In this document: in pieces, positions 1-37,420 of the stretch | Layout of the letters: every line of letters starts with the position of its first letter | Numbering within the stretch: position 1 is the first letter of the stretch | DNA from: a virus | Virus record (IMG/VR): IMGVR_UViG_3300046744_000156 | Coordinates: 1-37,420 of that record | Length of the DNA stretch: 37,420 nt | Strand: one strand, 5' to 3' | The notes under the pieces: model-generated | Databases searched by the model: none | Told to the model about the DNA's origin: nothing | Seen by the model: the letters and a program-made list of their open reading frames with translations, nothing else | Made by a program: the position numbers and the translations under genes

Positions 1-167
1 GGAATGAAGTCAGCATCTGATGGGTCAGGTGTGTGACTTGTAGTTCCATATGCTGATGCAGTGTTTGTTCCATCTGTGCTTTCGCAACGCCAGTGAGCTA
101 CTGTTACTCCATCATCAGATGTGTTTCGCTCTAAGTTAGCGATAGACCATGTGTGTGTTGTTGGCAT
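1..167 (-). CDS. DUF7936-like small protein, N-terminal part (cut by window edge)
   Basis: The first 55 codons are present, opening MPTTHTWSIANLERNTSDDG and running into ...DPSDADFI before the window ends. The start ATG is at 167-165 and is preceded by AAGGAT. The pattern 'TWxIxNLERxxxDGxVxxAHWRxxxxDG' fits, from memory, the DUF7936 family of small phage proteins, whose function is unknown. The matching C-terminal part lies at 37301-37420, at the other end of the window. The gene sits 4 bases downstream of the tail fibre stop, in the late operon. Identification is by remembered pattern, not a search. Confidence 0.75.
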   Translation of the reverse strand, partial: MPTTHTWSIANLERNTSDDGVTVAHWRCESTDGTNTASAYGTTSHTPDPSDADFI

Positions 168-171
168 TTGG

Positions 172-2850
172 TTATCCTTCTAATGCTTCAACTCTTGTTT
201 TAAGAGATGCTATTTCTGTTAATGCTTCTTGTAGTGCGGCTGTGAGTAATGGCACTAACTTGCTTTGGTCTATGCCTTGGTAATCAGGGACACTACGAGT
301 ACCCATGACAGCTTCTGTCACTAAGACGCTCTCTGTTGTCTCAGGTGTAGCTTCTACTGCTTCAGTAAGTACAAGACCTTCATCATCATAAGTAGCTTCA
401 ACAGCTTCAACAGCAGGTGTTACAACGTCCTCATAGACTGCTGGAGTTACTTCGTACTCCTCATCCATCATAGCATCTTTAGTGCCAGTGATTGCTTCTG
501 GTATTACATCAGCAACTTCGTGAGCTAAGAAACCATCAACAGTTTTGTCAGCATCTGCGATGAAATTAAAGCGAGAAGGCTTGAGCTGTTTTAGACGTTC
601 TGTCGCACCTGACAGTTCTACTACGTTTTCCTTCAGTCGGTAGTCTGAAGATGTGAGATAAGCAGTCGCAGAACCATTTGTTGTGATTGCGCCCACAAGA
701 CCGTTGCCATTGTAAAATCGCACTTGATAGTTAGTGGTTGTTGCTGAACCAGCGGACGTGTATAGCTGGTCGGATGAAAACATAAATCCAGATTGTGTGG
801 CACTAGGCGTTGCAGTAGTACCCACAAACAAGTTGCCTGATGAGTTGATGCGCATACGTTCTGATAAAGTTGAACTGCTTGACCCATTTGCGTAAAATGC
901 TAAGTGACCTGCACTATCTCCCGATGATATATACCTTATACCAACAGCAGGATTTGCGTGTCCACCACCTAAAAATGTTATAATTCCATTATCTGTTCCT
1001 GATCCTTCAATTCTTAACTCAGGATTACCAGATGTGGTGCTTTTTAAATGTAGATTTGCACTTGGCGAACTAGTCCCAATACCAACTCGGCCTGACGTGT
1101 CTATAAATATATCATTTTCTCTTACACCGCCGGCTATACCAAGACCTGTAGATTGTACTTGTATTCCACCTGCTTTAGAAGCACCTGAGAAAAACTCTAC
1201 AGTAGTACCAGTACTACCGCTTCTCATAAATCTAGTTTTTGCACCATTCCCAGATACTTCTAGTAGTTGATTTGGCGAACTCGTACCAATCCCAACTCGG
1301 CCTGATGAGTCGATGCGCATCTTTTCGCTTAGTGTAACTGCTGAACCTGCACTACCTGATGCTTGTGAATACCAATGATGTACTCCACCTTCTTGACGAT
1401 AAGCACTAGACTCATCGGTAGTTATATTAGCATATGATCCTGTATCGGCGTCTATATAGATATTGTCAGTAACGAAGTTACCGAATATTCCTCCAGAGCT
1501 ACTTTTTTCTGATATATAAGAACCCTTTTCCCCTAGAAACAACTGTGACCAAGTAGCGTGAGCGTCTGTCGGGGGTGTTCTACCAATCCCAACGTTGCCT
1601 GATGAGTCTATTCGCATACGTTCTGAGGCATTAGTATGAAAAGACATTGAATTATTAATATTGCTATACTGAACACGACCTACATCTTCATCATCTGTGT
1701 CGCCAAATTCAAGATAAGCATAATTATTAGCCGCCGCTGTAAGGCGAAGTTGTGTTCCAGCAGTGGTACTTAAATGTAATAAAGTGTTTGGACTCGACGT
1801 CCCAATACCAACTTTGCCTGACCCATCAATCGCCATATCAACACGATTATCTGTAAAGTTATAGAACCCAAAATAACCAGAAGCATTGACAAATAGCCCG
1901 TAATCATCTGCCCCTACTGTATCAGTAAATCTTAATATTGGGTCTGTGCCAGAAAGATGAAGCATTGCACTAGGCGAACTCGTACCCAACCCAAGTCTTT
2001 CAGCACTCGCATCCCAGAAGAACTTAGCAGTTGTGCCTGTGTCCTCGTAGAAGCTGATGTCGCCTGTTGGCCCATCAATAATCATTCTGTTTATTTCGGT
2101 AGATGCGTCTTGACCTGTGAAATATATACTTCCGTAAGCAGTGTTATTTCGTGCAGATACAATAATTCGGTCTGAAACTTGTCTTACTTGTCCTCGTTGA
2201 TTTGTTCCGTCTGTATCAAAAAAGCTAATTGAAGGAGACGCATCATTGACTGTAATGTCCCCATCAACAGTCAAACCATCAGAAGTCACTGTGCCTGTTA
2301 CGTCAATACCTGTTGATGTTGTGGCTAGTTTGGTTGATGTGTTATGTTTTAACTCAACAGTGCCGCCAGTTCCAGTGTCAGTCATTAAAATGAACTCATT
2401 ACCACCAGCATCTGCCATTGAAATATTACTTGCATAAATAAGTAAATTACCACTTCCAGTTTCTTGAATAACGCTGTTATTTGTTGAGCTGGAATGGTAA
2501 ATCTGTAGGTCAGACCCAGCACCGAATATGGCTTTGTCGTTGTCACCGAATGTTACATTGCCAGTTACGTCTAAAGATGTAAGACTTCCAAGTGACGTAA
2601 TGTTAGTTTGCGCAGCAGTTGTTAATGTACCTGCAATATTTGTAAATGTGCCAGCCGCCGCAGATGCCCCGCCAATGACTGTACCATCAATTGTACCAGA
2701 GTTAATATCAATGCCCGTGACAGGTGTTGTCCCGTCTAGCAGGTTATCAATATTATCTAAGTTAGTGTTTATCTTTGTACCCCAAGTATCTTCAGACGCG
2801 CCAACTTCTGGCTTCACTAAGCTATATGTCGTTGTTGTAGTATCAGCCAT
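172..2850 (-). CDS. Tail fibre with S74 auto-processing chaperone domain
   Basis: An 892-residue tail fibre or spike. The N-terminus ([20 protein letters not shown]) is a common marine phage fibre opening. The middle is built of repeats centred on GIGTSSPxxxLHL, near residues 290, 350, 420, 520 and 590, often preceded by [10 protein letters not shown]. The last 158 residues form a Peptidase_S74 intramolecular chaperone beginning at SDYRLKENV. Ser735 and Lys740 match the known Ser/Lys self-cleavage pair of endosialidase-type chaperones, so the protein probably trimerises and then releases its C-terminus. A repetitive Glu/Val/Thr-rich insertion (about residues 800-850) splits the chaperone. The very end is a coiled coil ([20 protein letters not shown]). 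The start has AGGAG upstream. It should mediate host recognition. Confidence 0.93.
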
Positions 2851-2859
2851 GTTAATCTC

Positions 2860-3579
2860 CTATGCGGCGTTAGCCCAAGTTTCACTGGTTGCCGATGCAG
2901 TTGTCCATTCCTTCGATGTCGGGGGAGTGGCAGACCAATCATCGGCTGCGTTAGACACATCTTGCCACGTTTCAGGTGTCTTTTCAAGTGGTGTCCATGT
3001 TTCAGGTGTATTTTCTTCTATTTCCCACTTTTCAATTGCTCGGCATGTCGTAGACAATGCCGTTGCAATTGATGATGCGGAGAATTGTACCCGGTTAACT
3101 GTAGCAGTTGTGCTTAATGCTGTATTAATTTGCGATGCACTGCTAAACACAACCACTGCGTTTGATGTTGTGCTAGATGATGGTGTTACATTTGATATTG
3201 CATCTCTTACACGCACCATGTCTGAGCTGGTTGTGGATGTTGTTGCAATTATACTGCTTGAATTGCGTGTTCTTGCACCTACGGCAGACGTGGATGAGCT
3301 GGCGGATATTGCTGATGCAACTTCACGTACACGCTCGGCAGTACCAGATGTTGTTGATGATGTTGTGCTACTTGCAGATGCTTCGCGTACTCTTTGCGCT
3401 TGCGTAGCTGTAGTGGACACTGTGATTATGTCAGATGCGCTTAACCTAACACGCACTGAAGCCGCAGCAGTTGACGTAACTGTAACAATTGCGCCAGCGC
3501 CTTCCGTGACAAAGCCATCTAGCCCAAAATTATATGAGCCATATGTGCTTCGTCCATATCCACTACGATATTCAGCCAT
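2860..3579 (-). CDS. Tail protein made of seven 20-residue repeats
   Basis: A 239-residue protein. After a Gly/Tyr/Ser-rich start (MAEYRSGYGRSTYGSYNFG), residues about 32-171 divide exactly into seven 20-residue units. Each has a Ser/Thr-rich first half and a VR(V/E)-type second half, for example ITVSTTATQAQRVREASASS. The C-terminus (about 185-239) has short Trp-containing repeats (PETWTPLE, PETWQDVS, SKEWTTAS, SETWANAA). The regular period suggests a beta-solenoid or fibrous shaft. It lies between a tail protein and the tail fibre in the late operon, and its start overlaps the preceding stop by one base (TAATG). Virion structural function is inferred from composition and place; no enzyme motif is visible. 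Confidence 0.8.
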   Translation of the reverse strand: MAEYRSGYGRSTYGSYNFGLDGFVTEGAGAIVTVTSTAAASVRVRLSASDIITVSTTATQAQRVREASASSTTSSTTSGTAERVREVASAISASSSTSAVGARTRNSSSIIATTSTTSSDMVRVRDAISNVTPSSSTTSNAVVVFSSASQINTALSTTATVNRVQFSASSIATALSTTCRAIEKWEIEENTPETWTPLEKTPETWQDVSNAADDWSATPPTSKEWTTASATSETWANAA

Positions 3580-3959
3580 TAGTCTAGGGTAATATCAAGA
3601 TCGCCTGATGGTAAGCGGAAAACATCACCTGTATCAATTGTTTTGCTTGTCGTTAATGCAGCGTAAGCAATTAAATTGCCGCCAGATGCAGCATCAAACA
3701 CGCCTACGTGTGTAACTGTGCCAAATGATGCTGTGGCTGTGTCCCACTCGATAGCTGCGTTATTTGACGCTGTATTTCCTGAAACTGTGAATGTTACAGC
3801 TTTACGACCATATCCACCGCCAGATACTTCTGTGCCACCGCCTGTATCACTTGGGGCTGATGTGTATAATGCTATGTGCCACGCTGTGGGGCGTGTTGCG
3901 CTACCTGTAGTAAACACCCACGTTAGAACTGTTGTCTCGAATGTATTAGAAAAACTCAT
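3579..3959 (-). CDS. Small tail protein, Gp80-like family
   Basis: A 126-residue protein with the pattern WHIALYTSAPSDTGGGTEVSG, then YGRKAVTF, then 'THVGVFDAASGGNLIAYAAL' and a closing DVFRLPSGDLDITLD. This order is typical of a widespread family of small phage tail proteins, remembered as Gp80/phage tail fibre-like beta-rich proteins. It is probably a tail-tip or fibre-attachment component. It lies directly between the adaptor gene and the repeat-built tail protein. Family membership is from pattern memory; the exact virion position is not known. Confidence 0.75.
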   Translation of the reverse strand: MSFSNTFETTVLTWVFTTGSATRPTAWHIALYTSAPSDTGGGTEVSGGGYGRKAVTFTVSGNTASNNAAIEWDTATASFGTVTHVGVFDAASGGNLIAYAALTTSKTIDTGDVFRLPSGDLDITLD

Positions 3960-3960
3960 T

Positions 3961-4581
3961 TTAATATGCCCTTATTTTCATACGGCGTCCAGAACCGCCA
4001 AATTTAGCTTTTTCACTTGCTTGATTTATAGCATCAATTGCATTTTGGTACAAAGCTGCCCATACTTGTATTCTAGCATCATCTTTTAGGTATGGCGCAG
4101 AATGTATGAGTGAACCATACAAATATGCGTCGGGGTAATGCTCTAATATCCAGTTTGACGTGTTACTATCAGATAATGCGTCTGTTTTAGCAAAATAATA
4201 CAATTCTGACGTGTATGTGCCATCTGGAACTGGATAAACCTCTAATTCACCTGCTGTAACCGCGTAATATGCTGGTTGCCCGCTTGTGTTTAGGTTTCTA
4301 AACTTACGATCAAGCATTTCTGCTTGCGAAATTAGCTCAAGTGGGCGTGTATCTCCGCTTGTAATGTAAAATCGTATAACTTCAAGCATATCTGCGGGTA
4401 TTGCGCTATATTGCGTATCAATCTCGGCTGTGCTTCGCTTTTCTTGCCGCCAATGACGGATTTGCCTGTTTAAATCTGCTTCTGCGAGTGAGACAAACGT
4501 GGAAGACACAGATGTTAGGTCATCTCGGTTAAGAAAATCTGCAATATTTGTCTTTAATTCTGCATATGTTGTAATTGGCAT
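3961..4581 (-). CDS. Head-tail adaptor protein (SU10-type)
   Basis: A 206-residue protein opening MPITTYAELKTNIADFLNRDDL and continuing with FVSLAEADLNRQIRHW. The middle has 'LELISQAEMLDRKF' and 'AYYAVTAGELEVYPVPDGTYTSELYYFAK', and the end has 'LYGSLIHSAPYLKDDARIQVW'. This is the characteristic pattern of podovirus adaptor proteins of the SU10 type, which form a ring under the portal and receive the tail. Its length fits the family. It lies far from the portal gene on the map, although the two are transcribed in the same direction. The major capsid protein in this window is also SU10-like, which supports the call. Confidence 0.85.
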   Translation of the reverse strand: MPITTYAELKTNIADFLNRDDLTSVSSTFVSLAEADLNRQIRHWRQEKRSTAEIDTQYSAIPADMLEVIRFYITSGDTRPLELISQAEMLDRKFRNLNTSGQPAYYAVTAGELEVYPVPDGTYTSELYYFAKTDALSDSNTSNWILEHYPDAYLYGSLIHSAPYLKDDARIQVWAALYQNAIDAINQASEKAKFGGSGRRMKIRAY

Positions 4582-4618
4582 TAGTTAACTCTCAGTTTAT
4601 TTCTGTATAACATATTTA

Positions 4619-6358
4619 TTAGCGAGATAGTAGCCCACGCTCTAACTCTTGTTGTTTTTTATATTCTTGCATAGCAGCCAATACACCCGGTGCTAATAAT
4701 CCAGCAGCAGTTAAATTTTTTAAATGTTTAAATTCTGGATCAAAGCGAGCAAATTGAGAGCGTACTAAATTAGGGGATAATCTAACATCTACATTTGAAG
4801 GATTTGATAAATCTTTCATATACTGCCTTTGTAAATCTCGCTCTTGTTCCTTTGTGTAACCTATGTTTTTAAATTGACTAGAATTAATTCCCGGGCCTGT
4901 GTCTTTTATATTTTTAAACTGAACACCACTTCGCCCTTCTTTTCTAGCAGCATTTTCAATTTCTCTTGTTGAAATTTTTTGACCTTCCGCCCAATCAAGC
5001 CAACTTTGAACAGAAGGGTCTTTTATATCACTTATATTCATCTTATGCCAATCTGCACCAGCACCCTCAACAATTGTGTCGCCAAATTTACTTCCAAGGC
5101 GCAAAGGATAAATTTGACCATCACTAATACCTCTTGCATAAGTGCTTGCTAAAGTTGGATTATCCGTCGAAAAAACATTTCCTTCAAATCCTTTTATATC
5201 CGCGTTTGTTCCATGAAACCCTTTTCTTGGGTTCATTTGATCTGCACGCGCCATCCTTGATGATACGTCCATTGGTATTGGCGTGTTTTTAAACATATAC
5301 TGATCGTCAGCCGCATCCATCATTTTTTCAGTTACATCGCGAGCATTACCCGATGCGCGCATTTCTAAAACCTTTTTAGCCATTGCTTCGGCTTCATTTC
5401 GGGGCGCAGGTAAAGATGGGGTAACAGTATTGCCCTTATCAGGAAAATAACCAAACTCATTTACATCATCGCCAGCAAAATAAAGGTCTTTTACTTTTAC
5501 CTTTTGAGATATTACTTTACCCGCGCCATCACCTCTTGGGCCATAACCTTCAGCGCCATGTAACTTTGCATATGTAGGGCTTAAAGTTACAAAATCACCT
5601 TCATTTATAGAGGTTATACTATCTTCATTTGGGACTGCTCTATACATTGTAACTTCTGCATCAGGGCTGCCCTTTGCTTTAATAATTGCGCTATAACTTT
5701 CTTTATTAGCCATTCCATATTCATCACCACTAAATCTTGGCCCGGGTGCGTAATATTTTGCTCCATTAGGCCCATAAAATTCGCTTGGATAGCCGCCACT
5801 TTCTCCAGTGACAGATTTAGTTATATCATCAAGGCGTACCGGGTTTTCACTTTGTGGGCCTCTTGGCTGATGTCCACCCCTGTAGGATGTATCAACAGTT
5901 TGAGATACCTCGTTCGGATCATACCCAAATTTTTGTATATTTGCTTCGCGGCGTAATTCTGCTGCTGTTGGCTTCACATAGCCTTCAGGGTTTGCATTTT
6001 GCTTTAGCCTAATATTACCACCAGACATGCCCAGCGCGTTAGGGTCAACTTCAATCCGTTTGGCTGTATCAAGTAATCCCCTTGCGCCCTTCTTAATGCC
6101 AGCAGCCATTGCGTCACCAAGTCCGGGAACTAAGCCAACTAGAGCTGCGCCGCCTAGAGCTGCCACCAGTGCATAATTAGGGTCTGGCTTTTGCAGTTCG
6201 TCGTAAACTTCTTTGGCTGCCATAGCGTCACCAATAATAGGCGTGGCTTCAGCTACAAATCTTGCGGCGTCCATTGGGGTAAAGCTCATTGGCTCTACTG
6301 CAAGTCTCTGCCCTTCTTGGGCGTAGCCTGCATAATTATTTTGATCTAGTAAGCCCAT
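4619..6358 (-). CDS. Virion-associated protein with two ADP-ribosyltransferase-like domains
   Basis: A 579-residue multidomain protein. Residues about 60-90 are a Gly/Ala-rich hydrophobic stretch (YALVAALGGAALVGLVPGLG). A first ART-like domain spans about 155-310: YRAVP (Arg240), GDFVTLSPTYAKLHG (Ser260) and DVNEFGYFP (Glu301) resemble the R-S-E triad. A second spans about 378-500: GFHGT (His382), VFSTDNPTLASTYA (Tyr407) and GVQFKNIKDTG resemble an H-Y-x type ART, as in polyvalent phage proteins. The C-terminus is a hydrophobic tail (TAAGLLAPGVLAAMQ). The stop overlaps no gene; the start overlaps the upstream stop by one base. ARTs of other phages (T4 Alt, for example) are injected and modify host proteins. 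Delivery with the virion is inferred from the structural neighbourhood. Confidence 0.75.
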   Translation of the reverse strand: MGLLDQNNYAGYAQEGQRLAVEPMSFTPMDAARFVAEATPIIGDAMAAKEVYDELQKPDPNYALVAALGGAALVGLVPGLGDAMAAGIKKGARGLLDTAKRIEVDPNALGMSGGNIRLKQNANPEGYVKPTAAELRREANIQKFGYDPNEVSQTVDTSYRGGHQPRGPQSENPVRLDDITKSVTGESGGYPSEFYGPNGAKYYAPGPRFSGDEYGMANKESYSAIIKAKGSPDAEVTMYRAVPNEDSITSINEGDFVTLSPTYAKLHGAEGYGPRGDGAGKVISQKVKVKDLYFAGDDVNEFGYFPDKGNTVTPSLPAPRNEAEAMAKKVLEMRASGNARDVTEKMMDAADDQYMFKNTPIPMDVSSRMARADQMNPRKGFHGTNADIKGFEGNVFSTDNPTLASTYARGISDGQIYPLRLGSKFGDTIVEGAGADWHKMNISDIKDPSVQSWLDWAEGQKISTREIENAARKEGRSGVQFKNIKDTGPGINSSQFKNIGYTKEQERDLQRQYMKDLSNPSNVDVRLSPNLVRSQFARFDPEFKHLKNLTAAGLLAPGVLAAMQEYKKQQELERGLLSR

Positions 6359-6876
6359 TATAGATTTAAGTTTTGCTGTTTAGATAAATCAAATACTTTG
6401 CGCATCATCTCCATGTCACCCATGTATTTACCAAACAATGGGTCATCCTTGTATTTTTCTACAAAGTTAAAGAACTCTTGCTCGTCGCTTACGTCAGGCA
6501 TCGTAGTTTGTATAATAGGACTATCTGGCTGTACGCCGTATAATAAGCTGTAAACATCACTGCTTGGCACTTGCACGTCTTTATTTAGCAATCCAAATTT
6601 TTTCGCTGCTTTATCAGGCGCTTCAGTCATTTTTGACAGTAAGCCATCTTTAATTGGGTCATTGCCAGCAAAGTTAGCTTGGCCTAGCGTGCCGTAATAT
6701 GTTTTATCGCCAATGTTTTCTACAGGCTTACCGCCAGTTGTCATAAGCGAGCCGTTGACATATTCCATCTCGTCGCCCGGTGTTAAGACATTAGCTAGAA
6801 ACTCAGTAATGCTATTCCTGTCACTTGCGCCTTTATCTAGCGAGTTAAGAAAGCTTAAAAATTTATTTTGTGCCAT
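6358..6876 (-). CDS. Conserved-looking hypothetical protein upstream of the ART gene
   Basis: A 172-residue soluble protein that I do not recognise. It is mixed in composition, with an N-terminal helix (MAQNKFLSFLNSLDKGASD), a Gly/Pro-rich centre (TPGDEMEYVNGSLMTTGGKP) and a helical C-terminus (FFNFVEKYKDDPLFGKYMGD). There is no signal peptide or membrane segment. Its stop shares one base with the start of the 579-residue ART protein (TAATG), so the two are translationally coupled and may act together, for example as partner, chaperone or co-ejected protein. That pairing is inference from spacing alone. Confidence 0.75.
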   Translation of the reverse strand: MAQNKFLSFLNSLDKGASDRNSITEFLANVLTPGDEMEYVNGSLMTTGGKPVENIGDKTYYGTLGQANFAGNDPIKDGLLSKMTEAPDKAAKKFGLLNKDVQVPSSDVYSLLYGVQPDSPIIQTTMPDVSDEQEFFNFVEKYKDDPLFGKYMGDMEMMRKVFDLSKQQNLNL

Positions 6877-6911
6877 AATTATAGCCTATGCGTTGTATTT
6901 TTTACAAACTA

Positions 6912-7100
6912 TCACAATTTTTCCATATTAGCTAGTACAACACGCATTCTATCTGATAGCTTCCACGTTCCAGCACGCCACCGAGCAGCAAATTGTGCAT
7001 CTTCCAACGATAGGCCTCGGCTCATATAATTTTTAATCCACTTGTTCATCATTAAATTTTTCATCTTAGGTGACAAATTGTCGAATTTTTTTTTATTCAT
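6912..7100 (-). CDS. Small basic protein coupled to terminase
   Basis: A 62-residue basic protein (MNKKKFDNLSPKMKNLMMNKWIKNYMSRG...) with a predicted helical core and many Lys/Arg/Met. Its ATG overlaps the large terminase stop (ATGA), so it is translated as part of the packaging operon. Function is unknown. Small basic proteins beside terminases could bind DNA, but no motif proves this here. A poly-A-like Lys codon stretch follows the start. Confidence 0.7.
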   Translation of the reverse strand: MNKKKFDNLSPKMKNLMMNKWIKNYMSRGLSLEDAQFAARWRAGTWKLSDRMRVVLANMEKL

Positions 7101-8494
7101 GCAATGCCTTTGAGATTGCGCTTGATAGACCTATTCCAGCTCATGCTTGCGCCAGACAATGCTGTGGCTGCGTCTGATGCCATAGTCAAACATAATGCGT
7201 CAGCCAAGTCAGGCGATTTTAGCCCACGCTTGCGCATCGCGTCCTTACTCTCAGCTTTCATCTTGCCTGCGCTGGTAAATGCGTATCGTATGCCAGTTAG
7301 CTCGGCTAAGAGCTGATCATTTTTTGGCAGTTTGCAGGATCTATCTTCCAGCCACGCTTTTGTCTTAAACCACAACTCGCTGCGCAGGTTCATGTAAGTC
7401 TTGCCCATAGCAGGCGCTTCCCCAACATTAATTCCACGCACTGGAGCGCCCAGCTCACGCAGCCTATCAACTACACCGCCGCCAACACCGATACTATCCA
7501 CAAGTATCTCGTTTGGGCGCAGGCTTGGCGATAAGTTATCATATTCAGCCATGACACGACCCACAGTCTGCATTAAGTCTAATCCTTGCCACGCTTCAAT
7601 ATCCGTCACGACATTGCCATATCTTTTGCATAGCGCAGTCTTATCTGTGCCAAACCTTGCGACGTCCAAGCCCCATATTGGCCTAATGTCAGGCGTAATT
7701 TCAATGTCACGATGTATTGCACTTTCGGCAAGGTGAAACGGAATGATCGTATCGTCGTCTGCTAATGGGAACTCGCCAAGCACACGTATGCGGAATGCAT
7801 TTGATTCTTCGCCATATCTCTCACGCATCTCCTCGACAAACTCTGTCGATACAAGCGGGCTATCGACGCACGACCATCTGCGCGTCCACCAGCTCTTAGA
7901 CATGCGTGTTTGGCTCTCGTAAAATGTGCCTGATGAACGTGTGGGGTTAGATAAAAGCAACGTGGTTGCGCTGTGACCTGACATTGAGCCGGCAGCAGCT
8001 TCAAAAACTTTCTCAGGCACACCAGACGCCTCATCTACCACCAATAAAACATTCTCAGAGTGAACGCCTGCTAGTGCCTCTGGCGTTTCTGCGCGTGACG
8101 TTCTGGCTGATATGAAAGCCTCGGACGCTGCCGACGTTAGCTCGACGCGGTCTGATTTGGTGGTTAGCAATTGCTGTAGGTGGGGTGGCAGCTCGTTAAT
8201 CCAGCGTTTTAGCTCGGCAAACAATGCGTCAAACAATTGGCTGGACGTGGGGGCTGTGACGACGACCTTATTTGGGAAACGCAGTAGGAGAAACCAGAGC
8301 ATAGCCCAAGACGCTGACGTTGACTTCCCTGTACCATGCCCAGACCTGACGGACATTTTACGCTCGCCAGATGCTATGGCATTCAGGAACTCTTCCTGAT
8401 AATCGTATGGCGTAGCGCCCAGCACCTCTTTGACAAATAACACTGGATCGTCCCGATAGCGTAAGACAAACTCTTGTAATGGATTGTCACTCAT
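7097..8494 (-). CDS. terL: Terminase large subunit (ATPase and nuclease)
   Basis: The motor that translocates and cuts phage DNA at the portal. With the chosen start it has 465 residues. The ATPase half shows Walker A SGHGTGKS (51-58), a Walker B stretch NVLLVVDEASG (Asp154, Glu155) and a coupling motif SNPTR near 182. The nuclease half shows GLDVARFGTDKTA (Asp277), LVDSIGVGGG (Asp333) and KSPDLADAL (Asp429, Asp432), the acidic residues expected for an RNase H-like nuclease. The ATG at 8494 is preferred over one 48 bases upstream because GAGG lies 9 bases before it and it overlaps the small-subunit stop by only 8 bases. The gene appears intact. Confidence 0.96.
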   Translation of the reverse strand: MSDNPLQEFVLRYRDDPVLFVKEVLGATPYDYQEEFLNAIASGERKMSVRSGHGTGKSTSASWAMLWFLLLRFPNKVVVTAPTSSQLFDALFAELKRWINELPPHLQQLLTTKSDRVELTSAASEAFISARTSRAETPEALAGVHSENVLLVVDEASGVPEKVFEAAAGSMSGHSATTLLLSNPTRSSGTFYESQTRMSKSWWTRRWSCVDSPLVSTEFVEEMRERYGEESNAFRIRVLGEFPLADDDTIIPFHLAESAIHRDIEITPDIRPIWGLDVARFGTDKTALCKRYGNVVTDIEAWQGLDLMQTVGRVMAEYDNLSPSLRPNEILVDSIGVGGGVVDRLRELGAPVRGINVGEAPAMGKTYMNLRSELWFKTKAWLEDRSCKLPKNDQLLAELTGIRYAFTSAGKMKAESKDAMRKRGLKSPDLADALCLTMASDAATALSGASMSWNRSIKRNLKGIA

Positions 8495-8987
8495 CGGATA
8501 CATCCTCGTAATCTGCGTCAATCGTCTTTGCCTCACGCTCACGATCCTCGCGGTCTATTGCCGCCAAATCGGAATTGACTTTGCGTAGAGCGTCTAAATG
8601 CATGTCACCCACAGATATAGTCACGTTTGTCTGGGGTCTATTCCCGTATCGCTCTTGGTTGTACGAGCCTGCCATGAATTTACGCCACTGCACCTTCTCG
8701 CGCGTGGCGGCTATTTCACTACTTGTCGAACCGCCATCCAAATCATCTACCATTGTTAGGCCTTGTTCTACGAGTGCATCCGCTGCCTCTTGACGGGCTT
8801 TGGCTAGGGCGTTGCCATACTCAGGGATAGTCTTGAGGGATGTGCTAAGATACTGCCGGGAGCAATCATATTCTTTTGCAAGGGCTGTGAGGGTATTGCC
8901 AGAGGCGATCTGCTCAAACAAGTATTCAGCACCGCCTTTGCTTAGTACATCAGCAAGTATTCTTCTGCGTAACGCTTTGCCTGCCAT
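8487..8987 (-). CDS. terS: Terminase small subunit
   Basis: A 166-residue DNA-recognition subunit starting MAGKALRRRILADVLSKGGA. An N-terminal helix-turn-helix-like region (FEQIASGNTLTALAKEYDCS then RQYLSTSLKTIPEYGNALAKAR) is followed by helical segments. Then comes 'VQWRKFMAGSYNQERYGNRP', typical of small terminases that recognise packaging sites, and an acidic tail. The start at 8987 has AGGAG 8 bases upstream; an open frame extends further upstream but overlaps the preceding endonuclease gene. Its position immediately before terL supports the call. Confidence 0.9.
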   Translation of the reverse strand: MAGKALRRRILADVLSKGGAEYLFEQIASGNTLTALAKEYDCSRQYLSTSLKTIPEYGNALAKARQEAADALVEQGLTMVDDLDGGSTSSEIAATREKVQWRKFMAGSYNQERYGNRPQTNVTISVGDMHLDALRKVNSDLAAIDREDREREAKTIDADYEDVSDE

Positions 8988-8997
8988 TGGTGTTCTC

Positions 8998-9555
8998 CTA
9001 TCTCCCGTGATTAGGGTGAAAATTATATTTTTTTTCGGCAGTTTGACGTGCGTTTGCTGCGTCTGTAATATTGTCATAACTTCCAAGAAAAATTGTTTTT
9101 CGATTAACGCCTATTTGTGCTACCCATTTTGATGATGCTTTATTCCAATATACACCAATAATTCCGCTAGTATTAGTGCTAGGGCGTTTTTTATTTTTAC
9201 CATTCTCACGTACACTAACAACTCTCATATTTTTTATGCGGTTATCCAATGGATTCCCATTAATATGATCAATTTGCTTATCAGGCCATTTGCCGTGGTA
9301 TAATGCCCAAGCAACTCTGTGAGCGCCGTAAGCTATCTTGTTGACCCTGCATTTAAAATAACCTCTGCCGTCCTTGTAGGTTGCAGTTTCTTTGCCAGCA
9401 TAGTTATTATTCCAATATTCAATTGATCTTTCAATGTTTGCTGTTTTAGGCGGGTAATGCTCCTTGGTTCTCTTGAGCCAATACATTTTGCCCGTCGTTG
9501 CATCATAACGTATTGTCTTGCGTAAATACTCTACAGTTGGTAATTCTTTTTTCAT
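8998..9555 (-). CDS. HNH homing endonuclease with AP2 DNA-binding domain
   Basis: A 185-residue free-standing endonuclease. The core 'GAHRVAWALYHGKWPDKQIDHINGNPLDNRIKNMRVV' is the HNH_3 signature with the catalytic His and Asn positions present. It is followed by TSGIIGVYWNKASSKWVAQI...FLGSYDNITDAANAR, an AP2-type DNA-binding domain common in phage homing enzymes. The start at 9555 has AAGGAT about 9 bases upstream. An in-frame ATG at 9594 lies inside an 11-bp hairpin and seems less likely. The stop is 11 bases before terS. It may be a mobile gene inserted ahead of the terminases, or may assist packaging; the AP2 domain favours homing. Confidence 0.92.
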   Translation of the reverse strand: MKKELPTVEYLRKTIRYDATTGKMYWLKRTKEHYPPKTANIERSIEYWNNNYAGKETATYKDGRGYFKCRVNKIAYGAHRVAWALYHGKWPDKQIDHINGNPLDNRIKNMRVVSVRENGKNKKRPSTNTSGIIGVYWNKASSKWVAQIGVNRKTIFLGSYDNITDAANARQTAEKKYNFHPNHGR

Positions 9556-9587
9556 CGCGGCTATCCTTTCGTAATTGTTGCCGTGTA

Positions 9588-9621
9588 GGTGCATTACTTT
9601 TTGCAGTCTGAGTAATGCACC
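9588..9621 (-). promoter_or_regulatory. Perfect 11-bp hairpin in the endonuclease leader
   Basis: GGTGCATTACT (9588-9598) and AGTAATGCACC (9611-9621) are perfect complements with a 12-base loop. The hairpin lies about 30 bases upstream of the chosen endonuclease start and covers the alternative ATG at 9594. No T-rich tract follows on either strand, so it is more like a translation-control or operator structure than a terminator. Hairpins controlling homing endonuclease expression are known in phage T4; the role here is inference. Confidence 0.5.
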
Positions 9622-9882
9622 ATTACACTTTAAATTATTTTTTTTTGATAAGCAATATAGGCAATTGTGTGCGTGAGATTATACACACACACTACCCCCG
9701 TAGAATCCGTTGACGGGGGGGCTTCCTCGCTGCGCCAGATGTGTAGTTTCGCCTAAATGGAACAACGCATAGCTCATATTGGCTGTATATTGACCAATAT
9801 TAGGCTAACCTATTGTAATCATTAGATATACTGTGGATTTACCTATATATGTCCGATAATGTATATTATGTTAACTTTCAGT

Positions 9883-9978
9883 TTATCCGAAAGTATTGAC
9901 TATAGATTTGCTTTCTATTACGCGAGTGCGCCCGTGCAACGGCGTGACAATGTGTTGTAACGCACGTTCTTGCGTCAT
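9883..9978 (-). CDS. Possible 31-residue ORF
   Basis: A short frame beginning MTQERALQHIVTPLHGRTRV starts 18 bases after the stop of the 67-residue gene, with GGTGG 7 bases before the ATG. It has no recognisable motif. Its tight spacing and SD-like sequence are the only support, so it may be spurious. Confidence 0.25.
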   Translation of the reverse strand: MTQERALQHIVTPLHGRTRVIESKSIVNTFG

Positions 9979-9995
9979 GTTATGCCACCAGTAAG

Positions 9996-10199
9996 TCAAT
10001 GCACTGTCTTCCCAGCTTCCTCTAGTACTTGCTCATGCAGCTCTATGAGCGCCTCTGCTAATGATTGCAGTACAGTCTGAGCCGGCACAATGGTAAGCCT
10101 ATCTGTTATGTAATCGCATAGCTCGTTAAGCTCATGGTCTGCATCATCACTGTCAGCACAATGTAAATCTAATGTTAAGTTAATGATAAACTCAGACAA
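9996..10199 (-). CDS. Small acidic hypothetical protein with TTG start
   Basis: A 67-residue acidic, probably all-helical protein (start MSEFIINLTLDLHCADSDD, end EALIELHEQVLEEAGKTVH). There is no ATG near the beginning; TTG at 10199 is chosen because GGAG lies 7 bases upstream. The gene follows a 150-base structured intergenic region and precedes the non-coding control region. I recognise no family. Expression may be held low by the rare start codon and the upstream structures. Confidence 0.6.
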   Translation of the reverse strand: MSEFIINLTLDLHCADSDDADHELNELCDYITDRLTIVPAQTVLQSLAEALIELHEQVLEEAGKTVH

Positions 10200-10349
10200 T
10201 GTCTTGCTCCGTGTTATGTGGGCGTGCAGTGAGGAAAGATAACCGCACGCCCTAGTTAAGCGGGCGTCGCATTGAAATGCAAAACAATGCGTCGGGAGGA
10301 GGAGAACCCGCTAACTATACTATGCCTCAAGAGAGGCGTTGTTTCAAGC
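10200..10349. ncRNA. Candidate structured RNA: series of hairpins between two genes
   Basis: Several stems lie in 120 bases. GGGCGTGC (10220-10227) pairs with GCACGCCC (10245-10252). AGCGGG (10259-10264) pairs with CCCGCT (10307-10312) and encloses CGCATTG (10268-10274) pairing with CAATGCG (10285-10291). GCCTC (10324-10328) pairs with GAGGC (10333-10337) around a 4-base loop. All but the enclosed stem's outer extension are perfect. The flanking genes are both on the minus strand. The segment may be a structured leader of the 67-residue gene, an RNA processing region or a small RNA; the transcribed strand cannot be told from sequence. No open frame is visible. Confidence 0.45.
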
Positions 10350-10715
10350 CTATGTGACCTCATTTGATAGCTCGTAAGCTAGCGCAAGATAACCGCAGCC
10401 ATCGACAGAGCTATCCTGATGCACGCCATTGCGCATCCTCGCAATCTTCAGCAGCGCCATCATGTTTGCCACATCATACGCAGAGATATGCCTGCCAAGA
10501 TAAGCAGTCCACATCGTCGCAATACAATTGAAGTTTTCATCTGCACTTCCGTATTGCCTAGCACGATCCCCTGTTATGAGAATGTTTGCCTTCGCCAATA
10601 TATCTGACCTCACCATACTATCGTTAACCATCGCTTGTTCTCCCTTACCCTCGCTTGGCTCGATCTTGCCGCCAGCCGTTCTAATGTTTATCTTTTTTTT
10701 CATCTCTTGCTCCAT
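10350..10715 (-). CDS. DUF6378-type protein
   Basis: A 121-residue protein whose second half carries the DUF6378 pattern. ILITGDRARQYGSADENFNC is followed by 'IATMWTAYLGRHISAYDVANMMALLKIARMRNG' and then 'QDSSVDGCGYLALAYE'. This family is common in phages next to replication genes. Its function is unknown, although the order of acidic and basic residues has a nucleotide-pyrophosphohydrolase flavour. The start could be 10715 or, better spaced behind GGAG, the ATG at 10703. It lies downstream of the palindrome-rich region 10765-10895, which is the likely site of its transcriptional control. Confidence 0.85.
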   Translation of the reverse strand: MEQEMKKKINIRTAGGKIEPSEGKGEQAMVNDSMVRSDILAKANILITGDRARQYGSADENFNCIATMWTAYLGRHISAYDVANMMALLKIARMRNGVHQDSSVDGCGYLALAYELSNEVT

Positions 10716-10764
10716 AATTCTTAACCCCGATTTTACCTATCTCATACTATTCTCTTAACTACAT

Positions 10765-10895
10765 ACTAATATACTATACCTAAAGGTATATAGTATTAGT
10801 AGTAGATTGGTTACGATATACTAATTGCAATTAGTAGTTTGTTGGCTAAGTCATTGATATTGTTGTTACTAATGCTAATTAGTAGGTAATTAGTA
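10765..10895. repeat. Operator-like or origin-like array of ACTAAT/ATTAGT palindromes
   Basis: The 130-bp AT-rich gap between the primase-helicase gene and the DUF6378 gene holds three dyads built from the same half-site. There is a 36-bp imperfect palindrome at 10765-10800 (16-bp arms, 13 matching, loop TAAA). There is a perfect 18-bp palindrome TACTAATTGCAATTAGTA at 10819-10836. A third pair is TACTAAT/ATTAGTA at 10867-10884, followed by an extra TAATTAGTA at 10887-10895. Repeated half-sites of this kind usually bind a dimeric regulator or an initiator. No regulator for it is identified. Confidence 0.65.
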
Positions 10896-10904
10896 GTATG
10901 CATT

Positions 10905-12785
10905 TTAGCTCACTTTCCCGAAATCATCGCAAAACCATATATAACCCTCATTTTGCACAATATGACCAGCACTTGTGAGGCCTGCAATTGACTGCTTGTA
11001 GGTTTGTGATGGGTTAGCCACGCCAGATACTTTGCCCATGAAATGCTTCTTAATATCCTCTTCTTTAATCACCCAGAACGTGCTGGGTTCAGGCCAACCT
11101 ACGCCAGCAGGGTTTGACATTCCTATGCCCTCGCCTCTTAGCTGCTGGAAGCATGTCTTAAATAATATCTGATTCTTGCCCTTAATAGCTTTCTTGTTGG
11201 CCTTCTCAACATCATCACTGCTTGCCGGCACAATCACACACGTTGTCACTGGATCGCCATCAGCGTCATGCCCAAGCTCGATGACATTTAACTTAAAGTG
11301 AAACTTACGCCCACCCTCTAAATCTCTCTGCTTGGTAGCCAAAGCAGTGCGCAAGCCTGTCGCCTCGTCATACGATAGCTCTATCTCAGTCTCTACAGCA
11401 GCTCTCAGTGAGCTATGCCCGCGAGCCTTTGCGTCCAAGTTCTTGCCAGAGTGATGCACAAGCAATAGATGCGCGTCAGTCTCGCCGCGTATCCTGTCAC
11501 ACGCTGATATAACAGCCGTTGATGATGCAGGCGAGTTCTCATCGCCACCCGGCATTGATCTCGACAGCGTATCAACGATAATCATTGCAATATCGCCATG
11601 CGCACGCTTCACCTCTTCGCACAAATCAATGATAAGCTGCACGTCAGCGTTTTCCTCAAGTAAATTTACTGGCAATGCACGCATAGCTAATTTAGCCTCA
11701 TGCTCTGGATATTGCTGGCGTAAGGCCACAATCCTATTATGCGTTGTCATACCGCCCTCGAGAGCTAAAAACAGCACCACACCGCCCTTCACCTTGTTGC
11801 CATGCCAATCTTGCCCCGCAGATACATGCCAAGCCACATCTTGCACAAAGAATGACTTACCCACGTTGCTTGGCCCATATACCATTGATAGCTGCCCAGC
11901 GCCAAACCAACCCTTAACAAGATAACTCCTGTCTAGCTGTGGTACTGCGTCACCCGGAAAGAACACCTGATCTAACAAGCTTTTCACTTCTAATGCCTTG
12001 GCAGTCGCCTCTTTGCCCTGATTAATCCACATATCAGAGAAGTCCCAGCCGCCAATCTCAGGCACAATTGATTGAACGCCATGATCAGCCACGCATTTTT
12101 CAATCGCCTTTAGGCCTGCCTCGTCGTTGTCACCCGCAATAATCAAACGCAGATTAGGGCGTGCCTCTAGCAGCTCACCTATCACAGCAGTCATATTGCC
12201 CGCAGATAATGCAAATACTGCTGGCCTACCCGTCGCCATGTGGCACGACATTGCAGTTGCCCATCCTTCACATATGTAAACCAAATCGTCTAATTTACCG
12301 CCAATGACGCTAAAATTACCAACAACAGGCATACCAGTGGAAAATTTCTTTGCGCCTGTCGGATTAATGTTCTGCGTGCCTACACGCTTACCTTTTGCGT
12401 TAATGACAGGGATAACCAATATGTCACCCTTTATAGATGCATTGCCAAGCCCAATCTTTTTCTTAACCAAGTATGGATGCGTAGCTTCTGCCTCTGGTTC
12501 AGGCCAACTTATGTTATATTCTTTTGTCAAAGGCTTCTCATTTTCATCAGGCCATAACCTCTGCCTACGCAGCGCATCTTTTATGCCAGCAAAATCTGAG
12601 CATTTACGGCAGCTCACCATAACTTCACTTTCAGCAGTTTCCTTTATCCAAAACCTATCTTCACCCTGACATACCGGGCAAGCACCATGATATTCACCTA
12701 TGGCAGTTTTCTTCAATGATAGTGCGCTTATAATTTTATCTGAGTATTGATCCCAGCTTGCATTTGGAAATTTCGTATTTTGCAT
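10905..12785 (-). CDS. Primase-helicase (zinc finger, Toprim, RepA/RecA-like ATPase)
   Basis: A 626-residue replication protein combining three modules. An N-terminal zinc finger has HGACPVCQG and VSCRKCSDF (Cys36, 39, 59, 62). A Toprim domain has VYICEGWATA (Glu173) and IIAGDNDEAG (Asp219, Asp221), the metal-binding acids used for RNA primer synthesis. A RepA-like helicase ATPase has Walker A GPSNVGKS (304-311), Walker B MIIVDT (401-406) and LLVHHSGK (441-448). The C-terminus may be a winged-helix-like DNA-binding tail. AGGAAGGAA precedes the ATG. It lies downstream of iteron-like repeats at 12805-12887 and next to the SSB gene. With no phage DNA polymerase visible, it probably starts replication and hands over to the host polymerase. 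Confidence 0.93.
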   Translation of the reverse strand: MQNTKFPNASWDQYSDKIISALSLKKTAIGEYHGACPVCQGEDRFWIKETAESEVMVSCRKCSDFAGIKDALRRQRLWPDENEKPLTKEYNISWPEPEAEATHPYLVKKKIGLGNASIKGDILVIPVINAKGKRVGTQNINPTGAKKFSTGMPVVGNFSVIGGKLDDLVYICEGWATAMSCHMATGRPAVFALSAGNMTAVIGELLEARPNLRLIIAGDNDEAGLKAIEKCVADHGVQSIVPEIGGWDFSDMWINQGKEATAKALEVKSLLDQVFFPGDAVPQLDRSYLVKGWFGAGQLSMVYGPSNVGKSFFVQDVAWHVSAGQDWHGNKVKGGVVLFLALEGGMTTHNRIVALRQQYPEHEAKLAMRALPVNLLEENADVQLIIDLCEEVKRAHGDIAMIIVDTLSRSMPGGDENSPASSTAVISACDRIRGETDAHLLLVHHSGKNLDAKARGHSSLRAAVETEIELSYDEATGLRTALATKQRDLEGGRKFHFKLNVIELGHDADGDPVTTCVIVPASSDDVEKANKKAIKGKNQILFKTCFQQLRGEGIGMSNPAGVGWPEPSTFWVIKEEDIKKHFMGKVSGVANPSQTYKQSIAGLTSAGHIVQNEGYIWFCDDFGKVS

Positions 12786-12804
12786 TTTATTCCTTCCTCA
12801 ATTA

Positions 12805-12887
12805 TCGGACATGGTGGACATGTCTCGCTTTTGTCTTGTCCTGTCTCGGACATAGTGGACATGTCTCGCAAATGTCCTGTCGTGTCC
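12805..12887. repeat. Iteron-like direct repeats, candidate replication origin
   Basis: Two 24-bp direct repeats, beginning TCGGACATRGTGGACATGTC, lie at 12805-12828 and 12846-12869, 41 bp apart (about four helical turns), with one mismatch. A 9-bp repeat TGTCCTGTC follows each (12837-12845, 12873-12881). In all, seven GGACA/TGTCC pentamers occur within 85 bp. The array sits between the SSB and primase-helicase genes, where phage and plasmid origins often lie. It could alternatively be an operator for the primase-helicase gene. Confidence 0.6.
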
Positions 12888-12921
12888 GTTAGACAAAACC
12901 TCGTTAAGTTCTGTCTAACGG
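12886..12921 (-). promoter_or_regulatory. 10-bp perfect hairpin after the SSB gene
   Basis: CCGTTAGACA (12886-12895) pairs perfectly with TGTCTAACGG (12912-12921), with a 16-base loop. It lies 9 bases after the SSB stop on the minus strand and abuts the iteron-like repeats. It lacks a T-rich tail, so a strong intrinsic terminator is unlikely. It may be part of the origin or a transcript-stabilising structure. Confidence 0.5.
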
Positions 12922-12930
12922 CATGTTTAT

Positions 12931-13578
12931 TTAAAATGGAATGTCATCTTCCAGATCATTTGACGCTGTTGGCGTAGCTGGTGGCAAACCAAATGGGTCA
13001 TGCTCAACACCATTAATAGGTGAAGCGCCGCCAGAATAACCACCAGACACTTCAGTGAACGGGTCATCTGCCTCTTGCTTCTCAGCTAACTCTAACACCT
13101 GCACTGCACGTAATCTTAATGAAACTCCATTCAGCGTTCCCGTATTATATGGAACTACAGTACATGCAATATTCACAGTCGAGCCAGATGTAAGCTCAAA
13201 TCCGTCTGGCAACTTCTTGCGTGACGCATCTACTTGGCGTGGTGGATTTGTAATATCTCCTGAATATGCGCCTTTTAACTTAGCCTTACCAATCCAATCG
13301 CCTTGCTTATCATCATCACGCTTGTATGGCAGGTTTAATGGCTGTTCAGGCCACTTTCGCTTGCTATTTGCATCCATAGCCGCCGCATTTTTATATGCCT
13401 GCATACAAACAGCATTTAGCTCCTTACATTGCTCGCCTGTTAAATTAAATGACATTTCGTATGAAGCGCCTTCGGCGTCAGGTGAGCATTTTACTGATTT
13501 ATACTCTTCCTGATCAAATCGGTAAGTAGCATTTAGTCTTGGATATAGCGCTTTCACGCCGCTTATTATGTGTTGCAT
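12931..13578 (-). CDS. Single-stranded DNA-binding protein (Enc34/DUF2815-like)
   Basis: A 215-residue protein that probably coats single-stranded DNA during replication and recombination. It begins MQHIISGVKALYPRLNATYR and has 'LPDGFELTSGSTVNIACTVVPYNTGTLNGVSLRLRAVQVLEL', matching the OB-fold pattern of Enc34-type phage SSBs. It ends in an acidic tip LEDDIPF, the kind of tail that contacts partner proteins in SSBs. Length and neighbours fit: the RecE-like exonuclease is upstream and the primase-helicase downstream. Confidence 0.85.
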   Translation of the reverse strand: MQHIISGVKALYPRLNATYRFDQEEYKSVKCSPDAEGASYEMSFNLTGEQCKELNAVCMQAYKNAAAMDANSKRKWPEQPLNLPYKRDDDKQGDWIGKAKLKGAYSGDITNPPRQVDASRKKLPDGFELTSGSTVNIACTVVPYNTGTLNGVSLRLRAVQVLELAEKQEADDPFTEVSGGYSGGASPINGVEHDPFGLPPATPTASNDLEDDIPF

Positions 13579-13623
13579 TTTACAACTCCTTTTAGTGTGT
13601 GCAGCACCCCTGCACTGGGATTC

Positions 13624-14472
13624 TTATAAGCCGTGATCTTCATCAAGATATGCTGGAAGATTGATTGTATCCAATTCAGGCCAACCAGTGTCGTAAACAT
13701 TTGTTTCTTGTGCCACTTTAATTTTACGCAATGTTTTAAACATCTCATCTTCGGCATACTTGTTATATTTGTCTGACAACTCGTAACAAGCTGTAGCATA
13801 GCTGTTCTTCTCAGTTGCGATAAAAATAAAATTTGTAGTTTCAATTCCGCATAACTTTAATACATAGCGATAGAAGCACGCCTGCAAATCATATCTATAA
13901 TTACGCACAGACTTATCAAAGCCACGATGCGATGCATCCAAACAAGACTTCAGGTCAATCACAATACCTGCCTCTTTTAACAATCCATCAGGCCTGCACT
14001 TCAGCTCAAGCCCTGTTTTTGGGCATTCTGCTATAAAGCTGTATTCAGCAAGCATGTCTTTGTTAGTTAGTAAGTTACGCGCCATTTTATTTTGCATACA
14101 GCCATCGACCATTTTCTGGCACTGCTCGTATTCGTTTTCTGGCAGTAGTATCTCATCGTCACCTAAAAACTCTTCCTGTTCCTTCCAAGCCTTACTACCA
14201 CGCCGTGGCAAACCTGAGTTATGCACTAAGTTTTTTTCTGGCTCTAACACCATTGCATGGAATGCCGAGCCTAATATCATAGCCGGCGTGGAGCTAAATT
14301 TAGCGTTCTTCCAATGGTAAAGCGATGACGTTGCAACTGTCTTAACAGCGCTTGATGAAATTGCAGGCAATTCGTGATATGCCTTATTTGACAGCTCTTC
14401 ACTTGGTATTATTTCCTTAAATAATAAGTGTTTATATTTTTTATTCAGATGTGCTTGTGATTTGTTTTGCAT
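13624..14472 (-). CDS. PD-(D/E)XK exonuclease, RecE/exonuclease VIII-like
   Basis: A 282-residue nuclease that likely resects double-stranded DNA ends for phage recombination. Motifs in order are LGSAFHAMVLEP (His72), AEYSF (Glu143), KCRPDGLLKEAGIVIDLKSC (Asp162, Asp173-Leu-Lys175) and YRYDLQACFYRYVL (Gln197), the signature of the PDDEXK RecB/RecE family. It is similar in length to the RecE catalytic domain. Unlike many phages, no RecT-type annealing protein follows; the SSB gene is next, and annealing may be done by that protein or by the host. Confidence 0.9.
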   Translation of the reverse strand: MQNKSQAHLNKKYKHLLFKEIIPSEELSNKAYHELPAISSSAVKTVATSSLYHWKNAKFSSTPAMILGSAFHAMVLEPEKNLVHNSGLPRRGSKAWKEQEEFLGDDEILLPENEYEQCQKMVDGCMQNKMARNLLTNKDMLAEYSFIAECPKTGLELKCRPDGLLKEAGIVIDLKSCLDASHRGFDKSVRNYRYDLQACFYRYVLKLCGIETTNFIFIATEKNSYATACYELSDKYNKYAEDEMFKTLRKIKVAQETNVYDTGWPELDTINLPAYLDEDHGL

Positions 14473-14491
14473 TTGTATTCTCCTATAATAA

Positions 14492-14962
14492 TTATTTATT
14501 TAAAACTTCTGCTCCATACAGAGCAATTAAACTAGCTTCCGCACGCCCATCATCTTTTTTGCGTGCGAACCTCTCATAATGGTCTGGAAATCTTTGAATT
14601 GCAAGTTGTCGGCTAGTGTCTTTATCAGATGATAAATTAAAGTGTTTCTTCCACTTACTGGGTGTAACTAAGTGCATGGGCGTTTTATTAGCTGCCACAC
14701 ACGCAATTAACGCGCCGTACCCCATGCCAAACCTGAATGTAGCGACTGAAGATTGACCGGGACGTGACGCAACTTGCTCAAGCACAGCCATACGATCTTT
14801 AGCCTCTGGTTCTAACAAATGTAATAACGAATGAATATCTATCTCAATTTTACCGCGATTATTTAAAATGGTGGGCATGTCTTGCACGTCTAAATCTTTA
14901 GTGCGCGTGCAATAATGTGCAATTGCCCCAGAAAAACCCGGATCAACGCCAACAATAATCAT
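14492..14962 (-). CDS. RuvC-like Holliday junction resolvase
   Basis: A 156-residue nuclease of the RNase H fold. The opening MIIVGVDPGFSGAIA (Asp7), the mid Glu62 in VLEQV, 'FGMGYGAL', TPSKWKKHF and the C-terminal KKDDGRAEASLIALYG (Asp138, Glu142) match phage RuvC-type resolvases. It would cut branched DNA made in recombination and replication before packaging. Its ATG overlaps the stop of the upstream ribbon-helix-helix-like gene (ATGA). Confidence 0.92.
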   Translation of the reverse strand: MIIVGVDPGFSGAIAHYCTRTKDLDVQDMPTILNNRGKIEIDIHSLLHLLEPEAKDRMAVLEQVASRPGQSSVATFRFGMGYGALIACVAANKTPMHLVTPSKWKKHFNLSSDKDTSRQLAIQRFPDHYERFARKKDDGRAEASLIALYGAEVLNK

Positions 14963-15159
14963 TCTACAATATCCGACGCAATTATTTCAGCTTCAGCCTC
15001 ATTATCTGGCTTCGCAACTTCCACGCCCGCTTTAGTTGCTTCCATGTATGAAGCCATGCGGACAAACGAACTGAAAGGCAGTGCAGATTTATGCGCAGCC
15101 TTTGCCACAGCATCATATTGCTGCTCGCTAAAATTAATTAATACTCTTTTATCAACCAT
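14959..15159 (-). CDS. Ribbon-helix-helix-like DNA-binding protein
   Basis: A 66-residue protein starting MVDKRVLINFSEQQYDAVAK, followed by 'AAHKSALPFSSFVRMASYMEA'. A short beta-strand of alternating residues (KRVLINFS) before two helices is the layout of Arc/MetJ-type repressors and relaxosome accessory factors. AGGAG precedes the ATG at 15159 by 8 bases; a slightly longer upstream frame lacks this. It is the first gene of the minus-strand replication operon and faces the divergent control region, so autoregulation at the tandem repeats 15226-15247 is plausible. Confidence 0.75.
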   Translation of the reverse strand: MVDKRVLINFSEQQYDAVAKAAHKSALPFSSFVRMASYMEATKAGVEVAKPDNEAEAEIIASDIVE

Positions 15160-15225
15160 TTTAAGTCTCCTTGGGTCTGATAAAACCAGCAATAAAGCAA
15201 TACAAATAGATGCACAAGTACATTG

Positions 15226-15247
15226 TGATATATAAATGATATATAAA
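15226..15247. repeat. Tandem 11-bp repeat, operator candidate
   Basis: TGATATATAAA occurs twice in perfect tandem (15226-15236, 15237-15247), so both copies face the same side of the helix. The pair ends 4 bases before the -35 element of the plus-strand promoter and lies upstream of the divergent ribbon-helix-helix gene. Arc-type repressors bind such closely spaced repeats. The pairing of protein and site is inferred. Confidence 0.55.
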
Positions 15248-15251
15248 GTGT

Positions 15252-15279
15252 TTGACCGCTACGCAAAAATGCTTATAAT
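15252..15279 (+). promoter_or_regulatory. Strong sigma70-like promoter for the plus-strand operon
   Basis: TTGACC (15252-15257) is followed by a 16-base spacer and a perfect TATAAT (15274-15279). The first plus-strand gene begins 33 bases further on with AGGAAAT upstream of its ATG. It is the best consensus promoter I see in the window, so this operon is probably read early by host RNA polymerase. Confidence 0.8.
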
Positions 15280-15312
15280 GGCTGTATAAATGCAAAAATG
15301 AGGAAATAAATT

Positions 15313-15429
15313 ATGAACACCACAATGATAATCGACGGATTGGCTATGGCATTATTTGCTGTAGCCGCCGTACACTTGCCAGAGATTATAGTTTTTCTGG
15401 ATCAATTTATTAATGTTTGGGGAAGATAA
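15313..15429 (+). CDS. 38-residue membrane protein, first gene of plus-strand operon
   Basis: A tiny protein starting MNTTMIIDGLAMALFAVAAV, then HLPEIIVFLDQFINVWGR. Most of it is one hydrophobic helix with a few charges, suggesting a single-pass inner-membrane peptide. AGGAAATAAATT precedes the ATG, and its TAA overlaps the methyltransferase ATG (TAATG), so the two are coupled. It follows a consensus promoter, which argues that it is real. Possible roles are superinfection exclusion or another host-membrane effect; neither is shown by sequence. Confidence 0.65.
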   Translation: MNTTMIIDGLAMALFAVAAVHLPEIIVFLDQFINVWGR

Positions 15430-16820
15430 TGGCTAAATTAAAATATGGATCAGTATGCTCTGGCGTGGAAGCCGCCACAGTAGCTTGGCATGACTTAGGC
15501 TTCGAACCGCAATGGTTTAGTGAAGTCGATGCGTTTCCAAGCGCTGTATTACAGCATCACTACCCAAATGTACCAAATCATGGAGACATGACAAAATTTA
15601 AGGAATGGAATAATGACAAAACAATTGACCTTCTCGTTGGCGGGACCCCTTGCCAATCCTTTAGCGTCGCCGGCCTTAGAAAAGGACTTGAAGACCCCAG
15701 AGGAAACCTCATGCTCACCTATCTTAGCATGGCTGAACAACTTAAACCCAAATGGCTTGTCTGGGAAAATGTCCCCGGTGTCTTGTCATCTAACGGAGGA
15801 CGAGATTTTGCAACCTTCCTCACAGCGATGGGGAAAATCGGGTATGGGTTCGCATACAGAGTGTTGGACGCTCAATACTTCGGAGTTCCACAAAGACGCC
15901 GACGTGTGTTCGTTGTCGGATGTCTTGGAGATTGGCGAAGTGCCGCAAGTGTTTTATTTGAGCCAGAAAGCTTGTCAGGGCATCCTGCGCCGAGCAGAGA
16001 AGAGAGGCAAAAAGTTGCCCCAACAGTTAGCACAGGCCCTCCTTTCAGTCGCACAGGAAACTCCAGAGTAGAGGCGGATGCACTTGTAACATATGTATTG
16101 CCGGGAAATTGGATTGGCAGAAAGCCAGAGAATGGCGGCAATCAAGTAGAACCATTCGTAGAGTTATCGCCATGTCAAACTGCAACAGATGTTCATGCTG
16201 TTGCTTACGAACACCACGCACAAGACAGTCGGGTAAAAGAGCTGCCAGAAGTATGTTCCACTGTTACAGCTAAATATGGAACTGGTGGTGGGAATATGCC
16301 AATAGTTGCCACAAGTTATACTTCTAGTAGCTTTGGCGGATACCATGAAGGCGTTGGCACAGTTCGCGCATCAGGTGGAGATTTAGGCGGCGGTAGTGAA
16401 ACTTTAGCTGTAACACCTAAGTCTGGTTCTCATTGGGATGGTGATTTTCCACACCCAACATTAACGCAATCTTCAAAAGGGTCAGGCGGCATTGGTGCGA
16501 GTAATCAAGAGGTATTTGGCGGAAGAGGTGCAGGCTTAGTTGCTAAATGCTTAACAACGAGAACAGGTCAAGCATATAATCCAACCGATGAAACCTTACC
16601 GATTATGAAGCATCCTAGCGCTGTCAGGCGTTTAACTCCAAGAGAATGTGAGCGTTTGCAAGGCTTTAAAGACGATTATACGCAAATATCTTGGCGTGGC
16701 AAAGAACCAGAAGATTGCCCTAATGGTCATAGATATAAAGCTATGGGTAATTCAATGGCTGTTCCAGTTATGCGTTGGATTGGTGAACGCATTCAAATGG
16801 TAGAAGAGGAGAAATTATGA
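15429..16820 (+). CDS. DNA (cytosine-5) methyltransferase
   Basis: A 463-residue enzyme that transfers a methyl group from S-adenosylmethionine to cytosine C5. Motifs in order are I (SVCSGVEAATVAW, 8-20), IV with catalytic Cys75 (GGTPCQSFSVAG), VI (WENVPG, 112-117), VIII (QRRRRVFVVG, 155-164), IX (RRLTPRECERLQGF, about 400) and X (YKAMGNSMAVPV, about 436-447). The region between VIII and IX (about 225 residues) holds a long Gly/Ser-rich target-recognition part including SGSHWDGDFPHPTLTQSS, seen in other phage methyltransferases. No partner restriction enzyme is beside it. The likely role is protecting phage DNA from host restriction. The start at 15429 is favoured over an upstream TTG. Confidence 0.95.
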   Translation: MAKLKYGSVCSGVEAATVAWHDLGFEPQWFSEVDAFPSAVLQHHYPNVPNHGDMTKFKEWNNDKTIDLLVGGTPCQSFSVAGLRKGLEDPRGNLMLTYLSMAEQLKPKWLVWENVPGVLSSNGGRDFATFLTAMGKIGYGFAYRVLDAQYFGVPQRRRRVFVVGCLGDWRSAASVLFEPESLSGHPAPSREERQKVAPTVSTGPPFSRTGNSRVEADALVTYVLPGNWIGRKPENGGNQVEPFVELSPCQTATDVHAVAYEHHAQDSRVKELPEVCSTVTAKYGTGGGNMPIVATSYTSSSFGGYHEGVGTVRASGGDLGGGSETLAVTPKSGSHWDGDFPHPTLTQSSKGSGGIGASNQEVFGGRGAGLVAKCLTTRTGQAYNPTDETLPIMKHPSAVRRLTPRECERLQGFKDDYTQISWRGKEPEDCPNGHRYKAMGNSMAVPVMRWIGERIQMVEEEKL

Positions 16821-17041
16821 CATTCTACACAACACTCATTGTAACCTACGTCATTGGCGGCGTAGAGTTAAGCAATGACACAATGTATCGCAGCGCAATG
16901 GAATGTGGCGATGCATTGCCGGCAGCATATGCACCATATGCACATTTAGATAGCATGGCGCAGTGCATTGAGACAAACTATGTCAGCTCTGCAAAAATCA
17001 CATCAAAGCCAATGCTTAGACCGAAAGGATTATCGCTATGA
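16817..17041 (+). CDS. Small protein with hydrophobic N-terminus
   Basis: A 74-residue protein overlapping the methyltransferase stop (ATGA). The first 15 residues (MTFYTTLIVTYVIGG) are hydrophobic but not a classical signal peptide. The middle has two Cys (CGDALPAAYAPYAHLD and AQC) and the C-terminus is short and basic. Function is unknown. It may be a small exported or membrane-associated protein with one disulfide. Confidence 0.65.
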   Translation: MTFYTTLIVTYVIGGVELSNDTMYRSAMECGDALPAAYAPYAHLDSMAQCIETNYVSSAKITSKPMLRPKGLSL

Positions 17042-17187
17042 AAGCATTAACTAAAGAAAAATTGGAATCCATCATGGATGATGTTTTTGCTAGGCACGTT
17101 AAATTAATACAAAAGCCAGAGCGTACAGTAATGCCCCGGCTCGATGATAATGGTAAATTTATATATAATGAGGAACAAAATGATTGA
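17038..17187 (+). CDS. 49-residue hypothetical protein
   Basis: A short charged protein (MKALTKEKLESIMDDVFARH then 'VKLIQKPERTVMPRLDDNGKF...'). Its ATG overlaps the stop of the previous gene (ATGA), and AAAGGAT lies 6-12 bases upstream as a ribosome binding site. There is no membrane segment or known motif. Support is the operon packing alone. Confidence 0.6.
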   Translation: MKALTKEKLESIMDDVFARHVKLIQKPERTVMPRLDDNGKFIYNEEQND

Positions 17188-17198
17188 GGAGAATATTA

Positions 17199-17405
17199 AT
17201 GGCAATGTCAGCGAAAGACGTCCACAAGGCAGTAAGACGCCTGCAAAAAATGAACCACGAAATAATCAAGGATATGAAAACGCCAGACCCCACACGCAAT
17301 CGTGGTTACTACCTCTGGTTCATGCAAGAACAGGGCGCGATACTGGACAATTTGGAGCAGCGCCTTACCCTTATGCGACGTTCGAAAAAACCAGAGAAGC
17401 CATGA
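17199..17405 (+). CDS. 68-residue basic hypothetical protein
   Basis: A helical, basic protein starting MAMSAKDVHKAVRRLQKMNH and ending LMRRSKKPEKP, with a central 'DPTRNRGYYLWFMQEQGAIL'. The ATG at 17199 is preferred over an upstream TTG because AGGAG lies 8 bases before it. Its stop overlaps the next ATG (ATGA). No family is recognised; a nucleic-acid-binding role would fit the charge but is not shown. Confidence 0.6.
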   Translation: MAMSAKDVHKAVRRLQKMNHEIIKDMKTPDPTRNRGYYLWFMQEQGAILDNLEQRLTLMRRSKKPEKP

Positions 17406-17824
17406 AAGGCCAATCAAAGAGTGTGCGATACGAAATGATGTACGCGCATTTACTTCACACGTTTGAAAAAGAACAAATTAGGCTTGGTTTGCGCAATAAA
17501 ATTAACAAGACTTTTGAGAGGCCACGCCAGATTACAGTTAATAAAGCCTCACATAAAAACTTTGTGTCTGATCACGATCTTAGAAAAATTAAGCCCATAC
17601 CTCAAAAGAAGTATGACGCTATACTAAAGCATATGAAGAGTTACAAAAGATACACTACCACTATGATAGCTCTGAGCAGCGGTATTGGCGTATCAGATAT
17701 AGCTTGGACGCTTAACGTGATGTATCGTCAAAAATTAGTTGATCGTGCTTACGAGAAAACAACGCCAATTATTGGCAACGCTGGCGCTAAGTCTTTGCGT
17801 TACGTTTACTTCAAACTAAAATAA
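17402..17824 (+). CDS. Basic protein with winged-helix-like C-terminus
   Basis: A 140-residue basic protein, last of the plus-strand operon. The start at 17402 overlaps the previous stop (ATGA); the open frame extends upstream but only as a shadow of two other genes. Residues about 75-140 ('YKRYTTTMIALSSGIGVSDIAWTLNVMYRQKLVDRAYEK' ... RYVYFKLK) have the order helix, turn, helix, strand-strand expected of a winged helix. It may therefore regulate transcription of this phage or the host. Domain assignment is by eye only. Confidence 0.65.
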   Translation: MKGQSKSVRYEMMYAHLLHTFEKEQIRLGLRNKINKTFERPRQITVNKASHKNFVSDHDLRKIKPIPQKKYDAILKHMKSYKRYTTTMIALSSGIGVSDIAWTLNVMYRQKLVDRAYEKTTPIIGNAGAKSLRYVYFKLK

Positions 17825-17830
17825 ATATAT

Positions 17831-17864
17831 CGTGTGGGCAAATCATGCCCGAATTGCCCACACG
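17831..17864. terminator. Bidirectional hairpin between convergent operons
   Basis: CGTGTGGGCA (17831-17840) pairs perfectly with TGCCCACACG (17855-17864), 10 bp with a 14-base loop. The hairpin lies 6 bases after the plus-strand operon stop and 40 bases before the end of the minus-strand nuclease gene. Only short A/T stretches flank it, so efficiency is uncertain, but the position between convergent genes is that of a two-way terminator. Confidence 0.65.
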
Positions 17865-17904
17865 CCTAAATAAATCTAACAGCACAAATCATCAAGCGGT
17901 TTAT

Positions 17905-18294
17905 TTAATCTACAAAACTGTTTATTACTTGATTTAATAATTTTTCTTCATCTACAAACTGTTCTGGGTACAAACGAGTTGATGTTTTTTTGATTACTGG
18001 ATCATCACCTCTAGCCCAATATATTTTCTTAATATCATATGCCACCAAAGCATAAACATCAGACTTTTTATCCCTGACAGGCTGCGTATTCCATCTATAC
18101 TGTGTCAAGCTGCCTGATTTTCTGCTGGCTGTTTTAACTTGTAGGGTCAGCAATTTCCCGCTTGGCGTCTTCAAATATGCATCGTCAATTTCGTGTTGGA
18201 CTAAGATGCATGAAATGCCAGCGAATGATAATCTTGATAGAGCTAGAAATTCACCAGCTCTACCAATGTTATTATTATGCGTTGAGCCACTCAT
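17905..18294 (-). CDS. PD-(D/E)XK endonuclease-like protein
   Basis: A 129-residue protein starting MSGSTHNNNIGRAGEFLALS. Its motif order is Glu15 in GRAGEF, Asp37-Asp38 in EIDDAYL, and LQVK (Gln52-Val-Lys54) followed by TASRK. This is the PD-(D/E)XK fold as in group I intron-type endonucleases (PDDEXK_5). The start at 18294 overlaps the endolysin 3' end by 20 bases and has only a weak ribosome site; two further in-frame ATGs upstream would give up to 146 residues. It ends the late strand, behind the lysis genes. It may be a homing or anti-competitor nuclease. Confidence 0.75.
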   Translation of the reverse strand: MSGSTHNNNIGRAGEFLALSRLSFAGISCILVQHEIDDAYLKTPSGKLLTLQVKTASRKSGSLTQYRWNTQPVRDKKSDVYALVAYDIKKIYWARGDDPVIKKTSTRLYPEQFVDEEKLLNQVINSFVD

Positions 18295-18892
18295 AAATTT
18301 TGTTTGTCTCGCCTGTCCGGTCAACAATGCCATGTGTTCCGCCATTGACTCGGCGAGTTATCTTTAAAATTGTCTCGTCGTTCACACCATCATCTGCAAT
18401 GTCAAACAACTTGTTTTTCTGGAAGAACCATAATGCAGTATCAAATGCATAATCTGTGGATACCAAATCTGGGTCTGTCATAATCTCAGGCAGCCCCATG
18501 TCAGAGCTGAATAACCTATAATTATTCTTCCCGGTCAATTGTAAAAATCCGCGACCAATGAAAGTCTCACCATCAGACTCAGTGTTATTGCCCATACGCC
18601 CGCCATAGACCTTGTTAGCTAGAGCTGATGGATTGCGCGAGTAACCTTCGCAAGACGCCAAATCAGGGAAGCGGCTAGGCCACACACGCATCATGCTTTC
18701 AGCACTATAGTTTAAATTTTCCCTTGTATGACGCCAGTGACCGCTTTCGTGACTTGCCTGCCCCATCAAATGCGCAGCTCTCTCATTAGATAGCTCGTAA
18801 TGTTCTGCGATGGCTTTTGCCGTGTTCTTGCCAAAATGCCCATCAGCGCCTGCCCCACATCTTTCTTGGAGCTTTTTCATTGCTTCACTCAT
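18275..18892 (-). CDS. Endolysin, glycoside hydrolase 19 (chitinase/lysozyme-like)
   Basis: A 205-residue peptidoglycan hydrolase. 'GADGHFGKNTAKAIAEHYELS' leads into AHLMGQASHESGHW (catalytic Glu49), RENLNYSAESM, ALANKVYGGRMGN, GETFIGRGFLQLTGKNNY and a Trp/Phe-rich end. This is the GH19 layout used by many Gram-negative phages. There is no signal peptide, so it should need the neighbouring holin to reach the cell wall. The start at 18892 lies just after the stop of a 48-residue gene; a longer frame upstream is a shadow of that gene. Confidence 0.92.
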   Translation of the reverse strand: MSEAMKKLQERCGAGADGHFGKNTAKAIAEHYELSNERAAHLMGQASHESGHWRHTRENLNYSAESMMRVWPSRFPDLASCEGYSRNPSALANKVYGGRMGNNTESDGETFIGRGFLQLTGKNNYRLFSSDMGLPEIMTDPDLVSTDYAFDTALWFFQKNKLFDIADDGVNDETILKITRRVNGGTHGIVDRTGETNKIYEWLNA

Positions 18893-18893
18893 A

Positions 18894-19040
18894 TTATTTC
18901 TTCTTTTTCTTGGCAGTTTTAGCTGCTTTTTTAAATGCGTTTGCAGTTGGTGCGCCTTTTGTACCGGGCTTACGCATCTTCTCGCCGCTACCAGCCGCAA
19001 TGCGCTTACGTTTCTTTGCAATATTTCTGTAAAGTGACAT
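18894..19040 (-). CDS. Highly basic 48-residue protein
   Basis: A Lys/Arg-rich peptide starting MSLYRNIAKKRKRIAAGSGE, then 'KMRKPGTKGAPTANAFKKAAKTAKKKKK'. AGGAG precedes its ATG and its stop is followed after one base by the endolysin ATG. Very similar short proteins recur in marine phages, as I remember them, usually near lysis or structural genes. Function is unknown. The charge suggests binding to nucleic acid or to membranes. Confidence 0.8.
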   Translation of the reverse strand: MSLYRNIAKKRKRIAAGSGEKMRKPGTKGAPTANAFKKAAKTAKKKKK

Positions 19041-19051
19041 AAATTTATCTC

Positions 19052-19456
19052 CTATTTTTCAATTTTTTTCAGTTTTTCTATCGACCTCATGCCGCCCAAT
19101 CCTAACATCCCCATCATCACAGTCATTAGGCTGCCCATATCAAACTCTGGTAGCTCTGGTATGTCAATGCCAGCAGCAGTTACACCAAACACGATCAATG
19201 GCTGTAATACAAAGTGGTAAGCAAAAGCTACGCCACATACCCATCCTATAAATGGACGCCATCCGCCCTTGAATATAGAGCCAGATGCAGCTTCAGCTTT
19301 GTTTATCTCTAGTTGACCCATCAAAGCTTGCTGGGCGTGGTTATCTGACATTGTGGCTATTTCGTGAGCCAATGCAGCCTTCTGATCTTTATCTTCTATA
19401 ACTTTATCTAGCAGGCCAGTGACAGGGCCTATTAGATTATTAACGAGACTCATCAT
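19052..19456 (-). CDS. Holin, three-transmembrane GTA type
   Basis: A 134-residue membrane protein with an N-terminal amphipathic region (LIGPVTGLLDKVIEDKDQKA). A conserved GGWRPFIGWVCGVAFAYHF segment follows, then two more hydrophobic stretches (LQPLIVFGVTAAG and 'SLMTVMMGMLGLGGMRSIEK'). This matches the 3-TM holin family first named from gene transfer agents. It should form the inner-membrane lesions that release the GH19 endolysin. The start overlaps the EF-hand gene stop by 17 bases; a second ATG follows immediately, so 19453 is also possible. Confidence 0.9.
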   Translation of the reverse strand: MMSLVNNLIGPVTGLLDKVIEDKDQKAALAHEIATMSDNHAQQALMGQLEINKAEAASGSIFKGGWRPFIGWVCGVAFAYHFVLQPLIVFGVTAAGIDIPELPEFDMGSLMTVMMGMLGLGGMRSIEKLKKIEK

Positions 19457-19769
19457 TTTGCTTACCTTTCGCTAAAGCATTTGCCCCAAAAAACACAGAT
19501 ACGATACCAGCAACAGATACAAAGTATATACTCGCCATTGAGCCTAATATTTTGGCGGCTTCAGTTAAACTAAATACATCTGCTAGAATGACCGCAAAGG
19601 GGTATAGGAGCATCCCTGACAGGGCGTACCACGTCATACGGCGTTGTGCATCACGTTGGGCGTCTTCATCCTGCATTCGTAAGCGCCTATCTTCCAGAGC
19701 CATGCGATCCCACTCGGCCTGATCAATCGTACCATTTCCATCTACATCAAATTTTTTAAACTCATCCAT
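19440..19769 (-). CDS. EF-hand calcium-binding membrane protein
   Basis: A 109-residue protein. Its N-terminus carries one EF-hand loop, DVDGNGTIDQAEWD (residues 8-21), with acidic/oxygen ligands at the expected 1, 3, 5, 9 and 12 positions. A charged Glu/Arg linker and two hydrophobic segments (about 46-65 and 73-98) follow. It is placed directly before and overlapping the holin gene. A calcium-sensing domain tied to the membrane in a lysis cassette suggests a regulator of lysis or an antiholin-like factor; this is inference. Confidence 0.8.
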   Translation of the reverse strand: MDEFKKFDVDGNGTIDQAEWDRMALEDRRLRMQDEDAQRDAQRRMTWYALSGMLLYPFAVILADVFSLTEAAKILGSMASIYFVSVAGIVSVFFGANALAKGKQNDESR

Positions 19770-19777
19770 ATTTTCAC

Positions 19778-20287
19778 CTAATCTGCTAATGGGTTATCCA
19801 ATGCGCGTTGCAACTTATCCATTAAAGTTTCTTCCAGTTCTTTCATTGCACCACTTTGGGAAACTCTAACACGTTCACGCTGATTTTCAAAGCGTACCTC
19901 GGCAGCGTCTATCATATCCCTAACTTTGTCTTCAGATTTACGCACCATATCTTCAATACGATCTGTCTGCTGCTCTATGCGTAGTATGTCGTCTTTCAGG
20001 CCGTTCTTTATGTCTCTGGTATATTCAACACTTTCTTCTACTTTTTCAGATATGCCTGTAATCTTTGCGTCCATTACATCCATGCTTTGCTGATATGCTT
20101 CTATATCTAGCCCGGCTACAGCTTCTATTTTTTGATACAATACAAAACCACCATATAGGCCGCCAACAATAGTAGATAAGAAAGCAAATATAGCCATGAT
20201 AGAACCAGCCGTAAGTTTCATGCCACCAGCTTTGATTTGGCGGTCAGCCAAGCCATCAATATCATTTGCTATCTTGGTTGTATCCAT
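19778..20287 (-). CDS. Membrane-anchored coiled-coil protein
   Basis: A 169-residue protein with a single membrane segment near residues 26-52 (LTAGSIMAIFAFLSTIVGGL) and a long charged coiled coil (about 70-165: ...DILRIEQQTDRIEDMVRKSE...). It has no signal-peptide cleavage site. It shares a start-stop overlap (TAATG) with the upstream exported protein. The layout resembles spanin or envelope-anchored proteins, though no classical Rz/Rz1 overlap is present. Exact function is unknown. Confidence 0.75.
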   Translation of the reverse strand: MDTTKIANDIDGLADRQIKAGGMKLTAGSIMAIFAFLSTIVGGLYGGFVLYQKIEAVAGLDIEAYQQSMDVMDAKITGISEKVEESVEYTRDIKNGLKDDILRIEQQTDRIEDMVRKSEDKVRDMIDAAEVRFENQRERVRVSQSGAMKELEETLMDKLQRALDNPLAD

Positions 20288-20706
20288 TAGTTTTCAAAGT
20301 CCATCTCGTTGCCTTTTGCTTGCAGGCTTTTAAGTTGCTCAAGCTCATCACGTAGCATCTGTATCTCAAGCCTACGTTGTGTAAGTTCTACTTGGTATAG
20401 ATCATCACAATTAATACGTGATCTAGGCTTGTCTAATGGTATAACTATTCTTGTATATATGCCAATATCTTTACCTTGCGATAAACTGCCTGATGAGGCA
20501 AACGTGCCACCAACATTATTAACAACGCCAGTTACGCCAAATTCTAAATTAATACCTCCACCAACAGCATTAGCACAATCTAAGTTACCTGCCCTAAATC
20601 TGTCACTCTGGTAGTTTAATGGTGGGTTAGGCAGTGATAAAGCAAGGTTTGTGCTTTCTGCACATGCTGCGCTAGCAATTATGGATAAAATAACCGCATA
20701 TTTCAT
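20287..20706 (-). CDS. Exported protein with C-terminal coiled coil
   Basis: A 139-residue protein with a signal peptide (MKYAVILSIIASAACAES, cleavage probably after ACA). Then comes a small beta-rich domain (NLALSLPNPPLNYQSDRFRA ... LEFGVTGVVNN ... IGIYTRIVIPL) with Cys at two places, and a C-terminal helix (LTQRRLEIQMLRDELEQLKS). It is predicted to be periplasmic or outer-membrane associated. It is one of four consecutive secreted proteins. I have seen proteins with this layout in other marine phages, but I cannot verify that here. Confidence 0.75.
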   Translation of the reverse strand: MKYAVILSIIASAACAESTNLALSLPNPPLNYQSDRFRAGNLDCANAVGGGINLEFGVTGVVNNVGGTFASSGSLSQGKDIGIYTRIVIPLDKPRSRINCDDLYQVELTQRRLEIQMLRDELEQLKSLQAKGNEMDFEN

Positions 20707-21090
20707 TTAGTTTCCTCCATTAATTTTTGAGCATATTCTTGAAGAAATCAGTGTTTTTGTTCCACGCGATTTAACAACCTTAGATATTGTGCAAACGTAT
20801 AACGGATTATTTAAATCTGATTTGCGTATATACACCTCAAAGTTCTTTCGTTCTTTATGCTCTACTTTCATAATTCTATATGTAGTTGAAAACGGCAAGC
20901 TATTAAAATCTAAATCAAAAAGATGTATTTGGTAATATTTAACATCTTCTCGTTGGTTAAATAAAGATAATTCCACCTTCATAACGCCAGCAACGTGAGA
21001 TGGTTTTAGCTTTGGATAGGCTGGCGTCATTTCATGTGCATGAACTATAGACGCCAAGCCTATGAATAATATGGATAATTTATTTAGCAA
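20707..21090 (-). CDS. Exported Ig-like protein, pilus-chaperone flavour
   Basis: A 127-residue protein with a signal peptide (MLNKLSILFIGLASIVHA|HE). A strand-rich body (HVAGVMKVELSLFNQREDVK, YYQIHLFDLDF, FEVYIRKSDL) and two Cys (VC and RIC) follow. The alternation of strands and the FxVYIR segment recall the N-terminal Ig domain of PapD-like periplasmic chaperones, though no clear chaperone motif pair (Arg8/Lys112) can be proven. It lies directly after the pilin-like gene, with an 11-bp overlap. Confidence 0.7.
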   Translation of the reverse strand: MLNKLSILFIGLASIVHAHEMTPAYPKLKPSHVAGVMKVELSLFNQREDVKYYQIHLFDLDFNSLPFSTTYRIMKVEHKERKNFEVYIRKSDLNNPLYVCTISKVVKSRGTKTLISSRICSKINGGN

Positions 21091-21571
21091 TGCATTCTGC
21101 TTGAACTACAGCAGTGTAAGTGCCACCCGGAAACGGTTTTGCTGAACCGTAAACTGCACTGGATGCAGTAGAGAACCATGCCGACCCTGCAAGGGTAAGA
21201 TTAAATTTAGATGTGCTGCCTACCACTGCTTTAGCACCATTATATGCAGACATACCTGACGCAGACATCTTTGTTACAGTAGTGCTACCTGTCCATACCA
21301 ATGTATCTGTTAAGGTAGGTGAAGAACTAAACGATGTTGGGTGCGTTATGTTAGCTGTGTAGGCATCTGCAATAGATACATCAATTCTAATTACAGGTAA
21401 TATACCACCATCCGCAGGTGTTGTGCTTAACTTACTGGCAATAGGGTTTCCATACACACCAGATTTATCTGTTTGTATCACGCACTTGGCGGCTACATTA
21501 CCAACTATATCTACACTGCCCGCAAAAGCAGGGAATGCACATACTGTAAGCATCATTGTAAAATATTTCAT
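21080..21571 (-). CDS. Exported pilin-like beta-sandwich protein
   Basis: A 163-residue protein with signal peptide MKYFTMMLTVCAFPAFA|GS. The mature part has Cys near both ends (AAKCVIQ and QAECIAK), so an N-to-C disulfide is likely. The rest is Ser/Thr/Gly-rich strands ('DIVGNVAAKCVIQ', 'TSKFNLTLAGSAWF', GGTYTAVVQAECIAK), resembling fimbrial/spore-coat-U-like subunits. There is no usher or pilin polymerisation gene nearby. It may be a secreted subunit that works with the neighbouring chaperone-like protein. The family assignment is by resemblance only. Confidence 0.65.
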   Translation of the reverse strand: MKYFTMMLTVCAFPAFAGSVDIVGNVAAKCVIQTDKSGVYGNPIASKLSTTPADGGILPVIRIDVSIADAYTANITHPTSFSSSPTLTDTLVWTGSTTVTKMSASGMSAYNGAKAVVGSTSKFNLTLAGSAWFSTASSAVYGSAKPFPGGTYTAVVQAECIAK

Positions 21572-21578
21572 TTTAACC

Positions 21579-22451
21579 TCACTTGTTATATTGCATGTCT
21601 ACCATTTTCTCATGCAGAACTTGTTGTGCTAAATTATTTCGTAAACCTTTTTTATTATCAGGCAGGTCTCCATCAACTAATTGAGCTGTATCATTATATA
21701 TACCACCATTTATAGAAGAATTATAGTACATAGCTAAATCTGTATTCAGGTTCATAGCTGCTATGATTTCAGACTGACCCTGCGTCCTTAACATAGTCAG
21801 TGCATTTTCAGATGCAGTTAAGCCCAGCTCAAGTCGTGTTTCTTTTTCTTCATCTTCATCTTCAGGTATTATATTGCCCTCTTCATCATACTCGTAATCT
21901 AATTCAGTATCTATCGCCGCCAAAACATTATCATCTTCTAATGCAGCATATACATCAACTTCAGGTATTTTTGGCACTGGCTTGATGTAACCGGGGCAAG
22001 CTGGGTTAGACTGTTCATCATAACATTCGTCTATTCTGAAACTATATATAACTACAGGGTCTTCAACGCTCCCCTCGCCTTCAACTTCAATTGACCCATT
22101 ACCCCATAATGATGCAGGCACATTTCTGAATGAGAAACTTCGCACAATTGTATTGCCCGGTACGCCAGACCAATTATCGGTTTTGCGAAACAAATAGCCC
22201 TCACCATTAGCATTCTTATTGCCTACATGAACCTTCATGTCTGCATCAGTTTCTTTATTGGTAGTGTATCGGTAAACCATACCATTTATGTCAACGCCCG
22301 GTATTGATGGTAAAATAGAACCCATACCCCAGCTTAAAGAGCTAGAAGCTGCGTTCTTAGTCACGCCATACGAATATGGATCACAATAAGAGTAAGAAGG
22401 CCAGAGTGCTAATAACAACACCCAAGCCTGTTTTGGTTTCAATGTTCTCAT
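21579..22451 (-). CDS. Exported protein with acidic linker
   Basis: A 290-residue protein with a signal peptide (MRTLKPKQAWVLLLALWPSY ... YC|DP). A beta-rich domain follows (GYLFRKTDNWSGVPGNTIVR, VEDPVVIYSFRIDECYD), then an acidic stretch (YDEEGNIIPEDEDEEKE, about 190-207) and a helical C-terminus. The 5' end overlaps the preceding gene by 71 bases, yet the signal peptide is encoded wholly in that overlap, so the early start seems real. It is the largest member of the secreted block. From memory, similar proteins occur in marine phages of several groups; role unknown. Confidence 0.75.
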   Translation of the reverse strand: MRTLKPKQAWVLLLALWPSYSYCDPYSYGVTKNAASSSLSWGMGSILPSIPGVDINGMVYRYTTNKETDADMKVHVGNKNANGEGYLFRKTDNWSGVPGNTIVRSFSFRNVPASLWGNGSIEVEGEGSVEDPVVIYSFRIDECYDEQSNPACPGYIKPVPKIPEVDVYAALEDDNVLAAIDTELDYEYDEEGNIIPEDEDEEKETRLELGLTASENALTMLRTQGQSEIIAAMNLNTDLAMYYNSSINGGIYNDTAQLVDGDLPDNKKGLRNNLAQQVLHEKMVDMQYNK

Positions 22452-22935
22452 TAAACATCTTTCTCATTGGGTTATTTTGTTCACGTTCAATTTGCTCTTT
22501 TACAGCTTCCATCTCCCAAGCAATCCTAGCCTTATCTCCGACCAAACCATCTTTGGGGCAAGGTGTGCCAGCATTTAGCATGGCGTCAAACACACGCTCA
22601 TCTTGGCACATTACAGATACAGCAGCTACTTTCATGCCCATATCATACATAGTTTTAGCGTTTTTCAATTTTTCGCAGTTCATATCACGCACAGTTCTGC
22701 CAGCAGATATGCCAAGTATTTGCGTTTGCACAGCTCCAGCTACACCTACAGTACATAGGTCAGAGTTGCTTGCGCTTATTTGTGGGGATATTGCAGAAGG
22801 TGGTGGGCTATTAATTGTGGTGTCCATAGTTCCGTTAGATATTACAGTGCTTTCAGACTTAATCGTGTCATCGTCTTCTGCATATGCAAAGCCACCAGTA
22901 AGTAATAGACACACGATTATAAATAAACGTATCAT
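22381..22935 (-). CDS. Exported protein with C-terminal membrane anchor
   Basis: A 184-residue protein: signal peptide (MIRLFIIVCLLLTGGFAYA|ED), a Ser/Pro-rich stretch with 'NSPPPSAISPQISASNSDLC', then TVGVAGAVQTQILGI, then Cys-containing helices (MCQDERVFDAMLNAGTPCPK). It ends in a hydrophobic segment (TGLGVVISTLAFLLLL). It is the first of the four secreted proteins and probably sits in the periplasm with its C-terminus in a membrane. The start overlaps the upstream stop (ATGA). The pattern is familiar from marine phages, function unknown. Confidence 0.75.
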   Translation of the reverse strand: MIRLFIIVCLLLTGGFAYAEDDDTIKSESTVISNGTMDTTINSPPPSAISPQISASNSDLCTVGVAGAVQTQILGISAGRTVRDMNCEKLKNAKTMYDMGMKVAAVSVMCQDERVFDAMLNAGTPCPKDGLVGDKARIAWEMEAVKEQIEREQNNPMRKMFNENIETKTGLGVVISTLAFLLLL

Positions 22936-23156
22936 TTTCGCTCCAGAATGCGATCCATCTTAGCGTCTAATAAGTCAAGCCGACCAAATAATCTATTCAT
23001 CGACGCAGAGTTGTCGCTTTTAGTTACATACTCTTCTCTAGTACGATTTAATAAGATTTGCAATCTTTGCACTTCAAGCACGTAACCACGTAGGACAAAT
23101 CCTATAAAACCAACGCCTAGCGTTAGTACGCTGCTCCATAGGTCTGTCATTTCCAT
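22932..23156 (-). CDS. Small membrane/coiled-coil protein
   Basis: A 74-residue protein with one membrane segment (DLWSSVLTLGVGFIGFVLRG) followed by a basic-acidic coiled coil (LEVQRLQILLNRTREEYV ... RLFGRLDLLDAKMDRILERK). Its ATG overlaps the upstream stop (TAATG). The shape is that of an Rz-type or holin-like accessory protein, but it lies 3 kb from the lysis genes. Function not assigned. Confidence 0.65.
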   Translation of the reverse strand: MEMTDLWSSVLTLGVGFIGFVLRGYVLEVQRLQILLNRTREEYVTKSDNSASMNRLFGRLDLLDAKMDRILERK

Positions 23157-23458
23157 TAGTATTTGCCTTCCCAGACACGTAGTGCGCCAAATTCGTTACT
23201 CATTAGCTTTCTTTTTAACACATCTTTGACTGCTTGTGTATCCGTCCATTCAACACCAGCTTCTTTTAACCATATACCAAGCATAGCCATATCAACATTG
23301 CCTACATGCTTATAGTCTGATCCAAATGAATTATCAGTAACTTCACGGGCATATGCAGCATCCCTTAACGCTTGCCCGCCATCATGTGTTTTCTTAATAA
23401 GTATCTGATCGCCTTCAAAGTACATTTTCTCTGATATTTTGTTTGATAAATTTGCCAT
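23156..23458 (-). CDS. Conserved-looking protein after the capsid gene
   Basis: A 100-residue soluble protein (MANLSNKISEKMYFEGDQIL, then 'ILIKKTHDGGQALRDAAYAREVTD' and 'GAVEWTDTQAV'-like helices, ending NEFGALRVWEGKY). There is no membrane segment. It lies 7 bases downstream of the DUF6321-like gene in the late operon. I recognise the flavour from marine phages but cannot name a family or role. Confidence 0.7.
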   Translation of the reverse strand: MANLSNKISEKMYFEGDQILIKKTHDGGQALRDAAYAREVTDNSFGSDYKHVGNVDMAMLGIWLKEAGVEWTDTQAVKDVLKRKLMSNEFGALRVWEGKY

Positions 23459-23465
23459 CTGTCAT

Positions 23466-23717
23466 TCATTTCTTAGATTTAGTTCCGCTACACTTCCAGC
23501 GTTTACGTGATAAGTTTAATGGGCTGTTAGGGTTCTTGGCGGCTTTAGGTGATCGTCTTTTCTGGCCAGCAGAACGAGCGCAATATGCATCTCCCTTTGA
23601 TGTACCGGGTCTAACCCTTGGCCCACCATCTTTAGCTCTGCCAGCTTGGCCATAACTAATTTCTCTGCCAGATTTAGTGACTTTAACTTTAGCTTTGCCT
23701 TTACGCGGTGTAGCCAT
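23466..23717 (-). CDS. DUF6321-like small basic protein
   Basis: An 83-residue, very basic protein (MATPRKGKAKVKVTKSGREI start). The segment 'SYGQAGRAKDGGPRVRPGTSKGDAYCARSAGQKRRSPKAAKNPNSPLNLSRKRWKCSG' matches, from memory, the DUF6321 family seen in cyanophages and other marine phages. Two conserved Cys (CARS and WKCSG) could bind a metal or form a disulfide. It follows the major capsid gene across a hairpin and may be a virion DNA-binding protein. That role is inferred from charge and position. Confidence 0.8.
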   Translation of the reverse strand: MATPRKGKAKVKVTKSGREISYGQAGRAKDGGPRVRPGTSKGDAYCARSAGQKRRSPKAAKNPNSPLNLSRKRWKCSGTKSKK

Positions 23718-23736
23718 TTTAATCTCCCGTTAAGAC

Positions 23737-23762
23737 AGTGAGGGCAGTTGCCCGCCCTCACT
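23737..23762 (-). terminator. Hairpin after the major capsid gene
   Basis: AGTGAGGGC (23737-23745) pairs perfectly with GCCCTCACT (23754-23762), 9 bp with an 8-base loop. It lies 10 bases downstream of the capsid stop on the minus strand. The following bases are not T-rich, so it is more likely a partial terminator or an mRNA-stabilising end that keeps capsid transcripts more abundant than downstream ones. Confidence 0.6.
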
Positions 23763-23772
23763 ATATTATTAA

Positions 23773-24720
23773 TTATGAATCAGTGTTGTCAGCGATCATG
23801 CCGTTGGCTGCTTCATTTTTTGCACAAAGTGTTAGCTCTGTTACAACTTGACGTGTTGTGTTGTCGCCAGTTTTTGCTAGTGCAACATTCTTTGTTCCAC
23901 GTAGTGTAGCAACTTCCCACATATTGTCTTGCATGATGAAAACATCGCGTGATCTGTTTTCTCTTGATGGTGCAAACTCAATTGAACCCCAAGGTGTAAC
24001 ATATACAGCTAATGACTTGATAACTTTTTCATCGCCAGCTTGGACTGCTGAACGCTGATTATTGTTACCAGTGAAGCCTAACGCAATGTTCATTTGGAAC
24101 GCAGATAAGTACACTGTGTCTGGTTTACCGCCAGCTACCCAGATTGACTGCATAACAGTATCAAATTTAGCTTGTGTAAACGCAGTTTTTGAACCATCAG
24201 TACGAGCGTTTGAGCCTGTACCATTAGCGTTTGCTCCGCCAGAACCTTTAACAACATTTGATGTTAGCCATACTGGTGCGCCTGCAAGCTCGCGTGCAGC
24301 AGTTGCAGAACCAGCAACTTTTGCATTGTTATCGAATAGAGCTTTTTCTATATCGAGCTTCTGCTCCTTTGCGATTTTTAAGGTTTGGTAAGCAATTTCC
24401 TTAGACCGGCCTGCTTTGTTTAGGCCTTCATCAGTGTCAGGAACTACAACTGCGTTTTTGAAAATCTGTGTATAGTTTCCTAAACGTGTTGTTGCTGTAC
24501 GTGCTTCAGCAGTAGTTGCATCGCCTTCAATATGAGCGTTAGCAGCAGATGCACGCAATGAATCAGTTTGCCACTCAGTTAAAGTGTTGCGCGCTGTTGT
24601 TTTACCACACTTTGAAAGAAATATAGTTTCTTCAGGTGAGATGTTATAGATAATATCCGATAAATCTTCACGGATACCGACAGCATCATAGCTGTCAAAT
24701 GTGTTGGATGGTTGTGCCAT
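23773..24720 (-). CDS. Major capsid protein, SU10 type
   Basis: A 315-residue HK97-fold head protein. It opens MAQPSNTFDSYDAVGIREDL, then SDIIYNISPEETIFLSKCGK and 'TEWQTDSLRASAANAHIEGD', and has the mid-region 'AGRSKEIAYQTLKIAKEQKLDIEKALFDNN'. The C-terminal part is 'ENRSRDVFIMQDNMWEVATLRGTKNVALAKTGD'. This is the DUF5309/SU10_MHP signature. The gene follows the scaffold by 33 bases and has AAAGGG-type sequence upstream. It should build the icosahedral or elongated head; length fits the family. Confidence 0.93.
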   Translation of the reverse strand: MAQPSNTFDSYDAVGIREDLSDIIYNISPEETIFLSKCGKTTARNTLTEWQTDSLRASAANAHIEGDATTAEARTATTRLGNYTQIFKNAVVVPDTDEGLNKAGRSKEIAYQTLKIAKEQKLDIEKALFDNNAKVAGSATAARELAGAPVWLTSNVVKGSGGANANGTGSNARTDGSKTAFTQAKFDTVMQSIWVAGGKPDTVYLSAFQMNIALGFTGNNNQRSAVQAGDEKVIKSLAVYVTPWGSIEFAPSRENRSRDVFIMQDNMWEVATLRGTKNVALAKTGDNTTRQVVTELTLCAKNEAANGMIADNTDS

Positions 24721-24753
24721 GTTTTTTCCCTTTCAAGGACTAAGAAGCTATTT

Positions 24754-25755
24754 CTAGCTATCACCAATTATCAAGTTCAATGCATCATCGATTGAACCTG
24801 TCTTCTGCAAGCGCTGTTGCGCTTTTTTACGAGTTGCAGCATTCCCATCTTGTCTTTTCTTAGCACCAGCTTTCACTACAGGGCGAGCTTTATTGCTCTT
24901 AGTCTGTACTGATTTCTTCTTAGCCACCAACTCACGATATTTGCGCGCATCATTTAATGCTCTCACATATCTAGCATCTGTCACTGCTTGCATTTCTTCT
25001 GCGGAAAATCCGTAAGAAACGCCAGTTTCAACAAGTGCATCTTTAAGTCCTTGACCCTTCTTAGGATCAACTATTTCAGGGATGTACTCTTGCAGAACTT
25101 GTGCTTGCTCTTGAAGGTAGGCTTGGTGAGCCTCTTGTTGAGCTTGCATACGTTGCCTTTGTACGCCTTGGAGTTGGAACACATTTTGGTCATACTGTGT
25201 CTTCGCCTCATCGTATTTGAGCTTTTCTTCCATGTATCCTATCGGATCACTTTCAAATAACTCTCTCGATGGTGGGGTCGGAGCTTGTAAACCACCTTGT
25301 GTAGCTTGCTGGTGCAACTGGACAATTTGTGCCTGCTGCTGTTGCAATACGGCCTGTTGCTGTTCGAGATTCTTTCGTACCTCGGCAGCCTCTTGAAACC
25401 GCTTATTAATTGCCGCTTGTCCCGCAGCAGATTGCTTGAGCTGATCCAGTGTCCAATGCTCTTCTTTTCCATCAACTTTAATGGGGATGAGCTTGGTGTC
25501 TTCAGTAGCCTCTACAGGGTCTTCGTCGTCAACTTCCACATCTTCAAGATCATATTCTTCATCATCTTGTTCGCTGGATGCTTCTTCTTCAGCGTCATCG
25601 TCGCTTTCGGCTACAGCCTCAATCTCCTCACCCTGATCGTCATCTTCAGGTTCAGTGATCTCATCTACAGCTTCGCTAAGATTATCGCCACCAGTATCTT
25701 CTGGGGCGGGTGATAATAAGCTTTCTACAGCTTGGTCTAGGCTAGTCGATTCCAT
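24754..25755 (-). CDS. Capsid scaffolding protein
   Basis: A 333-residue protein with an acidic N-terminal third (EDDDQGEEIEAVAESDDDAE) and a Gln-rich coiled-coil centre (about 125-225). The Lys/Arg-rich C-terminal third includes 'KKSVQTKSNKARPVVKAGAKKRQDG' and ends in a helix (SIDDALNLIIGDS). Acid-to-base polarity, coiled coil and position between portal and major capsid genes are typical of scaffolds that direct capsid assembly and leave before DNA packaging. No protease domain is visible. Confidence 0.9.
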   Translation of the reverse strand: MESTSLDQAVESLLSPAPEDTGGDNLSEAVDEITEPEDDDQGEEIEAVAESDDDAEEEASSEQDDEEYDLEDVEVDDEDPVEATEDTKLIPIKVDGKEEHWTLDQLKQSAAGQAAINKRFQEAAEVRKNLEQQQAVLQQQQAQIVQLHQQATQGGLQAPTPPSRELFESDPIGYMEEKLKYDEAKTQYDQNVFQLQGVQRQRMQAQQEAHQAYLQEQAQVLQEYIPEIVDPKKGQGLKDALVETGVSYGFSAEEMQAVTDARYVRALNDARKYRELVAKKKSVQTKSNKARPVVKAGAKKRQDGNAATRKKAQQRLQKTGSIDDALNLIIGDS

Positions 25756-25760
25756 CGGTG

Positions 25761-26003
25761 CTAGTTCCTTTGTTTGCGATCTAAAATTATCTCTGCTTGT
25801 ATTGAAGCGTCGAGTTTAATTTCGATCTGGTTCACTGCACGCAGTATTGCGTGAGCATCTTCACGTACATCAACGTCTGATGCACTACTGTCAGCGAATA
25901 ACCTTAGTTGGTCATCGCGTACCTGTTGCATAAAGTTCTTGAAGGCTGTGTCATTTTTCAGACGTTTAGCCTCTTCTGCATTTATGCGTATTTCTGTTGT
26001 CAT
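25761..26003 (-). CDS. Small helical protein between portal and scaffold
   Basis: An 80-residue protein (MTTEIRINAEEAKRLKNDTA then FKNFMQQVRDDQLRLFADSS), all helical and charged. Its ATG overlaps the portal stop (ATGA), so it is coupled to portal synthesis. Similar tiny genes stand at this place in other marine podophages. A head-assembly helper role is plausible; no motif shows it. Confidence 0.7.
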   Translation of the reverse strand: MTTEIRINAEEAKRLKNDTAFKNFMQQVRDDQLRLFADSSASDVDVREDAHAILRAVNQIEIKLDASIQAEIILDRKQRN

Positions 26004-28084
26004 TGCTGTGGATTACCTTGCGCCATCTCACCAATCATTCTAACTTTATCTTGCTCCGCTTGTATGCGAGCAACATCAACTGATGTTCCATATTCACCAT
26101 ACACTTTAGCTGCGTCAACTAGCAAGTCTTGCGCCATCTGATCTCGCTTTAAATCATTGTCTGCGGCGGCTTTCTGCGCGTCTAATTGCATCTTGGCGGC
26201 GTCTGATTGCATCTTAACTTGTGCTTTCATTTGCTCTGCCTGCAAGAACGCAGCATTCGGGTCTTGCCCTTCGCCTTGTTGCGCTTGTGCTTGTTGTTGT
26301 TGCTGTAGCATTTGAGCTTCGATTTCTTCAGTGATTGGCGCAAAATATCTGTCAGCATTTCGTATGCCAGATACAGCTAATTGGTCTGCCAGAGTGTTGC
26401 GGATATTAGTCATGCTAACCAAACCATTCATTGGGCCGTATGTCTGATAAACCATAGTCTGCATTTGCAGCGCTTGGCTAAGTGCCATGGCTTTCTCTTC
26501 CTCACGTCCAGTTCCCAATCCAACATTAATGCTAACGTCCATTGAGCTGTCCCATACTCTAGGATCAACTGGCACAAATGTGCCGTTCATACGCATCATT
26601 TGCTCTTCGTCTACATTCTTGTTTGATAAGCGTAACATTATGCCAAACAAGTCTCTCATGCCATCTGCTAGGTTACGCACCATAACTTCAACTTGCCCAG
26701 CCGCAGCTTGCACAGTAGCTTGCACAGCCGCTTTAGTTGTAGATTGCATTGCATCTGGGTCTAATCCCATTGAAGCCCGTGAGACGCCTGTTTTAGTCTC
26801 TACAAGGCCATCTAGGTAAGTTAATGCGCTTAACGTCTGCCCAGCAGTAAATGGCACTGACAAGTCTTGTACCGCACCAGCTTGGCGCATTCTTACGATT
26901 GCACCAATCTCGTTGTTTAGCACGTCATCAATGTTAGCTGCGCCTTCTATGACCGCCAAACGTGGATTATTCGTCATTGCTACGTTATCTAAGATTGAGC
27001 GTAGTATTGATGTGGCTGCGTCTTGGTCATCCATAACTATTTCAGCTAGTGAACGTCCATAGAATGTGTGTGGTTCTGGGTCTATCTCAAACTTAGCAAA
27101 GGGTAACTCATCGCATGGTTCAAAGTCTAGCATCTCATATGATGTACCACCGCAGGTAATCTTGTGTAATACGGGTATGCCAGTGCCATCAGCATCTATT
27201 CGCATATATGCTTCTGTCACAGTTACATTCTTCATTGACGGGTCTTGCTCATCTTCATCAGATGTATCCAAGCTGTATCCACGTCTCTCATGCACTTCAG
27301 CTTCAGTCATTTCTGACCCATTATCAAAGCTGTTTAAATCTAATACAACTTCAGGGTCATACCCCATTGCAATTAAATCGCCTGCGCGCACTTCAGTTCT
27401 ATGAGCCACCAAATAAGCATCTTTCAGATTGCGTGCATCTCGGTTAATGAAGAACTCTTCGGGTGGCACGCTTTCTATGCATAATTCGCCACGTTCTTGT
27501 TGGCGGCTGATCTTTATGCTGTGCGATGGTGTTTCTATTTCCATGCCCATCTCATCCATTGAGATGCTCATTTCTGTAGTTTGCTCTAGCACGCTTACTT
27601 CATCATCATCTGTAAGATATGCAAGTTCATCATCATTTAAGTCTGTGAATGTGTATATTTCTGCTTCTGGATATGTCATCCAGTATGCTTTTACGATACC
27701 TTGTTTCTTCACAAGTGCATCTTGGAATGCATCATTAATTACGCGGTATCCGTTTAAACGTGTAAACTCATGGTGCATAAATTCAGTGGCTTGATCTGCC
27801 ATTGCTACATCTTCTGGGCCATGTGGTACAAATTCTACTGGCTTTGCCGTACTTAGGAATATACGCATTAAGCTTGGTTTTACAGCACGTACGGTATCAC
27901 GTACTTTTGTGGCTACAACTTTACTTCTGCCATCTTCATAGCCAAGGTCAACTTCACCATCATAGTATCGCTGCGCCTTAATTCTATCTTGGCTTATTTC
28001 GCTTTCAACAAAATCTACTGCGCTGGCAATAGCGTCTTGGACAATGCCTTCGACTTCTCTACGTGATTTTGGTTTTAATTCCAT
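26000..28084 (-). CDS. Portal protein
   Basis: A 694-residue P22-like portal that forms the dodecameric ring through which DNA enters and leaves the head. Telling segments are the start MELKPKSRREVEGIVQDAIA, 'DYVEGRSKVVATKVRDTVRAVKPSLMRIF'-type helices near 50-80, and 'FFINRDARNLKDAYLVAHRTEV' near 210. Others are 'DELPFAKFEIDPEPHTFYGRSLAEIVMDDQD' near 325 and a helical C-terminus rich in Gln and Met (LQQQQQAQAQQGEGQDPNAA). Length fits the family. Translation is coupled to the small downstream gene. Confidence 0.93.
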   Translation of the reverse strand: MELKPKSRREVEGIVQDAIASAVDFVESEISQDRIKAQRYYDGEVDLGYEDGRSKVVATKVRDTVRAVKPSLMRIFLSTAKPVEFVPHGPEDVAMADQATEFMHHEFTRLNGYRVINDAFQDALVKKQGIVKAYWMTYPEAEIYTFTDLNDDELAYLTDDDEVSVLEQTTEMSISMDEMGMEIETPSHSIKISRQQERGELCIESVPPEEFFINRDARNLKDAYLVAHRTEVRAGDLIAMGYDPEVVLDLNSFDNGSEMTEAEVHERRGYSLDTSDEDEQDPSMKNVTVTEAYMRIDADGTGIPVLHKITCGGTSYEMLDFEPCDELPFAKFEIDPEPHTFYGRSLAEIVMDDQDAATSILRSILDNVAMTNNPRLAVIEGAANIDDVLNNEIGAIVRMRQAGAVQDLSVPFTAGQTLSALTYLDGLVETKTGVSRASMGLDPDAMQSTTKAAVQATVQAAAGQVEVMVRNLADGMRDLFGIMLRLSNKNVDEEQMMRMNGTFVPVDPRVWDSSMDVSINVGLGTGREEEKAMALSQALQMQTMVYQTYGPMNGLVSMTNIRNTLADQLAVSGIRNADRYFAPITEEIEAQMLQQQQQAQAQQGEGQDPNAAFLQAEQMKAQVKMQSDAAKMQLDAQKAAADNDLKRDQMAQDLLVDAAKVYGEYGTSVDVARIQAEQDKVRMIGEMAQGNPQQ

Positions 28085-28094
28085 GATCTATTCC

Positions 28095-29795
28095 TTAATT
28101 CACCATTTTATCTACAGCATATTGTGTTTGGTCTGCACTAGCCGCAATAGTGCCTTTTGTTGCGCCAGATGTAAACGAGCGTGTGGCGGCTTCTAATACT
28201 CTAAACGCAGAAGGATTTGCGGTTTTGACTTGTTCTGCCAAACCATTTGCAACAATTGCTTGAAATAGCTCAACTCGGTTTTTCATAGACATTTCCCTAA
28301 CATATCTTAATCCAGTTGTGGCTGCCCCTGTTATTAATGGGGCTACTAAAGCCCCAACAGGGCCACCAACTAATGCCCCGGCGGCGGATGATACACCCAT
28401 TGCACCAGTAGCAACTCCGCCGCTAAGTGGGTTTCTGCCCCCAGTCATAGAGAAACCTGCTTGGCTTATATTCGCTATTAAATTACCTAATGGCGTGCCT
28501 TGTTGTATTTGCGCTAATAATGTCAGCTCTTCTTTATTAAATTGTTTTCTTTTATTAGGGTTATTTAATAAAGTTCGTATTTGGTTCTTTAATCCGCTTT
28601 CTAAACCGCCAGCATAATTTGGAGCTGCCTCTAGTAAGTCTTTTATTACTCTAGTCTTGCTCATTACAGACCAAGTTTTTTGAGCTTCCTTTAATGTTTT
28701 CATAGCATTTGCGGGATCTCCAGATATTAATTGGTCTGGTGTTAGTTTAGCTACATAGTTGTCAATTGCATCGCTAATAATGCCACCAACTCGACGTTCA
28801 GCATTGTTAGTAAAATCAGATTTAGGCGCTTGTGTTAATTTGCTAAGAAAATCAATATCTTTCATGCCAGCACTTTTTGTAATATCGCTAGCAAAATCTT
28901 TAGCTGCGGCTTCAATCTCCTGAAGAACACCTTTGCTTTTTGGGAATAATGTTTTGCTTAATGGTCTTCCGCTTGTGCCTACCTCTTCTAACACATCATC
29001 AATTATTTTATTCAAACCTACTGGATCAATTTGCACGCCAGAGTTTTCTGCTAATTTATATAAATTGTTTGCAGATTGCTTTAGTTCTTCAACTGATTTT
29101 GCACCTTGAGCCGCCGCTTGTTGTGCTTTTTTAGTTAAGAAGTCCTTAAAAACATCTGACACAGTTCTGCCAGCTACTTGAAATGTGCCGCCAAGTATTG
29201 ATCCTAAAGCAACACCTGTCGGCATAGCCATTAAGCGATCCATCATGTCACCTTCTGATGTCCCTGCTGCATAAAGTCCACCTGCACCTGCACCAATTTT
29301 AGTGGCTTGCTTTAATGTACTAGCAGTACCTAATGGGACAGCAGCGCCACCAATAAATTCAGAGCCATATGCTTTTATAGGGTCTGTTTCTTTAAACTCA
29401 CCAATTCGCTCACGCTCTCTTTGCAACTCTTGTTGGTAAATATCACCTAAAGACCTATCATCACCGCTTACAATTTTTTTAAGGCCAGCAGTTCCGCCTG
29501 CAATAATTTCATCTCCAAACCCAAAAGTAGCACCTTGGAATAATCCGCGAGCTGTACCCACAGCACCACCACCAACTTCAGGTTTGTCTTTATTAGTAAA
29601 GCCAAACGGCTTACCAGCCTTGTTAGCTTCAACAAGTAAATCTCCAGCCTGCGTCTTATCTAAACCAAGTTTTTTAGCAAAACCCACTACAGGCATTTCA
29701 GAATAAAACTTGTTATAAACGCCATATAATAACTCAGCGTCTGTTTTATCTTGGTATTGCGGAAACTTTTTTCGTAATGTTTCTATATCACTCAT
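28095..29795 (-). CDS. Probable DNA-ejection (internal virion) protein with glycine-zipper segments
   Basis: A 566-residue protein with several Gly/Ala-rich hydrophobic stretches (GFGDEIIAGGTAGLKKI, EFIGGAAVPLGTASTL, GVALGSILGGTFQVAG, 'AAGALVGGPVGALVAPLITGAATTG') between charged helices. Such segments in podovirus internal proteins are thought to insert into the host envelope during DNA ejection. It lies directly upstream of the portal gene on the same strand, and with three other large low-complexity proteins makes a virion-core block. No lytic transglycosylase motif is seen. Confidence 0.75.
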   Translation of the reverse strand: MSDIETLRKKFPQYQDKTDAELLYGVYNKFYSEMPVVGFAKKLGLDKTQAGDLLVEANKAGKPFGFTNKDKPEVGGGAVGTARGLFQGATFGFGDEIIAGGTAGLKKIVSGDDRSLGDIYQQELQRERERIGEFKETDPIKAYGSEFIGGAAVPLGTASTLKQATKIGAGAGGLYAAGTSEGDMMDRLMAMPTGVALGSILGGTFQVAGRTVSDVFKDFLTKKAQQAAAQGAKSVEELKQSANNLYKLAENSGVQIDPVGLNKIIDDVLEEVGTSGRPLSKTLFPKSKGVLQEIEAAAKDFASDITKSAGMKDIDFLSKLTQAPKSDFTNNAERRVGGIISDAIDNYVAKLTPDQLISGDPANAMKTLKEAQKTWSVMSKTRVIKDLLEAAPNYAGGLESGLKNQIRTLLNNPNKRKQFNKEELTLLAQIQQGTPLGNLIANISQAGFSMTGGRNPLSGGVATGAMGVSSAAGALVGGPVGALVAPLITGAATTGLRYVREMSMKNRVELFQAIVANGLAEQVKTANPSAFRVLEAATRSFTSGATKGTIAASADQTQYAVDKMVN

Positions 29796-29800
29796 CGTAA

Positions 29801-30934
29801 TTACCTTATTCCAAGAGGGTCATCGTCGTCACTCTGCGCTGCACTTTGTCCGTTATCTATACCTACAATATCTGTGTAGTAATCTTTAATTGAACCCTGA
29901 TTTGTAAAATGTCTTAGCGTATCATTTACAGCAGCAAGAGCTTTGCGCTGCGCATCCATTCTATCTGTAATCCATTTTCTTAACTCGTCAGGAGCTAAGT
30001 TATCATCTGGAAGGCCTGTATCCATAGCAAGCTTTAACTCACCTTCACTCAATGCGCCGAATGTAACAGAGCCAATAATGTCTAAACCTAATTTTGACTT
30101 AGCAGTTCTTAAAGATTGTGCCGCCGCAGTAATATCAGGTATAAATTGGCTTATTCTACCAGATATTGCAATTCCGCCTTCACCAGCATCCAATGCATCA
30201 AGAGCTATTTGGTAATTTGCTAAATTTTGCTTTATTTTTGACATACTTTCACCAGACAATTTAATCATATCTGATCTTAATATGGCATTTTTCCTTTGGA
30301 ACTCAACGTCACCAATTAAATCAACTTGAGCCTCTAGTTTACCCTCTTCTCTGCTTTGGTATATGCCTTTTTGCAAATTAGCGTAGTTTGATTGTGCTTT
30401 TTGCACAAAATCCATAGCCGCCTGCCCTGTTAACTCTTGCCCACCAGAGGTTTTAACAACAACACTACCATCTTTCATTTTTACCAATACACCTGATTGG
30501 TCTGGTAAGTCTGATACAGACTGCACATTTACATTACCGGCAAGAGAATTTTTAAACAAAGCTAATTGTTGCTGCCTTCCAAACTGCTTGTCTGCACTAA
30601 ATTCTTGCATCATGTAATTTATAGCTTGCCCAGCATCTATTGCGCCTGACTCTACAGCCCCAGCTAATTTTTCTTGATTATTTGCCCGCAAGTAAGCCAC
30701 AGTCTTATTCTTATTACCAGCAGCAACACGTTGCATACCACGCTCACGAATGCCTTCACCTGCACGCATCTCTGGCATAATCAATGGATCAAGTGCGGCG
30801 GCAAAGTTTTGCATCCTACTTAATCCAGTGTTTTCGTTACGCTCTCTAGCATAATCTAGTAAGCCGCCAAACCCGCCGCGTGATTGCGATGGGTTCATTT
30901 GCTCTTGGATAATTTGTTCAGGTTTTTTTATCAT
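29801..30934 (-). CDS. Probable internal virion protein
   Basis: A 377-residue, mostly helical protein (MIKKPEQIIQEQMNPSQSRG start). Residues about 285-340 read 'SKLGLDIIGSVTFGALSEGELKLAMDTGLPDDNLAPDELRKWITDRMDAQ', a pattern I recall in podovirus ejection or core proteins. There is no signal peptide. Overlapping neighbours on both sides (4 bases with the Ala/Gln-rich gene) argue for one assembly module. The exact place in the virion is inferred. Confidence 0.75.
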   Translation of the reverse strand: MIKKPEQIIQEQMNPSQSRGGFGGLLDYARERNENTGLSRMQNFAAALDPLIMPEMRAGEGIRERGMQRVAAGNKNKTVAYLRANNQEKLAGAVESGAIDAGQAINYMMQEFSADKQFGRQQQLALFKNSLAGNVNVQSVSDLPDQSGVLVKMKDGSVVVKTSGGQELTGQAAMDFVQKAQSNYANLQKGIYQSREEGKLEAQVDLIGDVEFQRKNAILRSDMIKLSGESMSKIKQNLANYQIALDALDAGEGGIAISGRISQFIPDITAAAQSLRTAKSKLGLDIIGSVTFGALSEGELKLAMDTGLPDDNLAPDELRKWITDRMDAQRKALAAVNDTLRHFTNQGSIKDYYTDIVGIDNGQSAAQSDDDDPLGIR

Positions 30935-32673
30935 GCTTTATATCCTATGCTCTTTCTTTTAGCATCCATAAATGGGCGTAAGATAATTTTAATTGCTGGC
31001 ACTTTGCGAACAACTTTAGCAAATTTTTCGCCGTAGTTGCTATATGCCTTATAGAACCAATCAGGTGAATGACCGATAACCCATTCTCTAAACTGCATCC
31101 ATTTAGGGTCTTGCTCGCCGTAAACTTCACGGGCAACCCAGCAAAGCATAGCCGCAGTCTGCAAATAACTAAATAAGCCGGGGTTTTGTGATTGCACTAC
31201 ATCTTTAGCGCCACCTTGCTGTGCAACACCAAGTGCTTGCAGTGGCGCATTAAGTGCCGCCGCTGGAGCGCCAGTGTAACCTGCATACTGCTGTTTAGCC
31301 GCATCAATGAGTGCTTGCTGTATACCTTGCTGTAGCAGACCTTGTTGAGCTTGCTGTTGCTGTATCGCTTGGCCTGTACCAAATGCTTGTTGACCCAATG
31401 CACCCATTTGAGCTGCAGCGCCAAGGTTTTGCTGGTTAGCTTGCGCCGCCGCTGCTTGGTTAGCTAATTGAGCTGACATGCTTTGCGTTGCCCCAAACTG
31501 GCCTGCTTGATTTAATGCAGCTTGATTTGCTAACGACATTTGATTTGCCGCAGTTGACCCAAACTGTGCCGCTTGATTTTGTGCCGCCATGTTAGCTGCC
31601 GCAGCTTGGTTAGCCGCTGCTGAGCCAAATTGAGCTGCTTGGTTTTGTGCTGCCGCCGCTTGTTGAGATGCTACGTTTTGGGCGCTTGCACCAAATTGGC
31701 CTGCTTGATTTAATGCAGCTTGGTTTGCAAGGTTTGATTGTTGCCCAAAGCCAGCAGTGGTTGTACCAGCCGCTAAGTTGGCTTGTTGATTAGCTAATGC
31801 CGCTTGCTGCGCTGTGCCTATATCTTGCAGTGCCATTTGTTGTGCTTGCGTATATCCAGCTTGGCGTAAACCTGATGCTGTTTTAGCCGCTTGCTCTGCA
31901 AATGCTCGATTAGTTTCTGCTTCAGCAATGCCTTGGCGTGATCCGCCATATGCGTTTGATGCTGTTGCTTGTGCGCCTAATTGATTTTGCGCCAGCTTAC
32001 GTGATCTTTCAATGTCACCTAATGCTTGATCTACAACTTGGCTCTCAAATGGGTTTGTGTAAGCACCAAGATTAGTGCCTGCAAGTTGCCCAGCTTGCAC
32101 ATTTTGGGCTGATACTGTTGGAGATGTTCCAATTGTAGAAGCGCCATATCCAGTAGCAGTTGGCCCTGTTGATGCATAACCTTGGCTTGTCATTGCGCTT
32201 GGTCTGTATCCAGAAGCTTGTGCTGTTTGAGCTTGATAACTTACTGGCTGCACAGCTTGAGGCCTATAACCCATTGCTTGCTGTGTACCTAACATTGCTT
32301 GCTGTAGGCCGCCAGCCGCCGCTTGGTTAACATTAAAGTTACCTTGTGGAGCTAATGGGGAAGCTTGATTTAAGCTTTGATTATAAGAGTTAGATATTGC
32401 TAAAGATTCAGGGCTATTATCATTCATTGGCCCAGGTCGTCTAACTGGGCCTCTTGGGTCAGCATACATTTGACCAGTGCCACCCATATCTTGAGGTATG
32501 CGTGCGCCGCCTTCTGAAATAAAATCAACTCCAGGCATTTTAGGGAAAGCGCCTGTGTTGGGTGCAGGCATACCATCTTTTCCAAATTTTGCTTGAAATT
32601 GTGGTTCAGTGCCGCCCCTTCTCATTAAAGGAGCTTGCCCGCCCATTGGTCTTATTTGTCCACCACCAGCCAT
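30931..32673 (-). CDS. Ala/Gln-rich repeat virion protein with CWVAREVYG C-terminal module
   Basis: A 580-residue protein. The N-terminal 100 residues are Gly/Pro-rich. The centre (about 215-460) is an extended Ala/Gln/Asn helix with repeats of the type NQAAQFGSAAANQAA. The last 80 residues form a distinct domain beginning MLCWVAREVYGEQDPKWMQF, then 'REWVIGHSPDWFYKAYSNYGEKFAKVVRK'. This resembles the CFIATAAYG-type Cys-containing C-terminal modules scattered in phage and bacterial proteins. It is probably an internal or ejection protein. Neighbouring genes overlap or abut, showing one operon. Confidence 0.75.
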   Translation of the reverse strand: MAGGGQIRPMGGQAPLMRRGGTEPQFQAKFGKDGMPAPNTGAFPKMPGVDFISEGGARIPQDMGGTGQMYADPRGPVRRPGPMNDNSPESLAISNSYNQSLNQASPLAPQGNFNVNQAAAGGLQQAMLGTQQAMGYRPQAVQPVSYQAQTAQASGYRPSAMTSQGYASTGPTATGYGASTIGTSPTVSAQNVQAGQLAGTNLGAYTNPFESQVVDQALGDIERSRKLAQNQLGAQATASNAYGGSRQGIAEAETNRAFAEQAAKTASGLRQAGYTQAQQMALQDIGTAQQAALANQQANLAAGTTTAGFGQQSNLANQAALNQAGQFGASAQNVASQQAAAAQNQAAQFGSAAANQAAAANMAAQNQAAQFGSTAANQMSLANQAALNQAGQFGATQSMSAQLANQAAAAQANQQNLGAAAQMGALGQQAFGTGQAIQQQQAQQGLLQQGIQQALIDAAKQQYAGYTGAPAAALNAPLQALGVAQQGGAKDVVQSQNPGLFSYLQTAAMLCWVAREVYGEQDPKWMQFREWVIGHSPDWFYKAYSNYGEKFAKVVRKVPAIKIILRPFMDAKRKSIGYKA

Positions 32674-32674
32674 G

Positions 32675-34456
32675 TTACGCTTCCTTCTTATTATTTTTTG
32701 GTAGCAATACTGCGCCTACTGCATATGAAAATGCTTCACCAACTGTAGCTATTACTTTACCAACTTTATTAGACTTATGTTTTTCTGGACTCATTGTATG
32801 AGCCATTTCTTCTGCCCATGCTTTAACAATAGGCCACATAACTTTACGTGCAACTTTACCGCCAATTGTGTCTTTTTTAACAAAGTCTGCTAAAGGCGCA
32901 GCCCACGCATGGTATCCGTTCATTAGTTTTCTATTGTTTCTATGCAACCAGACGCCGTATCTTTGGTCTAACCGCCATATCTCGCGTGGTAAATAGCCTA
33001 GCTCATAATATGCACAACATAGGATTTTTGATGAGCCTCCACCTCCACCGCCGCCGCCACCTCCGCCGCCGCTGCTTACATTTGGGCCAGGCGCTCTAAC
33101 AGCATTTCCTTTACTATCTTTAACGGCATTTCCGCTTGAGTCTCTAACAACTCCGCCAGTATATGTTGGCGTAGAGCTTGAGTTATCTCGTCTGCGGGCA
33201 GCCTCTTGAGCTGCCAATGCAGCTTCATTTCTTATTGCTAACTCTTGGGCTTCTCTTTGAGCTACAGCTTGCGCGTCATCTGCTGCTTTCTTTGCTGCTG
33301 CAAATCTATCACTTTCAGCACTCGCTAAATCATATTGATCAGGCAATACGGCGGGTACTGGTGTAGCATTAAAATCGTAATCAATAGCGCTTGGATTAAA
33401 CCCGCCAGCCGCAGCACTTTCAGCAAAATTCTTACTCTGCGTATCGACTGCGCCTTCAAAGTTAATGCCTGAATAAATATTATCAGCAATACCGCCACCA
33501 AAACCTAATAATCCTACTTCTGGTAAGCCTGTTAAATTACCACTTAAACCACCAGTAACAAGCGATCCGCCGTATGAACCGCCAGTGCTGTCATAGCCTA
33601 ATCTTGTTGGGTTTCCATCTGCATCTGGGAATCTGTTATAATACGCCATTCCGCCTGATGGGTCTTGGAAGGATGGTTCTTTGTTTTGCAACATCTTTAA
33701 ATTATCATAAAAGCCCATTTGGTTTGAGCCTACAGCACCCATTGCTATGTCTTCTTGAGCTAATCTAGCCGCAGCACCTTCTGGGCTTTCGATGTATCTT
33801 CTTTGGGCTTCATTTAAAACTTGTGTCTTAGGATCATAGCCACTACCTGGTGCTATTGTTTCTGCGTATTTAGCCATTTCAGCTTGCGTAAGAGAAGAGC
33901 CACTAACTTGCTGACCCATTTGATTTAGCAATCTTTCATAATTATCATCACTTCGCTGCTCACGGCGCAATGCTTCCATTCTTGCGGCTTCTGCGGCTTG
34001 GCGTTGTGACTCTGCGTTTGTATTGTAATCGTTGTAATCTATTGGCATAGGTGCGTTTGAACCATAACTGCCAGAATATGGGTTAATAAAAAAGCTATCC
34101 ATGTAGGATTTTTGTGCTGGCCTTTGTCTAGCAAGCTCATCTAATGATTGTTGGTATATTGGAGCTGAAGAATAACCAGATAATCCATTGGCATATTGTG
34201 TAGGCGCGCCCATGCCACCCATTATATCTTGCTGGCTTGTTGGTGCGCTCATGCCAAATGCGCCTGCAACATCAGCCGTATTTTGGAATGATGCTTGTTG
34301 CATTGGAGTAAATGCAGCCACGTCTGGGCCATAGTATGGTACATAACCAAGCTGTGAAATACGTTCAGCTTTGTTTAAATTACGCTGCGCCGCTTTTTCA
34401 ATGTATTCTGGGATTTCAACGCTAGATGATGTTGATCCGCCTTTTCCGCCTGACAT
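32675..34456 (-). CDS. Virion protein with Gly-run linker and Cys-Cys C-terminal module
   Basis: A 593-residue protein. It starts MSGGKGGSTSSSVEIPEYIE and 'QRNLNKAERISQLGYVPYYGPDVAAFTPMQQASF', an opening I know from marine phage structural proteins. The middle is Gly/Ala/Gln-rich. A run of 12 Gly (about residue 467) links to a C-terminal helical domain beginning KILCCAYYELGYLPREIWRL, then 'DQRYGVWLHRNNRKLMNGYHAWAAPLADFV'. Its form resembles the C-terminal module of the next gene (Cys, Trp/Tyr helices). An internal or ejection role is inferred. Confidence 0.75.
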   Translation of the reverse strand: MSGGKGGSTSSSVEIPEYIEKAAQRNLNKAERISQLGYVPYYGPDVAAFTPMQQASFQNTADVAGAFGMSAPTSQQDIMGGMGAPTQYANGLSGYSSAPIYQQSLDELARQRPAQKSYMDSFFINPYSGSYGSNAPMPIDYNDYNTNAESQRQAAEAARMEALRREQRSDDNYERLLNQMGQQVSGSSLTQAEMAKYAETIAPGSGYDPKTQVLNEAQRRYIESPEGAAARLAQEDIAMGAVGSNQMGFYDNLKMLQNKEPSFQDPSGGMAYYNRFPDADGNPTRLGYDSTGGSYGGSLVTGGLSGNLTGLPEVGLLGFGGGIADNIYSGINFEGAVDTQSKNFAESAAAGGFNPSAIDYDFNATPVPAVLPDQYDLASAESDRFAAAKKAADDAQAVAQREAQELAIRNEAALAAQEAARRRDNSSSTPTYTGGVVRDSSGNAVKDSKGNAVRAPGPNVSSGGGGGGGGGGGGSSKILCCAYYELGYLPREIWRLDQRYGVWLHRNNRKLMNGYHAWAAPLADFVKKDTIGGKVARKVMWPIVKAWAEEMAHTMSPEKHKSNKVGKVIATVGEAFSYAVGAVLLPKNNKKEA

Positions 34457-34818
34457 TACTCAAACTCCTTAATATACGACGAATGTAGCTGATTCCAGCC
34501 ATGCTTCGCCAATGGTTTTTTCCAGCCTACACGCCCCGTCATGGTTAGTGCTGTGCATCCTTGGGCTTTAGCCCACTGTATCACATCTTGGTGCATATCC
34601 AAAATCTGATCTAGTTCACCTCCGCCAAGGAACACGTTTAACATTCGTTTACGTGGATATACCACAATTTCTGTTACTATGCACCCCTTTGGCGTAGGCC
34701 ACAACTGCATAGTACCCTTATATATTCCTTCTGCCACATCAATAAAATCATGCGTGCCACCTGAATACTCCAAAGCCGCTTCAATCCAAGGTCTACATCT
34801 TTGCAATTCTTTATCCAT
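34456..34818 (-). CDS. GNAT-like conserved phage protein
   Basis: A 120-residue protein whose order of motifs is one I know from podophages near the tail genes: 'IEAALEYSGGTHDFIDVAEGIYKGTMQLWP', then 'GCIVTEIVVYPRKRMLNVFLGGGELDQIL', then 'WAKAQGCTALTMTGRVGWKKPLAKHGW'. The fold looks like GNAT acetyltransferases, but the usual acetyl-CoA loop (Q/RxxGxG/A) is not obvious, so it may be structural rather than catalytic. It overlaps both neighbours (8 bases and 1 base). Confidence 0.7.
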   Translation of the reverse strand: MDKELQRCRPWIEAALEYSGGTHDFIDVAEGIYKGTMQLWPTPKGCIVTEIVVYPRKRMLNVFLGGGELDQILDMHQDVIQWAKAQGCTALTMTGRVGWKKPLAKHGWNQLHSSYIKEFE

Positions 34819-35473
34819 GCGTCCTCGTAATTGCTAGTGTTGAAGATGGTATTGCTGGCACTGGAGATGATGCTGCTGTGTAATTTAAAAATCCAGATGT
34901 GCTATCTATCATATAATTTACTTCTAAATAATCACCCGCCGCCACAGTAAATATCTGAGTACGTGATATAACAACTGTAGCATTATTTTGATGTAATGCA
35001 GTTGTCATAGCACCGTTTGTCGATGCTGTGCCATTTATGCTAGGCCAAAAGTAAAAGTGTACTGTGCTTGCGCTTGTTGATGATATTTGCGCGGAAAATG
35101 ATAATACATATTCTCCAGCCTCTTCGAATACAATTCTGCTTGCTGGCGTACCTTGTGTAATCTTTGAATTGCCAGATGGTGCATCATAGGTCAGCTTGTA
35201 TGCCGTATTTGCTAGGGCTGGCGTAACATCTGATGTTTTAGTGAAGTTAGCGTGTCCGCCTTCTACTACAATTTGACGCCACTCTCCGCCTTTACTTACA
35301 ACTGGGTATTCATATGATCTGTCCCACATAAGCGTGCCATCGTCTGCTGCGCTTTCGCTACCAGTTTGTTGAACAAGAGGTGATCTTGTTTGGGACATGA
35401 ATTGCATGAGGCGTCTGCCCCATGTTTTCCAATCATCTCCATATGGTTCTGGTGGCCTTTGCTGTTGCGTCAT
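34811..35473 (-). CDS. Tail protein with C-terminal beta (C1q/TNF-like) domain
   Basis: A 220-residue protein. After MTQQQRPPEPYGDDWKTWGR it carries a strand-rich domain (about 90-215): ASRIVFEEAGEYVLSFSAQI, 'STVHFYFWPSINGTA', 'TQIFTVAAGDYLEVNYMIDSTSG'. This resembles the jelly-roll folds used in phage tail and receptor-binding proteins. It overlaps the next gene by 8 bases and the previous stop by 4, which fixes it in the tail block. Domain type is inferred by resemblance. Confidence 0.7.
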   Translation of the reverse strand: MTQQQRPPEPYGDDWKTWGRRLMQFMSQTRSPLVQQTGSESAADDGTLMWDRSYEYPVVSKGGEWRQIVVEGGHANFTKTSDVTPALANTAYKLTYDAPSGNSKITQGTPASRIVFEEAGEYVLSFSAQISSTSASTVHFYFWPSINGTASTNGAMTTALHQNNATVVISRTQIFTVAAGDYLEVNYMIDSTSGFLNYTAASSPVPAIPSSTLAITRTHG

Positions 35474-36951
35474 CTTCTACCGCCTGCAACAACATCTAAT
35501 CTATTTACGCCAACACGCCAATCTCCTAGCTCAACTGCGCTTACTCGCATTCTCAATTGTCTGCCAGTAAATCTCAATGATGTAGGTGTAGACATAGAAT
35601 ATGGCCCGTAATCACGTTCAGTTCCATTTGGATAGAAGCGTGTCTTAAATGTTACATTCACGTCACCTTGTGTTCTTTCATCTGGTAGCATTTCAGTTAC
35701 AGATGCTACTGTATCTCCAGACCCAAGCATAATAGGGCCAGTTTCAGCAAATGGTGTTAATGTTCCGTAATCAAAGCCAATTTCATGCTCGTAAATCTTA
35801 TAGTCGGATGCATCTGCCCATATTGGCTTTCTAAATGCACCAGCGTCAACTCCAGCCGTTCTTGCTAATTCGCCAATATACCATGTGTTTTCAATATAGT
35901 TAAACGCAACGTATCTATCATTTTCTGTAGATGCAGCAGACGGGTAAAACCAGAATATCTCTCCGAAGTTACTGTTGGTCACAGCAAATGCTTTACTTAT
36001 TTGCGCTCGGTTCATATCGCTAAACACGTAATCCGCAACTTCACTTTGCACCTCTTGCACAGCTCCACCTGTATAGCTGTAGAATGCGTGAGCGCCCATC
36101 CAGAATGCACCAGCGTCAACTGCGGCTATTGCTTGGTTTGCTGCTAAACCACATGATGAGCCAACACGCTCAATGCCGTAAACATATGGTGGGCCTACAT
36201 AATTTGCTACGTGTGCATCTGTGCTGGTTAAAATAAGCGTTTGACCACGTACTTTAATGCCCGCCATGATTTGACCGCTTGTGTTTAACTCTAAATCACC
36301 AGCTTCATTTGTAGCTGCGGGCGTCCAGGTTGTATTGTCCTCACGATCAGACCATTGCACTTTGCGCGGGTTTCCACCCGCACCAAGAGCAAATAAGAAA
36401 CGCTCTTCTGTGACGACTAATGATCTATTGCTTGTTGGAGCGTTAGATATAACTGCGGCTGGTGTACCTGTAGCCAATGCCCACTCGTATAATTTACCAT
36501 CATCTTCTGTGCATCCTACAAGGTTTTCGCCCCACGTATCTAATGCCCATGATGTTGCTGGCTGTATTCTAACTGTATCTGGACGCTCAATACCATAAGC
36601 ATAACTTCCGTAAAAGCTTCCGCTATATCCAGTAAATGCTAATGCATCTTCTCTGCCCGCAGTAAATGACGTTGGAGTTATGTCGTGTCTTACGCCTGTT
36701 GCTGTCCAAGTGTATAATTTATTATATGTGCCGCCAGTAATCCAACGATCATTGTCATTATCTATCCAAGATAACATTCCACGTATTGGAGCTGTGGATG
36801 CATTATCTGAACGAACACGCCAGCCACCCATAGGGCGCATGGTATTATCTATCCATCGAATTAAATTTGCATCACGCCAACGACCATTAGATTGCAGGTC
36901 AGTTCCGTTTCGGTAAACTCCAGAAGGAATATCTAGTGGAATAAGTGGCAT
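35470..36951 (-). CDS. Large tail protein, propeller-like (possible gp10-type hub)
   Basis: A 493-residue beta-rich protein starting MPLIPLDIPSGVYRNGTDLQ, then 'SNGRWRDANLIRWIDNTMRPMGGWR'. Repeated units near 55-90, 100-140 and 180-300 ('GMLSWIDNDNDRWITGGTYNKLY', 'RFLFALGAGGNPRKVQWSDRED') fit a beta-propeller. The ending 'SLRFTGRQLRMRVSAVELGDWRVGVNRLDVVAGGRR' is typical of podophage tail-hub or DNA-stabilisation proteins. GAGG lies 6 bases before the start. It opens the tail block after the terminator-like hairpin at 37006-37037. The exact assignment to the P22 gp10 type is tentative. Confidence 0.75.
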   Translation of the reverse strand: MPLIPLDIPSGVYRNGTDLQSNGRWRDANLIRWIDNTMRPMGGWRVRSDNASTAPIRGMLSWIDNDNDRWITGGTYNKLYTWTATGVRHDITPTSFTAGREDALAFTGYSGSFYGSYAYGIERPDTVRIQPATSWALDTWGENLVGCTEDDGKLYEWALATGTPAAVISNAPTSNRSLVVTEERFLFALGAGGNPRKVQWSDREDNTTWTPAATNEAGDLELNTSGQIMAGIKVRGQTLILTSTDAHVANYVGPPYVYGIERVGSSCGLAANQAIAAVDAGAFWMGAHAFYSYTGGAVQEVQSEVADYVFSDMNRAQISKAFAVTNSNFGEIFWFYPSAASTENDRYVAFNYIENTWYIGELARTAGVDAGAFRKPIWADASDYKIYEHEIGFDYGTLTPFAETGPIMLGSGDTVASVTEMLPDERTQGDVNVTFKTRFYPNGTERDYGPYSMSTPTSLRFTGRQLRMRVSAVELGDWRVGVNRLDVVAGGRR

Positions 36952-36979
36952 ATAGACCTCATGGCGTTAAACTTATGGG

Positions 36980-37009
36980 ACTATAACACATTTTGTAGTA
37001 AAATAACAA
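36980..37009 (-). promoter_or_regulatory. Possible sigma70-like promoter for the tail operon
   Basis: On the minus strand, TTGTTA (37009-37004) is followed by an 18-base spacer and TATAGT (36985-36980). It lies about 30 bases upstream of the 493-residue tail gene start. The -35 box overlaps the preceding terminator stem, and the match is moderate, so this is only a candidate. Confidence 0.4.
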
Positions 37010-37037
37010 CAGGGGCAATGCATGTCGCCCCTGTTGT
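37006..37037 (-). terminator. Intrinsic terminator after the DUF6447 gene
   Basis: ACAACAGGGGC (37006-37016) and GCCCCTGTTGT (37027-37037) are perfect complements (11 bp, 10-base loop). On the minus strand the stem is followed by TATTTTA. It lies 9 bases after the DUF6447 stop. It is the most convincing intrinsic terminator in the window and separates the fibre-end genes from the next tail operon. Confidence 0.75.
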
Positions 37038-37046
37038 GTATATTTA

Positions 37047-37274
37047 TTATTCTGCAGCTTCTTCAGCTTCAATTATTGCTTCATCTAAAGATACACGTAG
37101 CATCTTTGTGAAAGCATCTCTGCCAACTTTAAGTTGGTCTAAGTTAAATTCTGCCGAACCAATCTTTTGTTGCAATGAATTGATATGATTAATCATAACT
37201 TTCTGCGCATCAGTGAGTTGGTCTTCAGTGTAGTCTTTGTCATCAATCGTAATAACCTTTTTATCTTCAGCCAT
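37047..37274 (-). CDS. DUF6447 protein
   Basis: A 75-residue acidic helical protein (MAEDKKVITIDDKDYTEDQL, 'TDAQKVMINHINSLQQKIGSAEFNLDQLKVGRDAFTKML', EEAAE). The opening 'KKVxTIDDKDYTEDQLTDxxK' followed by a coiled coil is, from memory, the DUF6447 family found in marine phages. AAGGAG is well placed before the start. Function is unknown. It lies between the DUF7936-like gene and a terminator at the far end of the fibre gene cluster. Confidence 0.85.
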   Translation of the reverse strand: MAEDKKVITIDDKDYTEDQLTDAQKVMINHINSLQQKIGSAEFNLDQLKVGRDAFTKMLRVSLDEAIIEAEEAAE

Positions 37275-37300
37275 TTTGATCTCCTTTAGTTAAGTTAAAA

Positions 37301-37420
37301 TTACCAAGGCATCCCAGATGTGGATGTTGGGTTTGCAAGTTCAGCTATCTTAGCATCATTTGCCGCTTCAGTATCAGCTTTGACTACTTGTTCGTGTACC
37401 CATTCTAATACGTTTGCCTC
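37301..37420 (-). CDS. DUF7936-like small protein, C-terminal part (cut by window edge)
   Basis: The last 39 codons of a frame that enters from the window end: EANVLEWVHEQVVKADTEAA, then NDAKIAELANPTSTSGMPW and a TAA stop. 'ANVLxWV...' and the ending GxPW are typical ends of DUF7936-like proteins, matching the beginning at 1-167. Frame arithmetic shows that direct joining of base 37420 to base 1 would shift the frame, so about 1 plus 3n bases are missing between them. Confidence 0.75.
   Translation of the reverse strand, partial: EANVLEWVHEQVVKADTEAANDAKIAELANPTSTSGMPW

Follow-up and report, generated by a model that had tools for sequence, protein, structure and literature searches.

The window, that is, the whole stretch of DNA that was analysed, is the complete public record IMGVR_UViG_3300046744_000156 (37,420 bp). 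Its beginning (1..167, minus strand) holds the N-terminal part of a gene of the DUF7936 family, which starts with an ATG at 167..165, reads through 55 codons to base 3 and runs off the window start with the bases CC (positions 2-1). The C-terminal part of such a gene lies at the opposite extreme (37301..37420, minus strand); it is in frame from 37420, where GAG encodes Glu, and runs off the window end, its 39 codons being followed by a TAA stop at 37303..37301. The N-terminal piece matches the Pfam profile PF25590 (DUF7936) with an E value of 2.6e-14 (54.2 bits) at profile positions 2-55, and the C-terminal piece with an E value of 1.6e-5 (26 bits) at positions 62-103, the two matches being successive and free of overlap. 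When the pieces were joined through five unknown residues and compared with this profile, a check close to the alignment with DUF7936 members that a preliminary description of this DNA had proposed, the resulting protein gave one full-length match (88 bits, E value 8e-25, positions 2-103 of 103), above the gathering cut-off of the profile (27 bits). A comparison of 21 diverse relatives, with identities as low as 35%, gave 13 invariant columns; the window has all of them, eight in the N-terminal and five in the C-terminal piece, and the latter is 72-97% identical in most relatives. On the evidence of the sequence, the two ends of the record are the halves of one DUF7936 gene, in agreement with the preliminary description, which had placed the start and the end of one such gene on the same strand and in the right order.

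Scanning IMG/VR with the N-terminal piece returned 67 loci, 59 of which match both pieces up to their inner edges (57 of the 59 are complete and contain 39 distinct gene sequences). In every one of these 59 relatives the spacing between Ile55 and the Glu codon that opens the C-terminal piece is exactly 18 nt. Since the window already contains CC from the first of these six codons, 16 bases are absent, corresponding to positions 168-183 of the DUF7936 open reading frame. This number equals 1+3×5 and thus falls within the earlier forecast of 1+3n missing bases with n of about 3 to 8. We estimate from it a complete map of ~37,436 bp. When the join was modelled with 16 N and flanks of 3 kb, blastn gave single alignments spanning it in 70 loci (some contigs contribute more than one), with identity of up to 96%; that of locus L003 extends over 3,183 bases without a gap. 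No IMG/VR contig matches the exact sequence of the window on both sides of the join, a result that carries no weight because the collection may omit the population from which the record comes.

Upstream and downstream neighbours also connect through the join. The tail fibre gene (172..2850, minus strand; PHROG tail fibre families, best E value 8.7e-75) immediately precedes DUF7936 once the ends are joined, as it does in relatives. Directly downstream is a gene for a 75-amino-acid protein, here J75 (37047..37274, minus strand; phrog_21153, E value 1.4e-17), which occupies this place with 97-100% identity in most relatives of the same backbone. Next comes K493 (35470..36951, minus strand; phrog_3287, E value 2.5e-86), a 493-amino-acid virion structural or stabilization-type protein, 72-100% identical across the join in relatives. 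The order fibre-DUF7936-J75-K493-L220-M120, whose genes sit at opposite ends of the window, is contiguous in about two dozen relatives as far as their contigs reach, and in most of these the non-fibre genes of the block are 85-100% identical.

Followed through the join on the minus strand, the genes are those for the small terminase (TerS, 8487..9086; phrog_1482, E value 2.1e-9; start codon not settled), the large terminase (TerL, 7097..8542; phrog_2, E value 9e-43), the SU10/P22-type neck adaptor (3961..4581; PF24175, E value 1.4e-36), a head protein, the fibre, DUF7936, internal and tail structural proteins, the portal (26000..28084; PF23899 SU10_portal, E value 1.7e-190), the head scaffolding protein (24754..25755; phrog_3927, E value 1.2e-47), the major capsid protein (23773..24720; phrog_1328, E value 5e-78), the holin (19052..19456; PF11351 GTA_holin_3TM, E value 2.9e-24, and phrog_3427, E value 1.3e-33) and a GH19-like endolysin (18275..19021; phrog_181, E value 1.6e-47, and PF00182, E value 1.2e-8). 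These late genes all lie on one strand, which bears out the expectation that the late genes run unbroken from the small terminase via the join to the lysis genes.

Three further features of the gene map were observed. An HNH endonuclease gene (8998-9594, minus strand), found in some relatives only, immediately precedes the small terminase gene, with whose listed frame it overlaps. At 15417-17824, three genes including one for a DNA methyltransferase are on the plus strand of an otherwise minus-strand genome, an orientation kept in several of the closest full-length relatives. Finally, an open frame of 354 amino acids (2528-3592, plus strand) is antisense to a conserved 239-amino-acid gene and the fibre start; it has no Pfam or PHROG match and is probably due to chance.

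The relatives indicate how the two ends of the record are to be understood. Seven of the near-full-length relatives fetched are contigs of 35-38 kb with near-identical overlapping ends of 109-249 bp, giving circles of 35.4-37.7 kb. The overlaps are 144 bp in G001 (97.9% identity), 194 bp in G002 (99.5%), 215 bp in G019 (99.1%) and 249 bp in G024 (99.6%), and are exact in G017 (109 bp), G026 and G027 (127 bp each). The cut is not in one place in these contigs: it lies within M120 in G001, within S80 in G017, and within the scaffold gene in G019 and G026. Of the contig ends of relatives, 140 could be mapped to the window, and a single one of them lies no more than 200 nt from either window end. 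We therefore consider it very probable that the sequence map is circular and that the cut is an edge of the assembly and no physical end, because the relatives are circular and cut elsewhere, cross the join intact and do not have their ends clustered here. This support is independent of the window's own assembly, and the preliminary description, which had suggested a nearly complete phage genome cut at an assembly edge, is upheld by it. The same description had called the genome circular or circularly permuted; the adjacency of the ends in relatives supports this for the map, but adjacency alone does not extend to permutation or circularity of the packaged DNA.

The contig does stop where it stops, and one could take the window ends for the true physical ends of packaged DNA. 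The probability of this is very small, as such ends would split an intact conserved gene with the loss of 16 bases, and relatives read straight across the join and do not stop there. It is also very improbable that a longer genome has two paralogous DUF7936 genes, each supplying one of the window ends, and that the ends match by coincidence. DUF7936 and its 75-amino-acid neighbour do occur in unrelated phages, which implies a cassette that moves between genomes; however, each full-length relative fetched has at most one copy of DUF7936, relatives that share the backbone are circles of 35-38 kb, and the two flanks of the join align with a single unbroken stretch in relatives, at DNA identities of up to 96%. 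One public contig, G015 (IMGVR_UViG_3300025570_000015, 61,867 bp; L240-L243), has two each of the terminase, portal and K493 genes; about 24 kb of it match G016 and are joined within S80 to the whole G017 circle, and it looks like an assembly chimera.

With the cut taken as an assembly edge, the record is best explained as the genome of a single uncultured marine podovirus, its sequence map circular and ~37,436 bp long, assembled as a contig that starts and stops inside the DUF7936 gene, between the tail fibre gene and the 75-amino-acid gene. A terminal overlap is the usual hallmark of a closed contig, but it is not strictly required. Clean circular contigs of relatives have an overlap of k-mer size, whereas this record has no terminal overlap and 16 bases are absent instead; within the record, no exact or inexact repeat is common to both window ends, which share no significant similarity. 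As a possible cause of the break we considered a SNP bubble, given that the gap begins and ends at a wobble position. A bubble would leave a gap edged by variable bases, and this explanation was not supported, because positions 168 and 183 of the reading frame vary little in relatives, where 171 and 173 vary most. In practice, the record is usable as an essentially complete genome (~99.96% of the map), the split DUF7936 gene should be restored as one gene in the annotation, and the window ends should not be read as packaging ends. That a record should split a gene in this way is ordinary for phage contigs and tells little that is new about biology.

How the DNA would be packaged is a separate matter. 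We favour, with considerable reserve, headful packaging from concatemers, by which the packaged DNA would be linear, terminally redundant and circularly permuted. TerL has weak matches to the solved terminase 8dkr and to the 'Gene 2 protein' chains 5c10/4idh (Sf6 gp2), and is 28.5% identical to P1 PacB. Both Sf6 gp2 and P1 PacB belong to headful packagers. A fair chance, short of an even one, is left to a linear genome with fixed ends and a short direct terminal repeat elsewhere in the map. Such a repeat would collapse in short-read assembly, closing the map and leaving the position of the cut arbitrary; a direct terminal repeat that exceeds the k-mer of the assembler in length also closes the short-read assembly graph, and circular graphs look the same for repeat and permutation. 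The match of TerL to headful packagers speaks against fixed ends, although at low identity and not decisively. Equally short of decisive is the distribution of contig ends: no cluster of the kind expected for a fixed terminus was seen at any map position, no 20-nt stretch containing at least 4 of the 140 mappable ends of relatives. The sequence of TerL cannot decide the packaging mode, because LUZ24 and phage Delta have P22-like terminases and yet carry direct terminal repeats of 182-184 bp (PMC8540360).

The confidently predicted structure of the DUF7936 protein (pLDDT 91.8) consists of three strands followed by two helices, and the cut in the record falls in the linker between the sheet and the helices. 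No solved fold matches the model at E <= 0.001, and among predicted viral structures only DUF7936 or unnamed proteins match at this threshold; the family name was not found in the literature searched. Several phage families have DUF7936 immediately or shortly after a gene for a tail fibre or a tail structural protein. The block of fibre, DUF7936 and J75 (1-2850 plus 37047-37420 in the window; 33987-36664 in L073, 494-4554 in L281 and 697-4604 in L285) is also present in unrelated marine phages, namely CRP-5 of Zobellviridae, and fibre with DUF7936 in CRP-7 and CRP-345. Several relatives of the same backbone (G017, OANV2) are without DUF7936. In most relatives with neighbouring genes at 88-99% identity, the tail fibre is only ~30-60% identical, and for this reason we regard it as a fast-changing or exchanged part of the genome. 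The position of DUF7936 behind fibre or tail genes in several families, together with the 84% identity of J75 in CRP-5, suggests that fibre, DUF7936 and J75 may form an exchanged fibre cassette, which we offer as a lead and not as a result. The fuller proposal, in which the three genes would be a unit exchanged among marine podoviruses of unrelated lineages (OANV2-like, Zobellviridae and others) and DUF7936 would be a fibre partner or assembly factor, is speculative and, at present, rather unlikely. If the cassette reading is true, recombination and sequence variety at this place would account for the assembly break at DUF7936.

Judged by its genes, this uncultured phage is a podovirus close to OANV2 and phiM5. 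A neck and portal of P22/SU10 type and the podovirus late-gene order of the OANV2 group are present (PF23899, E value 1.7e-190; PF24175, E value 1.4e-36). The closest isolate is Octadecabacter Antarctic DB virus 2 (OANV2, MW805364), a podovirus of 39,241 bp that was deposited as circular and whose neck was classed as P22-type (PMC9239159). It shares the late order TerS-TerL-neck-fibre-K493-portal-scaffold-capsid, with identities to the window of 60% for its K493 orthologue, 69% for the capsid protein and 58% for the neck adaptor; however, it has neither DUF7936 nor J75 between fibre and K493, its early region differs, and identity elsewhere is low. Among uncultured relatives, G001 (IMGVR_UViG_3300021378_000069, 37,846 bp; circular map 37,702 bp) has the same gene order including fibre-DUF7936-J75-K493, with the join intact, and is 99% identical in the portal and 97% in TerL, but its contig is cut in M120 and identity falls to 39% in the tail fibre. 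Sinorhizobium phage phiM5 and other LUZ24-like podoviruses resemble the window in TerL (54% identity) and K493 (32%), and differ in their size of 44 kb and in the order of their hosts, as well as, for LUZ24, in the direct terminal repeats (PMC8540360). LUZ24 and Delta are more distant relatives by their structural genes, the link to the LUZ24 type being through the 493-amino-acid protein. Roseobacter phage CRP-5 (Zobellviridae, MK613347) belongs to another family with another backbone, where the terminase comes after DUF7936 and J75, and yet has fibre, DUF7936 and J75 in the same order, its DUF7936 protein being 62% identical to the joined protein over 100 of 100 residues.
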